DNA from: Streptomyces sp. CA-278952
GTDB lineage: Bacteria > Actinomycetota > Actinomycetes > Streptomycetales > Streptomycetaceae
Assembly: GCF_028747205.1 (NCBI RefSeq)
Contig: NZ_CP112880.1
Coordinates: 5,332,001-5,396,000, forward strand
Length of the DNA: 64,000 nucleotides
Direction of reading: 5' to 3'
Below the pieces are notes generated by a model, which made no database searches, was not told where the DNA came from, and was given only the letters and a program-made list of their open reading frames with translations. Shown one piece after another: positions 1 to 64,000 of this stretch. Position numbers and translations under genes: made by a program. Position 1 is the first letter of the stretch; every line of letters begins with the position of its first letter.

Positions 1-404
1 TTCAGCCGTGCGACGACGGCCTTGTCACACTCCGTCGGGCTCAACGGTGGGAACGCCATGCCGAGGACGGCGCGTGCGTACGCCTCGGTCTGGAGGATGC
101 CCGGAAGGAAAGACAGGGCGAACTCGCGGATCATTGTCGCCTGCTGTTCGAGGTGTCGCGCCGCGCCGAAGTAGTCCGCGAGGACTCCGTCATCCTCCGC
201 TCCCGGCCGGAAGCTCGTGAGCACATTGCCCGTCCCCAGCGCCTTGTCCAACCGCCGGGCGTCCTCCTCGCTCGGCATGCGACGCCCCGCCTCGATGTGC
301 GAGATATGCGACCGCGTCATCAACGCCAGGTCCGCGAGCTGCTGCTGTGTCAGCCCGGCCGCCTCTCGCTGGGCCTTTAACCATTCGCCATAGGTATTAC
401 TCAC
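1..404 (-). CDS. XRE-family HTH regulator with DUF5753 domain (C-terminus beyond the left edge)
   Basis: The GTG at 404 opens a frame that runs off the left edge after 134 codons. It is preceded by GGGAG about 8 nt upstream. Residues about 7-60 form a Cro/CI-type helix-turn-helix (LTQQQLADLALMTRSHISHI, then EAGRRMPSEEDARRLDKAL). The start of a DUF5753 ligand-like domain follows (FGAARHLEQQA, then SFLPGILQTEAYARAVL). Streptomyces has dozens of such regulators, usually paired with a small DUF397 protein; here any partner lies outside the window. It is divergent from the gene at 538. The same XRE/small-protein arrangement recurs at 53.5-55.2 kb. Family call is secure; the target is unknown. Confidence 0.85.
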   Translation of the reverse strand, partial: MSNTYGEWLKAQREAAGLTQQQLADLALMTRSHISHIEAGRRMPSEEDARRLDKALGTGNVLTSFRPGAEDDGVLADYFGAARHLEQQATMIREFALSFLPGILQTEAYARAVLGMAFPPLSPTECDKAVVARL

Positions 405-475
405 AGCCAACTCCCGTGCGACGAACGCGGTGTCACCACAAACCCTCTGGCGAGCCTAGCCTCGCTGCTCGCACG

Positions 476-502
476 CTGTGAGTGGATCGCTACGCAGCGA
501 AG
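476..502. promoter_or_regulatory. Conserved CTGTGA..GG.TCGCTAC element of the divergent XRE/small-protein module
   Basis: Between the divergent genes 404(-) and 538(+), the stretch CTGTGA-N2-GG-N-TCGCTAC, followed by GAAG, is nearly repeated at 54408-54434 in the paralogous module. Conservation outside the coding regions suggests a promoter or operator used by both modules. Which protein binds it is inference. Confidence 0.45.
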
Positions 503-537
503 AATTCACCCCCACCGTGCACGGAGTTGACGCCCTC

Positions 538-882
538 ATGAACGAACAGCCCCATAACGCCGCACGCCTGCTTCCTTGGGCCGGAACGGACGGCAGGCCC
601 TGCTACGTAGTCGGCGACGGCGGCGGCAAGGTCTCGCGTGAGGCCGACAAGGTCGAGGCCTTGCAGCTCGGCATGGCGTACGAACTCCTGGACCACGCCG
701 ACGACATGGTCGCGGACGACGGGTCCACGGCCGTCCAGCTCCGCCATGTCGCCGCCGCCCTGGCGCACTCCCTGCGGGACGTCCACCGGGTCGCCCGGAG
801 CCGGGGCCTGAGGCTGGGGATTCCCGACGCCTTCGGGCCCGGTCACCCGTCGGGCCCGGGGCTGGTCCGGCTGCGGCCGTGA
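538..882 (+). CDS. Conserved small protein, partner type of XRE/DUF5753 regulators
   Basis: 114 aa from ATG 538, with GGAG about 11 nt upstream. A GTG at 478 is in frame but its extension has no coding character. The protein has no assigned function. Its N-terminal block LLPWAGTDGRPCYVVGDGGG, followed by VSREADKVEALQLGMAYELL, is almost the same as in the protein at 54788 (LLPWTGTGGKPCYVVGDGTG, then VSRMADDVESIQLDMADELL). Both copies sit divergently from an XRE/DUF5753 regulator. It is helical, has no membrane segment or signal peptide and a single Cys. The Pro/Gly-rich tail is not conserved. It is likely a cytoplasmic partner or target of the regulator module; nothing supports a specific enzymatic role. 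Confidence 0.75.
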   Translation: MNEQPHNAARLLPWAGTDGRPCYVVGDGGGKVSREADKVEALQLGMAYELLDHADDMVADDGSTAVQLRHVAAALAHSLRDVHRVARSRGLRLGIPDAFGPGHPSGPGLVRLRP

Positions 883-933
883 GGCGTGGGCGGTCGTCCG
901 GTCACGCTCCGGGCGCTCCGATACCGTGGCGGC

Positions 934-1500
934 ATGCCGTTCTACGTTCATGCTGAGGACCAGCCGGATGTCGCCGACCAGTTGATGGAGCTGTCCGAGG
1001 AGCACTGGTCCTACATGGACCGCTTCGACAGTCGGCTGATACTCCGCGGACCCACCCTGTCCGACGACGGTGAGGAGCACACGGGGAGCGTCCACGTCGT
1101 CGACCTCGCCGACCGTGCCGCCGCCGAGCGGTTCGCGACCGAGGAGCCGTTCTGGAAGGCCGGTCTCTACCGGGCGTTCACGGCGGTCGCAACGGTGGTG
1201 CTGCTGCGCCGCGAACCGGCGGCGGATGCCCCGTACACGCTGATCACCGCCCGGTGGCCTGCGCAGGACCGAGCCCCGGGCCCGGTCGAGCAGCGGCTGC
1301 TGGGCGCGGAGCCGGACGGGCGACTGAGCTTCGTGGCTGTTCTGGTCGACGACGAGGGAGCCCGCACGACGGGAGTGGTCGCGGCCGTGCAAGCGTTCCC
1401 GGACGAGGCGCAGAGCCTGGTCCAGCCGTTCGCGGATCAGCTCGCCGGTGGACCCACACCCCTCGGTGCGCAGCGCTGGCAGCGCGGCGGACGCTCCTGA
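934..1500 (+). CDS. YCII-related domain protein
   Basis: 188 aa from ATG 934; an upstream in-frame start at 886 would only add a poorly coding extension. The first 100 residues have the dimeric alpha/beta ferredoxin-like pattern of the YCII family: an N-terminal strand (MPFYVHAED), H..YMD, RGPTLSDDGEEHTGSVHVVD, and AAERFATEEPFWKAGLYR. YCII proteins are small cytoplasmic proteins, some of them lyase- or isomerase-like. The second half (about residues 105-188) repeats a looser beta/alpha pattern and is weakly characterised. It is a monocistronic plus-strand gene between 538-882 and the GNAT gene. Function unknown beyond the fold. Confidence 0.7.
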   Translation: MPFYVHAEDQPDVADQLMELSEEHWSYMDRFDSRLILRGPTLSDDGEEHTGSVHVVDLADRAAAERFATEEPFWKAGLYRAFTAVATVVLLRREPAADAPYTLITARWPAQDRAPGPVEQRLLGAEPDGRLSFVAVLVDDEGARTTGVVAAVQAFPDEAQSLVQPFADQLAGGPTPLGAQRWQRGGRS

Positions 1501-1594
1501 GGGGCCGGGGTGAACCCCTGGATCAGTCGTCGTGAAGACCGGGCCCGGGCTGGTCCGGCTGCGGCAGTGAGGGGGCGCGGGTGACGATGGGGTC

Positions 1595-2185
1595 ATGACC
1601 CGCGTCCTGTCGACACCGCCCGCGATGATCTCCGGCTGCCTCGCCGCAGCTCCGCAACCCGTGGTCCCGGCAACGGCCGGCGGTGGCCTGCTGCTGCGCC
1701 CCTGGGAACGGAGCGACGCGGCGGCGTTCCTCTCCGCCTACCGGGACGAGGAGACCCGCCGCTGGCACACGCACCGGCCCTCGACCGAGGCCCAGGTCCG
1801 GGAGTGGTTCGAGGGATACCGGCAGGACTGGGAGCGGGAGAAGGGCTGCCACTGGGCCGTTGCCCGTGACAGCGGCGAGGTGCTCGGCCGGATGGCGTTG
1901 CGCGGCCTGGACTTCGACGACGGTGTCGCGAACGTCGCGTACTGGGCGCTCCCGGCCGCACGCGGCGCGGGGGTCGCCTCCCGCGCGCTCGCGGCGGTCA
2001 GCGCGTGGGCGCTGGACGACATCGGCTTCCACCGGCTGGAGTTGGACCACTCGACGCGCAACCACGCCTCGTGCAGGGTCGCCACGAAGGCCGGCTACCG
2101 CCTGGAGGGCACCAAGCGCGACGCGGCCGTGCATGACGACGGCCGGCACGACATGCATCTGCACGCCCGGGTCAGGGGCGACTGA
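1595..2185 (+). CDS. GNAT N-acetyltransferase (RimJ/RimL-like)
   Basis: 196 aa. The GNAT core starts at about residue 30 (GGLLLRPWERSDAAAFLSAY) after a leader rich in Ala and Pro, so the real start could be somewhat downstream of 1595. The acetyl-CoA motif A region is ANVAYWALPAARGAGVASRAL, followed by VSAWALDDIGFHRLELDHS and the motif B signature NHASCRVATKAGYRLEGT, the pattern of ribosomal-protein alanine acetyltransferases. It should transfer acetyl from acetyl-CoA to an amine on a protein N-terminus or small molecule; the substrate cannot be read. Its 3' end overlaps the convergent hydrolase by 14 bp. Confidence 0.85.
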   Translation: MTRVLSTPPAMISGCLAAAPQPVVPATAGGGLLLRPWERSDAAAFLSAYRDEETRRWHTHRPSTEAQVREWFEGYRQDWEREKGCHWAVARDSGEVLGRMALRGLDFDDGVANVAYWALPAARGAGVASRALAAVSAWALDDIGFHRLELDHSTRNHASCRVATKAGYRLEGTKRDAAVHDDGRHDMHLHARVRGD

Positions 2186-3089
2186 TCGTGTCGCGCAGCC
2201 AGGAGTGGATGCCGCTGAACGCCGTTGCGGCCAAGGTGGTGGGGTGGCCGGTGAAGCCGTGGGGCGACTCGGGGTAGACGCGCAGTTCCACGTCGTTGCC
2301 GGCCGCCGACAGCCGGCCCGCCAGCGTCAGGTTGTCCTCCAGTAGGACGTCCTCGCTTCCCACGACCAGCAGGGCCGGGGGAAGCCCGCTCAGGTCGGCG
2401 TAGAGGGGCGAGATGTCGGGAAGGGTGCGGTCGGCGACCTGGCCGACGTAGGCCTGGATGAAGTACTCGTCCGCGATGCGACGGCCGCCGGGGGTCTGTG
2501 CGCTCAGGTCGTAGGTGCCGAAGCGGAGCGCGGCCCCTGCGAACCGGTCGGCGAGGCCCCGGTCGCGCAGCCGGAGCAGGGTCGCCAGGGCGAGGGTGGC
2601 CCCGGCCGAGCTTCCGCCGATCGCGAGCCGGGAGGTCCCGAAACGGGCCTCGGCCTCTTCGACGAGCCAGAGCGCAACCGCCGCGCAGTCGTCGGGCGCG
2701 GCCGGCCAGGGGTGCTCGGGCGCGAGCCGGTAGTCGACGCCGACGACCGCGATGCCCAGGGCGTCCGCGAGCTCGCGGTGGCGTTCGTCGCCCTGCGCCG
2801 CGGAGCCCATGTAGAAGCCGCCGCCGTGGATGCCCAGGTAGACCGCCCGGGGCGGGCCGCCGGCGGGGAGGAAGATCCGGACCGGGACCCGTACGCCGGC
2901 GGCTTCGACCGTCTCTTCGACGGCAGGCGGCACGGCGGCACGAGGAGCGGGCTTCTTCGCGCGGGCCTCCTTCAGCTCCTCGTACGAGCCGGGCCCGCGG
3001 CCTGCCACCCTCGACCGGTAGAAGGCGCGAGCCTCGGCAACCTGCTCGGCCGGCACGTCGACCAGCAGTGCTTCCAGCGCGAATCGCAC
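2172..3089 (-). CDS. Alpha/beta hydrolase of the hormone-sensitive lipase (HSL) type
   Basis: 305 aa from GTG 3089, with GAGGAG 6-8 nt upstream. The fold-3 carboxylesterase hallmarks are present: the oxyanion motif HGGGFYMGS at about residue 90, VDYRLAPEHPWPAAPDD, the nucleophile elbow GGSSAGA at about 160, the acid in GSEDVLLEDN at about 247, and the catalytic His in SPHGFTGH at about 276. It should hydrolyse esters of short to medium acyl chains in the cytoplasm; there is no signal peptide. The gene is single, convergent with the GNAT gene at 1595. Confidence 0.9.
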   Translation of the reverse strand: MRFALEALLVDVPAEQVAEARAFYRSRVAGRGPGSYEELKEARAKKPAPRAAVPPAVEETVEAAGVRVPVRIFLPAGGPPRAVYLGIHGGGFYMGSAAQGDERHRELADALGIAVVGVDYRLAPEHPWPAAPDDCAAVALWLVEEAEARFGTSRLAIGGSSAGATLALATLLRLRDRGLADRFAGAALRFGTYDLSAQTPGGRRIADEYFIQAYVGQVADRTLPDISPLYADLSGLPPALLVVGSEDVLLEDNLTLAGRLSAAGNDVELRVYPESPHGFTGHPTTLAATAFSGIHSWLRDTISRP

Positions 3090-3218
3090 GCGTCGCTCCT
3101 CATCCGTCGTCCTGGCTGACCCAGCCTGCCGGCAGCCAATGTAGCGGCGGATCGTGGGGCGCGGTTCGTCACCGCCGCGGTGATCGCCGCTGTCACGGCA
3201 GGGCGACCGATCCGGAGG

Positions 3219-3509
3219 TCAAGCGTCCGCCCGCTCCTCCAGGAGGACGGTCACGCTGTCCCCTTCCTCCTTGCCGATCGCCTTGCGTACCTCGGACTTC
3301 ACCGGCAGCTTGTGCGTGCCGTCGCCCAGGGCCATGAACGAACTGCGGAACGGATGCCCGTCGATGGTGCCCCTGACCTTCACCAGGCCGCGGGTGCCGA
3401 AGAACTCGGCCGACTCGGGCCACACGACGTAGGTCCAGCCGCCCTTCTCCGGACTCTTCCGCAGGGTCGCGGTGAACTGCTTGTTCAGCTTGTTCATCGT
3501 GCTGTTCAT
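3219..3509 (-). CDS. DUF1905 domain protein
   Basis: 96 aa from ATG 3509, with AGGCGG about 9 nt upstream. It matches the DUF1905 family, a small beta-barrel: [20 protein letters not shown], then [40 protein letters not shown] and [15 protein letters not shown]1905 proteins are often fused to or found near YdeI-type bacteriocin-protection domains. Here it stands alone. It is divergent from the GPP34 gene, and a perfect 26-bp palindrome lies between them. Biochemical role unknown. Confidence 0.85.
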
Positions 3510-3630
3510 CGTGGATACCGCCTGTCCAGGAGCTCTCGACGAGAAGGAGGCTGTTGCCGCCCACCAGTAGGACCGAGGCGGTCCGGGAAACTCATCGCGG
3601 CCACGACGACCGCTGGACCCTGTACGACCG

Positions 3631-3656
3631 CTGTTCATGACATCTGTCATGAACAG
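3631..3656. promoter_or_regulatory. Perfect 12+2+12 bp palindrome, likely TetR-type operator
   Basis: The arms CTGTTCATGACA (3631-3642) and TGTCATGAACAG (3645-3656) are exact reverse complements around TC. The inner ATGACA-N2-TGTCAT resembles operators of TetR-family repressors. It lies between the divergent DUF1905 and GPP34 genes, about 90 bp upstream of the latter. No TetR gene is present in the window. Confidence 0.65.
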
Positions 3657-3745
3657 AGGTGACAGCCCACACCGCCCCGCCCGTCCTCCGCAGGGCACGC
3701 TCGGGGGGAGAGCGGAGTATCCGACCCCGACGGTGGGACATGACC

Positions 3746-4426
3746 ATGCGGAACGAGAACGAGATGCTCATCGTTGAAGACCTGACGCTGCTGATGATGG
3801 ACGACAGGTCCGGGGCCATCGCGGGGGCGGGCACGCTGTACTACGCGCTGGGCGGCGCGGTCCTCGTCGAGCTGGGCCTCGGCGGCCGGATCAGGGCCGA
3901 CGAGGACGACAAGGGGCTGAACGGCGTGAAGGTCCACGCCGTGGCCGGTCCCGCGTCGTCCGATCCGCTGCTCCGGGCCGCCCACGCGAAGGTCGGGGAG
4001 CGCGTGCGCGGCGTCCAGACGCTGCTGATCGAGATCGGTACGGGGGTGGTCACACGGGAGACGGTCCTCGACCGGCTCGTCGAGCGGGGCGTGCTGCGCC
4101 GGGAGACCAGGAAGACGCTGGGCCTGTTCCGCACGACGTCGACGACGGTCGCGGACACCGGGTACAAGAAAGCCCTGGTGGAGAGGGTCCGGGCCGTCCT
4201 GATCGACGGCGCGGAACCCGACGCCCGTACGGCGGCCCTGGTCGGACTGCTCTCCGCGAGCGGCACCCTGCCGACCCTGCACCGCTCCATCCCGTGGTCC
4301 GGCAAGGTCTACAAGCGGGCGAAGGAACTGGAGCGGACCAGTTGGGGCGCGGAAGCGGTGAACGCCGCGGTGATGCGGACGGTGGCGGCGGTCTCCACGG
4401 GCACGATCGTCGCAGTCACCAGCTAG
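3746..4426 (+). CDS. GOLPH3/VPS74 (GPP34) family phosphoprotein homologue
   Basis: 226 aa if it starts at ATG 3746, which has GGTGGGA about 7 nt upstream; an ATG at 3740 is also possible. The sequence shows the GPP34 pattern: [59 protein letters not shown], an [14 protein letters not shown] hairpin, and a helical C-terminus ([18 protein letters not shown]). Eukaryotic relatives bind PI4P at the Golgi. In actinomycetes the family is expanded and thought to bind membranes, but its function is unknown. There is no transmembrane segment. The gene is single. Confidence 0.88.
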
Positions 4427-4477
4427 AGCGGCCGTCGGCAGGGGCAGGGGCAGGAACAGGTTGGTCCTGGTCCCGTC

Positions 4478-5350
4478 TCAGGCGGGGCGACGGGCCATCC
4501 ACGTCTCACGGGTCGACCGTACGACGAGGTCGTCCCGGTGGCGTACGTCCTCGGGCCCGCCGTCGATGAGCCGGTCGAGTGCGGCCAGGTCCTCCGGCGA
4601 GATGCGTCCGACCAGGTTGTCGCGGATGCGCTCGAAGACGAGGTAGGCGTACCGCCCCGCCCCCTCGGGCAGCGGGGCGCGCAGCTCCCACGGTTCGGCG
4701 CGTTCCTGCTCGACGGAGAAGCCGGCGGCCACCAGCAGCGAGCCCCAGTCGGCGCCCCGGTGCGGCAACTGCTCGGCATGCAGGCCGTCGAGGGCCTCCC
4801 GGCAGCGGCGTTCCAGCGCGCCCGGCTCCCCGCCCTCGGGCAGGAAGGTCGGCATCCCGTCCACCTCCGCGACGGCCAGCAGCCCGCCAGGACGCAGCGC
4901 GGCGCGGATGCCGACCAGGGCGGTGGCGGGGTCGTCCAGGTGGTGCAGGGACGCCGACGCCCAGACGAGGTCGGCGTCGACGACCCCGGGCAGTCCCGTA
5001 CCGGCGTCGGCCTCCACCGTGTGCACGCGGTCGCCGAGCCCCCGGTCCCGGGCCGCCGAGGCGAGCCTCTCCAGCATGGCGGGGGAGCTGTCGACAGCGG
5101 TCACCCGGGCGGTCGGGAACCGCTCCAGCAGGGCGAACGTGCCGGTCCCGGTGCCCGAGCCGAGGTCGACGATGCTCCGGACGTCGTCACCGGCGAGGCA
5201 GGCGATACGGCCGGTGAGTGCGGTCAGGTGGGGCGCGAAGAGGGCGGCGTCGAGGTCGAGGATCTCGGGGAGACCGTTCGGCGTCGCGGCGGGGTCGTGG
5301 GAGTGAGCCGCATGACCGTGCTGGTGCTGGTGCTGGTGTTCGTGAGCCAT
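4478..5350 (-). CDS. Class I SAM-dependent methyltransferase with a His-rich N-terminus
   Basis: 290 aa. The Rossmann methyltransferase motifs are clear: motif I VDLGSGTGTGTFALLERFP at about residue 62, the acidic motif II VTAVDSSPAMLERL, motif III DADLVWASASLHHLDDP and a post-III strand GGLLAVAEVDGMP. The substrate is unknown. The first 18 residues contain seven His in the pattern HEHQHQHQHGHAAHSH, an obvious potential metal-binding tail not found in the usual family. A 9-bp inverted repeat sits directly upstream (5370-5407). There is no signal peptide, so it is cytoplasmic. Confidence 0.85.
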   Translation of the reverse strand: MAHEHQHQHQHGHAAHSHDPAATPNGLPEILDLDAALFAPHLTALTGRIACLAGDDVRSIVDLGSGTGTGTFALLERFPTARVTAVDSSPAMLERLASAARDRGLGDRVHTVEADAGTGLPGVVDADLVWASASLHHLDDPATALVGIRAALRPGGLLAVAEVDGMPTFLPEGGEPGALERRCREALDGLHAEQLPHRGADWGSLLVAAGFSVEQERAEPWELRAPLPEGAGRYAYLVFERIRDNLVGRISPEDLAALDRLIDGGPEDVRHRDDLVVRSTRETWMARRPA

Positions 5351-5369
5351 GAAATCGAGCGTACGGGTT

Positions 5370-5407
5370 CTTGCGTTAGATGCATGTCACCTTGCCAATA
5401 ACGCAAG
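5370..5407. promoter_or_regulatory. Inverted repeat CTTGCGTTA-N20-TAACGCAAG upstream of the methyltransferase
   Basis: Perfect 9-bp arms at 5370-5378 and 5399-5407, starting 20 bp upstream of the methyltransferase ATG. The right arm also forms an imperfect palindrome, TTGCCAATAACGCAA. The position overlaps the expected promoter, so it is a likely repressor site. The rest of the 5351-5695 gap contains only short low-quality frames and I see no gene there. Confidence 0.55.
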
Positions 5408-5695
5408 AAGATGGCAGCGGAGCCACCCTCCTACGCAAAGGGATCGGGCCCTGGAGTACGCAACCATTCACGCTACGGACGGTCTCCCTCAACACGTGAG
5501 CATGTGCGCACATCGGGGGATGAACAACGATGAAGACTTCTCGGCCTCCCGCGGCGACCGGGAAATTGTTCGCGTTCTGAAGGGCTCAAGCGTTGGAAGG
5601 ATCGCTCCTGGGCATGTGGCAGGTTGTTCACGGAGCTGCCCGGCTCCCTGGTTCGGGCGCGAGGCGTCGTCGCCCGTCCGGCCGAGGAGCGGTGT

Positions 5696-6571
5696 TCACA
5701 CCCGGCCGGGGCGCGTCCAGTCGTGGTTCTCGCGTACGAGGGTGAATCCGGCCGACCGGTAGAGCGCTGCCGCCGCCTCGTTGCCGGCCGGCGTCAGGAC
5801 GGCCACCGCGCTCGCGCCCCGGTCGACGAGTGCCGTGCACGCGCCCCGTACGGCGTCGCGCCCGTAGCCGTGACCTCGGTGGTCCGGATGGGTGCCGACC
5901 GGTTCGAGCAGGCCGCATCGGCCCGTACCCCCGAACCAGCCGGTCGCGGCGGCGGCGGGGTCTCCGGCGGGCGTGCGGACGAGCGTCTCCACGGCGAGGT
6001 GGCCCGCGGGGGACTCCTTCATTTTGCGCCAGTGGTCTACGGAGAACGTGGATCCCTCGAAGGCGGACCGGTGCACCAGCGCCCGGTCGTCGGCGTCGGA
6101 CCCGGTGACCTGTACCGCGCGGCTCGACACCGGCCCCGGGGACCAGGAGAAGACCAGCCAGGGCTCCTCCGTGTCCGGCTCCCAGCCGGGCACGGGCAGG
6201 CCGTCGGTCGCGTCGTTGCCGGGTACGAGCAGGTCCTCCGCGTCCGCCGCGAGCGCTCCGAAGTCGGCTTCGGGCGCGGCGGTCACGCGCAGCACGGGGC
6301 CGTCGAGGAAACCGACCGCGACGGGGGCCGACTTCGCCGCGTCGCTGCTGGACCGGGCCTCGGCCTGTGAGGAGGTCCGTGCGTCGGCCCGTGCGTCGGC
6401 CCGCTTGTCGGTCCAGAGGTAGACGGTCGCGTCGTCCAGTCGCTGGAGCCAGCCCACGTCCCCGGGGTGCAGGCTCCCGGACGGGGCGTCGGGCGGTGTC
6501 CACGCGCGCAGGGCGCGCAGCGCCGGGCCGGTGTCGGCAGGGGACAGGCGGCGCCGCGCGAGTGAGGCCAT
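5696..6571 (-). CDS. GNAT-fold acetyltransferase (two-domain)
   Basis: 291 aa. The C-terminal half has a typical GNAT core: motif A at CGLLEPVGTHPDHRGHGYGR (about residues 225-245) and the motif B region VAVLTPAGNEAAAALYRSAG, then FTLVRENHDW. The N-terminal half (residues 1-150) is a degenerate, GNAT-like or adaptor domain with Asp/Ala-rich inserts (RADARADARTSSQAEARSSS). The layout resembles two-domain actinobacterial acetyltransferases related to mycothiol synthase, but the first domain lacks an obvious acetyl-CoA loop. Substrate unknown. The gene is single and is followed upstream by a 9-bp tandem repeat. Confidence 0.8.
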   Translation of the reverse strand: MASLARRRLSPADTGPALRALRAWTPPDAPSGSLHPGDVGWLQRLDDATVYLWTDKRADARADARTSSQAEARSSSDAAKSAPVAVGFLDGPVLRVTAAPEADFGALAADAEDLLVPGNDATDGLPVPGWEPDTEEPWLVFSWSPGPVSSRAVQVTGSDADDRALVHRSAFEGSTFSVDHWRKMKESPAGHLAVETLVRTPAGDPAAAATGWFGGTGRCGLLEPVGTHPDHRGHGYGRDAVRGACTALVDRGASAVAVLTPAGNEAAAALYRSAGFTLVRENHDWTRPGRV

Positions 6572-6614
6572 GCGCGGAGACTAGTCAGCGCGCCACGGAG
6601 GCGCGAAGGCTTTT

Positions 6615-6659
6615 GTGCCCGGGGTGCCCGGGGTGCCCGGGGTGCCCGGGGTGCCCGGT
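6615..6659. repeat. Tandem repeat of GTGCCCGGG (five copies, last imperfect)
   Basis: Five 9-bp units between the start of the minus-strand GNAT gene and the end of the pucR-like gene. The tract is followed by a looser GGTGGGTCC pattern. No function evident. Confidence 0.8.
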
Positions 6660-6701
6660 GGGTCCGGTGGGTCCGTGGGTGCGGTGTGCCCGGGCCGGTC
6701 G

Positions 6702-8276
6702 TCATGTCTGCCTCAGCGCGAACCACAACTCCGTCCGTACGTCCATGTCGTCCAGGTCCGCGCCCAGCAACTCCCCGCACCGCCCGATGCGTTGGCGGAC
6801 GGTGTTGCGGTGGACGCCCAGGGCCACCGCCGAACGGTCCCAACTGCCGTGGAGGGAGAGCCAGCAGCGCAGGGTGTCGGCCAGCGGCGCGGTGAGCGGG
6901 GCGAGGAGGGCGCGGGCGTGGGCGGCCGCCTGTTCGGGCGGGACCAGCGCGGCGAGGCCCCTCGTGGGGGCGTCCACCCTCAACGGGGCGCGGGTCGCCC
7001 GCGCGTGGGCCAGGGCGCGGGCGGCCAGGGCGTCGGCGGCGGCGAGAGCGGTGACGGGGGTGGGCGCGGACGCGCCGAGCGTCCAGCCGGGCCTCGGGGT
7101 GAGCCGGGCGGAACGGGGCGGGGGGTCCGTCCCCGCAGGATCGTCGGTCAGCGGCTCCCCGCCCTCGGCCGAGTCCGCCCCGCCCTCCGCCGAGCCTGCC
7201 CCGCCGCCGCCCGGGCCCAGCAGGAGCCGGACCGCCTCGCCCGCCCCGCGTCCCGCGTCGACCAGGGCCGTGCCCAGCGACGCGCCCAGGGCCTCGGCCG
7301 TCAGGGCGTCCGCCGGGGCGCCGTCCGTGCGCAGGGCGTGGATCACCGTCCAGGGGCCGGTGGCACCGAGGAGCGGCGCCACCTCGGCCGGGGAGGCCCC
7401 CAGGAGCAGGCGGACCAGGGCCGCCGAACGGCCCGCCGCGTCCGCGCCCTGGTGGGGGGCGGCCAGAAGGGAGAGGAGGACCACCGCGATGCCCGCCACC
7501 GTGTGGTCGCCGGACTCCCGTCGCCGGGTCGCCAGTGCCAGGACCAGCCCCTCGCCGCCGCCCAGCACGTACGCGGACAGGTGGGTGCCGCCGTGGGTGT
7601 CGGTGGCCGAGGCGGGGGAGCCGGGGCGTTCGCGGGCGACCACCCGGGCCAGCCGGGTCAGGGCCCCCGCCGCCTCCGGGTCCGGGCGGCGGCCCGCCGC
7701 GTGGACCTCCTCGCCCCGCGCCGTCAGCAGGACCGCCCGGCCGCCGAGCCGCGTCGCGAGCTGGTGGAGGACCGCCGGTACGGGGTCGGGGCGGGCCGCA
7801 GCCGCCGCCAGCGCCTGCTGGGCGCGGGTCACCCGGCGCAGCTCGCGGTGGCGCGCCTCGGCCATCAGCCGCCATACCGCCCGCGCGATCGCGGTGAACG
7901 GGGTCTCCGGCGGGACCTCCAGCAGCGGCAGGCCCTCCCGGTCGCACGCGTCGATCAGGGCCCGGGGCACCGCCTCGTGCACCGGCCGCACCCCGAAACC
8001 CAGCGCCGCCGCCCCCGCCTCCACCAGCCGGCCGACGTAGTGGTCCGGGTCCGTCAGCAGCACGCCCGCGCTCAGCAGCAGTTCGCCGCCGAGCAGATAG
8101 GGAAACGGGTCGGCCATCTCCGAGGTGTGGACCCAGAGCAGATCGGCGTCGGCCGGGCCCGCGATCCGGCGCAGGCCCAGCTCCTCGCGCGCCAGGAGCT
8201 CCGCCAGCGGGATGGGCGGGGTCGGCGGGCCGGGCGGGCGAGTCGTCTGCGGGGCGCCCGCGGAAGAGCTCGGCAT
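6702..8276 (-). CDS. PucR-family transcriptional regulator
   Basis: 524 aa from ATG 8276; GGAGGA 8 nt upstream favours it over ATG 8291. The N-terminal PucR ligand domain spans about residues 20-150 ([14 protein letters not shown], then [20 protein letters not shown] and [20 protein letters not shown]). A GGDEF-like CdaR middle region follows. The C-terminal PucR HTH is at about 465-520 ([20 protein letters not shown], then [20 protein letters not shown]). Family members respond to nitrogen metabolites such as purines, GABA or polyamines. It is divergent from the agmatinase-family gene with an 11-bp inverted repeat between, so it probably controls that operon. Confidence 0.9.
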
Positions 8277-8282
8277 GGACGA

Positions 8283-8314
8283 TTCCTCCATTCAGTGCGT
8301 CGCGAATGGAGGAA
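8283..8314. promoter_or_regulatory. Inverted repeat TTCCTCCATTC-N10-GAATGGAGGAA in the pucR/agmatinase gap
   Basis: Perfect 11-bp arms at 8283-8293 and 8304-8314 in the 152-bp divergent promoter region. The left arm overlaps the ribosome site of the PucR gene (GGAGGAA on the minus strand). A regulator bound here could block both its own gene and the plus-strand operon; PucR itself is the obvious candidate. Confidence 0.55.
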
Positions 8315-8428
8315 ACGTACACTTCAGAGTTGGCATTCGGCCGTCTACCGTCTTCCTGGGGTGGGCCGGACGGGCTGGTGGGCCCGCACACTCGACACCG
8401 TACAAACCCGAAGGAAAGGCACACCCCT

Positions 8429-9412
8429 ATGAGCAGCACCGAATCGCCGCGCGGCCCCATCGACTCCTCCCGCGTCCCGCGGTACGCCGGGCCCGCGACG
8501 TTCGCCCGGCTGCCCCGGCTCGACGAGGTCGGCCGGACCGACGTCGCCGTGGTCGGCGTCCCCTTCGACACCGGGGTCTCCTACCGGCCCGGCGCCCGCT
8601 TCGGCGGCAACGCCATCCGTGAGGCCTCCCGGCTGCTGCGCCCGTACAACCCGGCGCAGGACGCCTCCCCGTTCGCCCTGGCGCAGGTCGCCGACGCCGG
8701 GGACATAGCGGCGAACCCGTTCAACATCAACGAGGCCGTCGAGACCATCGAGAGCGCGGCCGACGACCTCCTGGGCACCGGCGCACGCCTGATGACCCTC
8801 GGCGGCGACCACACCATCGCCCTGCCCCTCCTGCGCTCCGTCGCCAAGAAGCACGGGCCCGTCGCCCTGCTCCACTTCGACGCGCACCTGGACACCTGGG
8901 ACACCTACTTCGGCGCCGAGTACACCCACGGCACCCCGTTCCGCCGGGCCGTCGAGGAGGGCATCCTCGACACCTCCGCCCTCTCCCACGTCGGCACCCG
9001 CGGCCCGCTGTACGGCAAGCAGGACCTGACCGACGACGAGAAGATGGGCTTCGGGATCGTCACCTCCGCCGACGTCATGCGGCGCGGCGTCGACGAGATC
9101 GCCGACCAGCTGCGGCAGCGCATCGGCGACCGGCCGCTGTACATCTCCATCGACATCGACGTCCTGGACCCGGCGCACGCCCCCGGCACCGGCACCCCCG
9201 AGGCCGGCGGCCTCACCTCCCGCGAGCTGCTGGAGATCCTGCGCGGCCTCTCCTCCTGCCACCTGGTCTCCGCCGACCTGGTCGAGGTCGCCCCGGCGTA
9301 CGACCACGCCGAGATCACCTCCGTGGCCGCCTCGCACGCCGCGTACGAACTGACGACGATCATGTCCCGCCAGATCGCCGCGGAGAAGGCGAAGGGGGCC
9401 GCGTCCAAGTGA
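8429..9412 (+). CDS. speB: Agmatinase-family ureohydrolase
   Basis: 327 aa from ATG 8429, with GAAGGAAAGG upstream. All binuclear Mn ligands of the arginase/agmatinase fold are visible: [19 protein letters not shown] and [20 protein letters not shown]. The YRPGARFGG motif near residue 55 is agmatinase-like. It hydrolyses a guanidino group, releasing urea; agmatine to putrescine is the classic reaction, but 4-guanidinobutyrate or guanidinopropionate is equally possible, and PucR-linked homologues often use such substrates. Its stop overlaps the start of the ThDP enzyme by 4 bp (GTGA), so the two are translationally coupled. Confidence 0.88.
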
Positions 9413-11100
9413 GCCACGACCACGACGACCGGCCGCAGCTCACCGCCGCCCAGGCCGCCGCCGTCCTGAACCCGCCGGCCGGCCGCAATGGCGGCGACCT
9501 CGTCGTCGAGTCCCTCCAGGGGCTCGGCGCGACCACCGTCTTCGGGCTGCCCGGCCAGCACGCGCTCGGCATGTTCGACGCGCTGCGCCGCTCCTCCCTC
9601 CGTTACGTCGGACTCCGCGTCGAGAACAACGCGGGCTTCGCCGCCGACGCCTACGGCCGGATCACCGGCGAGGTCGCGCCGCTGTTCCTGTCCACCGGGC
9701 CCGGGGCGCTGACCTCGCTCGCCGCGCTCCAGGAGGCGGCCGCCGCCTCCGCGCCCGTCCTCGCGATCTCCAGCCAGATCCCCACGGCGGGGCTCGGCGG
9801 CGGGCGGCACGGCTATCTCCACGAGCTGCGCGACCAGCAGGCCTCCGTCCGCGACATCGTGAAGTCCGTGCACACCGTGCGGTCCGCCTCGCAGATCCCC
9901 TCCGCGATCGCCGCCGCCTGGGAGTCCGCGCTGACCGCCCCGCACGGGCCGGTCTGGGTGGAGATCCCGCAGGACGTGCTGCTCGCCGGGACGACGCTCC
10001 CGGTCGTCAGCGCCATGGACGCCACTCCGCGCGAGCTCTACCCGCGCCCCGAGCTGACGGTCGCCGCGGCCCACCTGCTGTCGAACGCCGACCGCCCGGT
10101 GATCGTCGCGGGCGGCGGAGTCGTCCGCTCCGACGCCTCCGGCAAGCTCCTCGCGCTCGCCGAGAAGATCGACGCGCCCGTCGTCACCACCTTCGGCGGC
10201 AAGGGCGCGTTCCCCTGGGAGCACCCGCTCTCGCTCCGTTCCTGGCTGGAGGACCGGCACACGACCGACTTCCTGGAGGACGCGGACGTCCTCCTCGTCG
10301 TCGGCTCGGGGCTCGGTGAACTCTCCTCGAACTACCACACCTTCCGCCCGCGCGGCCGGGTGATCCAGATCGAGGCCGACGCCGGGAAGCTGGAGTCCAA
10401 CCACCCCGCGCTCGGCATCCACTCCGATGCCCGGGAGGCCCTGTCCGACCTCCTGGAGGCCGTCGAGCCCCGCGAGGACGCGGGTGGTGCGGCCGAGCGC
10501 GTGGCCACGGTGCTGGAGAAGGTACGGGTCCGGATCGACGCCCAGGAACTGACCCTGGAGCAGCAGGTCCTCGCCGCCGTCCGCGAGGCGCTGCCCGACA
10601 CCGCGCCCAGCTTCTGGGACATGACGATCCTGGCGTACTGGGCCTGGTCCGCGTTCGATGCCCGCCGCCCCAACACCATGCACTCCGCCCAGGGCGCGGG
10701 CGGCCTCGGCTACGGCTTCCCGGCGGCCGTCGGCGCGGCCGTCGCCGACCCGACGAAGCCGGTGCTCGCGGTCTCCGGCGACGGTGGCGCGATGTACTCC
10801 ATCGCGGAGCTGGCCACCGCCCGCCAGTACGACCTGCCGCTGACCTGGCTGATCGTCGACGACGGCGGCTACGGCATCCTGCGCGAGTACATGACGGACG
10901 CCTTCGGCGAGGGCACGGCCACGGCGACCGAGCTGTCCCGCCCGGACTTCGTCGCGCTCGCCGAGTCCTTCGGCGTACCGGCCGTCGTGACGACACCGGA
11001 GTCCCTCGCCGCCGACCTCGGCAGGGCGCTGGCGGCCCCGGGCCCGTCCGTCGTCGTGCTCCCGGCCCTGCTGCGGATGTTCGAGCCGACGCACCTGTAG
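9409..11100 (+). CDS. ThDP-dependent enzyme of the acetolactate synthase/decarboxylase family
   Basis: 563 aa. Three domains are visible: PYR (residues about 25-190, with the catalytic Glu in [16 protein letters not shown]), a central domain ([20 protein letters not shown]), and PP ([16 protein letters not shown], then [20 protein letters not shown]). In the ThDP-binding motif the usual NN after GDG is replaced by DD (IVDDGGYG). It is therefore a 2-oxo-acid lyase, synthase or decarboxylase. Coupling to an agmatinase-family gene suggests action on a keto acid from arginine or guanidino-acid catabolism. Biosynthetic acetolactate synthase (IlvB) is unlikely, since no regulatory subunit is present. 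Confidence 0.82.
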
Positions 11101-11111
11101 GCCGTACGGGC

Positions 11112-11163
11112 AGGCCGCATGCGTAGGCCGCATGCGTAGGCCGCATGCGTAGGCGGTACGTGT
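11112..11163. repeat. 13-bp tandem repeat AGGCCGCATGCGT
   Basis: Three exact 13-bp copies (11112-11150) and at least one degenerate copy, followed by related CCGTACGCG segments up to about 11190. It lies in the 3' gap between the convergent ThDP-enzyme and Csd1-like genes. Each unit contains the palindrome GCATGC. Confidence 0.8.
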
Positions 11164-11220
11164 AGCCGTACGCGCAGGCCGTACGCGTACGGAGCGCGGC
11201 GGGCCGGCCCCGGCCGGATT

Positions 11221-11254
11221 GGTCCCCGGCCGGGGGTGACCCCGGCCGGGGACC
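11221..11254. terminator. Bidirectional hairpin terminator
   Basis: A perfect 15-bp stem, GGTCCCCGGCCGGGG / CCCCGGCCGGGGACC, with a GTGA loop. It is placed between the convergent stops at 11100 and 11262, as expected for a shared terminator. Confidence 0.8.
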
Positions 11255-11261
11255 GACCCGC

Positions 11262-11627
11262 TCACAGCTCCGCGAGCGCCTTCTCGATCGCGCCCTCCTG
11301 GGCCTGGGCACCCTCCTGGAACCGGGCCCGCTCCGCCGGGTCCCGGATCTCCCCGGGCAGCTCCCGGCGCAGTGGCAGAAGGTCCGGCAGCTGCCGGAAC
11401 ACCACCGCTGCGGCGGGCCCCTCGCCCCGGTTGGCGGCGGCGGCCAGATAGCGGCCCGCCTGCCACAGGTGCACGGTGAGGTGCTTGCGCGGTTCGGTGG
11501 ACACCTGCCGCCGCGTCCCGGGCTTCCCCAGGGAGGGGTGCGTGCCCTCGCCGAGGCGCTCCAGCGCGGCGAGCGCCGCGTAGAGCTGTCCGCAGCGGTA
11601 GGCCTCGGTGAGCCGGTCGTTCGCCAT
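11262..11627 (-). CDS. Small orphan protein resembling the C-terminal domain of Cas8c/Csd1
   Basis: 121 aa from ATG 11627. The pattern AYRCGQLYAALAALERL, then STEPRKHLTVHLWQAGRYLAAA and DPAERARFQEGAQAQEGA, follows the order and spacing of the helical C-terminus of type I-C CRISPR proteins Cas8c/Csd1 (AYR.G.L.A.LE, then ST.P...F..LL.LA...L, then the RFA.GYYHQ-like end). There are no other cas genes, repeats or spacers nearby. So it is either a domesticated fragment of the Cascade large subunit or an old helical domain shared with it. It has no signal peptide. The family assignment is from memory of the pattern and needs a profile search. Confidence 0.55.
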   Translation of the reverse strand: MANDRLTEAYRCGQLYAALAALERLGEGTHPSLGKPGTRRQVSTEPRKHLTVHLWQAGRYLAAAANRGEGPAAAVVFRQLPDLLPLRRELPGEIRDPAERARFQEGAQAQEGAIEKALAEL

Positions 11628-11914
11628 GGTTCCTGCCCCCTTCGGCGGCCCTTCCGACGGCCTTCCGACGGGGAGGCCGCCCATGCCGCTGCGGATGACT
11701 ACCCGCCCGGCCCGGGCCCCGAACCGGTCCCGGGACCCCGGTACCGCACACCCGCGACCATCGGCCCCGTTCGCCGCCCCCTTTATTGCGGCGGGATGAA
11801 ATCCGCAGCCCTGGGCGTTGGTGCCTTCCGGTAGACCAGGTGGAACAACCGGATCAGCTGGATCAGCTGGATCAGCGGACAGGCCGACGAGAAGGCCGAA
11901 ACGGGAGGCAACGC

Positions 11915-14900
11915 GTGACGGGCGCAGAGCAACAGGGGTGGGGCCGGCGGCTGACCGGGTACGCGTGGCGGTACCGGCGCAACGTTGTGCTCGCTCTCGG
12001 CTCGTCGCTCGCCGGAATGGCCGTCCTGGCCCTCGTTCCGCTCATCACCAAGGTGATCATCGACGACGTGGTCACCGACCACACCCGCTCCCTCGCCGTC
12101 TGGACCGGACTGCTCATCGGCGCGGCCGTCCTCGTCTACATAGCCACCTACATCCGCAGGTACTACGGCGGCCGGCTCGCCCTGGACGTCCAGCACGACC
12201 TGCGTACGGACATGTACACGACGATCACCCGGCTCGACGGCAAACGGCAGGACGAGCTGTCCACCGGGCAGGTCGTCGGCCGGGCCACCAGCGACCTCCA
12301 GCTGATCCAGGGGCTGCTGTTCATGCTCCCGATGACCATCGGGAACGTGCTGCTCTTCGTCATCTCCCTGGTGATCATGGCGTGGCTCTCGCTGCCCCTG
12401 ACCCTCGTCGCCCTCGCCGTCGCCCCCGCCCTCTGGTTCATCGCCCGCCGCTCCCGCACCCGTCTCTTCCCCGCCACCTGGTACGCCCAGAGCCAGGCCG
12501 CCGCCGTCGCCGGAGTCGTCGACGGGGCCGTGTCGGGGGTCCGGGTCGTCAAGGGGTTCGGGCAGGAGGACCAGGAGACCGGGAAGCTCCGCGAGGTCGG
12601 GCGCCGGCTGTTCGCCGGGCGGCTGCGCACCATCCGGCTGAACTCCCGCTACACCCCCGCCCTCCAGGCGGTGCCCGCGCTCGGCCAGGTCGCCATGCTC
12701 GCCCTCGGCGGCTGGCTGGCCACCCGGGGCGAGATCACTCTCGGCACGTTCGTCGCCTTCTCCACCTACCTCGCCCAGCTCGTCGGCCCGGTCCGGATGC
12801 TCGCCATGGTCCTCACCGTCGGCCAGCAGGCCCGGGCCGGTGTGGAGCGCGTCCTGGAGCTCATCGACACCGAGCCCTCGATGCAGGACGGTACGAAGAA
12901 GCTGCCCGCCGACGCCCCGGCCGGCATCGAGTTCGACGACGTCCGCTTCGGCTACGACGACGAGCGGCCCGTCCTCGACGGGTTCTCGCTCACCGTCGAA
13001 CCCGGCGAGACCGTCGCCGTCGTCGGCGCGTCCGGCAGCGGCAAGTCCACCGTCTCGCTCCTGCTGCCCCGCTTCTACGACGTCTCCCACGGGGCCGTCC
13101 TCATCGGCGGCCATGACGTCCGCGAGCTGACCCAGGCGTCCCTGCGCTCCGCCATCGGGCTCGTCCCCGAGGACAGCTTCCTGTTCTCCGACACCATCCG
13201 CGCCAACATCGCCTACGGACTCCCCGACGCCACCCAGGAGCAGATCGAACAGGCCGCCCGCGCCGCCCAGGCCGACCGGTTCATCGCCGACCTGCCGAAG
13301 GGCTACGACACCACCGTCGGCGAACACGGGCTCACCCTCTCCGGCGGCCAGCGCCAGCGCGTCGCCCTCGCCCGCGCCATCCTCACCGACCCCCGGCTCC
13401 TCCTCCTCGACGACGCGACCTCCGCCGTCGACGCCCGCGTGGAGCACGAGATCCACGAGGCCCTCAAGCAGGTGATGGCGGGCCGTACGACGCTCCTCAT
13501 CGCCCACCGCCGCTCCACCCTCCAGCTCGCCGACCGCATCGCCGTCCTGGACGGCGGGAAGCTCGCCGCGATCGGCACCCACGAGGAGCTGGAGCGCACC
13601 TCCGCGCTCTACCGCCGCCTCCTCACCGACCCCGACGAGCTGGGCGGCACCTCGCCCGGCCACCGGCCGCCGCGCCCGGAGGCCGGCCCCGAGGACGACC
13701 GCGCGCTCCAGGAGGAGCTGGACGCCGAGTTCGACGCGGAGCGCGGCATCACCCCCGCGCTCTGGATCCGCGAGGAGGAGGAGCGGGACACCACCGTCGC
13801 CGGCATGCCCGCGACGCCCGAGCTGCTCGCCCAGGTCGAGGCCCTGCCGCCCGCCACCGGCACCCCCGAGGTGGACGAGGCCGCCGCCGTGCGTGCGGAG
13901 GACTCCTACGGGCTGCGCCGGCTGCTGCGCGGCTTCGGCGCGGCCCTCCTGATCAGCCTCGGGCTCGTCGCCGTCGATGCCGGCATGGGCCTGCTGCTGC
14001 CGGTCCTGATCCGGCACGGCATCGACGAGGGCGTCTCCCAGCTCTCCACCGGTGCGGTGTGGGCCGCCTCCGCGATCGCGCTGGTCGTCGTGCTCGTCCA
14101 ATGGGTCGCGCAGACCGGCGAGATCCGGATGACCGGCCGGACCGGCGAGCGGATCCTCTACGCGCTCCGCCTGAAGATCTTCGCCCAGCTCCAGCGGCTC
14201 GGCCTCGACTACTACGAGCGGGAGCTGACCGGCCGGATCATGACCCGGATGACGACGGACGTGGACGCGCTCGCCACGTTCCTCCAGACCGGGCTCGTCA
14301 CCGCGTTCGTCTCCGTCGTCACCTTCTTCGGCATCATGGCCGCACTGCTCGTCCTGGACGTCCAGCTGGCCCTGGTCGTCTTCGCCACCCTGCCCGTGCT
14401 GATCATCGGTACGGTCTTCTTCCGGCGCAGCAGCGTCAAGGCGTACGAGCTGGCCCGGACCCGCATCAGCGCCGTCAACGCCGACCTCCAGGAGTCCGTC
14501 TCCGGCCTCCGGATCGTCCAGGCCTTCGGCCGCGAGCACGACGGGGCCGTCCGCTTCGCCGAGCACAGCGACCACTACCGCCAGGCCCGGGTACGCGGCC
14601 AGTGGCTGATCTCCGTCTACTTCCCGTTCGTCCAGCTGCTGGCCTCCGTCGCCGCCGCCGCTGTGATCATCGTCGGAGCGGGCCGGGTCGACAACGGCAC
14701 GCTGACCGTCGGCGCCCTGGTCGCCTACCTCCTCTACATCGAACTGTTCTTCGCCCCCGTCCAGCAGCTCTCCCAGGTCTTCGACGGCTACCAGCAGGCG
14801 ACCGTCTCCCTCGGCCGCATCCAGGAGCTGCTGCGCGAGCCCACCTCGACCGCCGACCCGGACGAGCCGCTCGACGTGCTCTCGCTGCGCGGCGAGATCG

Positions 14901-15646
14901 CGTTCGAGGACGTCTCCTTCGCGTACGGCTCCGACGAGGAGGCCCTGTCCGGTGTCGACCTGCGCATCCCGGCGGGCCAGACGGTGGCGTTCGTCGGGGA
15001 GACGGGGGCCGGGAAGTCGACCCTCGTGAAGCTCGTCGCCCGGTACTACGACCCCACGGGCGGCCGGGTCACCGCCGACGGAGCCGATCTGCGCACCCTC
15101 GACATGACCGCCTACCGGCACCGCCTCGGCGTCGTCCCGCAGGAGGCGTACCTCTTCGCCGGCACGGTCCGCGACGCCATCGCCTACGGGCTGCCCGACG
15201 CCACCGACGCCCAGGTGGAGGCCGCCGCCCGCGCGGTCGGCGCGCACGAGATGATCGCCACGCTGGAGGACGGCTATCTCCACGAGGTCGCCGAGCGCGG
15301 CCGCAACCTCTCCGCCGGGCAGCGCCAGCTCATCGCGCTGGCCCGCGCCGAACTCGTCGACCCGGACATCCTGCTCCTGGACGAGGCCACCGCCGCCCTG
15401 GACCTCGCCACCGAGGCCCTGGTCAACCAGGCCACCGACCGCCTCGCCGGCCGCCGCACCACGCTGGTGGTGGCCCACCGGCTGACCACCGCCGCCCGCG
15501 CCGACCGGGTCGTGGTCATGGACCACGGGCGCGTCGTCGAGGACGGCACGCACGACGAACTGCTCGCCCGGGGCGGGCGGTACGCCCGGCTGTGGCGCAC
15601 CTTCATCGGCGAGGGCATAGGGGAGGACGAGCCGGCGGGCGTCTGA
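11915..15646 (+). CDS. Fused heterodimer-type ABC exporter (TMD-NBD-TMD-NBD)
   Basis: 1243 aa from GTG 11915, with GGGAGG 8 nt upstream. Two complete type IV exporter halves are fused in one chain. NBD1 has GASGSGKST (about 370), LSGGQRQR (about 475) and Walker B LLLLDDATSAVD; NBD2 has GETGAGKST (about 1028), LSAGQRQL (about 1132) and LLLDEATAALD. The catalytic Glu is Asp in NBD1 and the NBD2 signature reads LSAGQ, so one composite ATP site is degenerate, as in TM287/288-like heterodimers. Size and fusion recall mycobacterial Rv0194, a multidrug exporter. It probably exports a drug, lipid or peptide from the inner leaflet. The gene is single. Confidence 0.92.
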   Translation: MTGAEQQGWGRRLTGYAWRYRRNVVLALGSSLAGMAVLALVPLITKVIIDDVVTDHTRSLAVWTGLLIGAAVLVYIATYIRRYYGGRLALDVQHDLRTDMYTTITRLDGKRQDELSTGQVVGRATSDLQLIQGLLFMLPMTIGNVLLFVISLVIMAWLSLPLTLVALAVAPALWFIARRSRTRLFPATWYAQSQAAAVAGVVDGAVSGVRVVKGFGQEDQETGKLREVGRRLFAGRLRTIRLNSRYTPALQAVPALGQVAMLALGGWLATRGEITLGTFVAFSTYLAQLVGPVRMLAMVLTVGQQARAGVERVLELIDTEPSMQDGTKKLPADAPAGIEFDDVRFGYDDERPVLDGFSLTVEPGETVAVVGASGSGKSTVSLLLPRFYDVSHGAVLIGGHDVRELTQASLRSAIGLVPEDSFLFSDTIRANIAYGLPDATQEQIEQAARAAQADRFIADLPKGYDTTVGEHGLTLSGGQRQRVALARAILTDPRLLLLDDATSAVDARVEHEIHEALKQVMAGRTTLLIAHRRSTLQLADRIAVLDGGKLAAIGTHEELERTSALYRRLLTDPDELGGTSPGHRPPRPEAGPEDDRALQEELDAEFDAERGITPALWIREEEERDTTVAGMPATPELLAQVEALPPATGTPEVDEAAAVRAEDSYGLRRLLRGFGAALLISLGLVAVDAGMGLLLPVLIRHGIDEGVSQLSTGAVWAASAIALVVVLVQWVAQTGEIRMTGRTGERILYALRLKIFAQLQRLGLDYYERELTGRIMTRMTTDVDALATFLQTGLVTAFVSVVTFFGIMAALLVLDVQLALVVFATLPVLIIGTVFFRRSSVKAYELARTRISAVNADLQESVSGLRIVQAFGREHDGAVRFAEHSDHYRQARVRGQWLISVYFPFVQLLASVAAAAVIIVGAGRVDNGTLTVGALVAYLLYIELFFAPVQQLSQVFDGYQQATVSLGRIQELLREPTSTADPDEPLDVLSLRGEIAFEDVSFAYGSDEEALSGVDLRIPAGQTVAFVGETGAGKSTLVKLVARYYDPTGGRVTADGADLRTLDMTAYRHRLGVVPQEAYLFAGTVRDAIAYGLPDATDAQVEAAARAVGAHEMIATLEDGYLHEVAERGRNLSAGQRQLIALARAELVDPDILLLDEATAALDLATEALVNQATDRLAGRRTTLVVAHRLTTAARADRVVVMDHGRVVEDGTHDELLARGGRYARLWRTFIGEGIGEDEPAGV

Positions 15647-15773
15647 GGGGCGGCGGCGGCCCCGCGTGCAACCTCCCGCCCGTCTGCTGCGTCGTAGCCA
15701 GAGACGCACGGGTGCGTACAGACGTCAGGTGGGGGCGAAGGTGTTCGATAGCGCTGCGGAGCCGGTGAGACCC

Positions 15774-16232
15774 ATGAGACCGACAGGATCGCCGGGACCG
15801 GCGGGACGGTCAGGACCGACAGGATCGCCGAGAGCGGCGGGATCGACGGGGCCGGCGGGACGGCCTTTGCTGGTCCGCCTCCTCGTCCTGCTCCTGCTCG
15901 CCGGACTCGTGCCCCTTCTCGGCGCCCCCGGCGTCGCCCGGGCCGCCTCCGGCTGCTCCGGCCGCCCCGCGAAGACCGTCGAGTTCTCCACGGGAGAGCT
16001 GCGCGTCTACAAGAGCCGCGCGCAGGCGTGCGCGGTGACCGTCGCCAAGAAGCCCGGCAAGCGGCGGACGATGAGCGTCACGCTCCAGGCGCGCGGCGGC
16101 CGCGCCGTCACCGACAAGGGTTCGTACACGAAGATGGCCGGCCCGGTCACGGTCAACGCGCTCAACCGCTGCGTACGGGCCACCGGCGCGATCGGCAGGA
16201 AGTCCGCCTCCACCGGATGGATTCTCTGCTGA
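15774..16232 (+). CDS. Small secreted protein with four cysteines
   Basis: 152 aa from ATG 15774 (GGTGAG just upstream); GTG 15741 with a GGGGG-rich leader is an alternative. The N-terminus is a low-complexity Gly/Ser/Pro/Thr run (PTGSPGPAGRSGPTGS). It is followed by a strongly hydrophobic segment (LLVRLLVLLLLAGLVPLLGA) ending in an AxA-type signal peptidase site (VARAA). The mature part of about 95 residues is basic and has four Cys, one of them the last residue, compatible with two disulfides. I recognise no family. It probably works outside the membrane. Confidence 0.7.
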   Translation: MRPTGSPGPAGRSGPTGSPRAAGSTGPAGRPLLVRLLVLLLLAGLVPLLGAPGVARAASGCSGRPAKTVEFSTGELRVYKSRAQACAVTVAKKPGKRRTMSVTLQARGGRAVTDKGSYTKMAGPVTVNALNRCVRATGAIGRKSASTGWILC

Positions 16233-16384
16233 CCTTTCCACCCACTCCTCCACCTTCTTCCCCTTCTTCCCCGTCTCCTCCCCTTCTCCGCCGACTTCTC
16301 CGCTGACACGGACAACCAGGTCTGGCGTGGCGTGTGTTGCCCCGATAAGTTCACGGCGACTGTTGTGAATCAAGGGGAGCGTGC

Positions 16385-17869
16385 ATGCGCAAGTCACTCA
16401 CAGGGGTTCTCTCGCTCGCCGTGCTCATAGGCACGGTCGGAGCCACGGGGGCCTCGGCCGGTGCGGCCACCGCCGCGGAACCGGCCGCGAAGCGGAGCAG
16501 CGAGACTGTCGCCGGCAGCGAAGCGAGCAACGAGGACATCAAGGACCGCATCCTGGCCATCCCGGGCATGAGTCTGATCGAGGAGAAGCCTTACGCGGGC
16601 TACCGCTACTTCGTCCTCAACTACACCCAGCCGGTCGACCACCGGCGTCCGTCCAAGGGCACGTTCCAGCAGCGCCTGACGCTGCTGCACAAGGACGTGA
16701 GCCGCCCGACGGTCTTCTTCACCAGCGGCTACAACGTCTCCACGAACCCCAGCCGCAGCGAGCCGACGCAGATCATCGACGGCAACCAGGTCTCGATGGA
16801 GTACCGCTACTTCACCCCGTCCCGGCCGGCCCCCGCCGACTGGTCAAAGCTGGACATCTGGCAGGCCGCCAGCGACCAGCACCGGGTGTTCACGGCGCTG
16901 AAGAAGATCTACGACAAGAAGTGGCTGGCCACCGGCGGGTCCAAGGGCGGCATGACCGCCACGTACTTCGAGCGCTTCTACCCGAAGGACATGGACGGCG
17001 TCGTCGCCTACGTCGCGCCCAACGACGTCGTGAACGACGAGGACTCGGCGTACGACCGGTTCTTCGAAAACGTCGGCACCCAGGAGTGCCGCGACAAGCT
17101 GGCCGGTGTGCAGCGCGAGGCGCTGATCCGCCGGGCCCCGCTCCAGAAGAAGTACAAGGAGCTGGCCGCCGCCAACGGCTGGACCTTCAACACCGTCGGC
17201 TCCCTCGACCGCGCCTACGAGGCCACGGTCCTGGACTATGGGTGGGCGTTCTGGCAGTACAGCCTGGTCGCCGACTGCGTGGACATCCCGGCCGACGCCG
17301 AGGAGGCCACCGACGAGGACATCTGGAACTCCGTCGACGCCATCTCCGGCTTCTCCGCCTACGTCGACCAGGGCCTGCAGACGTACACCCCGTACTACTA
17401 CCAGGCGGGCACCCAGCTCGGTTCGCCGGACATCAAGCAGCCCTGGCTCGGCAATCTGAGCCGCTACGGCTACCAGCCCCCGCGCAACTTCGTGCCCCGC
17501 TCCATCCCGATGAAGTTCGAACGGGGCGCGATGCGGGACATCGACCGCTGGGTCAAGCGCAACGCCCGGCAGATGATGTACGTCAACGGCGAGAACGACC
17601 CGTGGAGCGCGGAGCCGTTCCGTCTCGGACGCGGTGCGAAGGACAGCTACGTCTACACCGTCCCCGGCGGCAACCACGGCGCGAAGGTCTCCGGTCTCGT
17701 CGCCGACGAGAAGGCGAAGGCCACCGCCGCGATCCTGCGCTGGGCGGGCGTCGCCCCGGCAGCCGTCGAGGCGGACCCGTCGAAGGCGAAGCCGCTGGCG
17801 AAGTTCGACAAGAAGCTCGACAAGCGCAACGGCGAGATCGAGCGCGACGAGGCCACCCTGCGCCCGTAG
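16385..17869 (+). CDS. Secreted S37-family tripeptidyl aminopeptidase (PS-10 type)
   Basis: 494 aa. A Sec signal peptide (MRKSLTGVLSLAVLIGTVGA, then ASAGAATAAEP) precedes the mature enzyme. The nucleophile motif is GGSKGGMTATYFERFYP (Ser at about 186), with catalytic Asp in YVNGENDPWSAEPF (about 403) and His in VPGGNHGAKVS (about 430). These match the MEROPS S37 PS-10 peptidases of Streptomyces, which release tripeptides from extracellular proteins, often with preference for a proline-containing N-terminus. It may support growth on protein or trim secreted propeptides. It is a single gene ending in a hairpin. Confidence 0.9.
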   Translation: MRKSLTGVLSLAVLIGTVGATGASAGAATAAEPAAKRSSETVAGSEASNEDIKDRILAIPGMSLIEEKPYAGYRYFVLNYTQPVDHRRPSKGTFQQRLTLLHKDVSRPTVFFTSGYNVSTNPSRSEPTQIIDGNQVSMEYRYFTPSRPAPADWSKLDIWQAASDQHRVFTALKKIYDKKWLATGGSKGGMTATYFERFYPKDMDGVVAYVAPNDVVNDEDSAYDRFFENVGTQECRDKLAGVQREALIRRAPLQKKYKELAAANGWTFNTVGSLDRAYEATVLDYGWAFWQYSLVADCVDIPADAEEATDEDIWNSVDAISGFSAYVDQGLQTYTPYYYQAGTQLGSPDIKQPWLGNLSRYGYQPPRNFVPRSIPMKFERGAMRDIDRWVKRNARQMMYVNGENDPWSAEPFRLGRGAKDSYVYTVPGGNHGAKVSGLVADEKAKATAAILRWAGVAPAAVEADPSKAKPLAKFDKKLDKRNGEIERDEATLRP

Positions 17870-17910
17870 GGGCCGCACGCGGCACGCGGTTCTCCTCGCA
17901 GCATTCCCGT

Positions 17911-17959
17911 GGGGCTGCGTCCTTCGGTCACTCTCCCGGTGACCGGCGGGCGCAGCCCC
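17911..17959. terminator. Nested hairpin terminator between convergent genes
   Basis: The outer stem GGGGCTGCG/CGCAGCCCC encloses an inner stem CGGTCAC/GTGACCG. It is placed between the stops at 17869(+) and 18019(-). Confidence 0.75.
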
Positions 17960-18018
17960 GTACACCCGGCGCGGGCCACGCCAGGCGTACGGGGCGCGGT
18001 GCCGTCCGGTCGCCTGGG

Positions 18019-19851
18019 CTAGTACGACAGCCCGTGGCCCACCGGATACAGCACCTGCGCCGGGTCGTCCGCGCGCTGCACCGGGACCGGGAGGGTGCCC
18101 TCCGGAGCGGCGTGGCCCGCGATCACCCGGGCGGCGGCGCGCAGTTCGACGTCGGTCCAGGAGTACGCGGCGAGGCTCGCGGCGACTCCGGTCCCGGTGA
18201 GGTGGGCGACGTCGTACGGGTTGCGGACGGCGACGGTGACCACGGGGACGCCGGTCGCCACCAGGGCCCTGACCAGGGTGCGCTGCGAGCTGGTCGCCGT
18301 GACGTTGTACGTCGCCACGACCACCGCGTCCCTGCCCTCGGCGGCGGCGACCGCTTCGGCGATTTTCGCCTGGTTCGGAGCCGTGCCGGTGGACAACGCC
18401 TCTGCTGTGAAGCCCAGTTCACCGAAGGCGTGGGCCAGCGTACTGGTCGGCGGGCCCGTCGTTCCGGAGGGGGAGGCCGGATCGGCTCCTACCACCAGGA
18501 GGTCGCGGTGGCTGCGGCGGGAGAGCGGCAGCAGGCCGCCCGGGTCGGCGAGCAGGGTCGTCGTGCGCTCGGCGATCCGGTCGGCGGCGGCCCGGTGGGC
18601 GCGGCTGCCGACCGTGCGCTCGACGCCCCGCCGGCTGACGAACGGGTCGCGGAACAGGCCCAGTCGGCTCTTCAGCCGCAGGATCCGCAGGATCGATTCA
18701 TCGACTCTCGCCTCGCTGATCTCGCCGCCCCGCACCGCCTCCAGCACGGCGTTCCAGGCGACGGAGAGGTTCGGCGGGTTCAGCAGCTGGTCCACGCCCG
18801 CCAGCAGCGCGAGGACCGGGACGCGGTCGTCGCCGTACTTCGTGCGCACCCCCTCCATGCCGAGTGAGTCGGTGACCACCACCCCGTCGTAACCCAGCTC
18901 CTCGCGGAGGATGCCGGTGAGGATCGGCCGGGAGAGCGTGGCCGGGTCCTCGGACGGGTCGAGTGCGGGGACCACGATGTGCGCGGTCATGATCGAGTCG
19001 ATACGGGCCCGGATCGCGGCGCGGAACGGCGGGGCGTCCAGCTCCTCCCACTGCGCGCGGGTGTGGTTGATGACGGGCAGCCCGGTGTGGCTGTCGGTGC
19101 TGGTGTCGCCGTGACCGGGGAAGTGCTTGGCGGTCGACGCGACGCCCGCGCCCTGGTAGCCCTTCACCTGCTCCGCGACCAGGGCGGCCACCGCGTCGGG
19201 GTCGGAGCCGAAGGACCGTACGCCGATGACCGGGTTGGCCGGGTTGACGTTGACGTCGGCATCCGGCGCGTAGTTCTGGTTGACGCCGAGCGCGGCCAGT
19301 TCGGTGCCCGCGATCCAGGCCGCCCGGCGGGTGTCGGAGCGCGAGCCGCCCGCACCGAGCGCCATCGCGCCCGGCAGCAGTGTGGCGGGTTCGCCGACCC
19401 GGCAGACGATGCCGTGTTCCTGGTCGGTGGAGACGAGCAGCGGCAGCCGGGAGCGCCCGGCGAGCGCGGCGCGCTGGAGGCCGTTGGAGAGGTCGGCGAT
19501 CTGGAGGGGGTCGCGGGTGTTGTGCGCCCAGGTGAAGTAGATGATGCCGCCGACGTGGTACGTGGAGATCAACTCGGCGGCCGTACGGACCCCGATCTCC
19601 TTGAGGTTCGCGTCGATGTCGGCCTGGTCGGGGTCGGTGGCGGAGTGCCCGTAGACCCGCATCACGAAGAGCTGGCCGACCTTCTCCTCCAGGCTCATCC
19701 CGGCGATGATCCGTCGCAGCCGGCGGTCGGTGGAGGTGTTCGTGGTGGGCGCGGACGCGGCGGAGGGGGTGGCGGCGAGGGCGCCGGTGGCCGCCGCCGT
19801 GGCGGCGGCGGTGGCGGTGAGGAGGGTGCGTCTTGAGGTGCGGTGGGGCAC
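18019..19851 (-). CDS. Secreted GH3 beta-N-acetylhexosaminidase (NagZ-like)
   Basis: 610 aa from GTG 19851, with GGAAGGAG upstream. A twin-arginine-like signal (RTSRRTLLTATAAATAAATG) is followed by a GH3 TIM barrel. The NagZ hallmark KHFPGHGDTSTDSHTG (about 242) supplies the flexible Asp-His acid/base dyad, and VVTDSLGM (about 325) the nucleophile Asp. A C-terminal GH3_C alpha/beta sandwich is present. Substrates are likely chitin or cell-wall oligosaccharides with terminal GlcNAc. The operator TGAAAGAAACTTTCA sits between the promoter and the start codon, indicating sugar-dependent repression. Confidence 0.9.
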   Translation of the reverse strand: MPHRTSRRTLLTATAAATAAATGALAATPSAASAPTTNTSTDRRLRRIIAGMSLEEKVGQLFVMRVYGHSATDPDQADIDANLKEIGVRTAAELISTYHVGGIIYFTWAHNTRDPLQIADLSNGLQRAALAGRSRLPLLVSTDQEHGIVCRVGEPATLLPGAMALGAGGSRSDTRRAAWIAGTELAALGVNQNYAPDADVNVNPANPVIGVRSFGSDPDAVAALVAEQVKGYQGAGVASTAKHFPGHGDTSTDSHTGLPVINHTRAQWEELDAPPFRAAIRARIDSIMTAHIVVPALDPSEDPATLSRPILTGILREELGYDGVVVTDSLGMEGVRTKYGDDRVPVLALLAGVDQLLNPPNLSVAWNAVLEAVRGGEISEARVDESILRILRLKSRLGLFRDPFVSRRGVERTVGSRAHRAAADRIAERTTTLLADPGGLLPLSRRSHRDLLVVGADPASPSGTTGPPTSTLAHAFGELGFTAEALSTGTAPNQAKIAEAVAAAEGRDAVVVATYNVTATSSQRTLVRALVATGVPVVTVAVRNPYDVAHLTGTGVAASLAAYSWTDVELRAAARVIAGHAAPEGTLPVPVQRADDPAQVLYPVGHGLSY

Positions 19852-19869
19852 GTGAGCTCCTTCCCGGGG

Positions 19870-19884
19870 TGAAAGAAACTTTCA
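19870..19884. promoter_or_regulatory. Operator palindrome TGAAAG-AAA-CTTTCA upstream of the GH3 gene
   Basis: Exact 6-bp arms around AAA, 18 bp upstream of the GTG start. On the minus strand a promoter-like TTGACC and TATAAG lie further upstream (about 19895-19925), so the site is between -10 and the ribosome site, a repressor position. It does not match the DasR consensus. The rest of the 19852-20086 gap holds only this promoter. Confidence 0.6.
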
Positions 19885-20086
19885 AGTGAGTACGCTTATA
19901 GGGAAAATAACTTCCGGTCAAGAGGGCGGGCCGCCCGCGCCACGCCCCGCACGCGAACGGAGGGACGCGAACGAGCGGACCGGAAGCGCACGGACACGCC
20001 ACCCCGTACGCACGCGAAAGCGCGGGGTACGCCGCCCCGCACCGGCCCCCGCGCCCTCGTACCGTCCCGCCGCTACCGCTGCGCCG

Positions 20087-20878
20087 CTACCGCTGCTTCG
20101 GCGCTCCGAGCCGCAGCAGGTGCTCGCGCCCCGCGCCCAGCAGCCCCGGCAGCTCCGCCGCCCCCGGATGCCAGCGCTTCTCGTACTCCCAGCACACCCA
20201 CGTGTCCGGATCGAGCCCGTCCAGGCAGTCCGCCAGCGGAACCACCCCCGAGCCCAGCGCCACCGGGGTGAGGTCGTCCGCCGACGCGACGTCCTTCACC
20301 TGGACGTAGCCCAGGTGCGGAGCGAGCACCGCCTGACTCGCGGCCGGCTCCTCGCCGGCGAGCCAGGTGTGCAGCACGTCCCAGATCGCGCCGACCCGGG
20401 GGTGCCCGACCGCGGCGACGACCCGGGCGGCGTCGAGGCCCGCCCGGTGCGAGTCATGGGTCTCCAGCAGGATGCTCACCCCCATGTCGGCGGCGGCCGG
20501 CGCCGCCGCACCGAGCCGCCGGGCGGCCGTCGCGTCGGCCTCCGCCTGCTCCTGGTCGCCGCCGCCCGGAAAGACCCGGACGTAGGACGCGCCCAGGTCC
20601 CGGGCGAGCTTCACCAGCTCGGACAGCTCCGCCAGGACCGGTTCGTCGTCCCCCTCGGCAGCCGCCTTCACATACCCGGCGAGGGCCAGGATCTCCACCC
20701 CGCCGGCCTTGAACGCCTCGACCACGTCGGCCCGTTCCAGCGACGAGAGCCCCAGGTGCACCGGCTCCTCGGGGTGGACGCGCAGCTCCACCCCCCGGTA
20801 GCCGTTGCCGGCGGCGAGCCGGACGACCTCGGAGACCGGCGTTCCCGGCACCCCGAGGGTGGAGAAAGCGAGCTTCAT
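20087..20878 (-). CDS. Sugar phosphate isomerase/epimerase-like TIM-barrel protein
   Basis: 263 aa, AP-endonuclease-2/xylose-isomerase-like fold. Features are LAFSTLGVPGTPVSEVVRLA, YRGVELRVHPEEP, the metal-ligand strand VSILLETHDSH, GAIWDVLHTW, YVQVKDVASADD and a C-terminal WVCWEYEKRW strand. The Glu, Asp, His and Glu positions of a divalent-metal site are in place. The substrate is probably a keto-sugar or inosose, but cannot be read. It is last in a minus-strand run downstream of the GAF gene, 93 bp away. Its link to the RiPP genes upstream is uncertain. Confidence 0.78.
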   Translation of the reverse strand: MKLAFSTLGVPGTPVSEVVRLAAGNGYRGVELRVHPEEPVHLGLSSLERADVVEAFKAGGVEILALAGYVKAAAEGDDEPVLAELSELVKLARDLGASYVRVFPGGGDQEQAEADATAARRLGAAAPAAADMGVSILLETHDSHRAGLDAARVVAAVGHPRVGAIWDVLHTWLAGEEPAASQAVLAPHLGYVQVKDVASADDLTPVALGSGVVPLADCLDGLDPDTWVCWEYEKRWHPGAAELPGLLGAGREHLLRLGAPKQR

Positions 20879-20971
20879 GGTGCGTGTCCTTCCCTTGTGC
20901 CGACGCCCCGCTCCTGCCCGCCGGGCCGGTGGCTACTCCCATCCGGACGACGGGTGCGGCCGCCGGCCTCC

Positions 20972-21613
20972 TCAGCCGACGCCCCGCAGCAGTCGCTCCA
21001 GGCTACCCAGCAGCTTCAGCGCGTCCTCGCGCCGCGCACCCTCCAGCGCGCCCGTGCCCGCCACCGCGCGCTGCTCGGCCTCCCGCACCCGCTCCGGGGT
21101 GACCACCCGCAGCGCCGCGGCGGCCTGCCGGGCGAACATCGCGAGCAGATCCAGCTCCCGGACGCCCGTCCTGGCCTGCGGGGAGGGGTCCAGCACCTCC
21201 AGCACGCCGAGGATCCGGGAGTCGCTGATGAGCGGGGCCGCCATCAGGGCGTTCGGCACGTACGCGGTCGACTCGGCCAGCGAGCGGTCGAAGGACGCAT
21301 CCGTGCTCAGGTCGTCCACCACCATCGGCTCGCCGGAGGTCGCCACCCATCCGGCGATCCCGCGGCCGGCCGGGAAGCGGCGGCCCACGAGGAACTCCTC
21401 GCCCTGCCCGGACACGGCCTGGAAGACCAGCTCGTCCGCCTCCTCGTCGAGCAGGAAGACCGAGCTGGCCTCGGCCCCGAAGATGGCGCGGGCCACGTCG
21501 ACCACCGACTGGAGCAACTCGCGGCGCGGCGCGTCGGCGGTCCTGGCGTCGGCGACCTGGGCGGCGGTGGGGGAGGGGGAGAGGGAGGGAACGGGATCAG
21601 TTCTCGGAGTCAT
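20972..21613 (-). CDS. GAF-domain sensor protein
   Basis: 213 aa from ATG 21613, with GGAG about 9 nt upstream, overlapping the end of the subtilase gene by 17 bp. A single GAF domain covers about residues 30-180 (LLQSVVDVARAIFGAEASSV, FLLDEEADELVFQAVSGQGE, GRRFPAGRGIAGWVATSGEP, then PLISDSRILGVLEVLDP), followed by a helical tail. GAF domains bind small ligands such as cyclic nucleotides or haem. The neighbouring gene encodes a class III cyclase-like domain, so a cyclic-nucleotide signal is a reasonable guess. There is no output domain. Confidence 0.85.
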   Translation of the reverse strand: MTPRTDPVPSLSPSPTAAQVADARTADAPRRELLQSVVDVARAIFGAEASSVFLLDEEADELVFQAVSGQGEEFLVGRRFPAGRGIAGWVATSGEPMVVDDLSTDASFDRSLAESTAYVPNALMAAPLISDSRILGVLEVLDPSPQARTGVRELDLLAMFARQAAAALRVVTPERVREAEQRAVAGTGALEGARREDALKLLGSLERLLRGVG

Positions 21614-22598
21614 CACGGATATCTCCTGCCGCAGAGGAAGGACGCGGCGTGTGGCGCACATTGGCCGCGGACAGATAGAGGGCGTTCTTGAGCTGGAAGG
21701 CCGTCATCCGCGGATGCGCGGACAGGACGCGGGCGCAGAGCCCGGCGACGTACGGCGTGGCGAAGCTGTTCCCCGTGGTGCGGATCGTCCGGCCGCCCAG
21801 CCACGGCACGGTCACGTTCTGGCCGGGACCGAAGAACTCCACCGGGGGCTCCGGGTTGTACAGGTGCAGTTCGGGGTCGTCCTCCTGGTGGCTGCCCACC
21901 GAGATCACCGAAGCGAACCGCCAGGGGAAGCTCTCCACCGGGGTGTTGTGGGCCGAGGCGACGATCACCGTACGGGCGAAGTAGGCGCTGTCGGCCAGGC
22001 TGTGCAGCTCCTGCGCGAACTGTGCGCGGGTCGTCGACAGGCTGAGGTTGACCACGTCGAAGCCCTGCTCCACCGCCCAGCGCAGCCCGGCCATCAGGAC
22101 GTCGCCGGTGCCGGAGAACCGCTCCCCGAGCACCCGCACGCTGTGGATCTCGCACTCCGGGGCGGTCCGGCGGACGATGCCCGCGCACGCGGTGCCGTGC
22201 CCGCAGGTGTCCCCGGTGGTCGTCGGCTCGACCGTGATCCTCCCGGTCTCCCCGTCCTTGACGACCACCCAGGAACCGGCGAGCGGGCCTACCAGCGGAT
22301 GGTCCCGCTCCACGCCCGAATCCACCACGCACACGCGTACGCCGCGCCCGGTGGCGGGCCCGGCGGGGCGGCCGAGCGGTGGCCCGGGGTCCGCCAGCAC
22401 CGGTACGTCCTCCGGGCCACGGCCGCGCAGACTCCAGGTCAGCCCCTGCCCCGGGGCCCCGCGCGCTCCCGGGACCGTCCGCGGCTGTCCCGCCCCCGTT
22501 CCCGCCCCCGCCCTCGGCCGTTCCGGTTCCGTCCGTGGCCGTTCCGCCCTCGGCTGTTCCGGTTCCGTCCGTGGCCGTTCCGGTTCCGTGGTCGCCAT
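21597..22598 (-). CDS. Cytoplasmic subtilisin-family (S8) serine peptidase
   Basis: 333 aa with an N-terminal ERPRTEPE-type repeat tail and no signal peptide. The full catalytic triad is present: Asp in CVVDSGVERDHP (about 91), His in TCGHGTACAG (about 133), Ser in TTGNSFATPYVAG (about 280). The gene lies 3 bp after the cyclase/ATPase stop and overlaps the GAF gene, so it is part of one transcript with them. In RiPP loci such proteases often remove leader peptides. Here the absence of a secretion signal fits intracellular leader cleavage or regulated proteolysis of a signalling partner. Confidence 0.88.
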   Translation of the reverse strand: MATTEPERPRTEPEQPRAERPRTEPERPRAGAGTGAGQPRTVPGARGAPGQGLTWSLRGRGPEDVPVLADPGPPLGRPAGPATGRGVRVCVVDSGVERDHPLVGPLAGSWVVVKDGETGRITVEPTTTGDTCGHGTACAGIVRRTAPECEIHSVRVLGERFSGTGDVLMAGLRWAVEQGFDVVNLSLSTTRAQFAQELHSLADSAYFARTVIVASAHNTPVESFPWRFASVISVGSHQEDDPELHLYNPEPPVEFFGPGQNVTVPWLGGRTIRTTGNSFATPYVAGLCARVLSAHPRMTAFQLKNALYLSAANVRHTPRPSSAAGDIRDDSEN

Positions 22599-22601
22599 CG
22601 G

Positions 22602-25600
22602 TCAGCTCCTCTCCCTCGTCGTGGCCAGGTGCCGGGGCGGGTGCGCGAGGAAGCCGGAGACCCGGCGCACCCCCGGCAGATGCCCCTTGCCCGTGAAGTG
22701 CGCCCCGGCCGACCGGGCCGAGGCCCCGGCCTCCGGCCACCTGCCCAGGGCGGCGAGCGTGTGCGCCCGGTCCAGCTCGGCCGTCGCCTGCACCAGCGGG
22801 GAGTCCGTGAGCAGCGAGGCCCTGACCGCCCGGTCCGCGTGTTCCGCCGCCTCCTCCGGGCGGTCCCGCACCGTCAGCCGGGCCCGCAGCCCCGCCAGGT
22901 CCACCGCGTCCGCACGGCTCAGCCCCGACGTGTCGCCGACGCCCGCCAGCCGGGCGGCCGCCGGGGTTTCCCGGCCCGCGTCCAGCTCCAGACGGGCCGC
23001 GTCCAGCGCCACCGCCGTCCGCATCCCGGCCGCCCCCGTATGCCGGGCCGCCGCGTCCGCCCGGCCCAGCAGGTCCAGGGCCTCCGTGCCGTTGCCGAGC
23101 AGTCCCTCCACCGTCGCCCGGAACACCGGGAGGAAGACCTCCGCCTCGGCGAACCCCAGCTTCCCGGCCAGCCGTTCCGCCTCGGCCAGGCAGCGGTACG
23201 CCTCGTCCGGCCGCTCCTGGAGCGCGTACAGCACCGCCAGCGGGCAGTTGAGGGTGACCCGGACCGTGGGCCGGCCCGCCCCGTGCGCGGAGAGCAGCGA
23301 CCGGCAGCGGACCACCGCGGCGGGCACCGGAACCGGCCCCCGCCACAGGGAGACGCCGATCGCGCCGAGCGCCCCGGCCCGCTCCGGCTCCGCACTGGCC
23401 AGCACCGCGTGCTCCAGGGCCCGCGCCTGGTCCCGCTCCGCCTCCTCGTGCCGCCCGGACCGCTGGAACTGCTGGGCGAGTCGCAGATGGGCCCGCGCCC
23501 GGCCCGCCGAGTCCCCGGCCGCCTCGAACACCGGCAGCACGGCCCGGGCCACGGCGGCGGGGCCGGGGCCCGGACCGCCCGGATCCAGCACCGCGAGCGC
23601 GAGGCGGGCATGCGCGGCCTCCACCGGATCGGACGCCGAGTCCCGTACGAGGCGCAGCAGTTCGGCCCCCTCCCCGGTGCGGCCCAGCGCCACCCGTACC
23701 TCACCGAGCCGCCGTGTCGCCGCCGGATCCCCGGGGCACAGGTCCACCGCCCGCTCCAGCAGGCCGTGCGCCCAGTGCAGGTCGGACCGGGCGGCGGCCT
23801 GCGCCCCGGCCCGGCCCAGCGCGGCGGCGGCCCGCTCGCGCAGCCGCCGGGCCGGATCGTCCAGCAGGCCCAGCTCCGCGCGGTAGCGGTAGGCGCGCTC
23901 CAGGTGGCCGCCGACCGCGCCGTCGCCGCTCCGCAGCACGCTGGGCAGCTCCGCCGCCCAGGCATGGCGTTCCGCCTTGGCCCGCTTGGACAGCGAGGCG
24001 TACGCCACCTCGTGCACCAGTCCGCTGCTGAACCGGTACGACGCCGGCTCCCGGGCCCTCGTGGCCCCCGACTCCACCAGGCGGCGCCGGCCCAGCACCG
24101 CCAACGCCTCCTCGACGCGCCGCCGGTGCTCCGGGGCCACCCCTGCCGCGCCGGTCGCCCCGGCGAGCTGCCCGGCGTCGTGGCCCTCGCCGGCCCGTAC
24201 GGACAGCTCCAGCCGGACCAGCTCCGGCGCGGTGAACTCCCGGCCGATCACCGCCGCCAGGTCCACCACCCCGCGCTCCGCCCGGGCCAGGGCCCCGATG
24301 CGCGCGCCCAGCAGGGCCTGGAGCGTGGGCGGCAGATCCTCCTCGGCGGCCGGTTCCCCCGGGCGGGCGGCGACCGCCGGGTCCGCCCGGTCGCCGACCA
24401 ACAGCTGCTCCAGGTAGAGCGGATTGCCCCCGGCCCGCGCCAGGAGCCGGTCGTCCACCGGGGCCGTCCCGGCGTCCGAACCGGCGAGACCGGCCGCGAG
24501 CCGCGCCGCCTCCGCGGGCGGCAGGCCGGTGAGCTGGAGCCGCCCCGCACCGGAAAGCGCGTCCCCCTCGCCCGGCCCGTCCGAACCCACAGCGTCGTCC
24601 GAAGCCTCCGACTCGTCCGGTCCGTCCGGTCCGTCCGGTCCGTCGGGCCGCCCGGCGCAGAGCACCAGCACTCCCGCGCACCCCGAGCCGTCCGTCAACC
24701 GGTTCACCGTGCGGACCAGCAGCGGGGCCGCCGCGTGCCAGTCGTCCAGCACCAGGACGACCGGGCGGGCTCGGGCGGCCCGCTCCAGAACCGCCGTCAG
24801 CGCCGCGCACATGTCCTCGAAGGGCGCGTTCGGCGTGCCGTCGCGCAGCAGGCCCTCGGACAGCAGCGCCATCGCGTCGTCGACCGCCAGTCCGCCGGCC
24901 GCGTCCTTCGCGCCGACCGCAGGACGGGACGCGGGCGCAGGGACGGGCGCAGGGACGGGCGCAGGGCCGGTCTCAGGAACCTGCTCGGACAGGGGATCAG
25001 GCGCGGGCTCAGTTGTGGGCGCGGGCCCGGCCGCCACCAGCGAACGCACCGCGTCGGCCAGCGGGGCGAGGGTGCCGTGGTCCCCGTAACTGCGGCACCG
25101 CCCCGCGCCGTACGCGAGCGCGCCGGACGCCGACCGCCGCGCCAGCCACTCCCGTACCAGCCGGGTCTTGCCGATGCCCGCCTCCCCGGTGACCCGCAGC
25201 GGTCCGGACCGACCACCGTGCGCGGCCCGTTCCAGGGCGGCGTCCAGCGCCTGCCGCTCGGCGTCGCGGCCGACGAAGGGGACGTCGAAGCGGCGCAGCA
25301 GCTCGGGGTCGTCCGCGCCCAGGGCCAGCAGCCGGTAGGCCTCCACGCTGTCCCGCTTGCCCTTCAGCCGCAGCGGCCCGGTGGGCTCGGCGCTCACCGT
25401 CGGGCCGGCGGCGAGCAGGGTCTCCGGCCCGATCAGGATCTCGCCGGGGCCCGCGTTCTGCTCCAGCCGGGCGGCGATGTTGACGGTCTCCCCGGAGACC
25501 AGGGCCTGCCGGGCGGTCGTGTCCGAACCCGCCACCACCTGACCGGTGTTGACGCCGATCCGGGTGATCAGCTCGATGCCCAGGGTGGCGGCCAGCTCCT

Positions 25601-25985
25601 CGTTCAGCCGGGCCAGCGCCCGGCGCATCCCGAGCGCCGCCGCCAGCGCCCGGCGGGCGTCGTCGTCACGGACCACCGGTACGCCGAACACCGCCATCAC
25701 CGCGTCCCCGATGAACTTCTCCGGCGTGCCGCCCCGCGCCACGATCTCCGCGCTCATCGCCTCGAAGTACCGCAGGGTCACCGTGCGCAGCGTCTCCGGG
25801 TCGAGCACCCCGGACAGTGCGGTGGACCCGACGAGATCGCAGAACAGCACGGTCACCGGCTTGCGTTCGTCACCGGGCGGTGCGGCGGAGGCCGGTCCGG
25901 CCCCGGTGGTCGCGCACGGCGTCCCGCAGGACGAACAGAACCGTGCCGTCGGCGGCAGATCCTGCTGGCACGAGGAGCAGTTCAT
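22602..25985 (-). CDS. Zinc-ribbon / class III cyclase / AAA-type ATPase regulatory protein
   Basis: 1127 aa from ATG 25985, with GAGAGAAGGA upstream. Order: a zinc ribbon (CSSC at 3-6 and CSSC at 17-20); a class III adenylate/guanylate cyclase domain with the metal Asp residues in VLFCDLVGST and FIGDAVMAVFG (about 45-215); an orc1/cdc6-like ATPase with Walker A VTGEAGIGKTRLV and Walker B VVLVLDDWH; and a long TPR-like helical C-terminus. There is no HTH. Such proteins couple a cyclase-homology domain to a STAND-like ATPase and are suspected stress or metabolism switches; cyclase activity is not certain. A (GTGACGTC)4 tract lies upstream. Confidence 0.87.
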   Translation of the reverse strand: MNCSSCQQDLPPTARFCSSCGTPCATTGAGPASAAPPGDERKPVTVLFCDLVGSTALSGVLDPETLRTVTLRYFEAMSAEIVARGGTPEKFIGDAVMAVFGVPVVRDDDARRALAAALGMRRALARLNEELAATLGIELITRIGVNTGQVVAGSDTTARQALVSGETVNIAARLEQNAGPGEILIGPETLLAAGPTVSAEPTGPLRLKGKRDSVEAYRLLALGADDPELLRRFDVPFVGRDAERQALDAALERAAHGGRSGPLRVTGEAGIGKTRLVREWLARRSASGALAYGAGRCRSYGDHGTLAPLADAVRSLVAAGPAPTTEPAPDPLSEQVPETGPAPVPAPVPAPASRPAVGAKDAAGGLAVDDAMALLSEGLLRDGTPNAPFEDMCAALTAVLERAARARPVVLVLDDWHAAAPLLVRTVNRLTDGSGCAGVLVLCAGRPDGPDGPDGPDESEASDDAVGSDGPGEGDALSGAGRLQLTGLPPAEAARLAAGLAGSDAGTAPVDDRLLARAGGNPLYLEQLLVGDRADPAVAARPGEPAAEEDLPPTLQALLGARIGALARAERGVVDLAAVIGREFTAPELVRLELSVRAGEGHDAGQLAGATGAAGVAPEHRRRVEEALAVLGRRRLVESGATRAREPASYRFSSGLVHEVAYASLSKRAKAERHAWAAELPSVLRSGDGAVGGHLERAYRYRAELGLLDDPARRLRERAAAALGRAGAQAAARSDLHWAHGLLERAVDLCPGDPAATRRLGEVRVALGRTGEGAELLRLVRDSASDPVEAAHARLALAVLDPGGPGPGPAAVARAVLPVFEAAGDSAGRARAHLRLAQQFQRSGRHEEAERDQARALEHAVLASAEPERAGALGAIGVSLWRGPVPVPAAVVRCRSLLSAHGAGRPTVRVTLNCPLAVLYALQERPDEAYRCLAEAERLAGKLGFAEAEVFLPVFRATVEGLLGNGTEALDLLGRADAAARHTGAAGMRTAVALDAARLELDAGRETPAAARLAGVGDTSGLSRADAVDLAGLRARLTVRDRPEEAAEHADRAVRASLLTDSPLVQATAELDRAHTLAALGRWPEAGASARSAGAHFTGKGHLPGVRRVSGFLAHPPRHLATTRERS

Positions 25986-26105
25986 GGCGGGTCCTTCTCT
26001 CCCGGGGGCCGTGCGGTAGGCGGTAGGGCGGCAGGTGGTCGTGCGCACAAGGCGCGTGCGATCGGGCGTACGGGGCGGGCGGCGGTGCCGGGGCCTCGTG
26101 AGGCC

Positions 26106-26137
26106 GTGACGTCGTGACGTCGTGACGTCGTGACCTC
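26106..26137. repeat. Four tandem GTGACGTC units upstream of the cyclase/ATPase gene
   Basis: Three exact 8-bp units and a fourth reading GTGACCTC, in the gap between the small gene ending at 26201 and the cyclase/ATPase start at 25985. Each unit contains the palindrome GACGTC, so several dimers could bind on one face pattern. Possibly a regulator array. Confidence 0.6.
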
Positions 26138-26143
26138 CGGGCG

Positions 26144-26184
26144 GGTACGGGCCCGGTGCCGGTCGCCGGAGCCGGGCCCGTACC
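26144..26184 (-). terminator. Hairpin after the radical SAM operon
   Basis: The perfect 13-bp arms GGTACGGGCCCGG/CCGGGCCCGTACC with a 15-nt loop start 17 bp past the stop of the small gene at 26201. This suggests that the 28292-26201 trio is terminated or attenuated before the cyclase/ATPase gene. Confidence 0.7.
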
Positions 26185-26200
26185 GCTGATCGGTCTCCGG

Positions 26201-26419
26201 TCAGAACAGGGCGCCGCCGGCGATCTCGCCGTGCGCCTGGACCTCCGGTCCCACGGCGTCCAGCCGGCCCTTGACGTCCAGCAGCAGCGCCAGTTCCTCC
26301 GGCGTCAGCCCGCACAGCACCTCGCGCTGCTCCTCGGTGAGCAGATCCACGGGGAACCCCGCCTCGTACAACGCGGCGGGCAGCACGGGCCGTTCGCCGT
26401 TCTCGGGTGGTCCGGTCAT
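26201..26419 (-). CDS. Small 'aroma-sacti cluster'-type protein
   Basis: 72 aa. The central block AALYEAGFPVDLLTEEQREV, then GLTPEELALLLDVKGRLDAV and GPEVQAHGEIAGG, resembles short actinobacterial proteins annotated as 'aroma-sacti cluster domain', which occur beside radical SAM genes. It has one Cys, is acidic and helical, and ends in GEIAGGALF. Its ATG overlaps the stop of the di-iron gene (ATGA), so it is the third gene of a coupled trio. It could be a precursor peptide, a leader-like adaptor or a chaperone; the sequence alone does not decide. Confidence 0.7.
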   Translation of the reverse strand: MTGPPENGERPVLPAALYEAGFPVDLLTEEQREVLCGLTPEELALLLDVKGRLDAVGPEVQAHGEIAGGALF

Positions 26420-27171
26420 GGTGTGACTCCCATCGGTGGGACGAGTCCGGCCCCCCGCAGCGACGGCGCCGGTGCGGAGCGCCCGAGCCGGACGAACAGC
26501 CGGGTGAGCGCGTCGAGGGAGTGCAGCGCGCTGACCGCCACGGCCGCTTCGGCCCCCCGGCCGAGCGGCAGCCGGTCCAGCAGCGCGTACAGCTCGTCCA
26601 GGTGCTCCGTGTCGAGCACCGCGTGCTCCCGTACGGTCCGCAGCGCGGCGGCGGGCAGCCCGGTCAGCCGGGCGATGCGGCCGGTGAGGCCGGGGGCCGG
26701 CGCGTAGCCCTCCAGCACGGCGATGTAGCCGAGCAGGGCGACCGGGTGGTGGTGCTCGATCCAGTAGTACTGGGATCCGACGAGCGAGGCGACCAGGGGA
26801 GAGGGCAGCGGACCGAGCGCGTCCCCGGGGTCGCCGCCCGCCGCCCGGAGGTCCTCCAGCAGCCAGGCGTCATGGCCCTCCTCCTCCCGGATGTGCTCCT
26901 CCAGGTACGCGGCGAGCGGTGCCCCCAGCGGATCGCCGGACGCGGCCCGGACGCGGGCGCGGTCGAGGGCCAGCTCCATCAGCGGAACGGAGGCGCGGAT
27001 GACGGCGTGCATGGCGCACAGATACGTCCGGTAGCGCGGCAACAGCCCCTCGGGACGCCACATATGGTGCGTCGCGTTCCGGAACTCCGGCTCCAGTAGG
27101 AGGAGTTTGACCCGCAGACGTGCGGAGGCCCCCACGCACCCGAGCCGCGTACCGCCGGCCACCGCGCTCAT
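26416..27171 (-). CDS. Haem-oxygenase-like di-iron (iron-containing redox) enzyme
   Basis: 251 aa, all-helical. Three helices carry the expected iron ligands: EEHIREEEGHDAWLLEDL (Glu..His), YYWIEHHHPVALLGYIAVLE, and REHAVLDTEHLDELYALLD (His..Asp..His). This is the pattern of haem-oxygenase-like di-iron oxidases (HDO), which perform N-oxygenation, desaturation or C-C cleavage, and of related 'iron-containing redox enzymes' in RiPP clusters. Its start is coupled (ATGA) to the radical SAM stop. It probably modifies the product of the radical SAM enzyme or a small precursor; the substrate is unknown. Confidence 0.78.
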   Translation of the reverse strand: MSAVAGGTRLGCVGASARLRVKLLLLEPEFRNATHHMWRPEGLLPRYRTYLCAMHAVIRASVPLMELALDRARVRAASGDPLGAPLAAYLEEHIREEEGHDAWLLEDLRAAGGDPGDALGPLPSPLVASLVGSQYYWIEHHHPVALLGYIAVLEGYAPAPGLTGRIARLTGLPAAALRTVREHAVLDTEHLDELYALLDRLPLGRGAEAAVAVSALHSLDALTRLFVRLGRSAPAPSLRGAGLVPPMGVTP

Positions 27172-28292
27172 CGGGCGTCCGGCGCGTCGGTCCGGGGCGG
27201 CGGCGACCCGCCCGCGGCGACCAGCGGCGCGTACGCCGCGCAGCCGTGGCGGCGCACGACACCCTGCGCACCCTCCCGGGAGCCGCGCACCGCGGCCGTC
27301 AGGTCCAGCAGCGCCCCGGCCGCCCCGCCCGCCACGGCGAGGGCCCCGACCGCCGCCGCCTCGTCGTCGCCCAGCGCCCGGCAGCCGTCGCAGTAGGAGC
27401 CCGCCGGGGGGCCGGAGCCGTACCGGGCGGCCAGATGCGCGGGCCCGACCGTGCGGAGCATGCGCAGCACCGGGGACTCCAGCGTCCGGCCGCGTACGGT
27501 CGCCCAGTCGTCGACGCCGATGTGCCCGAGGTCCAGATGGGCCGGGACGGGCCGCCGGTCGACGGTGTCCTGGTTGCAGCAGGCCAGCACCCGGCCGTCG
27601 AAGGCGACCACCGGCCAGGCGGCCATCGAGCACGGCGACGCCGCCGCCGGGTCGGGGCCGGTGCGGGCGGGCCTCGCCCAGGAGGCCGCCCGGCCGAACG
27701 GCCGCACCTCGTTGACCAGGCTGGGGACCCGGCCGCCGAACTCCTTCTCCACCGCCCGGGTGATGTCGGCGAGATACGGGTCGGACGCGCCGGTCCCGGT
27801 GAGGTGGAAGCTCACGGCCACGCCCTCGTCCTGGATCCGGTGCAGGGCGCGGAACACGTCGGCGCGCGGGACCTCGCGCTCGTGGTGGACGTCGAGGGAG
27901 GCCGAGAAATGGTCGACGGAGCGGATCGCGCGCAGGATGGCGGGGGGAATCGCAGCACCTCTTCGGCCTCGCAGGCTCCCGCCCCGGGCGAAGAACATGC
28001 CGCTGAGCAGTGCGGTACGGGATCCGGCGCGGTGCGCCAGCGCGCTCAGCCGTTCGGCGAGCGCGGGCAGCAGCAGGGGCTCCCCACCGGTGAGCATGAC
28101 GACGTCGGGCCGGTTCTCCTCTGTGAACGAGCCGACGAAGCGCTCCAGTTGACCGCCGTCCGGTTCTTCCCGGGTGAAGAGGTCCGACCCGGTCGAGCAG
28201 TGCGCGCAGCGCAGGGGGCAGCGCCGGGTGAGGCCGAGGAGCAGACCGGCGGCCGGGTAGGGCCGCCGTGCGACGAGTTCGGCGAGTTCCAT
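27168..28292 (-). CDS. Radical SAM enzyme with C-terminal Cys-rich (SPASM/Twitch-like) region
   Basis: 374 aa from ATG 28292, with a perfect AAGGAGG 8 nt upstream. The 4Fe-4S motif is CPLRCAHC (Cys25, 29, 32); the SAM-binding GGEP is in MLTGGEPLLLPALA. Additional Cys occur in SPCSMAAWP, VLACCNQD and YCDGCRAL, typical of an auxiliary cluster region in peptide-modifying radical SAM proteins (sactionine, epimerase, C-C cross-link types). It is first gene of the minus-strand arm, divergent from two precursor peptides. A precursor or the small protein at 26201 is the likely substrate. Confidence 0.88.
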   Translation of the reverse strand: MELAELVARRPYPAAGLLLGLTRRCPLRCAHCSTGSDLFTREEPDGGQLERFVGSFTEENRPDVVMLTGGEPLLLPALAERLSALAHRAGSRTALLSGMFFARGGSLRGRRGAAIPPAILRAIRSVDHFSASLDVHHEREVPRADVFRALHRIQDEGVAVSFHLTGTGASDPYLADITRAVEKEFGGRVPSLVNEVRPFGRAASWARPARTGPDPAAASPCSMAAWPVVAFDGRVLACCNQDTVDRRPVPAHLDLGHIGVDDWATVRGRTLESPVLRMLRTVGPAHLAARYGSGPPAGSYCDGCRALGDDEAAAVGALAVAGGAAGALLDLTAAVRGSREGAQGVVRRHGCAAYAPLVAAGGSPPPRTDAPDAR

Positions 28293-28374
28293 GCGGGCCG
28301 CCTCCTTCGGGGCCGGGGCGCGTCGGGCGCGTACCCAGGCTGCGCGCCACCGGTTCGCGGACGGTCCGGCGGGG

Positions 28375-28391
28375 CTTCGGCGGCGGTATGG
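28375..28391 (-). promoter_or_regulatory. Promoter box of the radical SAM arm (17 bp)
   Basis: Read on the minus strand it is CCATACCGCCGCCGAAG, identical at 16 of 17 positions to the plus-strand box at 28475-28491. Each box points toward its own transcription unit, 83 bp apart. This suggests one activator for both arms. Confidence 0.6.
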
Positions 28392-28474
28392 GACCAGGTG
28401 GGGGCGGGTTCCCGGCCCACCGACGGGGCCGAAAAGCGGTGCTTTCCTCCCTCCGAACTGGCCCGATACCGACG

Positions 28475-28491
28475 CCATACCACCGCCGAAG
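28475..28491 (+). promoter_or_regulatory. Promoter box of the precursor/LanKC arm (17 bp), with an 11-bp spaced direct repeat
   Basis: CCATACCACCGCCGAAG, 122 bp before the first precursor ATG. Just upstream, GATACC at 28465 and CATACC at 28476 repeat with an 11-bp period, the spacing typical of SARP heptamer sites. A SARP gene lies at 33338-35317. Together with the 28375 box it accounts for the 320-bp gap 28293-28612, which otherwise has no gene. Confidence 0.55.
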
Positions 28492-28612
28492 CGATCGCCA
28501 GGCCCGGCTTCCTAACTTTCTCGGCAACGGCAGGCACCGGCCGGCCGCACCGGACACCGAGGGGCGCGCCCCACGGACCCGGACCCGCAGTGACGAGTGG
28601 ATGGAGACCGCC

Positions 28613-28774
28613 ATGTCCGAGAACACCAAGCCCGCCGCCGACGACACCAACGAGGCCCCCGAGGTCGAGGCGCACTCCGTGCTGGACCTCCAGGAGACGG
28701 CCGTCAACGCCGACCGCGACATCATCGCGCCCCCCGGCAACTGCATCAGCGTGCTGAGCGTCGTCGAGAACTGA
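28613..28774 (+). CDS. Class III-type RiPP precursor peptide, copy 1
   Basis: 53 aa, ATG 28613, with GGAG 6 nt upstream. The leader is acidic (MSENTKPAADDTNEAPEVEA) and contains SVLDLQET, the (L/I)xLQ recognition motif of class III lanthipeptide leaders. The C-terminal core is GNCISVLSVVEN. It has one Cys placed before two Ser (C-x-S-x-x-S) instead of after them, so the canonical S-x-x-S-x(n)-C labionin motif is missing. A second peptide follows 93 bp downstream with an almost identical ribosome-site region and leader start. It should be modified by LanKC (30754) and possibly by the radical SAM arm. Confidence 0.85.
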   Translation: MSENTKPAADDTNEAPEVEAHSVLDLQETAVNADRDIIAPPGNCISVLSVVEN

Positions 28775-28867
28775 TCCCCGCAGGCCGGACGCCCAGGAGA
28801 GATCCCCGGGGGCTCCGGTCGTCCCGCTGATTCCTGTCATCGCAGTGACGAGTGGATGGAGACCGCC

Positions 28868-29017
28868 ATGTCCGAGAACACCGAGCCCACCGCCGACGAG
28901 ACCCCCGAGGTCGAGGCGCACTCCGTGCTGGACCTCCAGGAGACCGCCGCCCAGGGCGGCGACCAGACCGACGGCAACTGCATCAGCCTGCTGAGCGTCG
29001 TCGAAGCGCAGCGCTGA
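28868..29017 (+). CDS. Class III-type RiPP precursor peptide, copy 2
   Basis: 49 aa. The 5' region from GCAGTGACGAGTGGATGGAG to the sixth codon is nearly identical to copy 1, showing recent duplication. The leader MSENTEPTADETPEVEAHSV is followed by LDLQETAA; the core is GNCISLLSVVEAQR. Between the copies the segment from LDLQET to the core has drifted (NADRDIIAPP versus AQGGDQTD) while GNCIS-L/V-LSVVE is kept, so the core is the selected part. The tails differ (N versus AQR). A strong hairpin follows at 29096, before the MFS gene. Confidence 0.85.
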   Translation: MSENTEPTADETPEVEAHSVLDLQETAAQGGDQTDGNCISLLSVVEAQR

Positions 29018-29095
29018 TCCCACCGGGCCGTGCGCCGCGGCGGGACGAGGCCGACGCCTCGCCGCCGCGGCGCCCGGACGACGGGGAGGCGGTAC

Positions 29096-29126
29096 GGGGC
29101 GGCTCCGTGAACACGGGAGCCGCCCC
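29096..29126 (+). terminator. Strong hairpin after the precursor genes (attenuator)
   Basis: GGGGCGGCTCC and GGAGCCGCCCC form an 11-bp perfect stem, which can extend through CGTG-AA-CACG with one bulged G. It lies 78 bp after the second precursor and 230 bp before the exporter. It would let the precursors be made in excess over exporter and synthetase. Confidence 0.75.
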
Positions 29127-29260
29127 GCCGCGACTCCGGCCGCCCCGCCGCGACTCCGGCCGCCCCGCCGCGACTCCGGCCGCCCCGCCGCGACTCCGGC
29201 CGCCCCGCCGCGACTCCGGCCGTCCTGCCGTGTTCCGGCCGCCCCGCCGTACTCCGCCCC
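29121..29260. repeat. 20-bp tandem repeat CGCCCCGCCGCGACTCCGGC
   Basis: Five exact copies (29121-29220) and about two degenerate ones. There are no spacers, so it is not a CRISPR array. The first copy overlaps the 3' arm of the hairpin. It fills most of the 339-bp gap between precursor 2 and the MFS gene; I see no gene there. Confidence 0.85.
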
Positions 29261-29356
29261 GCCCCGCCACATGACCCGCGTCCGCACAGCGGAGGCCCGT
29301 CTCTCACACCGCCTGCCCGACCACCGCCCTGCCCGACGATCTCCGGGAGCCCTCCG

Positions 29357-30742
29357 ATGGCCACGTCGCTCCGCTCCAACAGGGATTTCCGGCTGCTCTG
29401 GATGAGCGGCTTCTTCGCCGTTCTGGGCAGCCAGATGGGCGCCCTCGCGCTGCCCCTGCTCATCCTCAAGGAGACCGGCTCCGCCGTGCAGGCCGGTCTC
29501 GTGGGGACGGTGTCCGTCGGCGCCGTGCTGATCACGATGCTGCCGGGCGGGGTCATGGCCGACCGGGTCGAACGCCGCCGCCTGATGCGGCTGTGCGACG
29601 TGGGGAGCCTGGCCGCGGTCACCGCCCTGACCATCGCCGTGTGGAACGGGAGCGCCCCGATGCCGCTCGTCCTGCTGGTCGCGACCGCCGGGGCCGTGCT
29701 GAACAGCGTCTACGCCCCCGCCGCCTTCGGCCTGATGCGCGCGGTCGTGCCGCCGGACCAGATGGGCACGGCGACCGCACGCCTCCAGGCGCGTACCTCC
29801 ACCGTCCGACTGGTCGGCCCGCTCGTCGGCGGTGCGTTGTTCGGCGTGCACCAAGCCCTGCCCTTCACCGCCCAGTTCCTCGGGCTGTTGCTCTCGACGG
29901 TCTGCGTGGCCCTCGTGCGGACCCGCTCGGAGGCCAGGACCAAGGCCGGTTCGGTGTTCAGCCGCCGGGAACTCACCGCCGGCCTCACCTTCCTGTGGCA
30001 ACTGCCCTACCTGCGCACGGTGCTGCTCGTCTTCGGCCTGGGCATGAACTTCGCGTTCGGCGCCCTCACCTTCACCGCGCTCGCCGTCTTCTCCGAGGGC
30101 GGGCGCTCCGGCCTCGGCGGCGGCTTCGTCATCACCTGCGTCTCGGCGGGCGCCCTCGTCGGCGCGCTGCTCGCGCCCCGGCTCGCACCCGACCGCCACG
30201 TCCGGACGCTCATCGTCATCACCTGCTGGAGCTGCGTCGGGACGGCCGCCGCGCTGGCCTGGCTCAGCAGCCCGCTGCTGGCCGGCCTGTTGTGCGCGCT
30301 CTGCATGTGCCTGTCGACGATCGCCAGCATCGGCTTCCTCTCGACCCTGCTGGTCGTCACCCCGGAGGACCGGCTCGGCCGGGTGCAGAGCGCGGCGAGC
30401 TTCCTGTCCTCCGTCGTCCAGCCGTTCGGGCCCCTCGCGGGCGGCGCCCTGCTGACCGCTCTGGGCAGCCGCGCGGCCTTCGGGGTGACCGGGTGCGTGC
30501 TGGCCGTCTCGGCGGCCGTGGTGACGTTCGCCCCCTCCGTACGGGCCGGTGCGGTCCCCGATCCCGCCGGTGCGGTCCCCGATCCCGCCGGTGCGGTCCC
30601 GGCTCCCGCCGGTACGCGGACGCCCGGGGAACCCGCTCCCGAACCGGCTGGAGCCGCCCGGACCCACCAGGGGACCGCCGTGGAGGACCCAGCCCCGGCC
30701 CGACCCACCCCCGACCCCGCCGGTCGTCCCGGCGCACTCTGA
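29357..30742 (+). CDS. MFS exporter of the RiPP locus
   Basis: 461 aa with twelve hydrophobic segments of the MFS_3 (EntS-like) type: FRLLWMSGFFAVLGSQMGA at the N-terminus, the loop 2-3 motif GGVMADRVERRRLM, and QLPYLRTVLLVFGLGMNFAF mid-protein. The C-terminal 60 residues are a cytoplasmic tail with AGAVPDP repeats (18-nt DNA repeat at about 30545-30615). The stop is 11 bp before the LanKC start, so the two genes are co-transcribed. It probably exports the mature peptide; class III loci usually use ABC exporters, so an MFS here is somewhat unusual. Confidence 0.85.
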   Translation: MATSLRSNRDFRLLWMSGFFAVLGSQMGALALPLLILKETGSAVQAGLVGTVSVGAVLITMLPGGVMADRVERRRLMRLCDVGSLAAVTALTIAVWNGSAPMPLVLLVATAGAVLNSVYAPAAFGLMRAVVPPDQMGTATARLQARTSTVRLVGPLVGGALFGVHQALPFTAQFLGLLLSTVCVALVRTRSEARTKAGSVFSRRELTAGLTFLWQLPYLRTVLLVFGLGMNFAFGALTFTALAVFSEGGRSGLGGGFVITCVSAGALVGALLAPRLAPDRHVRTLIVITCWSCVGTAAALAWLSSPLLAGLLCALCMCLSTIASIGFLSTLLVVTPEDRLGRVQSAASFLSSVVQPFGPLAGGALLTALGSRAAFGVTGCVLAVSAAVVTFAPSVRAGAVPDPAGAVPDPAGAVPAPAGTRTPGEPAPEPAGAARTHQGTAVEDPAPARPTPDPAGRPGAL

Positions 30743-30753
30743 GGAGAAACGCC

Positions 30754-33351
30754 GTGCCCGGACCGCAGCAGACCCAGCTCTACTGCCTCGCCGACCGTAC
30801 GTACTACGACACCCCGGCCCGGCTGCGGGACGAGGAGACCCGCTTCCCGCTGGACTCCGCCCCGCCCCCCGAGGGCTGGCGCCGGACCCCGGGCGGGCTG
30901 TGGACCTCGATGCTGCCCGAACACGGCGAACCGGCCGCGCAGGGATGGAAGATCCATGTCTCCACCGTCCCGGAGGAGGCGGAGGCGACCCTCCGCGACA
31001 CCACCGGCGTCTGCCTCTCCCACCGGGTGCCGTTCAAGTTCCTCCGCAGCGAGCAGGCGCTCCTGCTGATGTCCGGCAAGTACATGTCCCGCTCCGGCGC
31101 GGGGAAGTTCCTCACGCTCTATCCGCCGGACGAGACCCTCTTCCTGCGGGTCCTGGACGAGCTGACCCGCGTCCTCGCCGGACGGCGGGGCCCCTACATC
31201 CTCAGCGACCTCCGGATCGGCGACACCCCGGTGCACGTCCGGTACGGGGCGTTCACCGCCCGCTGGTGCCAGGACGGAGACGGCGAACGCGTCCCCGCGC
31301 TGCGCCACCCCTCGGGCGAACTGGTGCCCGACGAACGCGGGGTGGTGTTCCGGGTGCCGCCGTGGGTCACCGTCCCCGAGGCGCTGCGCCCGCACCTGGC
31401 GGCCCGCGCGGCCGCCGGGGACGCCGCCTTCCCCTACACCGTCACCTCGGCCCTCCAGTTCTCCAACGCGGGCGGGATCTACCTGGCCCGGCACCGGGAG
31501 ACCGGCCGGCAGGTGGTGCTCCGCGAGGCCCGGCCGCACTGCGGACTCGACGGGGCCGGCGACGACGCGGTGACACGGCTGCACCGCGAACACCGGGCCC
31601 TGACCGCGCTCGCCGGACTGGACTGCGTACCGAGGGTGCACGGGGTGACGACCGTGTGGGAGCACCACTTCCTGATCGAGGAGCACATCGAGGGGACCAC
31701 CCTCCTGGAGGAGATCGTCGCCCGCTTCGCCCTCGTCCGCGGGGGCACCGCCGCCGAACTCGCCCCGTACACCACGTGGGTGGACTCCGTGACCGAACAG
31801 CTCACACGGGCGCTCGCGGCCGTGCACGGGCGCGGCCTGCGCTTCGGCGACCTGCACCCCAACAACATCATCGTCCGCCCCGACGGCCGCGTCGCCCTCA
31901 TCGACTTCGAGTACGCCACCGATCTCGACGACCCGGACACCCCGACGGCGGGCGCGCCGGGCCTCCAGGCGCCCGCCGGGACCCCCGGCGCCGAGGCCGA
32001 CGCCTACGCGCTCTGGGCGACCTGGCTTTCCATGCTCATGCCGCTCATGGAGATGGCCGGGCACGACCGGGCCAAGGCCCTGACCCTGGAACGCTGGGCG
32101 CGGCGCAGGTACGGACTGGCGGCCGACGCGGGCCCCCGCCGCCCCGCCGCCCTGCGGACCGTGGAGGACGGCCGGGAGGGGGAGATCGCGGCCCTTCTCG
32201 ACGGCCCCGCCCCCGACTGGGCCGGCCTGCGGACCCGACTGCTCGCCGGACTCCACGCGGGCGCGACGCCCGAGCGCCGCGACCGGCTCTTCCCCGGCGA
32301 CCCGAAGGCCTTCGCCACCGGCGGAAGCGATCTGGCGCACGGGGCCGCCGGCGTCCTCTACGCCCTCCACCGCATCGGGGCCCCCGTCCCGGACGCCTGG
32401 ACCGACTGGCTCGTGGCGGCCGCCCACCGGCGCGACCCCGCGTCACCCGGCGGCCTGTTCGACGGACTGCCGGGCACCGCGGCGGTGCTGGCGCTCCTCG
32501 GCCGCCCGGACGAGGCGCGGGAGCTGTTCGTCCGCGCCACCGCCGCCGCGCGCCCCTCCACCTCCGCCGATCTCCTGACCGGCCGCGCGGGCACGGCCCT
32601 GGCCGCCCTGCGGCTGGCGACGGCCGGCACGTCCGCCCCGGACCCGGAGCTGGTGGACGCGGCCCTGCGCACCGCCTGGGACCTCGACTGCCTGGTCCGG
32701 GGCGAAACGGCGTCACCCGGCGGCCTGTCCGCCCCGCCCTCCGCGGGGCTGCTGCGCGGCCTGAGCGGCGTCGCCCTGCTGCACCTCGAACTCCACGCGC
32801 TCACTGGCGAGAAGTGGCTGCCGCGCGCCGCCCGCACCGCCCTGTACCGGGACTCCGGTCACTGCGCCGCGATGCCCGACGGCACCGTCCAGGTCAAGGA
32901 CGGCCGCCGCCACCTGCTCTACCTCGACCAGGGCAGCGGCGGCTTCGCCCTGGTCGCCCGCGCCTACCTGGCCCGGCATGAGGCGCCCACGCTCGCCGCC
33001 CTGCTGCCCGGCGTGCACAAGGGTTGCACCAACGAGTTCGTCCGTGAACCGGGGCTGTTCACGGGGCGGGCCGGACTGGTCGCCACCGCGCGCCAGTTGG
33101 AGCGGGGCCCGGCCGGGCCCGGGGTCCTCGCCTCCGTACGCAACCTGTCCTGGCACCTGGTCGCCGACGGGGACCGGCTGCTGGTGCCCGGGGCGGGGCT
33201 GCGCCGCTGCTCCGCCGACCTGGCCACCGGGGCGGCCGGGCTGCTGCTGGCCCTGCACTTCCTGGCCGGGGCGGAAGCCGACGGGCCCTCCCACGGGAGC
33301 CCCGCCGACGACCGGCCGCACGACCTGCTGAAGCTGCTCACCCTGGGCTGA
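30754..33351 (+). CDS. lanKC: Class III lanthipeptide synthetase LanKC
   Basis: 865 aa from GTG 30754, with GAGGAG 9 nt upstream. Three domains: an N-terminal lyase region (residues 1-210, with FKFLRSEQALLLMSGKYMSR), a Ser/Thr-kinase-like domain (about 225-460, with VVLREARPHC, catalytic HGRGLRFGDLHPNNII and the metal motif LIDFEYATDL), and a LanC-like cyclase (about 520-865, LAHGAAGVLYALHR, LFTGRAGLVATA). The cyclase lacks the WCxG and CHG zinc ligands, which defines class III over class IV. It should phosphorylate and eliminate Ser/Thr in the precursor cores and form (methyl)lanthionine or labionin. Its 3' end overlaps the SARP gene by 14 bp. Confidence 0.93.
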   Translation: MPGPQQTQLYCLADRTYYDTPARLRDEETRFPLDSAPPPEGWRRTPGGLWTSMLPEHGEPAAQGWKIHVSTVPEEAEATLRDTTGVCLSHRVPFKFLRSEQALLLMSGKYMSRSGAGKFLTLYPPDETLFLRVLDELTRVLAGRRGPYILSDLRIGDTPVHVRYGAFTARWCQDGDGERVPALRHPSGELVPDERGVVFRVPPWVTVPEALRPHLAARAAAGDAAFPYTVTSALQFSNAGGIYLARHRETGRQVVLREARPHCGLDGAGDDAVTRLHREHRALTALAGLDCVPRVHGVTTVWEHHFLIEEHIEGTTLLEEIVARFALVRGGTAAELAPYTTWVDSVTEQLTRALAAVHGRGLRFGDLHPNNIIVRPDGRVALIDFEYATDLDDPDTPTAGAPGLQAPAGTPGAEADAYALWATWLSMLMPLMEMAGHDRAKALTLERWARRRYGLAADAGPRRPAALRTVEDGREGEIAALLDGPAPDWAGLRTRLLAGLHAGATPERRDRLFPGDPKAFATGGSDLAHGAAGVLYALHRIGAPVPDAWTDWLVAAAHRRDPASPGGLFDGLPGTAAVLALLGRPDEARELFVRATAAARPSTSADLLTGRAGTALAALRLATAGTSAPDPELVDAALRTAWDLDCLVRGETASPGGLSAPPSAGLLRGLSGVALLHLELHALTGEKWLPRAARTALYRDSGHCAAMPDGTVQVKDGRRHLLYLDQGSGGFALVARAYLARHEAPTLAALLPGVHKGCTNEFVREPGLFTGRAGLVATARQLERGPAGPGVLASVRNLSWHLVADGDRLLVPGAGLRRCSADLATGAAGLLLALHFLAGAEADGPSHGSPADDRPHDLLKLLTLG

Positions 33352-35317
33352 GCGGACCGGCCGTCACCACCGTGACCGTGCGGGCGGGTAAGCCGATGGG
33401 ATGCGGGGCGAGATCCGGCGTCAGGTCCGGTACGACGGTGACGGCGGGTGCGCCGCTGTGCGCGGGAGCCTCCCGCTCGCGGGCGTACAGGCCGAGCAGC
33501 CTCGGCACCTCGTACAGCGCGGCGTGCGCGGTGACCTCCCCGGCGGGCGAGGTCACCGCACCGGCGCCGATCAGCGACTCGACGGCCCGGATCGCCGCCC
33601 GCTCCCCGCAGCCCAGCGCCGCCGTGGCCCGGTCCAGGGTGAACCCCCCGTCCTCGGAGAGCCCCGCCAGCCTCCCCAGCACCCACCGGTCGCCGTCCGC
33701 GAGATCCCGCCAGCCGGACGCGATCCGACCCCGTACGGAGACGTCCCCGGCGACCAGTTCGTCCAGTGCGGCCGACGGGTCCTCCAGCCGGGCCGCGTAC
33801 TCCGCCAGCGGCAGATGCCGCAGCACCGCGAGACGCATCCCGCTCACCTCCACCGCGAGCGGGAGCGCCCCGCAGGCCCGGACGATCCGCAACGCCGCCC
33901 CCGGGTCGGTCCGCAGCCGCCCGGCCCCGATCAGCTTCCCCAGCAGCTCCAGCGCCTCCCCGTCCGCCGGCGCGGGCAACGCGATCCGGTGCACCGGGGC
34001 GAGCCCCGCCAACTGCCCCCGGGCGGTGACCAGTACGGAACACTCCCCCGACCGGGGCAGCAGCCCCCGTACGGCCGCTTCGTCCGGCACGTCGTCCAGG
34101 ACGACCAGCGCCCGGTGCCGGGCCAGCCACCCCTGCCAGGCGTCCGCAAGGGCGGCTGTCACGCGGACGCCCGTCGGCCCGCCATCCGGCCCGCCCTCCG
34201 GCTCCGCGGGGGCGGCGCCCGCCACCCCGCACAGCCGCCCCAGCTCCGCCAGGACCTCCGCCCGGCTCCGCGCCGTACCGTCCTCCCGGCGCACCCGGAC
34301 ATGGACGCGGCCGTCGGGGAAGCGGTCGGCGAGCAGATGGGCCGCCCGGGCCGCGAGCGCCGACTTCCCCGCCCCGGCCGGGCCCGAGACGACCACCACA
34401 CGCTCCTCGCCGCCGCCCAGCACGTCGAGCAGGTCCCGCAGTTCGTCGCGGCGACCGGTGAAGGCCCCCGTACAGGCGGGCAGCGCCCCCGCGCTCCCCG
34501 CCTCCCGGGCGGCGGCGGGCCGCCGGGCCTCGCGCCCCCGGCCGAGCATCGAGCGGTACTGCGCCGCCATCGCCGGGCTCGGCTCCAGCCCCAGCTCCCG
34601 CGACATCAGCTGCCGGTAGTCGTCGTACACCGCCAGCGCCTCGGCCTGCCGGCCCGACTGGTGCAGGGAGGTCATCCAGGCGGCCCGGAGCCGCTCCCGC
34701 AGCGGGTGGCGCTCCACCAGATCCCGCAGCCCGTCCACCGCGACGGCGGCCCGGCCCAGCTCGATCTCGGTCTCCGCCCAGTCCTCGAACACCGTCAGGC
34801 AGCGGGCCTCCAGCCGGTCGGCCTCCTCGGCGACCCCGGCGGAGTCCCGCAGATCGTTCAGCGGCGGCCCCTCCCACAGGTCCAGTGCCTCGCGCAGCAG
34901 CCGGGCCGCGCCGGGCAGATCGCCCCGCCCGGCCGCCGCCCGCCCCGCACGGGCCAGCGCCCCGAACCGCAGGGTGTCCAGCTCGCCCTCGGCGATGCGC
35001 AGCAGGTAGCCCCCGCAGCCGTGCACCACCCGGTCCCGGCCCTCCTCCCCGGCGGGCCCCAGGAGGGCGCGGGCGGCACTGACGTAGACCTGGAGGTTCT
35101 TGCGGGCGGTACGGGGCGGATCGTCCGGCCACACCGCGTCGGTCAGCACGCCCACCGGTACGGGGGTGTTGGGGCGGGCCAGCAGCGTGGCGAGGACCAG
35201 GCGCTGCTTTCGCGGGCCGAGCGGCAGCTCACGGCGGTCCAGCCGGGCCGTGAGCGGGCCGAGCAGGGAGACGTACACCGCACCTGCGGAACCGGTACGG
35301 GCGGGAGGTCGGGTCAT
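33338..35317 (-). CDS. SARP-family transcriptional activator with NB-ARC-like ATPase
   Basis: 659 aa from ATG 35317, with GGAGG 8 nt upstream. An OmpR-type winged helix (VYVSLLGPLTARLDRRELPL, then GPRKQRLVLATLLARPNTPV) and a BTAD domain (FGALARAGRAAAGRGDLPGA, to about residue 250) make the SARP unit. An NTPase follows (Walker A VSGPAGAGKSALAARAA, Walker B ALVVLDDVPD), with a short helical end; it lacks the long TPR array of AfsR. SARPs bind 11-bp-spaced direct repeats to switch on biosynthetic genes. It sits between two lanthipeptide systems and is the best candidate for the boxes at 28375 and 28475. Confidence 0.9.
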   Translation of the reverse strand: MTRPPARTGSAGAVYVSLLGPLTARLDRRELPLGPRKQRLVLATLLARPNTPVPVGVLTDAVWPDDPPRTARKNLQVYVSAARALLGPAGEEGRDRVVHGCGGYLLRIAEGELDTLRFGALARAGRAAAGRGDLPGAARLLREALDLWEGPPLNDLRDSAGVAEEADRLEARCLTVFEDWAETEIELGRAAVAVDGLRDLVERHPLRERLRAAWMTSLHQSGRQAEALAVYDDYRQLMSRELGLEPSPAMAAQYRSMLGRGREARRPAAAREAGSAGALPACTGAFTGRRDELRDLLDVLGGGEERVVVVSGPAGAGKSALAARAAHLLADRFPDGRVHVRVRREDGTARSRAEVLAELGRLCGVAGAAPAEPEGGPDGGPTGVRVTAALADAWQGWLARHRALVVLDDVPDEAAVRGLLPRSGECSVLVTARGQLAGLAPVHRIALPAPADGEALELLGKLIGAGRLRTDPGAALRIVRACGALPLAVEVSGMRLAVLRHLPLAEYAARLEDPSAALDELVAGDVSVRGRIASGWRDLADGDRWVLGRLAGLSEDGGFTLDRATAALGCGERAAIRAVESLIGAGAVTSPAGEVTAHAALYEVPRLLGLYAREREAPAHSGAPAVTVVPDLTPDLAPHPIGLPARTVTVVTAGPLSPG

Positions 35318-35510
35318 CAGCGGGCCTCCGGAACGGGGACGGGCGGCGGACTGGGCCGTACGTACGTCCCGATCCTGCGGCCGCTCCGGCCCCCGCACAT
35401 CGGGGCCCCGCACGCATTTTCCGCCCGGCCACCCGACCGAAACCGCCCGGCGCCCCCATGTTGCCCGCCCCGGCCCCCACGTCCCCCGGAGCGGGCCCGG
35501 CTCAGGCCGG

Positions 35511-35585
35511 TGGGGCCGGTTCGGGCGGGCCCCGCCTCAAGCCGCTGGTTGCCGGTCCGGGCGGGCCCCGCCTCAGGCCGGTTCG
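35511..35585. terminator. Repeated GGGCGGGCCCCGCCTCA segments after the LAL gene
   Basis: Two copies of about 25 bp (GGGCGGGCCCCGCCTCA flanked by CCGGTTC/GCCG-like sequence) lie at and just beyond the 3' end of the LAL-LuxR gene. Each contains a GGCGGGCCCCGCC hairpin, so they probably act as a terminator. The rest of the 35318-35572 gap is the SARP promoter region and shows no gene. Confidence 0.5.
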
Positions 35586-38494
35586 GCGGCGCACTCGGCG
35601 GCGAACTCGCACAGCGCGGCCCGGTCCGCGCGCCCCGTCTTGCTCAGCAGACTGGCCATGTGCTTCTCCACCGTGCGGGGCGAGATGGACAGCCGCCGGG
35701 CGATCTGCTGGTTCCCGGGGCGCTCGGGCAGCAGCACGAACACCTCGTACTCGCGCGGGGTCACCCCGCCGGCCCGCAGCGGCGACGGGATCCGGTCCCA
35801 GCCGCCCCGGTGCTGGCCCACGCTGGCCCCGGCCTGCCGCAGCGCCGCCCGGCACGCGGAGGCGACCGGCTGCACCCCGGCCCCGTAGAAGTACTCCTCG
35901 GCCGACCGCAGCCACGCCACCGGCTCGCCCCACCCGTCCGCGCGGGCCGCGTCCGCGACCAGCCGCAGGCCCAGGTGGCGGGCGACCGGGAAGGGCGCGG
36001 ACCGCGCATCGAACGATGCCATCAGCCGGGCGGCCCCGGCCGGATCCCCCTCCCGGCCCAGCAGCACCGCGTCCGCCAGCTCCAGGAACTGCCGGTTCCA
36101 GGCGAGACACCCCCCGGGAGCCGCCCGCGCCTCCGCCAGCTCCGCCCGGTCCGCGTCGCCCGCCAGCACCCGCAGCAGCGGGCGCAGCCCGTACCGCCCG
36201 CTCAGGTAGTAGTAGCTCGGGTGGTCCGCCTCCCAGGCCAGCGCCTCGTCGAGCCCCGCCGCCGCCCGCTCCCGGTCCTCCTCCAGGAGCGCCCCGAACG
36301 CCCGGCACAGCCCCGACCGCAGCGGCACCAGCAGCGACTGCTCGCCCCCGGCCCGCCGGAACGCGGCCAGCGCCCGGTCCATCTCCCGCCGCCGCCCCCG
36401 GTGCGCGGCCATCGTCGCCCCGGCCAGCAGCAGATAACGGTGGGCGGACCGGTCACCGACCCGGGCGCTGGCCTCCGCCGAGCGGTCGATGGTCTCCTGC
36501 GCCTCCTCCCACCGGGCGCACATCACCGCGTTCATCGCGAGCAGCCCGTCGACCGTACGGGTCAGCAGCAGCGCCCCCAGCTCGGTGGCCGCCGCCCGCG
36601 CGGAGAGCAGCCGGGCCGCGTCCCCGGTCCGCATGAAGGCGTTCGCCCCGAGCCGCACCAGCGCCTCCACCCGCCAGACCGGCAGCGCGTGTTCGGTGGA
36701 GATCGACAGCATCCGCTCCAAGGCCGCGTCCGCAGCGTCGAAGCCCTCCTCGCGCCGCAGCAGCGCCAGCAACTGCCAGGCCTGACAGGCCACCACGGGC
36801 AGCCCCTCGGCCTCGGCGGTCTCCGCGGCCTCCCGTACGGCCCGCTCGGAATCCGCCGGGTCCCGGGGCCTGCGCCCATGCCCGGGGAGGAGCGCCAGAT
36901 ACCCGTCGACCACCACGAGGGCGGCCCGGCGGCCCGGCGGCGGCGACGGGCCCAGCAGGACCCGGGCCGCCTCGACCTGGAGCGCCGCGTCGGCGGTGCG
37001 CTCCGCCATGACCGCCGCCCAGGCGAGCTCGATGTGGATCAGGCCGCGCCGGGCGGCGGCCTCGGAACGCGCCGGAACCGGCGGCAGCGCGTCCGCCAGC
37101 GCCAGTGCGCCGTCCAGATCGCCGCCCTCGGCACGGGCGACCGCCAACGACTCGGCGACGGCGGCCCGGTCGCTCTCGGCGGCCAGCGGGTGCGCCCGCT
37201 CCAGCAGCACCACGGCGGAGCCGTGCGCCCCCGAAGCGAGCATCCGTCTTCCCGCCTCCGCGAACTGGCGGGCCGCCCCGGCCCGGTTGCCCGCGGCCAG
37301 TTGCAGCGAGGCCACGAGCTGCCGGCCGTCCTCGTCCAGCGGCTGCCCCGCGTGCTCGATGGCCCCGGCGGCGCGGCGGGCCAACGAGGCGCGCTCGGCC
37401 GGTGCCAGCGAGGAGATCAGGGCCTCGGCGGTCAGCGAGTGCCGGAAGGTGTAGCGGTCGGGGGCCGCGCCGTCCGGGGCGATCACACCGGCCTCCACCG
37501 CGGAGCGCAGATGTGTGAACAGGGCCCGGTCCTCGAAACCGGTGACGGTCTGGAGCACGGTCACCGAGAACTGGCTGCCCAGGGTGGCCGACGCCAGTAA
37601 GAGGTCCCGCACCGGCTCGTCCAGCCGCTCCAGCCTGCGGGCCCAGCTGCGGACGATGTCCGAGGGGACCGAACCACCCGGCTGCTCCACCGCCTCCCAC
37701 CCGTCGTCCGTCCGCCGGAGCCGGCCGGTGTCCAGCAGGTCCGCCAGCAGGACTTCCAGCAAGTACGGGTTGCCCGCGGCGCGTTCGGCCAGCCGGCGGT
37801 GCACCGACTCGGGTATCTCCTCCGGCCGCGCCTCCAGGCACGCGCCCGTCAGTGCCCGCACCCGGTCCTCGTGGAGCGGACCCAGCTCCCGTACGGTCGC
37901 GGCGTGCCGGCGCTCGACGGAGCGGACGAGGTCCAGGGCGGCGCCCGGCTCCGGACGCAGGGTGCCCAGGAACAGGATGGGCAGATCGGCCAGGTTGTCG
38001 ATGACGTACTCGACGACCGCGACGGTCTCCGTGTCGCAGTCGTGCAGATCCTCCAGCAGGATCGCGCAGCCCGCCTCCCGGCCCAGCACGGACAGCAGCC
38101 GCAGCAGGGCCTCGGCCAGCTCCACGACCGTCTCCGGATAGCCGGGGGACCCGTCCTTGCGCCACTCCGGAACCAGTCGGGCCAGCGCCGGGTGGTAGGG
38201 CGCCAGCTCCGGATCGGCCGGGGTGCCCGCGGCCCGGAACCGGGACGCCAGCGCCTCCGCGAGCGGACGGAAGGGCACGACGAGCCCGGTCGAGGTGGCC
38301 CGGCCGCGCAGCACGGGCATGCCGAGCCCGTACGCCCGGTAGGCGCACTCGCCCACCAGTCGGGACTTGCCGATACCGGCTTCCCCGAGGAGGAACAGCG
38401 CGCGCCCCGAACGCCGTCGTACGGCGTCCAGGGCGCTGCTCAGCAGTCCGATCTCCTCGTCCCGCCCGACGATGACCGGCGAAGTGGCTCGCAT
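35573..38494 (-). CDS. LAL-type LuxR-family regulator
   Basis: 973 aa. An N-terminal AAA ATPase (VGRDEEIGLLSSALD, Walker A LLGEAGIGKSRLV, Walker B AILLEDLHDCD) is followed by a long TPR-like region (about 350-870). A C-terminal LuxR HTH is at about 905-960 (GGVTPREYEVFVLLPERPGN, then QQIARRLSISPRTVEKHMAS). Large ATP-binding LuxR (LAL) regulators are common cluster-specific activators in Streptomyces. It is encoded downstream of the LanM candidate precursor on the same strand and upstream of the SARP gene. No TTA codon was noticed at its start. Confidence 0.9.
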   Translation of the reverse strand: MRATSPVIVGRDEEIGLLSSALDAVRRRSGRALFLLGEAGIGKSRLVGECAYRAYGLGMPVLRGRATSTGLVVPFRPLAEALASRFRAAGTPADPELAPYHPALARLVPEWRKDGSPGYPETVVELAEALLRLLSVLGREAGCAILLEDLHDCDTETVAVVEYVIDNLADLPILFLGTLRPEPGAALDLVRSVERRHAATVRELGPLHEDRVRALTGACLEARPEEIPESVHRRLAERAAGNPYLLEVLLADLLDTGRLRRTDDGWEAVEQPGGSVPSDIVRSWARRLERLDEPVRDLLLASATLGSQFSVTVLQTVTGFEDRALFTHLRSAVEAGVIAPDGAAPDRYTFRHSLTAEALISSLAPAERASLARRAAGAIEHAGQPLDEDGRQLVASLQLAAGNRAGAARQFAEAGRRMLASGAHGSAVVLLERAHPLAAESDRAAVAESLAVARAEGGDLDGALALADALPPVPARSEAAARRGLIHIELAWAAVMAERTADAALQVEAARVLLGPSPPPGRRAALVVVDGYLALLPGHGRRPRDPADSERAVREAAETAEAEGLPVVACQAWQLLALLRREEGFDAADAALERMLSISTEHALPVWRVEALVRLGANAFMRTGDAARLLSARAAATELGALLLTRTVDGLLAMNAVMCARWEEAQETIDRSAEASARVGDRSAHRYLLLAGATMAAHRGRRREMDRALAAFRRAGGEQSLLVPLRSGLCRAFGALLEEDRERAAAGLDEALAWEADHPSYYYLSGRYGLRPLLRVLAGDADRAELAEARAAPGGCLAWNRQFLELADAVLLGREGDPAGAARLMASFDARSAPFPVARHLGLRLVADAARADGWGEPVAWLRSAEEYFYGAGVQPVASACRAALRQAGASVGQHRGGWDRIPSPLRAGGVTPREYEVFVLLPERPGNQQIARRLSISPRTVEKHMASLLSKTGRADRAALCEFAAECAAEPA

Positions 38495-38573
38495 GGCCGC
38501 AGGCTACTGGAGCCCCAACCCCTACGACAGCGGGCCAATCCTGCTTATTTAGCGTTGAGTTGGCCGGAATCGC

Positions 38574-38771
38574 TCACCACGGGGCTGTCATGGTGGTCCA
38601 CGGCAGGTCGTGGCTGTAGCCGCTCTCGCCCTCCGATGCGCTGAGAAGTCTGCCGCGCGCACCGAGACCTCCGGTGGAACCCAGGGAGATCTGCCCCGCC
38701 GGGTGCTCGGGCGTGCCCTCGTGCGCGATCTCGCCGGACGCCTGCAGGGCCGATTCGCCGAACTGCTTCAT
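38574..38771 (-). CDS. Candidate precursor peptide of the LanM system (no cysteine)
   Basis: 65 aa from ATG 38771 with a GAGG-containing leader. It begins MKQFGESALQASGEIAHEGT; the C-terminal half has SLGSTGGLGARGRLLSASEG and ESGYSHDLPWTTMTAPW. It lies 94 bp downstream of the LanM stop, on the same strand, which makes it the best precursor candidate. It contains ten Ser/Thr but no Cys, so normal (methyl)lanthionine rings within the peptide cannot form; only dehydration, or coupling to another thiol, is possible. It could alternatively be an unrelated small protein. Confidence 0.6.
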   Translation of the reverse strand: MKQFGESALQASGEIAHEGTPEHPAGQISLGSTGGLGARGRLLSASEGESGYSHDLPWTTMTAPW

Positions 38772-38788
38772 CTCTGCCTCATCCTCTG

Positions 38789-38839
<51 letters not shown>

Positions 38840-38865
38840 CGCCGTCGTCGGAATCCGTGGTTCGG

Positions 38866-41800
38866 TCAGGGGGCGCGGGAGGGGCGTAGGAGCAGCGCGG
38901 ACCCGATCCGGTCGGGGAACCCGGCCCGCAGCAGCCCGTGCCCGATCCCCGAGAGCCCGGTGAGCAGCCCCGGGTGCGGTACGAGGCCGGGCGTCCCGCA
39001 CTGCGGGCCCGCCCGGTCCGCCGAGGCCAGCAGCGTCCCGGCCCGGCGCATCCACGCGGGCCGCGCTGCGGGGAGCGCGCCGTGGCCGAGGAGTTCGAGC
39101 AGCCCCGACTCCCCGTGGCACAGGCTGTCATCGGCGAGCGGCCTGATGCCCGCCAGCTCGCCGGAGCGCGCCGCGAGCCAGCCGGACAGCTCCGGGTCCG
39201 CCAGCGCGTCGGGGCTGTCCGCGATCGCCAGTGCGATGCCGGCCACCCCGTCGCACCAGGCCGGCCCGGCAGCCACTCCGCCGGCCACTCCGGCAGCCGC
39301 CTTGGACGCCGTTTCGGACGCCGTTCCGTGAACCGGCCCGGCGGTCGCTCCGTGCGGCGCTCCGGCGCTGGTCACGCGGTTCGCTCCGGCCGTCGCCCGC
39401 CGCAGGGCCTCCAGTCCGGCGTCCCGGTGGCGGGCGTCGCCCCCGGCCCCGGCGAAGCGCAGCAGCGCCCAGCCGATCCCCGCCGCCCCGTCGGCGAAGC
39501 CCCCGGCGTCAGGGAGCGGGGCGGCGGCGATCCGCTCGGCGCAGCGCTCGGCGCCACGCCAAGCCTCGGGGCGGCCGGTGACGCGGTGCACCGCGAGCAG
39601 CGAGACGAGCCCGCCCGCCGCCCCGCCGCGCACCCCGTACCCGTCCTCGGCCGCGCTCGCCGCGCAGCTCAGCCGGACGGCGGGACCGGCCTGGTCCAGC
39701 ACCTCCCGGTCGCCCAGCAGCGTGCCCACCTCGGTCAACGCATAGGCGATGCCGCCGAGGCCCGCGAAGGCGCCGGAGCCCAGGGAGCCGAGTTCGTCGG
39801 CCCGCCCGTGCAACGCGTCCAGCAGCCCCGGGACCGGGGCGAGCGCCTCATGGGCCGCCTCCGCGTACCGGGAGGCGCCGGTGAGCGCGGCCAGTTGCGC
39901 CAGGAAGAGCGCGGGCCCCGTGTAACCGCCCGCGAGGTCCGCCGCCATCGGGGTGAGCCGCCAGTAGCGCTCACCGAGCAGTTCGAGCCCGATCCAGTTG
40001 GTGCGGCGCTCGTGCCGGTAGGCGAGGGAGACGAGCTGGTCGCCCACCGACCGTGCGGCGGATAGCAGTTGCTCGGGTTCCGGTGCGGTCGCCGCGCTCC
40101 GCGACCGGCCGCCCGGCGCCGCCCGGTGCGGCGGCTCGGGCGAGGTGCTCACCATGGCGGCCCGGATGATCCGTTCCTGGTCCTGGCGGTCCACGGTGTC
40201 CATCGCACGCACCTTCGCCTCGACGCGAGCCAGCCCGGTGGGGCCGACGGGGCCGCCGCCGGGCTGCCCCGGGACCGTACGGCCGGTGCCGCTCCACAGC
40301 TCCGTGCCTCCCGGCCGGGTGCCGAACACCGGCACGTCACCGCGCCACAGCTCCGCGACCTCCTCGTCCTCCACGCCGGGCAGCGCGGGCCTGCCCAGGA
40401 GCGGGGTGCGCAGCAGCGAGAGGACCTGGTGGCGTTCGGTGGCGTCCCGCATCAGGTCGGGGTGGGTCGACTCGTCCAGCAGCGTCGTGTACGTCCAGGT
40501 CGGCCGGGGTACGACACGCACCTCGTCCCGCGCGAAGAGCCGCAACAGGCCGTCGGCGCCGAGGAGTTCGTCCCGGTGCTCGCTGACCGCGGTGTATCCG
40601 GCGCGGAAGCCGCCGCACAGGGCCTCGGTGTACGCGGAGGGGTCGGCCGCCACTCCGCCCAGCCGGGGCCGGTTGGCGGACTCGGTGAACCGGCCCGCCC
40701 GCCGCACCAGCCGCATGCGGTCGGTACCGGCGTCCGCCCAGTCGGCGGTCTCGATCGGCGACGACGCGGCCCGGCCCCCGCCGATCGCGGACATGTCGAG
40801 CGCGGTGGTGTCCCCGACGAGCAACTGGGGCAGCAGGCCTACCCGGTGGACCGAGTCGTGCAGCGCCCGGGCGGCCGGGTCGGCGGACCGGGCGGGCCCC
40901 AGCGGCGGGTGGAACAGCGTCTCCACATCGACCAGCACCGGGTGCGGGCCGCAGGCGATCAGGTTCTCGTGGTGCAGATCCGTACCGTCCAGCGTGTGCA
41001 GCAGCGCCAGCAGCGCACCCTGACGCCGGTAGAACTGCCGGGTCTCCGCCGCCGAGGCGCAGGGCCGCTCCTCGACGAACTCGGCCCAGCCGTACTCCCC
41101 CCGGTCCAGGACCCGCAGCACCCGCAGCTCCGGGGCTCCGGGCAGCGAACCGAACCACTCGGCCAGGGCGTTGAAGTGCCGGTGCGCCGCGAGCGGACGC
41201 GGTTTGTAGACCAGCCGGGTGCCGTCGGCGAACCGCAGCAGCATCACCGACCGGCCGCCGCGGTGGCTGTCGCCCGCCCCGGCCTCGACACCGGTGAGCG
41301 CCCCGGTGCCCGCGCTCCCGCCGCGTACGCCCTCCGGGGAACCGGCCCGGTCGCCGAGCACCCCCGAGGGGGTCAGCAGGTGCCGGTCGGCGGCGAGCCG
41401 CGCGGCCATCTCCGCGAACGCGTCCCCCGCGTTCAGGCAGGCCGTCGCGAGGAGGCGGGCCAGCACCGGGTAGCCGGTGACGAGCAGGGCGAGACCGTCG
41501 CGGCGGGCGGTCCGCCGTACGAAGTCCCGGAAGCGTTCCTCGGACCCCTCGCCGCTCAGTCGGCCCAGCCGCCGGGCCTCGTGCAGTTCCGTGACGAGGG
41601 TGCGCGCCGCGATCCGGGACAGCCGGCGCGTCAGCTGCCGCCGGAAGTCCGCCAGGAGGTTCGAGGAGCCGTCTGCCGCCGGGCTGTCCGCCGCCGGGCC
41701 GGCCGCGAGGCCGTTCCCCGAGCCGTTGACCGGGCCGCCGACCGCCGGGCCCCCGACCGCCGGGCCGTCCTTCGCGAGCGCGTCCCGGAGCCGCCGTGCC

Positions 41801-42105
41801 GCCGCCTCGACGAACGGTGCGACGACCGGCCCGAAGCCGCTGAGCCCGGGGTATGCCCGGTCGGGGACCACCACGTCACGCGGCGCCGAGGCGACGGCCT
41901 CCCGGGCGAAGACCGCCCAGCCGGGTTCGCCGGCGGGGCTGCCGCCGACGACACCGGGAAGCCACCACGGCGCCCCTGCCGTGTCCCTGAACGCGACGGA
42001 AGCGGCGGAAGCAGACGCCACGGAAACGGCAGGGACCGGCTCGACGGATGCGGCAGGGGCGGGGCGACGGCTCGTGCCTCTGTCGATCAGATCCTTCTCC
42101 GCCAC
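38866..42105 (-). CDS. lanM: Class II lanthipeptide synthetase LanM
   Basis: 1079 aa from GTG 42105, with GGGAGG 9 nt upstream. The dehydratase domain (DUF4135, about residues 170-560) shows LRFADGTRLVYKPRPLAAHR, YGWAEFVEERPC, and the HHENL and VLVDVETLFHPP motifs that carry the kinase-like active site. The LanC domain (about 690-1070) keeps all zinc ligands: Cys in AWCDGVAGIALA and Cys-His in SLCHGESGLLEL. So both dehydration and thioether formation should work, which makes the lack of Cys in the adjacent candidate peptide notable. Ala/Gly/Pro-rich linkers interrupt the domains. No LanT is seen near it. Confidence 0.92.
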   Translation of the reverse strand: MAEKDLIDRGTSRRPAPAASVEPVPAVSVASASAASVAFRDTAGAPWWLPGVVGGSPAGEPGWAVFAREAVASAPRDVVVPDRAYPGLSGFGPVVAPFVEAAARRLRDALAKDGPAVGGPAVGGPVNGSGNGLAAGPAADSPAADGSSNLLADFRRQLTRRLSRIAARTLVTELHEARRLGRLSGEGSEERFRDFVRRTARRDGLALLVTGYPVLARLLATACLNAGDAFAEMAARLAADRHLLTPSGVLGDRAGSPEGVRGGSAGTGALTGVEAGAGDSHRGGRSVMLLRFADGTRLVYKPRPLAAHRHFNALAEWFGSLPGAPELRVLRVLDRGEYGWAEFVEERPCASAAETRQFYRRQGALLALLHTLDGTDLHHENLIACGPHPVLVDVETLFHPPLGPARSADPAARALHDSVHRVGLLPQLLVGDTTALDMSAIGGGRAASSPIETADWADAGTDRMRLVRRAGRFTESANRPRLGGVAADPSAYTEALCGGFRAGYTAVSEHRDELLGADGLLRLFARDEVRVVPRPTWTYTTLLDESTHPDLMRDATERHQVLSLLRTPLLGRPALPGVEDEEVAELWRGDVPVFGTRPGGTELWSGTGRTVPGQPGGGPVGPTGLARVEAKVRAMDTVDRQDQERIIRAAMVSTSPEPPHRAAPGGRSRSAATAPEPEQLLSAARSVGDQLVSLAYRHERRTNWIGLELLGERYWRLTPMAADLAGGYTGPALFLAQLAALTGASRYAEAAHEALAPVPGLLDALHGRADELGSLGSGAFAGLGGIAYALTEVGTLLGDREVLDQAGPAVRLSCAASAAEDGYGVRGGAAGGLVSLLAVHRVTGRPEAWRGAERCAERIAAAPLPDAGGFADGAAGIGWALLRFAGAGGDARHRDAGLEALRRATAGANRVTSAGAPHGATAGPVHGTASETASKAAAGVAGGVAAGPAWCDGVAGIALAIADSPDALADPELSGWLAARSGELAGIRPLADDSLCHGESGLLELLGHGALPAARPAWMRRAGTLLASADRAGPQCGTPGLVPHPGLLTGLSGIGHGLLRAGFPDRIGSALLLRPSRAP

Positions 42106-42347
42106 AGCTCCGCACCTCCCCGGTCCCGGGCCGGCCCCGGTCGGGCCGCCCGGATCCATCGTGGCGGGGGAGCGGGTGGGGCGCATGGGGGAGTCGCCCC
42201 CATCTTTCGCCCTTCGGCCCGCAGAAGCCGGTAACGCGCCGCCGTGCCACCGGGATTGGCGGTTTCTCGCCTGCCGCTCAGGGCCGGGCTGATGCTTAAT
42301 AGGCCTCCCGCGCATGCGGGGTGAGTGACGAGTGCACGGGGGAGCGC

Positions 42348-42965
42348 ATGAACACCACAGGGAACAGCGGGCAGCCGTCGCCACCAACGCCACCGTCCGG
42401 ACCCCCATCCTCACCCCCGTCCTCACCCCCGTCCTCACCACCGCCGGGTCCTCCGGCCGGGCCTCCCTCGCAGCCGCAGCCGCAGCCACCACCGCTACCT
42501 CCGCTGCCGCGCCCGGGAGGCGTCCTGGAGATATCGGTCAAGCGCCGGATGCTCTGGATCGGAGCGGCGGCCCTGCCGCTGCACAATCTCACCCGGGTCG
42601 AGGCCATCAAGATCAAGCCGGAGCGGAACGTCCTCCGTTTCCTGCTGGGGCTGGGGCTGGTCGCCTTCGTCTATTCGGTGACCGACTGGGCGCCGGTTCT
42701 CGTCCTGCTGATCATCATGGTCGTCTATTTCGTCAAGGCGCTCATCGCACCGGAGAAGCCGGTCCTGGTCGTGGAGACGGCCGGCGGCTCCTTGGTGCTC
42801 GTGACTCTGCCGAGCGTGGACGAACTGCGGGGGATCGCCGGGCAGATAGTGCACGCGATCGACCATCCGGAAGCCGAGTTCACCGCACACGTGCACCAGT
42901 TGAACAACTACAACGGCCCCGTGTTCAACCAGAACGGTGGTCAGAACACGGGGATCAGGCTATGA
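42348..42965 (+). CDS. DUF6232-type membrane protein with C-terminal amyloid-like motif
   Basis: 205 aa from ATG 42348, with GGGGGAG upstream. Order: a Pro-rich cytoplasmic tail (PPSSPPSSPPSSPPPGPPAG), a short strand-rich segment (VLEISVKRRMLWIGAAALPL), two transmembrane helices (about 105-150, LRFLLGLGLVAFVYSVTD and WAPVLVLLIIMVVYFV), a beta/alpha domain, and a C-terminal NNYNGPVFNQNGGQNTGIRL. The stop overlaps the next start by 4 bp (ATGA). The last motif is repeated near the N-terminus of the partner, suggesting that the two proteins associate through it. Confidence 0.75.
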   Translation: MNTTGNSGQPSPPTPPSGPPSSPPSSPPSSPPPGPPAGPPSQPQPQPPPLPPLPRPGGVLEISVKRRMLWIGAAALPLHNLTRVEAIKIKPERNVLRFLLGLGLVAFVYSVTDWAPVLVLLIIMVVYFVKALIAPEKPVLVVETAGGSLVLVTLPSVDELRGIAGQIVHAIDHPEAEFTAHVHQLNNYNGPVFNQNGGQNTGIRL

Positions 42966-43306
42966 CCGAACCGACGCACCACTCGACCTACAACGGCCCC
43001 GTCTTCAACCAGAACGGCGGCCAGAACATCGGCGTCAACTACGGCTATGTCGGCGCCGTCCAGGACTCGGAACTCCGCGCGGCCGTGGAAGAACTGAAGT
43101 CCCAGCTCCGCACTCTCACTGCCCACCTCACCCCGGAGCAGGCCCGCACGGTCGAGGAGACCCTGCCCGTGCTCGCCCTGGACCGCGAGGCCATGACCGA
43201 GCGCGGCCTCACCCTGGCGCGGCTCAGCCAGATCGCGAACAGCCTGGGGCCCGTGGCCCAGCCGGTCGCGGACGCGCTCGGACGGCTGCTCGGCCTGCTG
43301 GGCTAA
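42962..43306 (+). CDS. Small partner protein sharing the NGPVFNQNGGQN motif
   Basis: 114 aa, translationally coupled to the DUF6232 gene. Residues about 8-30 read STYNGPVFNQNGGQNIGVNY, then GYVG, a low-complexity Asn/Gln/Gly segment of the type found in bacterial amyloid signalling motifs. A helical region follows (DSELRAAVEELKSQLRTLTA), then a C-terminal segment resembling effector-associated helical domains (RLSQIANSLGPVAQPVADAL). No catalytic motif is visible. Function unknown; partner or sensor role with the membrane protein is inferred from the shared motif. Confidence 0.7.
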   Translation: MTEPTHHSTYNGPVFNQNGGQNIGVNYGYVGAVQDSELRAAVEELKSQLRTLTAHLTPEQARTVEETLPVLALDREAMTERGLTLARLSQIANSLGPVAQPVADALGRLLGLLG

Positions 43307-43327
43307 GGGCCGCCCCGCAGGTCCCCG

Positions 43328-43396
43328 GCCCCGCAGGCCCCCCGGCCCCGCAGGCCCCCCGGCCCCGCAGGCCCCCCGGCCCCGCAGAGCCCCGGC
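43328..43396. repeat. 17-bp tandem repeat GGCCCCGCAGGCCCCCC
   Basis: About four copies in the short gap between the convergent genes ending at 43306 and 43429. It is GC-only, may fold as a terminator, and shows no coding content. Confidence 0.75.
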
Positions 43397-43428
43397 CCCG
43401 GGGGCCGCGGCCCCGCCGGGCCGCCGGC

Positions 43429-44529
43429 TCACCCCCGAGGCGCCGCCGTGGACCCCCGGATCATCAGCTCGGCCGCGATGGTCGCGATCCCCCCGGGCGG
43501 CGGGTCCTCCTTGCCCATCGCGAGCCGGCCGGCCCGGGCGCCCGCCTCGAAGAGCGGCAGCCGCACCGTCGTGAGGGCCGGCACCGCGTCCACCGAGAAC
43601 GGCAGGTCGTCGAAGCCCGCGACCGAGATGTCCTGGGGGATCCGCATCCCCTGGTCCCGGACGGCCGCGCACGCGCCCAGCGCCACGGTGTCGTTGGCGG
43701 CCACGATCGCGGTCACATCCGGTGCCCTGCGCAGGAGTTCGAGGGTGGCCTCGTAACCGGAGCGCCGGTCGTAGGGGCCGTGCACGGTGAGCAGTTCCTG
43801 ATCGTCGGAGCTCCGGTCCCCGTCAGCCCCGGCCCCGGCGGTGTCCAGCCCGGCGGTGCGCAGCGCCTCGCGATGGCCCTCCAGCCGGTGCCGGGTGGTG
43901 GTGCGCTCCGGGGGCCCGGCGACGTAACCGATCCTGCGGTGGCCGAGCGAGATGAGGTGCTCCGCGAGCCGGCGTCCGCCGCCCCGGTTGTCGAACGCGA
44001 GCGCGGCGACGAGGGCGTCCCCCTCGGGCAGCGGGGGCCGCCCGCAGAAGACGATCCGGGTGCCCGCGTCCGCGAGCTTCGCCAGCTTCGCGGACATCGC
44101 CGCCTGGTGGGCCGGGTTCTCGACCGCGCCGCCGGTGAGGACGACGGCGGCGGCGCGCTGGCGCTGGAGGAGGGTGAGGTAGGTGAGCTCGCGCTCCGGG
44201 GAGCCGCCGGTGTTGCAGATGACGGCCAGCTTCTCGCCGCCCGCCCGTCCGGAACCGTCCCCGGGGCCGCCGATCTGCGTCTGAGCCGCGCCCGCCATGA
44301 TCCCGAAGAACGGGTCGGCGATGTCGTTGACCAGGATGCCGACCAGGTCCGATGTGGCCGCGGCGAGCGAGCTCGCGGGCCCGTTGAGCACGTAGTCCAG
44401 GTCGTCCACCGCGCGCAGGACCCGCTCCCGGGTCGACGCCGCCACCGGGTAGTTGCCGTTCAGCACACGCGAGACGGTGGCCGGGGACACCCGGGCGCGG
44501 GCCGCCACATCCGCCAGGGTGACTGTCAT
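43429..44529 (-). CDS. LacI-family transcriptional regulator
   Basis: 366 aa from ATG 44529, with GGAGGA upstream. An N-terminal LacI HTH (VTLADVAARARVSPATVSRV, then LNGNYPVAASTRERVLRAVD) is followed by a periplasmic-binding-like effector domain (LVGILVNDIADPFFGIMAGA, to VAGFDDLPFSVDAVPALTTV). It should repress the divergent sugar operon at 44639 until its sugar effector is present. The palindrome AAGCGCTT at 44606 is a typical LacI-family operator core. Confidence 0.93.
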   Translation of the reverse strand: MTVTLADVAARARVSPATVSRVLNGNYPVAASTRERVLRAVDDLDYVLNGPASSLAAATSDLVGILVNDIADPFFGIMAGAAQTQIGGPGDGSGRAGGEKLAVICNTGGSPERELTYLTLLQRQRAAAVVLTGGAVENPAHQAAMSAKLAKLADAGTRIVFCGRPPLPEGDALVAALAFDNRGGGRRLAEHLISLGHRRIGYVAGPPERTTTRHRLEGHREALRTAGLDTAGAGADGDRSSDDQELLTVHGPYDRRSGYEATLELLRRAPDVTAIVAANDTVALGACAAVRDQGMRIPQDISVAGFDDLPFSVDAVPALTTVRLPLFEAGARAGRLAMGKEDPPPGGIATIAAELMIRGSTAAPRG

Positions 44530-44605
44530 CGCTGTCCTCCGTGAGATCACGTGCGGCCCCCTCTTGTCCGGCCGCTGTCGGCAGGCTAGCGTCATCTCGC
44601 ATAGA

Positions 44606-44613
44606 AAGCGCTT
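44606..44613. promoter_or_regulatory. LacI-type operator core AAGCGCTT
   Basis: An 8-bp perfect palindrome with central CG, within AGAAAGCGCTTGCT, 26 bp before the GTG of the Gfo/Idh gene and 77 bp from the LacI start. Central CG palindromes are the LacI-family hallmark. Confidence 0.7.
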
Positions 44614-44638
44614 GCTACGGCTGTATGGAGGGACCTTC

Positions 44639-45790
44639 GTGACACGCAGGACAGTGCGCATCGCCATGAACGGCGTCACGGGACGGATGGGATACCGGCA
44701 GCACCTGGTGCGCTCGATCCTCGCGATCCGTGAGCAGGGAGGCCTGGATCTCGGCGACGGCGAGGTGCTGTGGCCCGAGCCCGTGCTCGTCGGCCGCCGC
44801 GCCCACGCCCTGGAGGAACTCGCCGAGCGCCACGGTCTGACCGAGTGGTCGACCGACCTGGACGCGGTCCTCGCGGACGACACGATCGACATCTACTTCG
44901 ACGCCCAGGTCACCTCGGCCCGGGTGGAGGCGATCAAGAAGGCGATCGCGGCGGGCAAGCACGTCTACACCGAGAAGCCGACCGCCACGGACGTCGAGGG
45001 GGCCCTCGACCTGGCCCGGCTCGCCCGGGACGCGGGCATCAAGCACGGCGTCGTGCAGGACAAGATCTTCCTGCCGGGCCTGCTGAAGCTGAAGCGCCTG
45101 ATCGACGGCGGCTTCTTCGGCGAGATCCTCTCCGTGCGCGGGGAGTTCGGCTACTGGGTCTTCGAGGGAGACTGGCAGGAGGCCCAGCGTCCCTCGTGGA
45201 ACTACCGCGCCGAGGACGGTGGCGGCATCGTCGTCGACATGTTCCCGCACTGGGAGTACGTGCTCCACGAGCTGTTCGGCCCGGTCACCTCCGTAACGGC
45301 CCATGTGCAGACGCACGTTCCGCAGCGCTGGGACGAGCAGGGCAAGCCGTACGAGGCGACCGCCGACGACGCCGCGTACGGCATCTTCCAGCTGGCGGGC
45401 GGGGCCGTCGCGCAGATCAACTCCTCCTGGACGGTACGGGTCAACCGCGACGAGCTGGTCGAGTTCCAGGTCGACGGCACCCACGGCTCCGCCGTCGCCG
45501 GGCTGCGCAACTGCCGTGTCCAGCACCGCTCGTCGACACCCAAGCCGGTCTGGAACCCGGACCTCCCGGTCACCGAGGCGTTCCGCGACCAGTGGCAGGA
45601 GATCCCCGACAACCAGGAGTTCGACAACGGCTTCAAGGCGCAGTGGGAGCTGTTCCTGCGCCACGTGGTCCTGGACGAGCCGTACGCCTGGGACCTGCTG
45701 GCCGGCGCCCGGGGCGTCCAACTGGCCGAGCTGGGGCTGAAGTCGTCCGCAGAGGGCCGCCGCTTCGACATCCCGGAGCTGACCCTGTGA
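44639..45790 (+). CDS. Gfo/Idh/MocA-family NAD(P)-dependent oxidoreductase
   Basis: 383 aa from GTG 44639, with GGAGGG 7 nt upstream. The Rossmann part starts RIAMNGVTGRMGYRQHLVRS; the EKP motif is at VYTEKPTATDVEGAL. The C-terminal substrate domain includes WNYRAEDGGGIVVDMFPHWE and the metal-or-sugar binding region around it. Such enzymes oxidise or reduce sugar hydroxyls, inositols or keto-sugars. It is the first gene of a four-part catabolic unit with the LacI regulator, a DUF993 aldolase-like protein and a TIM-barrel isomerase. Confidence 0.88.
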   Translation: MTRRTVRIAMNGVTGRMGYRQHLVRSILAIREQGGLDLGDGEVLWPEPVLVGRRAHALEELAERHGLTEWSTDLDAVLADDTIDIYFDAQVTSARVEAIKKAIAAGKHVYTEKPTATDVEGALDLARLARDAGIKHGVVQDKIFLPGLLKLKRLIDGGFFGEILSVRGEFGYWVFEGDWQEAQRPSWNYRAEDGGGIVVDMFPHWEYVLHELFGPVTSVTAHVQTHVPQRWDEQGKPYEATADDAAYGIFQLAGGAVAQINSSWTVRVNRDELVEFQVDGTHGSAVAGLRNCRVQHRSSTPKPVWNPDLPVTEAFRDQWQEIPDNQEFDNGFKAQWELFLRHVVLDEPYAWDLLAGARGVQLAELGLKSSAEGRRFDIPELTL

Positions 45791-45830
45791 CCCGCGCGAC
45801 CGCCTCGCGGCGCCGCCGGAGGCCGCTGAC

Positions 45831-46982
45831 ATGACGATCCACCTCCCGCAGGGCCCCTACACGCCCCGCGCCACACCGCTCGACCTCGCGCCGGGAGCGC
45901 CGGCCCCCACCTCCCGTACGGTCTTCTCGGCGGCGCACGTGGTCGCGGACCCGTACGCGGACATCAGCCCGGACGACCCGGCCGCCGTCGACTGGGAGTC
46001 CACACTCGCCTTCCGCCGCCACCTGTGGGCCCACGGCCTGGGCGTCGCGGAGGCCATGGACACCGCGCAGCGCGGCATGGGCCTGGACTGGGCGGGCGCC
46101 GCCGAACTGATCCGCCGCTCGGCCGCCGAGGCGAAGGCGGCGGGCGGCGCGATCGCCTGCGGCGTCGGCACCGACCAGCTGCCCGACGACGGTCCTACGC
46201 CCACCCTGGCCGAGGTCCGGGCGGCGTACGAGGAGCAACTGGCCCTGGCCGAGGGAAACGGCGTCCAGCCGATCCTCATGGCCTCCCGCGCGCTGGCCCG
46301 CGCCGCACGGGGCCCGGAGGACTACCTCGCCACCTACGCCCACCTCCTGCGCCAGGCGTCGGAGCCGGTGATCCTGCACTGGCTGGGTCCGATGTTCGAC
46401 CCGGCCCTGGAGGGCTACTGGGGCAGCGCCGACCTCGACGAGGCCACGGACACCTTCCTCAAGGTCATCGCCGAACACCCCGACAAGGTCGACGGGATCA
46501 AGATCTCCCTCCTGGACGCGGCGCGCGAGATCGACGTACGCCGCCGCCTCCCGGGCGGGGTGCGCTGCTACACGGGCGACGACTTCAACTACCCGGAACT
46601 CATCGCGGGCGACGAACGCGGCTTCAGCCACGCCCTGTTGGGCATCTTCGACCCGCTGGGCCCCCTGGCGGCGCACGCGGTGCGGGTGCTGGACACGGGA
46701 GACGTGGACGGCTTCCGGGCCCTCCTGGACCCCACGGTCGAGCTCTCCCGCCACCTCTTCCGGCCGCCGACCCGCTTCTACAAGACGGGCGTGGTGTTCC
46801 TGGCCTGGCTCTCCGGCCACCAGGACCACTTCACGATGGTGGGCGGACTCCAGTCGGCGCGCTCGCTCCCGCACCTGGCGAAGGCGTACGAACTGGCAGA
46901 CGGCCTGGGCCTGTTCCCCGACCCGGAGGTGGCCGAACACCGGATGCGCTCCCTGCTCGCGGTCCACGGAGGCGCACGATGA
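45831..46982 (+). CDS. DUF993 family protein (DHDPS/aldolase-like)
   Basis: 383 aa. It matches DUF993, a TIM-barrel family related to dihydrodipicolinate synthase/KDPG aldolases: RTVFSAAHVVADPYADISP, ACGVGTDQLPDDGPTPTLAE, PVILHWLGPMFDPALEGYWG, and DGIKISLLDAAREIDVRRRL, where the Lys of GIKIS is a good Schiff-base candidate. The following gene starts within its stop codon (ATGA). In actinomycetes the family travels with Gfo/Idh and epimerase genes, so retro-aldol cleavage of an oxidised sugar is plausible but not shown. Confidence 0.82.
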   Translation: MTIHLPQGPYTPRATPLDLAPGAPAPTSRTVFSAAHVVADPYADISPDDPAAVDWESTLAFRRHLWAHGLGVAEAMDTAQRGMGLDWAGAAELIRRSAAEAKAAGGAIACGVGTDQLPDDGPTPTLAEVRAAYEEQLALAEGNGVQPILMASRALARAARGPEDYLATYAHLLRQASEPVILHWLGPMFDPALEGYWGSADLDEATDTFLKVIAEHPDKVDGIKISLLDAAREIDVRRRLPGGVRCYTGDDFNYPELIAGDERGFSHALLGIFDPLGPLAAHAVRVLDTGDVDGFRALLDPTVELSRHLFRPPTRFYKTGVVFLAWLSGHQDHFTMVGGLQSARSLPHLAKAYELADGLGLFPDPEVAEHRMRSLLAVHGGAR

Positions 46983-47815
46983 GCGACGACCACCTCTCCC
47001 GCCTCTCGCTCAACCAGGAGACCCTCAAGCAGTGGTCGCTGCCCGAGCTGGCCGAGGGCTGCGTCAAGGCGGGCATCGGCATGGTGGGCCTGTGGCGGGC
47101 CCCCGTGCAGGCGTACGGCGCCGAGCGCACGGCCAGGCTCATGGCCGATGCCGGGCTCACCGTCACCAGCCTCTGCCGAGGCGGCTTCTTCACCGCCCTC
47201 GACCCGGGGACACGCGCACGCGCCCTGGACGACAACCGGGCGGCGATCGACGAGGCGGCGGCCCTGTCCACCGACACCCTGGTCCTGGTCTCCGGCGGCC
47301 TCCCGCCCGGCAGCCGCGATCTGCACGGGGCCCGGGAGCGGGTCGCCGACGCGCTGGCGGAACTGGCCCCGTACGCGGCGGCGCGCGGCGTACGCCTGGC
47401 GATCGAGCCGCTGCACCCGATGTACGCCTCCGACCGCTGCGTCGTCTCCACGCTCGGCCAGGCTCTGGACATCGCGGAACGCTTCCCGGCCGAGCAGGTC
47501 GGCGTGGTCGTCGACACGTACCACCTCTGGTGGGACGACCGGGCCCCGGCCGAGATCGCCCGCGCGGGTGCGGGCGGCCGCATCCACTCCTTCCAGTTGG
47601 CCGACTGGATCACCCCGCTCCCGGCGGGCGTCCTGCTGGGCCGGGGCCAACTGGGGGACGGCAGCGTGGACTTCCGCGCGTTCCGCCGCCAGGTGGAGGC
47701 CGCCGGCTACGACGGCCCGATCGAGGTGGAGATCTTCAACGAGGCGCTGTGGGCCCGCGGCGGGGCCGAGGCCCTGGCGGAAGTTGCGGAGCGCTATGTG
47801 CAACACGCCTGCTGA
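46979..47815 (+). CDS. Sugar phosphate isomerase/epimerase-like TIM-barrel protein
   Basis: 278 aa, coupled to DUF993 by a 4-bp overlap. Signature strands are VRLAIEPLHPMY (metal Glu), VGVVVDTYHLWWDDR (Asp, His), GRIHSFQLADWITP (His, Asp) and PIEVEIFNEALWARGG (second Glu). This is the metal-dependent epimerase/isomerase fold of inosose dehydratases and keto-sugar epimerases. It acts with the two upstream enzymes on a sugar oxidised at one carbon; the exact sugar is unknown. A hairpin at 47956-47981 probably ends the operon. Confidence 0.85.
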   Translation: MSDDHLSRLSLNQETLKQWSLPELAEGCVKAGIGMVGLWRAPVQAYGAERTARLMADAGLTVTSLCRGGFFTALDPGTRARALDDNRAAIDEAAALSTDTLVLVSGGLPPGSRDLHGARERVADALAELAPYAAARGVRLAIEPLHPMYASDRCVVSTLGQALDIAERFPAEQVGVVVDTYHLWWDDRAPAEIARAGAGGRIHSFQLADWITPLPAGVLLGRGQLGDGSVDFRAFRRQVEAAGYDGPIEVEIFNEALWARGGAEALAEVAERYVQHAC

Positions 47816-47846
47816 GAGCCGTGCGCCAAGCCTCGGGTAAAGAGAT

Positions 47847-47869
47847 CGCAAAGGGCTGCAACCTTTGCG
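47847..47869. promoter_or_regulatory. Inverted repeat CGCAAAGG-N7-CCTTTGCG
   Basis: Perfect 8-bp arms between the epimerase stop (47815) and the DinB-like gene (48017). It may be an operator for a downstream promoter; it is not followed by T residues as a terminator would be. Confidence 0.5.
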
Positions 47870-47955
47870 TACCCTCCCGTGTCACACATGGCGTCGGGAC
47901 TTCCGGGGAGGGGTCCGGGGGGAACGGGAAGGCCCGACGGGAGGGGAAAGCGAGG

Positions 47956-47981
47956 GGGGTCCGGCCGCGAGGCCGGGCCCC
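47956..47981 (+). terminator. Hairpin GGGG(T)CCGGCC-GCGA-GGCCGG(G)CCCC
   Basis: An 11-bp stem with one G-U pair and a GCGA tetraloop, followed by ATTT. It lies after the sugar operon and just before the gene at 48017. Confidence 0.65.
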
Positions 47982-48016
47982 ATTTCGCTTATCCGGCTCC
48001 GCGTTACCGTTCTGCC

Positions 48017-48619
48017 ATGCCGGAGAAGACAGCGGAAGTCATGGTGGAGAGCGGGGCGGAAGCCATGACGGAGAGCGCGGCGGAAGCCTGGCCCGAGCCG
48101 CCCCTCGCCGGCACCGAGGCGGCAGCCGTCCTCGGCGCCCTGGAGCGCCAGCGGGCCACGCTCGCCTGGAAGTGCTCCGGCCTGGACGCCGCCGGACTGA
48201 ACACCACGCTCGGCGCGTCCGCCGTCACGCTGGGCGGCCTGCTCAAGCACCTGGCCCACGTGGAGGACAGCCACTTCGCCCGCCTGTGGCTCGGCGCTCC
48301 GGCCGGCGCCCCCTGGGACGCGGTGGACCGGGACAGCGACCCCGACTGGGCCTACCGCTCCGCCGCCCAGGACACCCCCGAGCAACTGCGCGCGCTCTGG
48401 CGGGAGTCGGCGGCCCGCTCCCGGGCCGTCGTCGACGCGGCGCTGAGCGCGGGCGGTGGCCTGGACCAGCTCGGCGCCCACGTCACGCGCGGCGGCGAAC
48501 GCTCGAACCTCCGCCGCATCCTCCTGGACCTCATCGAGGAGTACGCCCGCCACGTCGGCCACGCCGACCTCATCCGCGAGTCGGTCGACGGCCTGACGGG
48601 CGAGGACCCGCCGAGGTAG
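48017..48619 (+). CDS. DinB/DUF664 family protein (mycothiol transferase-like)
   Basis: 200 aa from ATG 48017; later in-frame ATGs (for example MTESAAEAW) could also serve. The four-helix DinB pattern is clear: VLGALERQRATLAWKCSGLD, the metal His in LLKHLAHVEDSHFARLWLG, and the C-terminal RILLDLIEEYARHVGHADLI with His pair. Such proteins hold a metal and often use mycothiol as cofactor in actinobacteria. It should act in thiol-dependent detoxification; the substrate is unknown. It is a single gene. Confidence 0.82.
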   Translation: MPEKTAEVMVESGAEAMTESAAEAWPEPPLAGTEAAAVLGALERQRATLAWKCSGLDAAGLNTTLGASAVTLGGLLKHLAHVEDSHFARLWLGAPAGAPWDAVDRDSDPDWAYRSAAQDTPEQLRALWRESAARSRAVVDAALSAGGGLDQLGAHVTRGGERSNLRRILLDLIEEYARHVGHADLIRESVDGLTGEDPPR

Positions 48620-48703
48620 GCCGGAGCGCGGCACGGGCGGCCCCGGCGTGCGGCGCGCCGCACGAACTGACGAGCTGCCCCCCCGCCCGGCCGGACCGGG
48701 GCG

Positions 48704-48974
48704 TCAGCTCCGCAGTTCGGCGAGCCTGGACAGGGCGTCGGCGGCGGCCTCCCGTTCCTCGGCCCCGAGGTGGATCCCCGCAGCCTCTTCGAGCACCCCC
48801 GCCGCCCGCTCCGCGTCCCCCGTGTCCTGCGCGATGTCCCCGCGCAGAACGAGAAGGCGCGCACGGGCTCTTCTGGAGGTACGTCGTCTCGAAGCCCAGG
48901 GCGGTGCAGAAGTCGACGGTGGTCTCGATCAGCGAGGTACGGCAGGGCAGCATCGGGATGGTCGTCTCGGTCAT
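48704..48974 (-). pseudogene. Glyoxalase/bleomycin-resistance (VOC) gene remnant with internal deletion and frameshift
   Basis: The N-terminus (ATG 48974, MTETTIPMLPCRTSLIETTV, then DFCTALGFETTYLQKSP) is the first strand-helix of a VOC protein. After about residue 38, near 48865, the reading frame is lost. In another frame a coherent C-terminal tail begins at once, ARLLVLRGDIAQDTGDAERA, then AAGIHLGAEEREAAADALSR and LAELRS-stop at 48704. The intervening metal-binding VOC core is missing, so an internal deletion of roughly 100 codons fused the two ends out of frame. The upstream palindrome TCAAATTTGA remains. Confidence 0.8.
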
Positions 48975-48987
48975 GCGAGCAGCGTAG

Positions 48988-48997
48988 TCAAATTTGA
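48988..48997. promoter_or_regulatory. Palindrome TCAAATTTGA upstream of the VOC remnant
   Basis: A perfect AT-rich 10-bp palindrome, 14 bp before the pseudogene start, of the kind bound by ArsR-type repressors. It is probably the surviving operator of the former gene. Confidence 0.5.
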
Positions 48998-49145
48998 ATA
49001 CTGGCGGCAAGAGATGGTCGGCGTTCGGTCGCCGCACCTATGTGCCCTGATGTGCCTGCGGGGCGGGATCGGGCGTCGGGGACCTTCAGGAGTGAAAATT
49101 CTCGCCGCTCCGGCGACGTTTTCGCAGGTGGGCCGTGGCGACACA

Positions 49146-49155
49146 GGTCTAGACC
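49146..49155. promoter_or_regulatory. DasR-like (dre) box GGTCTAGACC
   Basis: The 10-bp palindrome, in the context ACAGGTCTAGACCGAA, matches the core of the Streptomyces DasR responsive element (A-C/G-TGGTCTAGACCA-type). It is 122 bp upstream of the GH25 muramidase ATG. DasR is the GlcNAc-dependent GntR-family repressor of chitin/GlcNAc genes. The 48975-49276 gap otherwise contains only promoter sequence. Confidence 0.65.
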
Positions 49156-49276
49156 GAACGGCCTCTTTACGCCCCTCTCCGCCCGTGCGTTACTCATGTC
49201 ATGTCCATGGCGTCCGGTAATCGGATGGCAGTCGGATGCCATGGATCTCTCCCCGTCAACGTGCCCGGAGGTGGCT

Positions 49277-50158
49277 ATGCCCGCGTACCGTTCTCCGTCC
49301 CGCCGACTCAAGAGATCCAGAGGGGCTCTGCTCGCAGGAGCTCTCGGCAGCGCCGCGGCGCTGATCCTGACCGCTACGGGCACGGCCACCGCCGCGCCGC
49401 CCGCACCCGATGAGCCGGTCCGGTCCGGACAGGCGTGGATGGGGGCGGGGACCCGCATCGAGCAGGGCCCGGCGTCCTCGTCGGCGGGCGGCGTGACGCC
49501 GATGGACACCAGCGGCGTCCAGGGCATCGACGTCTCCCACTGGCAGGGGGCGATCAACTGGGGCTCGGTGAAGGCCGCGGGCATCGACTTCGCCTACATG
49601 AAGGCCACCGAGGGCACGTCCTTCAAGGACAGCCGCTTCAGCGCGAACTACACCGGTTCCTACAACGCCGGCCTGATCCGGGGCGCCTACCACTTCGCCC
49701 GCCCCGACGTCTCCAACGGGGCGACACAGGCGGGTTACTTCGCGGGCAACGGCGGAGGGTGGTCCAAGGACGGCAAGACCCTCCCCGGGGTGCTGGACAT
49801 CGAGCACAACCCGTACGGCGCCATGTGCTACGGCCTCTCCACGACCCAGATGCGCACGTGGATCAACGACTTCTACACCACGTACAAGGCGCGCACCACC
49901 CGTGACGTCGTCATCTACACGACGGCCAGCTGGTGGAACACCTGCACCGGCAACTGGACCGGCATGGCCGCCAAGTCGCCCCTCTGGGTGGCCCATTGGG
50001 GAACCACCAGCCCGAACATCCCCAGCGGCTTCCCCACCTGGACGATCTGGCAGTACACGGCCACCGGCCGGGTCGCCGGGATATCCGGCGACGTGGACCG
50101 CAACAAGTTCAACGGCTCCATGACCCGGCTCCAGGCCCTCGCCAACAACACGGCCTAG
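49277..50158 (+). CDS. Secreted GH25 muramidase (lysozyme)
   Basis: 293 aa from ATG 49277 with GGAGGTGG upstream. A signal peptide (RRLKRSRGALLAGALGSAAA, then LILTATGTATAAPP) precedes a 50-residue linker and a GH25 domain from about residue 82: GVQGIDVSHWQGAINWGSVK, FAYMKATEGTSF, AYHFARPDVS, the catalytic DxE in VLDIEHNPYG, and IWQYTATGRVAGISGDVDRN. This is the Streptomyces cellosyl type that cuts MurNAc-GlcNAc bonds, including O-acetylated murein. No binding domain follows. A DasR-like box upstream suggests GlcNAc control. Confidence 0.93.
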   Translation: MPAYRSPSRRLKRSRGALLAGALGSAAALILTATGTATAAPPAPDEPVRSGQAWMGAGTRIEQGPASSSAGGVTPMDTSGVQGIDVSHWQGAINWGSVKAAGIDFAYMKATEGTSFKDSRFSANYTGSYNAGLIRGAYHFARPDVSNGATQAGYFAGNGGGWSKDGKTLPGVLDIEHNPYGAMCYGLSTTQMRTWINDFYTTYKARTTRDVVIYTTASWWNTCTGNWTGMAAKSPLWVAHWGTTSPNIPSGFPTWTIWQYTATGRVAGISGDVDRNKFNGSMTRLQALANNTA

Positions 50159-50275
50159 CGGCCCCGACCCTGCGACGGCCGGGTGAGCGCAGCGGCTCAC
50201 CCGGCCGTACCGCCGCCACCCGCCGCAGTCACCGCCGTTGTCTCTCCTACTGCCCGCACATACCAGGAGGCCGCC

Positions 50276-50923
50276 GTGAACCTTCCGCAGCCGTCCCGCC
50301 GCCACGTCCTGCTCGCCGGTGCCGGAGGCCTGGCGGCAGCCGCCATCCCGGGCGCGGCCCACGCCCTCGACGCCGTCGAACCGGACATCGACGGCACGTC
50401 CCGGTGGAATGCCCGCCCGCCGCGCAGCCCGGTCGAGCTGGTGGGAAAGCGGCCGACCATGATCGTCGTCCACCACACGGTCAGCGCCAACACCTCCGAC
50501 GTCTCCCGCGCCCAGGCCCACGAACACGCCCACTGGGTCCAGGACCTCCACATGGACAAGAACGGCTGGACCGACACCGGCTACCACTTCCTCGTCAGCC
50601 GGGGCGGCTGGATCACCGAGGGCCGCCACCAGAGCCTCAGCACGCTGCGAGGCGGCAGGGACTTCGTCCTGGGAGCGCACACCTCCGGCCAGAACGGAGC
50701 GGGCATCGGCATCGCCAACGAAGGCGCGTACCACGACGGCGCACAGCCGCCCCGGGCCCAGTGGGAGGTCCTGGTGGCGCTCTGCGCGTACACCTGCGAC
50801 CAGTACGGCATCGCGCCGAGCCGCATCTACGGGCACAAGGACTTCGGCGACACCCTCTGCCCGGGCGTACTCCACGACAAGCTGCCGCAGCTTCGCAGCG
50901 AGGTCGCGGCGAGCATGGGCTGA
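50276..50923 (+). CDS. Tat-secreted N-acetylmuramoyl-L-alanine amidase (PGRP/amidase_2)
   Basis: 215 aa from GTG 50276 with AGGAGG 6 nt upstream. The Tat-type signal SRRHVLLAGAGGLAAAAIPG ends at about residue 30. The amidase/PGRP fold follows: RWNARPPRSPVELVGKRPTM, zinc His in VVHHTVSAN, GWTDTGYHFLVSRGG, second His in LGAHTSGQNGAGIGIANEG, and the C-terminal GHKDFGDTLCPG, with the zinc Cys in LCPG. It cuts the amide between MurNAc and the stem peptide. It follows the GH25 muramidase on the same strand by 117 bp; both act on cell wall outside the membrane. Confidence 0.93.
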   Translation: MNLPQPSRRHVLLAGAGGLAAAAIPGAAHALDAVEPDIDGTSRWNARPPRSPVELVGKRPTMIVVHHTVSANTSDVSRAQAHEHAHWVQDLHMDKNGWTDTGYHFLVSRGGWITEGRHQSLSTLRGGRDFVLGAHTSGQNGAGIGIANEGAYHDGAQPPRAQWEVLVALCAYTCDQYGIAPSRIYGHKDFGDTLCPGVLHDKLPQLRSEVAASMG

Positions 50924-51078
50924 GCGGCGGGGCGTGCCGCATCACTTCTCGTAGACTCGACGCCTGAGCGATCCGCGCGGCGGCGACGACGGGGTGGGAA
51001 CAGCATGGACGAGTGGCTGCCGACGCGGAACCGGAACAGCCAGCCCCGTACCTCCCACACCGGACGGAACCGCCATCC

Positions 51079-52482
51079 ATGTACGTCTCCCGCGTGCGCG
51101 TCGAGAACATCAAGTCGTTCCACGGTCCGCGCGTCGTCGACCTGACCCTGACCCGCCCGGACGGTTCGCACGCCGGCTGGACGGTCCTCGCGGGACGGAA
51201 CGGCTCGGGAAAGACGACGCTGCTTCGGGCGCTGGCCCTGGCCCTGAGCGGGCCCGGTGCGGCTCGCAGCCTGATGCCCGACTTCGACAACTGGCTAGCA
51301 CGGGGCACGTCCGTGGGACGAGCGCAGGTATCGATCACGAGAGATACGGACTACGACCGGTTCACCACCGGGCGGCCTCCGCGCGCGGGTTTCGTGGCCG
51401 GTCTGACCTGGCGGGCACAACGGGGCGATGCTTCGGGCCCCAGGGCCTTCTTCAGGCGAGGGAGCCAGCCGTCGCTGGAGGAGATCCGCTACACCGACGC
51501 ACAGAGCAGCACGGCCCAACGAGGCCCCTGGGCCGATAATCCGGTGGGGTGGTTCTGCGCCGGCTACGGGCCGTTCCGTCGGATGGCAGGCGGTTCGGGA
51601 AACGTCCAGCGCCTCATGATGGCTTCCGGCCCGGTCGCCCGGCAGGCGAGCCTCTTTCACGAGGACGCCTCGCTTGCCGAGGGGGTGACCTGGTTGATCG
51701 ACCAGCATTTGCGAGCGCTGGAGGGTCGGCCCGGCGCTGTTGCTCTGAAGGCCGCCGCGCTGGCTATCCTGAAGGACGGTCTGCTTCCGGACGGGTACGA
51801 GATCGGTGACGTCGACTCCGACGGGCTGTGGGTCAGACGGGACGGCCACTGGTTCCCCCTCAGCGAGATGAGCGACGGATTCCGCACGGTGGCCGCACTG
51901 GTGGTGGACATCCTCAAACAGATCCAGGACGCCTTCGGAGATCTCACCTCGGAGGACGTGGAGAACGAGACCGTCATCAACAACGCTCCGGGCGTCGTGA
52001 TCATCGATGAGATAGACGCTCACCTGCACGTCTCCTGGCAGCGCCGCATCGGACCCTGGCTGACCACGCATTTCCCCAACATCCAGTTCATCGTGACGAC
52101 CCACAGCCCGTACATCTGCCAGGCTGCCGACCCCGGCGGCCTGATCCGGCTGCCGGGTGTCGGGGAAGACGCCTTGCCCGAGGTCGTATCGGAAGACCTG
52201 TACGAGCGGGTCGTCTACGGCAGCGGTGACGACGCGGTTCTCTCGGAACTCTTCGGGCTCGACACTCCGTACTCGGAGCAGGCCGAGCACGTCCGTGCCG
52301 AATTCATGGCGCTTGAATCCAGGGTGTACGAGGGGGACACGTCGTACGAGACGTTTGAGCGCTACATGCGGCTCAAGGATCTGCTCACCAGTTCCCCGGC
52401 CGCAAGGGTCGAGGAAACCTCGGCCCAACTCCGGCGCATTGTTCAGGAGATCAGGGACGGAGAGGCCGGCGAGGCGGGGTGA
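51079..52482 (+). CDS. ptuA-like: AAA/ABC-type ATPase, PtuA-like component of a Septu-type system
   Basis: 467 aa from ATG 51079; GTG 51013 is an in-frame alternative. RecF/SMC-type ATPase: VSRVRVENIKSFHGPRVVDL, Walker A AGRNGSGKTTLL (about 40), the conserved CAGYGPFRRMAGG, a degenerate ABC signature LSEMSDGFRTV, Walker B GVVIIDEIDAHLHVSWQRRI and the switch His in VTTHSPYICQAA. It is coupled by a 4-bp overlap to an HNH nuclease gene. ATPase + HNH is the defining composition of Septu (PtuA-PtuB) anti-phage systems and of retron effectors; no reverse transcriptase is present. It presumably senses phage and gates the nuclease. Confidence 0.82.
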   Translation: MYVSRVRVENIKSFHGPRVVDLTLTRPDGSHAGWTVLAGRNGSGKTTLLRALALALSGPGAARSLMPDFDNWLARGTSVGRAQVSITRDTDYDRFTTGRPPRAGFVAGLTWRAQRGDASGPRAFFRRGSQPSLEEIRYTDAQSSTAQRGPWADNPVGWFCAGYGPFRRMAGGSGNVQRLMMASGPVARQASLFHEDASLAEGVTWLIDQHLRALEGRPGAVALKAAALAILKDGLLPDGYEIGDVDSDGLWVRRDGHWFPLSEMSDGFRTVAALVVDILKQIQDAFGDLTSEDVENETVINNAPGVVIIDEIDAHLHVSWQRRIGPWLTTHFPNIQFIVTTHSPYICQAADPGGLIRLPGVGEDALPEVVSEDLYERVVYGSGDDAVLSELFGLDTPYSEQAEHVRAEFMALESRVYEGDTSYETFERYMRLKDLLTSSPAARVEETSAQLRRIVQEIRDGEAGEAG

Positions 52483-53237
52483 TCCGACTGGAGCGGGCCC
52501 AACTCCCCTCGGACACGGCGACTTATCTCAAGGTCTACACCGAACTGGTCGAGCAGGCGAGCGAAGCCGACCGCAAGGAGACAGCCGCCGACCTATGGAC
52601 CCACACCACGGTCCGTCGACGGGTGCGTGACGGTCTCATGGTCACCCTCGCCGATATGGCTCCCGGCCACCAGCGCTGCATGTACTGCGGTGACAGCCAG
52701 GGCACGGACATCGACCACTTCGAGCCGAAGAGCCTTGCTCCGCTCCGCACCTTCGAGTGGCTCAACCACTTGTTGGCCTGCGCGTACTGCAACAGCAACC
52801 AGAAGCGGAACAGCTTCCCTCGATCCGAAGCTGACGGTAGCCCGCTACTTATTGACCCCACGCTCCAGGACCCACTGGAGCACCTGCGGCTGGTCCTGCC
52901 GGTGTGTACGTACAAAGGACTGACGCCCCAGGGCGACGCGTGCATAGCCGTGTTCGGACTCAACTCCCGAGGCGTCCTCGTCGACGGCCGCAGAACGGCG
53001 TACGGAACCGCCAAGCAGTCGGTCGAGCTGTGGCGGATCGCCACGGACCGGGGCCAGCATGACAAGGCGGCGGAGATCGTCCGGTTGGCGTGGAACCGTC
53101 CGCTCGCGGATGTCCTGGCAGGGATGTTCCATCAGGCCTACCACCACGCTGCCGCGTTACTGTTCGTTGGCGAGGAGGAGACCCTCGGGCTGCTCCGGGA
53201 CCGGGACCTGCGCGCGGCGTTCCTTTCCCGCGCCTGA
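52479..53237 (+). CDS. ptuB-like: HNH endonuclease, PtuB-like component of a Septu-type system
   Basis: 252 aa, starting at the GTG that overlaps the ATPase stop (GTGA). The HNH site is at residues 65-115: the zinc knuckle CMYCGD, catalytic IDHFEPKSLAPLR, and the second knuckle CAYCNSNQKRNSFP with the terminal Asn. A C-terminal helical region (AEIVRLAWNRPLADVLAGMF) follows. Size and motif layout fit PtuB/retron HNH effectors, which cut DNA or RNA on activation by the ATPase. Neither gene shows repeats or IS elements at its borders. The pair is next to an XRE/DUF397 regulator module. Confidence 0.84.
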   Translation: MIRLERAQLPSDTATYLKVYTELVEQASEADRKETAADLWTHTTVRRRVRDGLMVTLADMAPGHQRCMYCGDSQGTDIDHFEPKSLAPLRTFEWLNHLLACAYCNSNQKRNSFPRSEADGSPLLIDPTLQDPLEHLRLVLPVCTYKGLTPQGDACIAVFGLNSRGVLVDGRRTAYGTAKQSVELWRIATDRGQHDKAAEIVRLAWNRPLADVLAGMFHQAYHHAAALLFVGEEETLGLLRDRDLRAAFLSRA

Positions 53238-53294
53238 CTCCGTTCGGCGGCCCCGGCCGCGTGTGCCGGCGGGGCCGCTCCAGGAGAGGGGCGA

Positions 53295-53519
53295 TCAGGC
53301 GGAGAAGTCGGCGTTCTTGATCGCGGTGACGAACGACGACCAGCCGTCTGCGGAGAAGGCGATGGCCGGGCCTGCGGGGGCTTTGCTGTCGCGGACGGGG
53401 ACGGTGGTGTGGCCGTCCGCGACCTCAAGGCACTCGCCGTTGGCCCCGCCGCTGTAGCTGGACTTGCGCCATCCGGTCAGGCTCGCGCTGTCAGCGATGC
53501 TGGGCTCGGTGATGTGCAT
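53295..53519 (-). CDS. DUF397 protein
   Basis: 74 aa from ATG 53519. Typical DUF397: LTGWRKSSYSGGANGECLEV, VPVRDSKAPAGPAIAFSADG, WSSFVTAIKNADFSA. DUF397 proteins are paired with XRE/DUF5753 regulators in Streptomyces. Some pairs behave as toxin-antitoxin-like or developmental switches. Its start lies 29 bp inside the XRE gene, so the two are co-transcribed. Confidence 0.92.
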   Translation of the reverse strand: MHITEPSIADSASLTGWRKSSYSGGANGECLEVADGHTTVPVRDSKAPAGPAIAFSADGWSSFVTAIKNADFSA

Positions 53520-54336
53520 GTTCGTGCTCCTCCGCGATGCTTCTGACCAGCGCCACCGACTCGTGCCGTGGAGCCGCGTCACTCAGGGCGAGAGTGTAGG
53601 AGGTGTGACAGGCGGCAACCAGCGCCGGATCATCCAACAGGCACCCGTTCTGAAGGCCCTCGATATAGGCCATTGGGGCCGCGTCCGCGAAGTACAACAG
53701 ATAGACCATGCCCTCTAGGAGCGCGTGCGCTCCGGAAGAGAGAGGCAGCACATGCAGGCGTACGCGACCGGAGTCGCCCATGTCCGCCACCTTGTGGAGT
53801 TGCTCCGCCATCACCTGCGGTCCGCCGACACGACGCCGGAGCGCGCCCTCGTCGAGTAGGACCCACGCCTCCGGAGCTGACGGGCTGTCGAGCAGCAAGC
53901 CTCGCTTGGCACGGCTGACAACCAGTTCGTCAAGTTCCTCCGCGCAGTAGTTCGGGCGGTATGCCTCGAACACGGCCCGCGAGTACGCCTTCGTCTGAAG
54001 CAGCCCAGGGATGAGCGAACCGCCGTACTGGCGGATCGCGCTGGCCTCCCGCTCCAGCTCGGCGACCACACCGAAGTAGTGCGCGAACGCCGGGTCCAGA
54101 TCCTCCAACCACCGAGCGAAGAACCCGTCCGTGTTCAGCGCCCGGTCGATCCGCCGCGCATCGTCCGGGTTCGGCAGCCGCCGCCCCGCCTCGAAGTGGC
54201 TGATGAGCGTGGGCGAGCAGACGACCTGTTCGGCCAGTGCCTCCTGCGTCAGCCCCGCCGCGATGCGCCGCAGCTTCAGCTCCTCGCCGTACTTCTCCCG
54301 TGCCGTACGCGGCCTGCCGTTTGCTTTCATCCGCAC
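53491..54336 (-). CDS. XRE-family HTH regulator with DUF5753 domain
   Basis: 281 aa from GTG 54336 (GAGGAG just upstream; ATG 54330 is also possible). HTH at about 15-70 (RRIAAGLTQEALAEQVVCSP, then TLISHFEAGRRLPNPDDARR), followed by DUF5753 (FGVVAELEREASAIRQYGGS, then LIPGLLQTKAYSRAVFEAYR, and DSGRVRLHVLPLSSGAHALL). It forms an operon with DUF397 and is divergent from the small genes at 54474/54788. The arrangement mirrors the left-end module at 1-882. Confidence 0.93.
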   Translation of the reverse strand: MRMKANGRPRTAREKYGEELKLRRIAAGLTQEALAEQVVCSPTLISHFEAGRRLPNPDDARRIDRALNTDGFFARWLEDLDPAFAHYFGVVAELEREASAIRQYGGSLIPGLLQTKAYSRAVFEAYRPNYCAEELDELVVSRAKRGLLLDSPSAPEAWVLLDEGALRRRVGGPQVMAEQLHKVADMGDSGRVRLHVLPLSSGAHALLEGMVYLLYFADAAPMAYIEGLQNGCLLDDPALVAACHTSYTLALSDAAPRHESVALVRSIAEEHEHAHHRAQHR

Positions 54337-54386
54337 GCAACTCCTCGACCTGACCGGTGTGCTGTCATGCCCGGCCCCCTGGAAGC

Positions 54387-54434
54387 GTAGCGACCTTTGA
54401 CCTCACTCTGTGATGGGTTCGCTACAGAAAGAAG
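54387..54434. promoter_or_regulatory. Promoter/operator of the second XRE module
   Basis: GTAGCGACC (54387-54395) and GGTTCGCTAC (54416-54425) form an imperfect inverted repeat. CTGTGA..GG.TCGCTAC....GAAG (54408-54434) repeats the element at 476-502. It lies in the divergent gap 54337-54473. Confidence 0.5.
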
Positions 54435-54473
54435 CGGCCCCGCACTTCGACGCATCCTGAGAAAGCAGGCCCC

Positions 54474-54791
54474 ATGAAGCCCTCCCTCGCCCGGCTCCTG
54501 GAGCCGGCGCTGAGCTTCCTGATCCCCGCACCACGCAAACCGCACTCCGTGGAGCCGTACCTCTACCCCTACTCGTGCGCCTACGTCGGCGGGCCCACCG
54601 TCTACCGCACCAGCGAGCGTCCTCCGCGCGGCGAGGACAGTCCGCTCGTGCGCCCCTACTTCGTGGCGCACGAGCGGCGTGCGGCCGAGGAGCGGGCGGC
54701 CGGGGCGAGGCGGCGGCGCAAGCGGAGCGGGGCGCTGCTGATCGCAGCCCGCGACGTTCATCTCGGCCGGGTGGGCGGGGTCGTGGCATGA
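54474..54791 (+). CDS. Small conserved protein of the XRE module
   Basis: 105 aa from ATG 54474. Middle block HSVEPYLYPYSCAYVGGPTV, then RPYFVAHERRAAEERAAGAR; the C-terminal third is strongly basic. I recognise no domain; no signal peptide or membrane helix. Its stop overlaps the start of the next gene (ATGA). It may be a nucleic-acid-binding or accessory protein of the regulator module, but there is no direct support. Confidence 0.65.
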   Translation: MKPSLARLLEPALSFLIPAPRKPHSVEPYLYPYSCAYVGGPTVYRTSERPPRGEDSPLVRPYFVAHERRAAEERAAGARRRRKRSGALLIAARDVHLGRVGGVVA

Positions 54792-55159
54792 GGCTGAGCA
54801 GCGAACACGCCGACCGTGCCGAAGCCCCCGCGATGCGGCTGCTGCCGTGGACGGGCACGGGCGGAAAGCCCTGTTACGTCGTCGGGGACGGCACCGGCCA
54901 TGTCTCGCGGATGGCCGACGACGTCGAGAGCATCCAACTGGACATGGCGGACGAACTCCTCGGGCACGCCGCCGATCTACTGACCGGCGAGGAGACCGTT
55001 ACCGGTCAGCAGGTCCGGTTCCTCGCCGACCGGCTGACGGAGTCCCTGCGACAGATCGTGCGCATCGCGGAGAGCCGCGGCTCACGGCTCGACGCGCTCC
55101 TGCCGGACCGGCTCGAAACGGCTGCGGAGGGAGGTGCGCGGACCGAAGACCCTCGGTGA
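54788..55159 (+). CDS. Paralogue of the small protein at 538
   Basis: 123 aa. It starts MRLSSEHADRAEAPAMRLLP, and an internal Met at residue 16 corresponds to the start region of the 538 copy. Shared block LLPWTGTGGKPCYVVGDGTG, then HVSRMADDVESIQLDMADEL, and a second helical block (VRFLADRLTESLRQIVRIAE). The single Cys in PCYVVG is conserved in both. It is in an operon with 54474 and divergent from XRE/DUF5753. Function unknown. Confidence 0.75.
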   Translation: MRLSSEHADRAEAPAMRLLPWTGTGGKPCYVVGDGTGHVSRMADDVESIQLDMADELLGHAADLLTGEETVTGQQVRFLADRLTESLRQIVRIAESRGSRLDALLPDRLETAAEGGARTEDPR

Positions 55160-55171
55160 GCGGCGACCCGC

Positions 55172-56344
55172 TCACCGGCGCGCGGCCAGCACCGCCGCAA
55201 GGCCCTCCCGCAGATCGGCGACGAAGAATGCGGGCATCTCCAGCGACGGGAAATGTCCTCCGGCCTCGGGTGACCGCCACCGCACGATGTTCCGGTACCG
55301 CTCCTGGGCCCACGGGCGCGGTGTCTTGTCGATGTCGCGGGGGTACATGGTGATCGCCGCCGGGACATCGACCCGGAGTTCGGGGTCCAGCGAGTTGTGG
55401 CTCTCGTAGTAGATGCGGGCCGCCGACGCACCCGTCCGCGTGAGCCAGTACAGGGTGACGTTGTCGAGGATGCGGTCCCGGGAGATGGTCTCGAACGGGC
55501 TGTCCTCGGTGTCCGACCACTCGGCGAACTTGTCCAGGATCCAGGCGAGCAGCCCGACCGGTGAGTCGACGAGCGCGTAGCCGGTGGTCTGCGGCCGGGT
55601 CGCCTGCTGCTTGGCGTAGGCCGCGCGGTGGCGCCAGAAATGGTGGGTCTCCTCGGTCCACCTGCGCTCGGTCTCCGTCAGGCCGTCCGTGGTCAGGCCT
55701 GGCGGGGCCTCCGCGAACGTGGAGTGGACGCCGAGCACGTGATCGGGGAACCTGCCGCCCAGAACCGTGGTGATGTTGCCGCCCCAGTCGCCGCCATGGG
55801 CCAGGAAGGTGTGGTAGTCGAGCCTCCCCATCAGCTCCACCCACGCGGCAGCGATCTCCTCCGTGCCCCACCCGGTGGTGGTCGGCTTGCCGCTGAAACC
55901 GAAGCCCGGCAGCGACGGGGCCACGACATGGAACGCCGGCGCTTCCACGTCCTCCGGATCTGCCAACTCGTCCATGACGTGCAGGAATTCGGCGACGCTG
56001 CCCGGCCAGCCGTGCGTCAGGAGCAGCGGGGTGGCGTCCGGGCGCGTGGACCGGCGGTGCAGGAAGTGGATACCCAGGCCGTCGATGACCGTACGGAACT
56101 GGCCCATGCGGTTGAGGCGCTCCTCGAACGACCGCCAGTCGTACCCGGTGCGCCAGTACGCCACGACGTCGATCAGGTCGGCGAGCGGAACGCCCTGGTC
56201 CCATCGGCGAGGGCCGGGCGGGGCGTCCTGCACGGTCTCGGCCTCCGGTAGTCGAGCCGCGGCCAGTCTTGCCCGCAGATCGTCGAGGTCGGCGTCGGTC
56301 GCGTGGGTCTCGTAGGCGTGGACGTCGCTGTGCGGGCGGGGCAT
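55172..56344 (-). CDS. Epoxide hydrolase with EHN N-terminal domain
   Basis: 390 aa from ATG 56344, with AGGAGG 5 nt upstream. An EHN lid domain (residues 1-110, including WDQGVPLADLIDVVAYWRTG) precedes the alpha/beta hydrolase core. HGW motif in LLTHGWPGS; nucleophile Asp in AHGGDWGGNI (about 184); catalytic His in AGGHFPSLE (about 363); acid Glu/Asp in the same C-terminal region. It opens epoxides to diols in the cytoplasm. It is divergent from a CGNR regulator with two repeated boxes between, so it is probably under that regulator. Confidence 0.9.
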   Translation of the reverse strand: MPRPHSDVHAYETHATDADLDDLRARLAAARLPEAETVQDAPPGPRRWDQGVPLADLIDVVAYWRTGYDWRSFEERLNRMGQFRTVIDGLGIHFLHRRSTRPDATPLLLTHGWPGSVAEFLHVMDELADPEDVEAPAFHVVAPSLPGFGFSGKPTTTGWGTEEIAAAWVELMGRLDYHTFLAHGGDWGGNITTVLGGRFPDHVLGVHSTFAEAPPGLTTDGLTETERRWTEETHHFWRHRAAYAKQQATRPQTTGYALVDSPVGLLAWILDKFAEWSDTEDSPFETISRDRILDNVTLYWLTRTGASAARIYYESHNSLDPELRVDVPAAITMYPRDIDKTPRPWAQERYRNIVRWRSPEAGGHFPSLEMPAFFVADLREGLAAVLAARR

Positions 56345-56431
56345 GGGGGCCTCCTGGTCATCGTGGGAGGCCGGCGCCGATCCATCGCGAACTCGTGCTG
56401 ATCCACCACCGAACCGGCGCCGACTCATCGT

Positions 56432-56491
56432 GAACCGGCTAAGACGGTTCTAACAGCTCCTCGCGAGATGTCGCAACCGGCTAAGGTGGTT
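56432..56491. promoter_or_regulatory. Two AACCGGCTAAG..GGTT boxes in the epoxide hydrolase/CGNR gap
   Basis: Box 1 GAACCGGCTAAGACGGTTC (56432-56450, GAACCG...CGGTTC) and box 2 AACCGGCTAAGGTGGTT (56475-56491, touching the CGNR start) are near-identical and about 43 bp apart, four helical turns. Box 2 contains AAGGTGG, which also serves as the ribosome site. Autoregulation by the CGNR protein is likely. Confidence 0.6.
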
Positions 56492-56493
56492 CC

Positions 56494-57057
56494 ATGTGTG
56501 CTGGCTTTCCTGACTTCCGCCTCGGCAACGTGCTCGCGACGAGCTTCACCGGGACCTTGTCGGAGCGTTTCGGCGACGCCGTGGAGCGCATCCCCGTTCC
56601 GCAACGGCTCGTCGACTGGCTGGCGGTGTACGGCCTCGTCGTGGACTCCTGCACCCCCGCCCAGCTCGACCTCGCCCGGGAGCTGAGGGAGTCGATCCAC
56701 GCCGCCGCGACGGCCGCCGCGCTGCACGAGCCCCTTCCCGCCGCCGCGGTCCAGGTCATCGGCGACCGCAGCATCGCGGGGCGGGCTGCGGCGGTCCTGA
56801 CACCTGGCGGAGAGCGGCGATGGCAGCTCGACTCCTCCTCCGTGGAGGACGCCCTCAGCGTGGTCGCCGCCGACGCGGTCGACATCATCTCGGGCGAACG
56901 GGACGGAAAGCTGGCCCTGTGCGCTTCCCCGACCTGCCGGGCCGCCTTCTTCGACACCAGCCAGAGCCGTACGCGTAAATGGTGCGACATGAACACCTGC
57001 GGGAATCGCCAGAAGAAGGCGCGCTTCAACGCCGGCCGGCGCGAGAACCCCAGTTGA
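56494..57057 (+). CDS. CGNR zinc-finger / ABATE-domain regulator
   Basis: 187 aa. The N-terminal ABATE region (FRLGNVLATSFTGTLSERFG, then VDWLAVYGLVVDSCTPAQLD) is followed by the C-terminal CGNR finger: CASPTCRAAFFDTSQSRTRK, WCDMNTCGNRQKKARF, with Cys ligands and the CGNR signature. Such proteins are putative stress transcription factors. The ATG at 56494 touches box 2 of the operator. Its last 32 bp overlap the convergent DUF6584 gene. Confidence 0.9.
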   Translation: MCAGFPDFRLGNVLATSFTGTLSERFGDAVERIPVPQRLVDWLAVYGLVVDSCTPAQLDLARELRESIHAAATAAALHEPLPAAAVQVIGDRSIAGRAAAVLTPGGERRWQLDSSSVEDALSVVAADAVDIISGERDGKLALCASPTCRAAFFDTSQSRTRKWCDMNTCGNRQKKARFNAGRRENPS

Positions 57058-57352
57058 GAGCCGACCTCCCTTGCGGATCGCGCCAGGCAACGGCCTGCAT
57101 CCGGCGTACGGGATCGGCGTACCGCTTCTCGAAAGCGATCGTCTCCTCGGGGGTGCGGTCCTCCTCCAGGTACATCCAGCGTCCGGCTTCGGCGGCGTCG
57201 CCGTACAGGCGGTAGACGGCGGCCAGGCGACGACGGGGAGCCGGTGCGTGCGGGTAGGAGGAGACCAGTCCGCGCAGACGCTGCCTCGCCACCGGTATCC
57301 GGCCGGCGGCGAGGTCCGCGTCCACGCGGGCCAGGGTGACGTTCAGGGGCAT
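57026..57352 (-). CDS. DUF6584 protein (TPR-like)
   Basis: 108 aa. Helical, with a TPR-like pattern: VTLARVDADLAAGRIPVARQ, LRGLVSSYPHAPAPRRRLAA, VYRLYGDAAEAGRWMYLEED, the usual shape of the actinobacterial DUF6584 family. The C-terminal tail overlaps the CGNR gene. Function unknown. Confidence 0.8.
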   Translation of the reverse strand: MPLNVTLARVDADLAAGRIPVARQRLRGLVSSYPHAPAPRRRLAAVYRLYGDAAEAGRWMYLEEDRTPEETIAFEKRYADPVRRMQAVAWRDPQGRSALNWGSRAGRR

Positions 57353-57397
57353 GGGGTCATCCTGGGGCCGGGCGAGCGGCGCCGGCGACCGAGTTGT

Positions 57398-59041
57398 TCA
57401 CACCGGTCGCCGCACCGGTTCGTGCGGTGCCTTCGGGTTCGAAGGGCCCTTCGCCTTCGGCGACATGAACAGCGTCGCCGCCAGCGCCAGGAGCAGCAGC
57501 CCCGCGCAGACGTACCCGCAGACCTGCACGCCGACCGCCATCGCCTCGCGGGCCGCCTGGGCCGCCGCTGCCGTACGAGGCTCCGAGGCGAGGGCGTCGA
57601 TCACCGATCCGGCGCTGTCCGTCACCACGCTCCCGAGCCGGTCCGCCTCGTCCGCCGCGACCCCGTCCCGGGTGAGCCGGTCGGTCATACCGGAGGCCAG
57701 GGTGCTGAAGAACAGCGTGGTCAGGAGGGCGATGCCGAGCGCCGACCCCAGCTCGCGAGCCGCGCTCTGGATGCCCGACGCCTGGCCTCCGCTCCGTTCC
57801 GGTACGTCCACGAGGACGATGTTGGTGACCTGCGCCGTGGCGAAGCCGACGCCGATCCCGTACACGAACAGCGCGAGGGCGATGAGCCACCAGGAACTGT
57901 CCGTGGAGGCGATCAGGGCGAGCATCGTCAGCCCGGCGGCCTCCAGGACCAGGCCGATCCGGACCTGTGCGAGCGCGGACACGGTCGCCGCCATCGGGAA
58001 ACTCGCCCCGGAGGCGGCGAAGCTGCCGACGGCCAGGGCGACGAGGGCGAGGCCCGCCTCGAACGCGCTGTAGCCGAGGGCGAACTGGAGCCAGAGCGGC
58101 AGCACCGCGATGATGCCGAACTCGCCGAGACCGACCATCAGGGTCACGAAGTTGCCGTTGCGGAACGAGCGGATGGAGAACAGCCCCACGTCCATCAGCG
58201 GCTCGTCGCCCGCCCGGCTCAGCGCGGTCTGTCTGCGCCAGAACACTCCCAGGGCCAGAACGGACAGGAGCAGGGCGACGAACACGGGCGAGAGCCCGCC
58301 GGACCAGGAGAAGCCCCCGATCTCCAGCGGCTCCGTCGTCAGCAGCCAGCCGTACGTGCGCCCCTCGATCAGGACGAACGCGAGAAGCCCCAGGCCCGCC
58401 GCCGACAGCACCGCGCCGACGCCGTCGATACGGCCCGGGGTGCGGGGCGAGGCGTCCAGGTACCGGAGCACCCCCGCCACGATGAGGGCGACCAGCGGGA
58501 TGTTGATGCCGAAGGCCCACCGCCAGGAGATGTCGGCGAGCCAACCGCCCAGCAGCGGGCCCACGGCCGCCGCCGCTCCGATGGTCGAGCCCCACACGGC
58601 GAACGCCTGGGCGCGCGCCCGTCCGGTGAACGTGGCGTTCAGCAGGGCGAGCGAGGTGGGCAGCATCATCGCTCCGCCGACGCCCTGGACGAACCGGGCG
58701 AGGATCAGCAGACCGCCGCCGGGGGCCAGCGCGGCCAGCAGGCTCGTCACGCCGAAGACGGCGAGGCCCAGCAGGAAGATCCGGCGTGCGCCGTACAGGT
58801 CGCTCAGGCGTCCGGTGACCAGCAGGAGCGCCGCGAACGTGATCGCGTACGACTCCTGGATCCACTGGGCTTCCGACGATCCGATGGAGAGGTCCTTGAT
58901 GATCGGCGCGAGGATCACGTTGACGATCGTCAGATCGACCACGATCAGGGCCACGCCGAGCGCCACCGCGACGAGGCCGAGCCACTGACGTGCTGTGGGC
59001 GGGGCTTCTGGGCCTTCTGGGGGTTCCGCTGATTCGGGCAC
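57398..59041 (-). CDS. DHA2-family (EmrB/QacA) MFS drug exporter, 14 TM
   Basis: 547 aa. Fourteen hydrophobic segments. TM1 motif D1 GVALIVVDLTIVNVILAPII; motif A in GRLSDLYGARRIFLLG; motif C region LPTSLALLNATFTGRARAQA, then GAAAAVGPLLGGWLADISWR. DHA2 pumps expel lipophilic cations or antibiotics with protons. It is divergent from a MarR repressor, with two identical-type palindromes in the 158-bp gap. Confidence 0.92.
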   Translation of the reverse strand: MPESAEPPEGPEAPPTARQWLGLVAVALGVALIVVDLTIVNVILAPIIKDLSIGSSEAQWIQESYAITFAALLLVTGRLSDLYGARRIFLLGLAVFGVTSLLAALAPGGGLLILARFVQGVGGAMMLPTSLALLNATFTGRARAQAFAVWGSTIGAAAAVGPLLGGWLADISWRWAFGINIPLVALIVAGVLRYLDASPRTPGRIDGVGAVLSAAGLGLLAFVLIEGRTYGWLLTTEPLEIGGFSWSGGLSPVFVALLLSVLALGVFWRRQTALSRAGDEPLMDVGLFSIRSFRNGNFVTLMVGLGEFGIIAVLPLWLQFALGYSAFEAGLALVALAVGSFAASGASFPMAATVSALAQVRIGLVLEAAGLTMLALIASTDSSWWLIALALFVYGIGVGFATAQVTNIVLVDVPERSGGQASGIQSAARELGSALGIALLTTLFFSTLASGMTDRLTRDGVAADEADRLGSVVTDSAGSVIDALASEPRTAAAAQAAREAMAVGVQVCGYVCAGLLLLALAATLFMSPKAKGPSNPKAPHEPVRRPV

Positions 59042-59062
59042 AGTGCTTCGACTCCAAGGTTA

Positions 59063-59096
59063 CTTTGCCGCAAAGGTAGGTAGCTTTGCGGCAAAG
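59063..59096. promoter_or_regulatory. Twin MarR operators CTTTGCCGCAAAG and CTTTGCGGCAAAG
   Basis: Two palindromes (59063-59075, 59084-59096), 21 bp centre to centre, two helical turns, both inside GGTA/TACC-like flanks. They overlap the promoter of the exporter and lie upstream of the MarR gene. Confidence 0.75.
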
Positions 59097-59199
59097 GTAA
59101 ATGTGGCGGGGTAAGTTGTCAAAGCAGACGGTGGGAGACGCGGCCGGAGGGGCAGCGGCGGCACGGGCACCGGAACCGGAAGAGAGCGGGGCAGCGCCA

Positions 59200-59808
59200 A
59201 TGCCGAACGGGCACGGAGCCGACGGGAACGTCACGGTGGACGGAAACGGCACGGCGGACGGGAACGGCACGGACGGCCGCGAAGCCGTGCGGGTCGACCG
59301 TGAAGCTCCGCCGGCCGACCGCGAGGCCGTGCGCGTCGACCGCGTCATGGACGGCCTGCGCGCCTTCGGGGCCAACTACACCGAGTTCACACGCCGCTTC
59401 GCGACGTGGCTCGGGCTGCACTCCACCGACGCCGCCGCCCTCGTGGAGATCCTCTACGCGGAGGACCAGGGCACACCCCTGTCGCCCGCCCGGCTCAGCG
59501 AGCGGGTCTCGCTCTCCTCCGGCGCGACCGCCATCCTCCTCAAACGGCTCGAACAGGCGGGGCACATCGTCCGCACCCGCGAGAGCGCCGACCGCCGCGT
59601 GGTGACCCTGCGCAGCAGTCCCGACATCCGGCCGAGGGCCATCGCGTTCTTCGGCCCGTACTCCGAGCGGATGGCCGAGGCGATGGCAGCCTACTCACCG
59701 CGGGAGATCCAGCACTTCGAGGAGTTCCTCGGCACGCTGCGCACCACCATGGACGCCCTGTTGGCGCACGAGTACGAGGGCGGCGGGCCGACACCCCCCA
59801 CCCCCTGA
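59200..59808 (+). CDS. MarR-family transcriptional regulator
   Basis: 202 aa from ATG 59200; the upstream ATG 59101 gives a 33-residue extension with poor codon use. A low-complexity Asp/Gly/Asn run (NGTADGNGTDGREAV) precedes the MarR winged helix (about 60-185): FATWLGLHSTDAAALVEILY, LSERVSLSSGATAILLKRLE, and the wing RTRESADRRVVTLRSSPDIR. It should repress the divergent exporter via the twin palindromes and respond to the exported compound. Confidence 0.88.
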   Translation: MPNGHGADGNVTVDGNGTADGNGTDGREAVRVDREAPPADREAVRVDRVMDGLRAFGANYTEFTRRFATWLGLHSTDAAALVEILYAEDQGTPLSPARLSERVSLSSGATAILLKRLEQAGHIVRTRESADRRVVTLRSSPDIRPRAIAFFGPYSERMAEAMAAYSPREIQHFEEFLGTLRTTMDALLAHEYEGGGPTPPTP

Positions 59809-59861
59809 CGGAAGCCCCGTCCGCGCACCGCACTGTCAGTGCCACCCGGTAGCGTCGGGCC

Positions 59862-62087
59862 ATGTCCAACATGGCCGTCCTCGAAGGTGTCCTGGAGCGG
59901 ATCACCTACGCCAACGAGGAGAACGGGTACACGGTCGCCCGCGTCGACACCGGACGCGGAGCCGGCGACCTCCTCACCGTCGTCGGCGCGCTGCTCGGCG
60001 CGCAGGTCGGTGAATCGCTGCGGATGGAGGGCCGTTGGGGCTCGCACTCCCAGTACGGCAAGCAGTTCACCGTGGAGAACTACACCACCGTGCTGCCCGC
60101 CACCATCCAGGGCATCCGCCGCTATCTCGGCTCCGGACTGATCAAGGGGATCGGGCCGGTGATGGCCGACCGGATCACCACCCACTTCGGCGTCGACACC
60201 CTCGACATCATCGAGCAGGAGCCGAAGCGCCTCGTCGAGGTCCCCGGCCTCGGCCCCAAACGAACGAAGATGATCGCGACCGCCTGGGAGGAGCAGAAGG
60301 CGATCAAGGAGGTCATGGTCTTCCTCCAGAGCGTCGAGGTCTCCACCTCCATCGCCGTCCGCATCTACAAGAAGTACGAGGACGCCTCGATCTCCGTCGT
60401 GAAGAACCAGCCCTACCGGCTGGCCGCCGACGTCTGGGGCATCGGCTTCCTCACCGCCGACCGGATCGCCCAGGCCGTCGGTATTCCGCACGACAGCCCC
60501 GAGCGGGTCAAGGCCGGCCTCCAGTACGCCCTGTCCCAGTCCTCCGACCAGGGGCACTGCTACCTCCCCGAGGAGCGGCTCATCGCGGACGGCGTCAAGC
60601 TGCTCCAGGTCGACACCGGGCTGGTCATCGAGTGCCTGGCCGAGCTGGCCGCCGATCCGGAGGGCGTCGTCCGGGAGAAGGTGCCGTCCCCCGAGGGCGG
60701 CGAACCGGTCACCGCTGTCTACCTCGTCCCCTTCCACCGGGCCGAGCTGTCCCTCGCCGGGCAGGTCCGCCGCCTGCTGAAGACCGGCGAGGACCGCATG
60801 CCGGCCTTCAGGGACGTGGACTGGGACAAGGCCCTGGCCTGGCTCGCCACCCGTACGGGGGCCATCCTCGCGCCCGAGCAGGAACAGGCCGTACGGCTCG
60901 CGCTCAGCCGGAAGGTGGCCGTCCTGACCGGCGGCCCCGGCTGCGGGAAGTCGTTCACCGTACGGTCCATCGTCGAGCTGGCCCGGGCCAAGAAGGCCAA
61001 GGTGGTGCTCGCCGCCCCCACCGGGCGCGCCGCCAAGCGGCTCGCCGAGCTGACCGGGGCCGAGGCGTCCACCGTGCACCGGCTCCTGGAGCTGAAGCCG
61101 GGCGGGGACGCGGCCTACGACCGGGACCGCCCGCTGGACGCGGATCTGGTCGTCGTGGACGAGGCGTCGATGCTCGACCTGCTGCTCGCCAACAAGCTCG
61201 TGAAGGCGGTGGCACCCGGTGCCCACCTCCTCCTCGTGGGTGACGTCGACCAGCTGCCCTCGGTCGGCGCGGGGGAGGTGCTGGGCGATCTGCTCGCGGA
61301 GGGCGGCCCGGTCCCCGCCGTCCGGCTCACCCGGATCTTCCGCCAGGCCCAGCAGTCCGGCGTCGTGACCAACGCCCACCGGATCAACGCCGGGCAGCCG
61401 CCGCTCACGGAGGGGCTGAGCGACTTCTTCCTCTTCGTGGAGGACGAGACGGAGGACGCGGGCAAGCTCGCCGTCGATGTGGCGGCCCGCCGCATTCCGG
61501 CCAAATTCGGCCTCGATCCCCGCCGTGACGTGCAGGTTCTCGCCCCGATGCACCGGGGCCCGGCGGGTGCGGGGAATCTGAACGGGCTGCTCCAGCAGGC
61601 CATCACCCCGGCCCGCCCCGACCTTCCCGAGAAGCGCTTCGGCGGCCGGGTCTTCCGGGTCGGCGACAAGGTCACCCAGATCCGAAACAACTACGACAAG
61701 GGCGAGAACGGCGTCTTCAACGGCACGGTCGGCGTCGTCACCGGCCTTGACCTGGACGAACAGAAGCTCACCGTCTACACCGACGAGGACGAGGAGATCG
61801 GGTACGACTTCGACGAGCTGGACGAGCTGGCCCACGCGTACGCCATGACCATCCACCGCTCCCAGGGCAGCGAGTATCCGGCCGTCGTCATCCCCGTCAC
61901 CACCAGTGCCTGGATGATGCTCCAGCGCAACCTGCTCTACACGGCCGTGACGCGGGCCAAGAAGCTGGTGGTCCTGGTCGGGTCCCGTAAGGCGATCGGC
62001 CAGGCGGTCCGGACGGTTTCCGCAGGCAGACGCTGTACGGCACTGGATTTCCGGCTCCGGGGCGGCTCCGGAGAAGACTTCGCGTAA
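59862..62087 (+). CDS. recD2: RecD2-like ATP-dependent DNA helicase
   Basis: 741 aa. An N-terminal OB-like domain (LEGVLERITYANEENGYTVA) and tandem helix-hairpin-helix segments (GIGPVMADRITTHFGVD, EVPGLGPKRTKMIATAWEEQ) precede the SF1B helicase core: Walker A GGPGCGKSFT (about 358), motif II VVVDEAS (about 433), GDVDQLPSVGAGEVL, and the C-terminal TIHRSQGSEYPAVVIP and LLYTAVTRAKKLVVLVGS. RecD2 enzymes unwind DNA 5'-3' in repair outside RecBCD. The gene is single. Not obviously linked to the adjacent exporter. Confidence 0.95.
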   Translation: MSNMAVLEGVLERITYANEENGYTVARVDTGRGAGDLLTVVGALLGAQVGESLRMEGRWGSHSQYGKQFTVENYTTVLPATIQGIRRYLGSGLIKGIGPVMADRITTHFGVDTLDIIEQEPKRLVEVPGLGPKRTKMIATAWEEQKAIKEVMVFLQSVEVSTSIAVRIYKKYEDASISVVKNQPYRLAADVWGIGFLTADRIAQAVGIPHDSPERVKAGLQYALSQSSDQGHCYLPEERLIADGVKLLQVDTGLVIECLAELAADPEGVVREKVPSPEGGEPVTAVYLVPFHRAELSLAGQVRRLLKTGEDRMPAFRDVDWDKALAWLATRTGAILAPEQEQAVRLALSRKVAVLTGGPGCGKSFTVRSIVELARAKKAKVVLAAPTGRAAKRLAELTGAEASTVHRLLELKPGGDAAYDRDRPLDADLVVVDEASMLDLLLANKLVKAVAPGAHLLLVGDVDQLPSVGAGEVLGDLLAEGGPVPAVRLTRIFRQAQQSGVVTNAHRINAGQPPLTEGLSDFFLFVEDETEDAGKLAVDVAARRIPAKFGLDPRRDVQVLAPMHRGPAGAGNLNGLLQQAITPARPDLPEKRFGGRVFRVGDKVTQIRNNYDKGENGVFNGTVGVVTGLDLDEQKLTVYTDEDEEIGYDFDELDELAHAYAMTIHRSQGSEYPAVVIPVTTSAWMMLQRNLLYTAVTRAKKLVVLVGSRKAIGQAVRTVSAGRRCTALDFRLRGGSGEDFA

Positions 62088-62301
62088 GCCGTGGCGAAAA
62101 TGATCGATCAAATCGGTGGGAAACATCACGGAGGTCTTCCGGAACCGCAGTCAAGGGGGCAGGATGAGTAAGTTGGCGGCACTCAGTGCCGCCCATGAGT
62201 CCAATGGACGACCCCGAGTGCACTCTCCTGAGCCGAATGGGGGAGGGTGGAAGACAGTCAGGGCACCTCGAAGAAGAGGCACTACGTCGGTGAGGGATGA
62301 C

Positions 62302-63600
62302 GTGAGCGAGCACACCAACAACGCTGTAGTACTGCGGTACGGCGATGACGAGTACACCTACCCGGTGATCAACAGCACCGTCGGCGACAAGGGCTTCGAC
62401 ATCGGGAAGCTCCGGGCCAATACCGGCCTGGTGACGCTGGACAGCGGATACGGCAACACCGCCGCCTATAAATCCGCCGTCACGTACCTCGACGGTGAGC
62501 AGGGCATTCTGCGCTACCGCGGATACCCGATCGAGCAGCTCGCCGAGCGCTCGTCGTTCCTCGAGGTCGCGTACACGCTGATCAACGGCGATCTGCCGAG
62601 GGTCGACGAGCTGGCGACCTTCAAGAACGAGATCACCCAGCACACGCTGCTGCACGAGGACGTCAAGCGGTTCTTCGACGGCTTCCCGCGCGACGCCCAC
62701 CCGATGGCCATGCTGTCCTCGGTCGTCAGCGCGCTGTCCACGTTCTACCAGGACAGCCACAACCCGTTCGACGAGCAGCAGCGTCACCTCTCGACGATCC
62801 GCCTCCTGGCGAAGCTTCCGACGATCGCGGCGTACGCCTACAAGAAGTCGATCGGGCACCCCTTCGTCTACCCGCGCAACGATCTCGGGTACGTCGAGAA
62901 CTTCCTGCGCATGACCTTCTCGGTCCCCGCCCAGGAGTACGAGCTGGACCCGGTCGTCGTCTCGGCGCTGGACAAGCTGCTCATCCTGCACGCGGACCAC
63001 GAGCAGAACTGTTCGACCTCCACCGTGCGTCTGGTCGGCTCCTCGCAGGCGAACATGTTCGCCTCGATCTCCGCCGGCATCTCGGCGCTGTGGGGCCCCC
63101 TGCACGGTGGCGCCAACCAGTCGGTGCTGGAGATGCTGGAAGGCATCCAGGCCAACGGCGGCGACGTCGACTCCTTCATCCGCAAGGTGAAGAACAAGGA
63201 GGACGGCGTCCGCCTGATGGGCTTCGGCCACCGGGTGTACAAGTCCTTCGACCCGCGCGCCAAGATCATCAAGGCTGCCGCGCACGACGTGCTGTCCGCG
63301 CTCGGCAAGTCCGACGAGCTGCTCGACATCGCGCTCAAGCTGGAGGAGCACGCGCTCTCCGACGACTACTTCGTCTCGCGCAACCTCTACCCCAACGTGG
63401 ACTTCTACACCGGTCTGATCTACCGGGCCATGGGCTTCCCGACCGAGATGTTCACCGTGCTCTTCGCGCTCGGCCGGCTTCCCGGCTGGATCGCCCAGTG
63501 GCACGAGATGATCAAGGAGCCGGGTTCCCGCATCGGCCGCCCGCGTCAGATCTACACCGGCGAGGTCCTGCGCGACTTCGTCCCGGTCGAGGGCCGCTGA
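62302..63600 (+). CDS. gltA: Citrate synthase (type II)
   Basis: 432 aa from GTG 62302, with GAGGGAT upstream; GTG 62290 is in frame too. Citrate synthase features: GILRYRGYPIEQLAERSSFL, catalytic His in WGPLHGGANQSVLEML, second His in GFGHRVYKSFDPRAK, and Asp in NVDFYTGLIYRAMG. It condenses oxaloacetate and acetyl-CoA in the TCA cycle. Nested hairpin terminator follows at 63651. Confidence 0.95.
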   Translation: MSEHTNNAVVLRYGDDEYTYPVINSTVGDKGFDIGKLRANTGLVTLDSGYGNTAAYKSAVTYLDGEQGILRYRGYPIEQLAERSSFLEVAYTLINGDLPRVDELATFKNEITQHTLLHEDVKRFFDGFPRDAHPMAMLSSVVSALSTFYQDSHNPFDEQQRHLSTIRLLAKLPTIAAYAYKKSIGHPFVYPRNDLGYVENFLRMTFSVPAQEYELDPVVVSALDKLLILHADHEQNCSTSTVRLVGSSQANMFASISAGISALWGPLHGGANQSVLEMLEGIQANGGDVDSFIRKVKNKEDGVRLMGFGHRVYKSFDPRAKIIKAAAHDVLSALGKSDELLDIALKLEEHALSDDYFVSRNLYPNVDFYTGLIYRAMGFPTEMFTVLFALGRLPGWIAQWHEMIKEPGSRIGRPRQIYTGEVLRDFVPVEGR

Positions 63601-63650
63601 CCCGGACCGCATCACCCCTGTAGTGCCCGGCCTCTTCGGCCGACTGCCTT

Positions 63651-63694
63651 CGCCCCGCGTACCGCGCTTCGCACAGAGCGCGGTGTCCGGGGCG
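63651..63694 (+). terminator. Nested hairpin terminator of the citrate synthase gene
   Basis: Outer stem CGCCCCG/CGGGGCG enclosing ACCGCGCT/AGCGCGGT with an 8-nt loop, 51 bp after the stop codon. Confidence 0.75.
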
Positions 63695-63794
63695 ATTCGG
63701 CGTTGTGCGGGGCGTGTGCACGGGCCGCCTACGGGCGTGTGGCGTGTACAGGCGGCGAGCGGGCTCATGTGCGGGCCGTGTACGGGACTCGGGT

Positions 63795-64000
63795 CGGCTC
63801 ATGCGGGGCGCATACGGGGCTTGGGCGGCTCATGCGGGGCGCGAGCGGGCTGGAAGGCGAGAAACGCCCCGCCGCCGATCCCCCCACGGGTCGACGGTCG
63901 GGGCGTTTCCCATATCCCGGAGCGGATTCCCCCCACGGGATCCGGCCGGGCGTCTGCAGGGAGCCGAAGCTCCCGTTGTTCTTTTGTGCCGCGGTCCGCC
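63795..64000. other. Right-end intergenic region with repeats and hairpins
   Basis: CGGCTCATGCGGGGCGC occurs at 63795 and 63826. GAAACGCCCCG (63861) pairs with CGGGGCGTTTC (63899-63909). GGGAGC-CGAA-GCTCCC (63959-63974) is followed by a T-rich run (GTTGTTCTTTT), an intrinsic-terminator shape on the plus strand. I see no gene between 63601 and 64000. Confidence 0.6.

Follow-up and report, generated by a model that had tools for sequence, protein, structure and literature searches.

Class III lanthipeptides typically carry the order Ser-x-x-Ser-x(n)-Cys in their cores, although this order is not required. PQQ biosynthesis combines a radical SAM enzyme, a haem-oxygenase-like enzyme and a protease, and in the logic of PQQ and mycofactocin a small molecule is built on the C-terminal aromatic residue of a peptide. 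The noursin locus encodes NorKC, the precursor NorA with the motif LELQEL, an S9 peptidase and a transporter (PMC10206099). In cyanobactins, recognition sequences flank each core (PMC4663559). Among subtilases, one review gives (T/S/A)EVE as the motif used by AmyP, an S8 protease of class III lanthipeptides, and G(L/V)E(A/P)S as the sequence behind which the cyanobactin protease PatA cuts (PMC10885120).

The window analyzed here is a 64,000-nucleotide stretch of Streptomyces sp. CA-278952 DNA. A preliminary description of its class III lanthipeptide locus had proposed that either one peptide is modified by both LanKC and radical SAM chemistry or a promoter region serves two RiPP pathways in common. 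The evidence supports the latter proposal and disfavours the former. The locus very probably contains two pathways, and it is probable, with less assurance, that they are co-regulated and run on one shared processing chassis, an arrangement that fits better than one doubly modified peptide.

Gene content and control of the locus

Genes were called with a simple GC-frame script, and the features of the locus are as follows.

20972..21613, minus strand: GAF-domain protein, last cassette gene (Pfam GAF 74 bits; family F2 in 40/41 loci)
21597..22598, minus strand: S8 subtilase, proposed shared leader peptidase (Pfam Peptidase_S8 90 bits)
22602..25985, minus strand: class III nucleotide cyclase - AAA_16 - TPR (STAND-like) protein (family F3 in 40/41 loci)
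26201..26419, minus strand: 72-residue aroma-sacti-domain peptide, proposed precursor (NF045560 80 bits, cut-off 30)
26231..26245, minus strand: EVQAH tag of the 72-residue peptide (sequence motif)
26416..27171, minus strand: haem-oxygenase-like di-iron oxidase, HDO (PF14518)
27168..28292, minus strand: radical SAM enzyme with auxiliary-cluster cysteines, EpeE/YydG homologue (PF04055)
28375..28390, minus strand: promoter box CATACCGCCGCCGAAG, reads toward the radical SAM gene (exact genome match and conservation)
28476..28491, plus strand: promoter box CATACCACCGCCGAAG, reads toward the lanthipeptide precursors (exact genome match and conservation)
28613..28774, plus strand: class III precursor 1, 53 residues (MSENT..PEVEAH extension, SVLDLQ, core C-x-S-x-x-S)
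28661..28675, plus strand: EVEAH tag of precursor 1 (sequence motif)
28868..29017, plus strand: class III precursor 2, 49 residues, diverged duplicate (LDLQ)
28907..28921, plus strand: EVEAH tag of precursor 2 (sequence motif)
29357..30742, plus strand: MFS transporter (PF07690 117 bits)
30754..33351, plus strand: LanKC class III lanthionine synthetase (NF038151 877 bits, cut-off 575; PF25816 RamC_N 247 bits)
33338..35413, minus strand: SARP (AfsR-type) activator (BTAD 133 bits)
33524-33538, minus strand: EVTAH stretch near the SARP C terminus (sequence motif)
35573..38494, minus strand: LuxR/LAL-type regulator (profile matches; conserved neighbor in close relatives)

Profile matches and the precursor sequences bear out the divergent layout of the preliminary description, with two LDLQ precursors, an MFS exporter and LanKC in one arm and the radical SAM, HDO and aroma-sacti genes in the other. 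The precursors described as duplicates are 70% identical and both contain LDLQ, and the 4-bp coupling is visible in the sequence as ATGA overlaps at the radical SAM/HDO and HDO/aroma-sacti junctions. That description had missed the cyclase, subtilase and GAF genes downstream, the SARP, and a motif shared among the peptides. The minus-strand arm extends past the aroma-sacti gene to the cyclase/AAA/TPR protein, then the subtilase and then the GAF protein, whose gene has 17 bp in common with that of the subtilase; beyond LanKC lie the SARP and then the LuxR/LAL regulator. The cyclase protein matches Pfam Guanylate_cyc (72 bits) and AAA_16 (74 bits) on 22602-25856, and its gene start (25985) was set by comparison with relatives beginning M.C..C.

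A search of these genes for an anti-phage (Pycsar-like) function gave weak or general matches. The cyclase domain scores at most 51 bits with PycC models, a general subtilase model reaches 64 bits, and the GAF, HDO and 72-residue proteins match none of the anti-phage models.

LanKC scores above the curated class III cut-off, and the LxLQ recognition motif is present as LDLQ in both precursors, behind a tagged extension. None of the NCBIfam precursor models reached E 0.1 for these two peptides. The cores of the window and of its close relatives have C-x-S-x-x-S in place of the labionin order Ser-x-x-Ser-x(n)-Cys, and a Ser-Ser-Cys order is found in the L058/G028 type. Cassette LanKCs form two well-supported groups in the LanKC tree, a sequence-based result that suits recruitment on two occasions; a single origin is also possible. 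LanKC would modify both tagged precursors, and the MFS transporter would export the product.

CATACCGCCGCCGAAG and CATACCACCGCCGAAG are the only two exact matches to the box in the genome and face the two arms, CATACCACCGCCGAAG adjoining a GGTAT repeat of 11-bp period (28458-28481). Allowing three mismatches or fewer, boxes in both orientations occur in 9 of the 14 divergent-LanKC loci scanned (of 20) and at least one box in 13 of the 14; none was found in L063 or L058, and only 2 of 10 loci of other slot types have a box, in one orientation. The longer repeat pattern is not significant alone, since 13 of 100 shuffles matched it at three mismatches or fewer. The SARP is predicted to turn on both arms through the facing boxes.

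The EVxAH tag and the distribution of the arms

The motif EVxAH stands in the locus SARP as well as in the class III precursors, the 72-residue peptide and two further peptide families. In the main family of class III precursors it occurs in 24/24 rows, and it is found in 34/36 rows of the 72-residue peptide, 8/8 rows of a third peptide family and 33/36 SARP-family rows (family F6, from the simple gene caller). All other called proteins gave 16 matches in 217,396 residues; the true background is lower because these include 7 matches in cyclases, 3 in class III precursors that do not belong to the main family and the one in a SARP piece of L066. Some sequences depart from the motif. Of the three SARP rows that lack it, one is another SARP in L062 and two are type D rows, L074 and L079; the additional L066 SARP piece, outside the 33/36 count, carries it. 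Two of the 36 rows of the 72-residue peptide have DVxAH, and the L074 peptide has DVVPH. In L063, one small LxLQ peptide near a further LanKC has no tag and another (11081-11212) has EVEVL. In a second collection of loci, found by precursor, EVxAH is present in 32 of the 35 SARPs read, a count that leaves out the L217 SARP as too short; for two of the other three the sequence becomes masked or frame-broken, and the L220 SARP has EITAH.

The tag is not a general class III leader feature, being absent from 20/20 non-cassette control LanKC loci (precursor recognized in 16); the full MxENT..PEVEAH extension is also missing from those 16. A general SARP feature was likewise rejected (0/28 other SARP-like loci), a control that is weaker than the count implies because several pieces are short and may miss the C terminus.

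The radical SAM family is present in 43 of 295 Streptomyces genomes. LanKC adjoins it in 21 and does not in 21, as judged within the ~20 kb read per genome, and one genome was unexamined. The second slot of the locus holds the divergent LanKC module in 20 of the 43, a different LanKC module in 1, a 37-42-residue peptide with radical SAM/DUF6895-type enzymes in 10 and a multi-core peptide with the tag ahead of each of three cores in 4. Other peptide modules thus replace LanKC in 14 genomes, and in 7 (type D), which keep the cassette, no second tagged peptide module was identified. The same chassis accompanies these differing modules: cyclase/STAND, S8 subtilase and GAF proteins, in most cases together with the SARP.

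The second collection partly overlaps the 295-genome sample (13/41 contigs equal a sample contig in length), and 35 of its 41 loci have both arms. The other six comprise two at a contig edge, two in which the arms are apart, one with another module and the second precursor of G183, where the stretch ends short of the radical SAM gene. Mining of the 295 genomes, as the preliminary description had proposed, found the divergent radical SAM arm next to LanKC in 19/19 genomes with a LanKC match of at least 66% identity. That description had counted arms found independently as evidence against a link. The arms do occur separately, as would be expected if a class III cluster lay by accident beside an unrelated one, yet they are more than mere neighbors because they have in common the EVxAH tag, one subtilase, one regulator and matching promoter boxes. 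Chance adjacency was rejected on the synteny in 19/19 genomes and the 35/41 loci with both arms; with twin boxes and a tag that, in the loci tested, is confined to loci of this kind, an accidental pairing is highly improbable.

The same strict adjacency, boxes and common tag would also suit one hybrid peptide, with LanKC, the radical SAM enzyme and HDO all acting on the class III precursors. Such a peptide is possible in genomes having both arms but is improbable as the general explanation. The radical SAM/HDO pair has no adjoining LanKC in 21 of the 42 genomes examined and travels with a precursor-like peptide of near-invariant end, and the tagged lanthipeptide arm appears to lack its radical SAM/HDO counterpart in two genomes. 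Kitasatospora sp. MAA19 and Streptomyces sp. MJM8645 retain the tagged precursor, LanKC, MFS transporter, tagged SARP, cyclase, subtilase and GAF protein. Their whole genomes (9.1 and 9.2 Mb, completeness not stated) gave no profile match to HDO or the 72-residue peptide, in searches positive in two control genomes, and the radical SAM query gave a single 21-bit match, in one of the two. Two pathways sharing a promoter region agree with the twin boxes facing both arms and with a 72-residue protein composed like a precursor of its own.

Since these two genomes are tagged without HDO or the 72-residue peptide and with only the 21-bit radical SAM match, the radical SAM/HDO pair was rejected as the tag reader. 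LanKC is missing from the other slot types read, which leaves the subtilase, cyclase and GAF proteins. These three travel together and no locus seen separates them, so co-occurrence cannot tell which one reads the tag. The subtilase has the intact Asp/His/Ser motifs required of an S8 leader peptidase, kept in 38/39 and 36/36 relatives, and is similar to subtilisin BPN' (E 2.5e-26). Subtilase P4-P1 preferences are compatible with V-x-A-H. The tag is slightly more probably a subtilase site than not. A reading in which the cyclase/STAND or GAF protein senses precursors through EVxAH, with no subtilase cut, would suit the constant company of the three proteins and the regulatory role implied by a tagged SARP activator, but it is unlikely given that EVxAH resembles the AmyP and PatA motifs, fits the P4-P1 preferences and is repeated ahead of every core in the multi-core peptides in cyanobactin-like fashion.

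As a protease site, the tag would be cut after PEVxAH (V-x-A-H = P4-P1) by the subtilase, assumed to be cytosolic. The cut would free a short C-terminal peptide (~GEIAGGALF) from the 72-residue precursor and would strip the MSENT..EVEAH extension off the LanKC-modified peptides, which other proteases would then trim. A point against this site is that the tag stands ahead of LDLQ in the class III precursors, so a cut at the tag leaves part of the leader.

The 72-residue peptide and its candidate enzymes

The 72-residue protein consists of a leader domain, PEVQAH and the C-terminal core GEIAGGALF, and its C terminus is near-invariant among the best 120 of 419 database relatives. This composition makes it look like a separate precursor. 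A sactipeptide reading was rejected: the StsA-type model gives 25 bits against a cut-off of 75, and the proposed core has no Cys, so a sactionine is impossible there. The StsA leader is described with a WxxP motif.

The radical SAM enzyme and HDO likely act on the 72-residue peptide. This estimate was lowered slightly because a relative of the peptide was not found in 2 of 41 cassette stretches (L075 and L078); in the second of the two genomes without a local relative, one lies ~20 kb away (L153). The protein might instead be an adaptor or carrier, either a docking protein or the scaffold of a small molecule built on the C-terminal aromatic residue. Across species its C terminus hardly varies, in contrast to most RiPP cores, which diversify, and the set of radical SAM enzyme, haem-oxygenase-like enzyme and protease recalls PQQ biosynthesis. 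An adaptor or carrier role is nevertheless rather unlikely, as the domain is related to the StsA-related precursor model (under its cut-off) and PEVxAH stands immediately before the C-terminal end, as the tag does before each core of the multi-core peptides.

Among proteins of solved structure, EpeE is nearest to the radical SAM enzyme, by profile match (E 9e-11) and as the top Foldseek match. Cys240 aligns to the EpeE catalytic Cys223 and is kept in 27/28 rows, the position of EpeE Asp210 is not Asp in the family, and the YydG model TIGR04078 gives 19.4 bits against a cut-off of 300. These features leave epimerase activity a tentative assignment, somewhat short of even. The enzyme would perhaps epimerize backbone positions of the 72-residue peptide, not of the lanthipeptide. 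The gene families seen beside it differ from the EpeX-type precursor and M50-type protease.

HDO has a predicted haem-oxygenase fold by Foldseek (AF2 model, pLDDT 91). The E, ExxH and HxxxDxxH set of the HDO superfamily is complete, with E97, H100, E154, H183, D187 and H190, presumably metal ligands from their pattern, invariant in 30/30 relatives. The best fold match is an uncharacterized Shewanella protein (3dde), and the haem oxygenase HmuO scores similarly. HDO is proposed to perform an O2-dependent oxidation on the 72-residue peptide rather than on the lanthipeptide.

Comparison with described systems

A broader reading treats the locus as an exchangeable RiPP chassis. EVxAH would mark at least five core types for one protease, which would also cut, or be titrated by, the tagged SARP in a processing-coupled feedback; the peptide derived from the 72-residue protein would be ancestral and the lanthipeptide a later passenger. 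Taken whole, this reading is more doubtful than its parts and should be regarded as speculative. If the main, shared-chassis reading is right, this conserved Streptomyces locus amounts to a natural plug-in system for modifying peptides: through a short portable tag, LanKC, radical SAM/DUF6895 and other modules would all be served by one protease, which would be useful in peptide engineering. It would also indicate where the leaders end in the 200 precursor relatives returned by one search, provide a testable case of a transcription activator bearing the processing tag of its own pathway, and name a likely substrate for an uncharacterized radical SAM/HDO pair. The literature searched, with preprints and most subscription journals beyond its scope, gave no report related to an 'EVEAH' motif, no mention of 'aroma-sacti' and no report for HDO, radical SAM and RiPP diiron combined.

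The 72-residue protein has a leader domain related to that of StsA-related sactipeptide precursors (NF045559) and departs from them in its Cys-free proposed core. The radical SAM enzyme resembles EpeE (YydG) in homology and in the conserved Cys223 equivalent; it differs in that D210 is not conserved, in an identity of 14-16% over the structural match and in the addition of HDO. The predicted HDO fold has a TM of ~0.6 to both UndA and CADD with the full set of likely ligands, whereas identity is 16-19% and the substrate here is presumed to be a peptide. As with AmyP (Bacillus) and PatA, an intact-triad subtilase adjoins peptides with a short motif; in contrast to both, one motif is common to peptides of different RiPP classes and to the locus activator, and cleavage is predicted. 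The lanthipeptide arm is like the SapB, NAI-112 and noursin clusters in having a LanKC with RamC_N and kinase parts, a short LxLQ precursor and a transporter. It is unlike them in that the MxENT..PEVEAH extension pushes LDLQ inward (tag end at residue 17-25), the core is C-x-S-x-x-S instead of S-x-x-S-x(n)-C, and a second RiPP pathway, a cyclase, a subtilase, a GAF protein and a SARP are attached.

Composition and conservation of the divergent locus

On the plus strand of the window, two small precursors precede an MFS transporter gene and LanKC. A SARP and a LuxR/LAL regulator, both on the minus strand, come after LanKC. The minus strand encodes a radical SAM enzyme, a haem-oxygenase-like di-iron protein (HDO) and a 72-aa aroma-sacti protein, with successive 4-bp ATGA overlaps. 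All genes named in the preliminary description were re-found; missing from its list was the rest of the minus-strand arm, which extends beyond the 72-aa gene to a nucleotide cyclase-AAA-TPR protein, an S8 subtilase and a GAF protein. A short tandem repeat of ~20-bp GC-rich, CCGCCCCGCCGCGACTCCGG-like units, spotted by eye, lies between precursor 2 and the MFS gene (29100-29240).

Radical SAM matches at the threshold of E 1e-30 or better are present in 43 of 295 genomes of the genus. LanKC matches of at least 66% identity were found in 19 of the 295, all with the radical SAM gene adjacent (19/19). The divergent locus is genuine and conserved. The LanKC match of genome G183 (55% identity) is likewise adjacent to radical SAM and divergent. 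Cassette genes were called and clustered in 20-kb stretches from 40 of the 42 other radical SAM genomes which, with the window, gave 41 loci; the G186 stretch was added after these counts and G271 was left out. Radical SAM and HDO occur in 41/41 loci, GAF and cyclase in 40/41 each, and the subtilase was called in 38/41 (39/40 by tblastn). The 72-aa peptide was called in 36/41 loci and reached 39/41 once tblastn matches were added; neither method found it in the ~20-kb stretches L075 and L078.

The EVxAH tag

A five-residue motif, EVxAH, is common to nearly all peptides of the cassette and its exchangeable modules. In the 72-aa protein the tag lies just ahead of the C-terminus, which is near-invariant; in the class III precursors it falls within an N-terminal extension. 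Among the best 120 of 419 relatives of the 72-aa protein, 118 have EVxAH followed by a final 8-10 residues, PEVQAHGEIAGGALF being the most frequent C-terminal end. In the cassette loci the tag is carried by 24/24 members of the main precursor family, 34/36 of the 72-aa family, 8/8 of the type B peptide family and 33/36 SARP family rows; elsewhere in these loci EVxAH has 16 matches in 217,396 residues. Across 30 SARP-like loci of four genomes the tag appears in only two, both the locus SARPs. No small ORF with EVxAH occurs in any of 20 control LanKC loci. A plausible precursor was recognized in 16 of these 20 and has LxLQ close to its N-terminus, whereas window-type precursors have a tagged N-terminal extension.

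The exchangeable slot and loci without one arm

The variable peptide module sits between radical SAM and SARP, or past the GAF gene.

Peptide modules of the slot (L-numbers are locus stretches)
Type A, 20 genomes: divergent LanKC
Type B, 10 genomes: 37-42-aa peptide, second radical SAM family, two copies of one further family, glycosyltransferase, MFS
Type B tagged peptides, core around GCI[IV]N: L059:10868-10987 and seven similar loci, L141:7857-7985, L143:7413-7541; with TIGR04463-like radical SAM and DUF6895-type proteins
Type C, 4 genomes: multi-core peptide with three WCGVHQE-like repeats, radical SAM (same family as type B), glycosyltransferase, prolyl oligopeptidase
Type C multi-core peptides: L140:7903-8172, L142:8144-8413, L144:7666-7941, L137:10694-10951; PEVVAH, PEVIAH or PEVEAH ahead of each core
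Type D, 7 genomes: radical SAM genes of the cassette family as an adjacent pair (L074, L075, L076, L077, L078, L079, L157)

The tag is also present in type B peptides and ahead of each of the three type C cores. In L065, the second radical SAM family of type B is TIGR04463-like and the two-copy family is DUF6895; a prolyl oligopeptidase is present in 8 of the 10 type B genomes. No family name could be assigned to the type C peptides. A second tagged peptide module was not identified in the stretches read from the seven type D genomes. The YydG epimerase model scores 34 bits against the second of the two radical SAM genes in L076 (10517-11461). A small protein of G177, also type D, has a C-terminal AEVEAHDSTPAYY ~12 kb from HDO (L154:14470-14679) and could be a tagged peptide. 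Streptomyces sp. R302 (L228:8001-13188) has a further slot type, a tagged 47-aa peptide ending in IICGVYDKEVQA beside genes for radical SAM, glycosyltransferase and MFS and one gene that looks methyltransferase-like from its sequence. The G183 stretch (L063:1-20000) contains three complete or partial LanKC genes together with four small peptides of the LxLQ type, of which the one at 17450-17557 has no tag.

In one further genome, G003, the LanKC is of another kind (34% identical), and the core of its precursor has the order Ser-Ser-Cys. A tagged-precursor profile matched 30 places in 23 of the 295 genomes, 28 of them at the cassette. The remaining two are G028, outside the 43 genomes, with a G003-kind module on a short contig and only a radical SAM fragment elsewhere, and G155, where the type C precursor is matched in part, ~12 kb from the radical SAM gene of that genome.

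Screening a second, partly overlapping collection of named genomes yielded 41 tagged-precursor loci, of which 35 have both LanKC and radical SAM within the stretch. In Kitasatospora sp. MAA19 and Streptomyces sp. MJM8645, the tagged precursor is accompanied by LanKC, MFS, tagged SARP, cyclase, subtilase and GAF, but the interval from precursor to cyclase lacks radical SAM, HDO and 72-aa genes. Whole-genome profile searches of these two strains found neither HDO nor the 72-aa peptide, and two control genomes gave matches; the radical SAM search returned a single 21-bit match. Because types B and C showed no LanKC, the subtilase, cyclase and GAF genes are the only ones common to all tagged loci. 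The preliminary description offered either one peptide modified by both chemistries or two RiPP pathways with a promoter region in common, and the second appears to be the better reading. New in this analysis are a tag common to several peptides and an exchangeable slot.

Predicted regulation, modification and leader cleavage

The 320-bp divergent region contains CATACCnCCGCCGAAG twice, one copy facing each arm.

28375..28390, minus strand, CATACCnCCGCCGAAG box
28476..28491, plus strand, CATACCnCCGCCGAAG box

No other exact match exists in the 8.2 Mb genome, which has seven further one-mismatch places; a reversed control pattern gave four places in all. One copy lies within an 11-bp-period GGTAT repeat, a pattern not significant by itself, which has the layout of SARP sites. 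Among the 14 divergent-LanKC loci scanned, both copies are found with at most 3 mismatches in 9 and at least one in 13. The locus SARP probably binds these predicted boxes.

The predicted HDO structure (pLDDT 91) most resembles an uncharacterized Shewanella protein, then UndA, HmuO, TenA-like proteins and CADD, and its six likely ligands are invariant in 30/30 rows. The radical SAM profile matches the epipeptide epimerase EpeE (YydG) at E 9e-11, and EpeE is the best fold match (TM 0.54-0.56 on the query); the curated YydG model scores only 19 bits. Since both enzymes accompany the 72-aa peptide in 39/41 loci, we infer that they would act on its C-terminal region by modifying it. The residue aligned to the EpeE catalytic Cys223 is Cys in 27/28 radical SAM rows, but Asp210 of EpeE is not conserved in the family. 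EpeE works without its leader and requires Cys223, according to PMC8326336.

The subtilase would be the natural reader of a tag placed ahead of cores, with a putative cut at EVxAH. The V-x-A-H portion presumably suits P4-P1 of subtilisin-type enzymes. PMC10885120 gives the motifs (T/S/A)EVE and G(L/V)E(A/P)S for the S8 leader proteases AmyP and PatA, respectively, and PMC4663559 describes recognition sequences on the flanks of each core. The AmyP and PatA motifs are comparable to the EVxAH tag, at which cleavage is here proposed from sequence.
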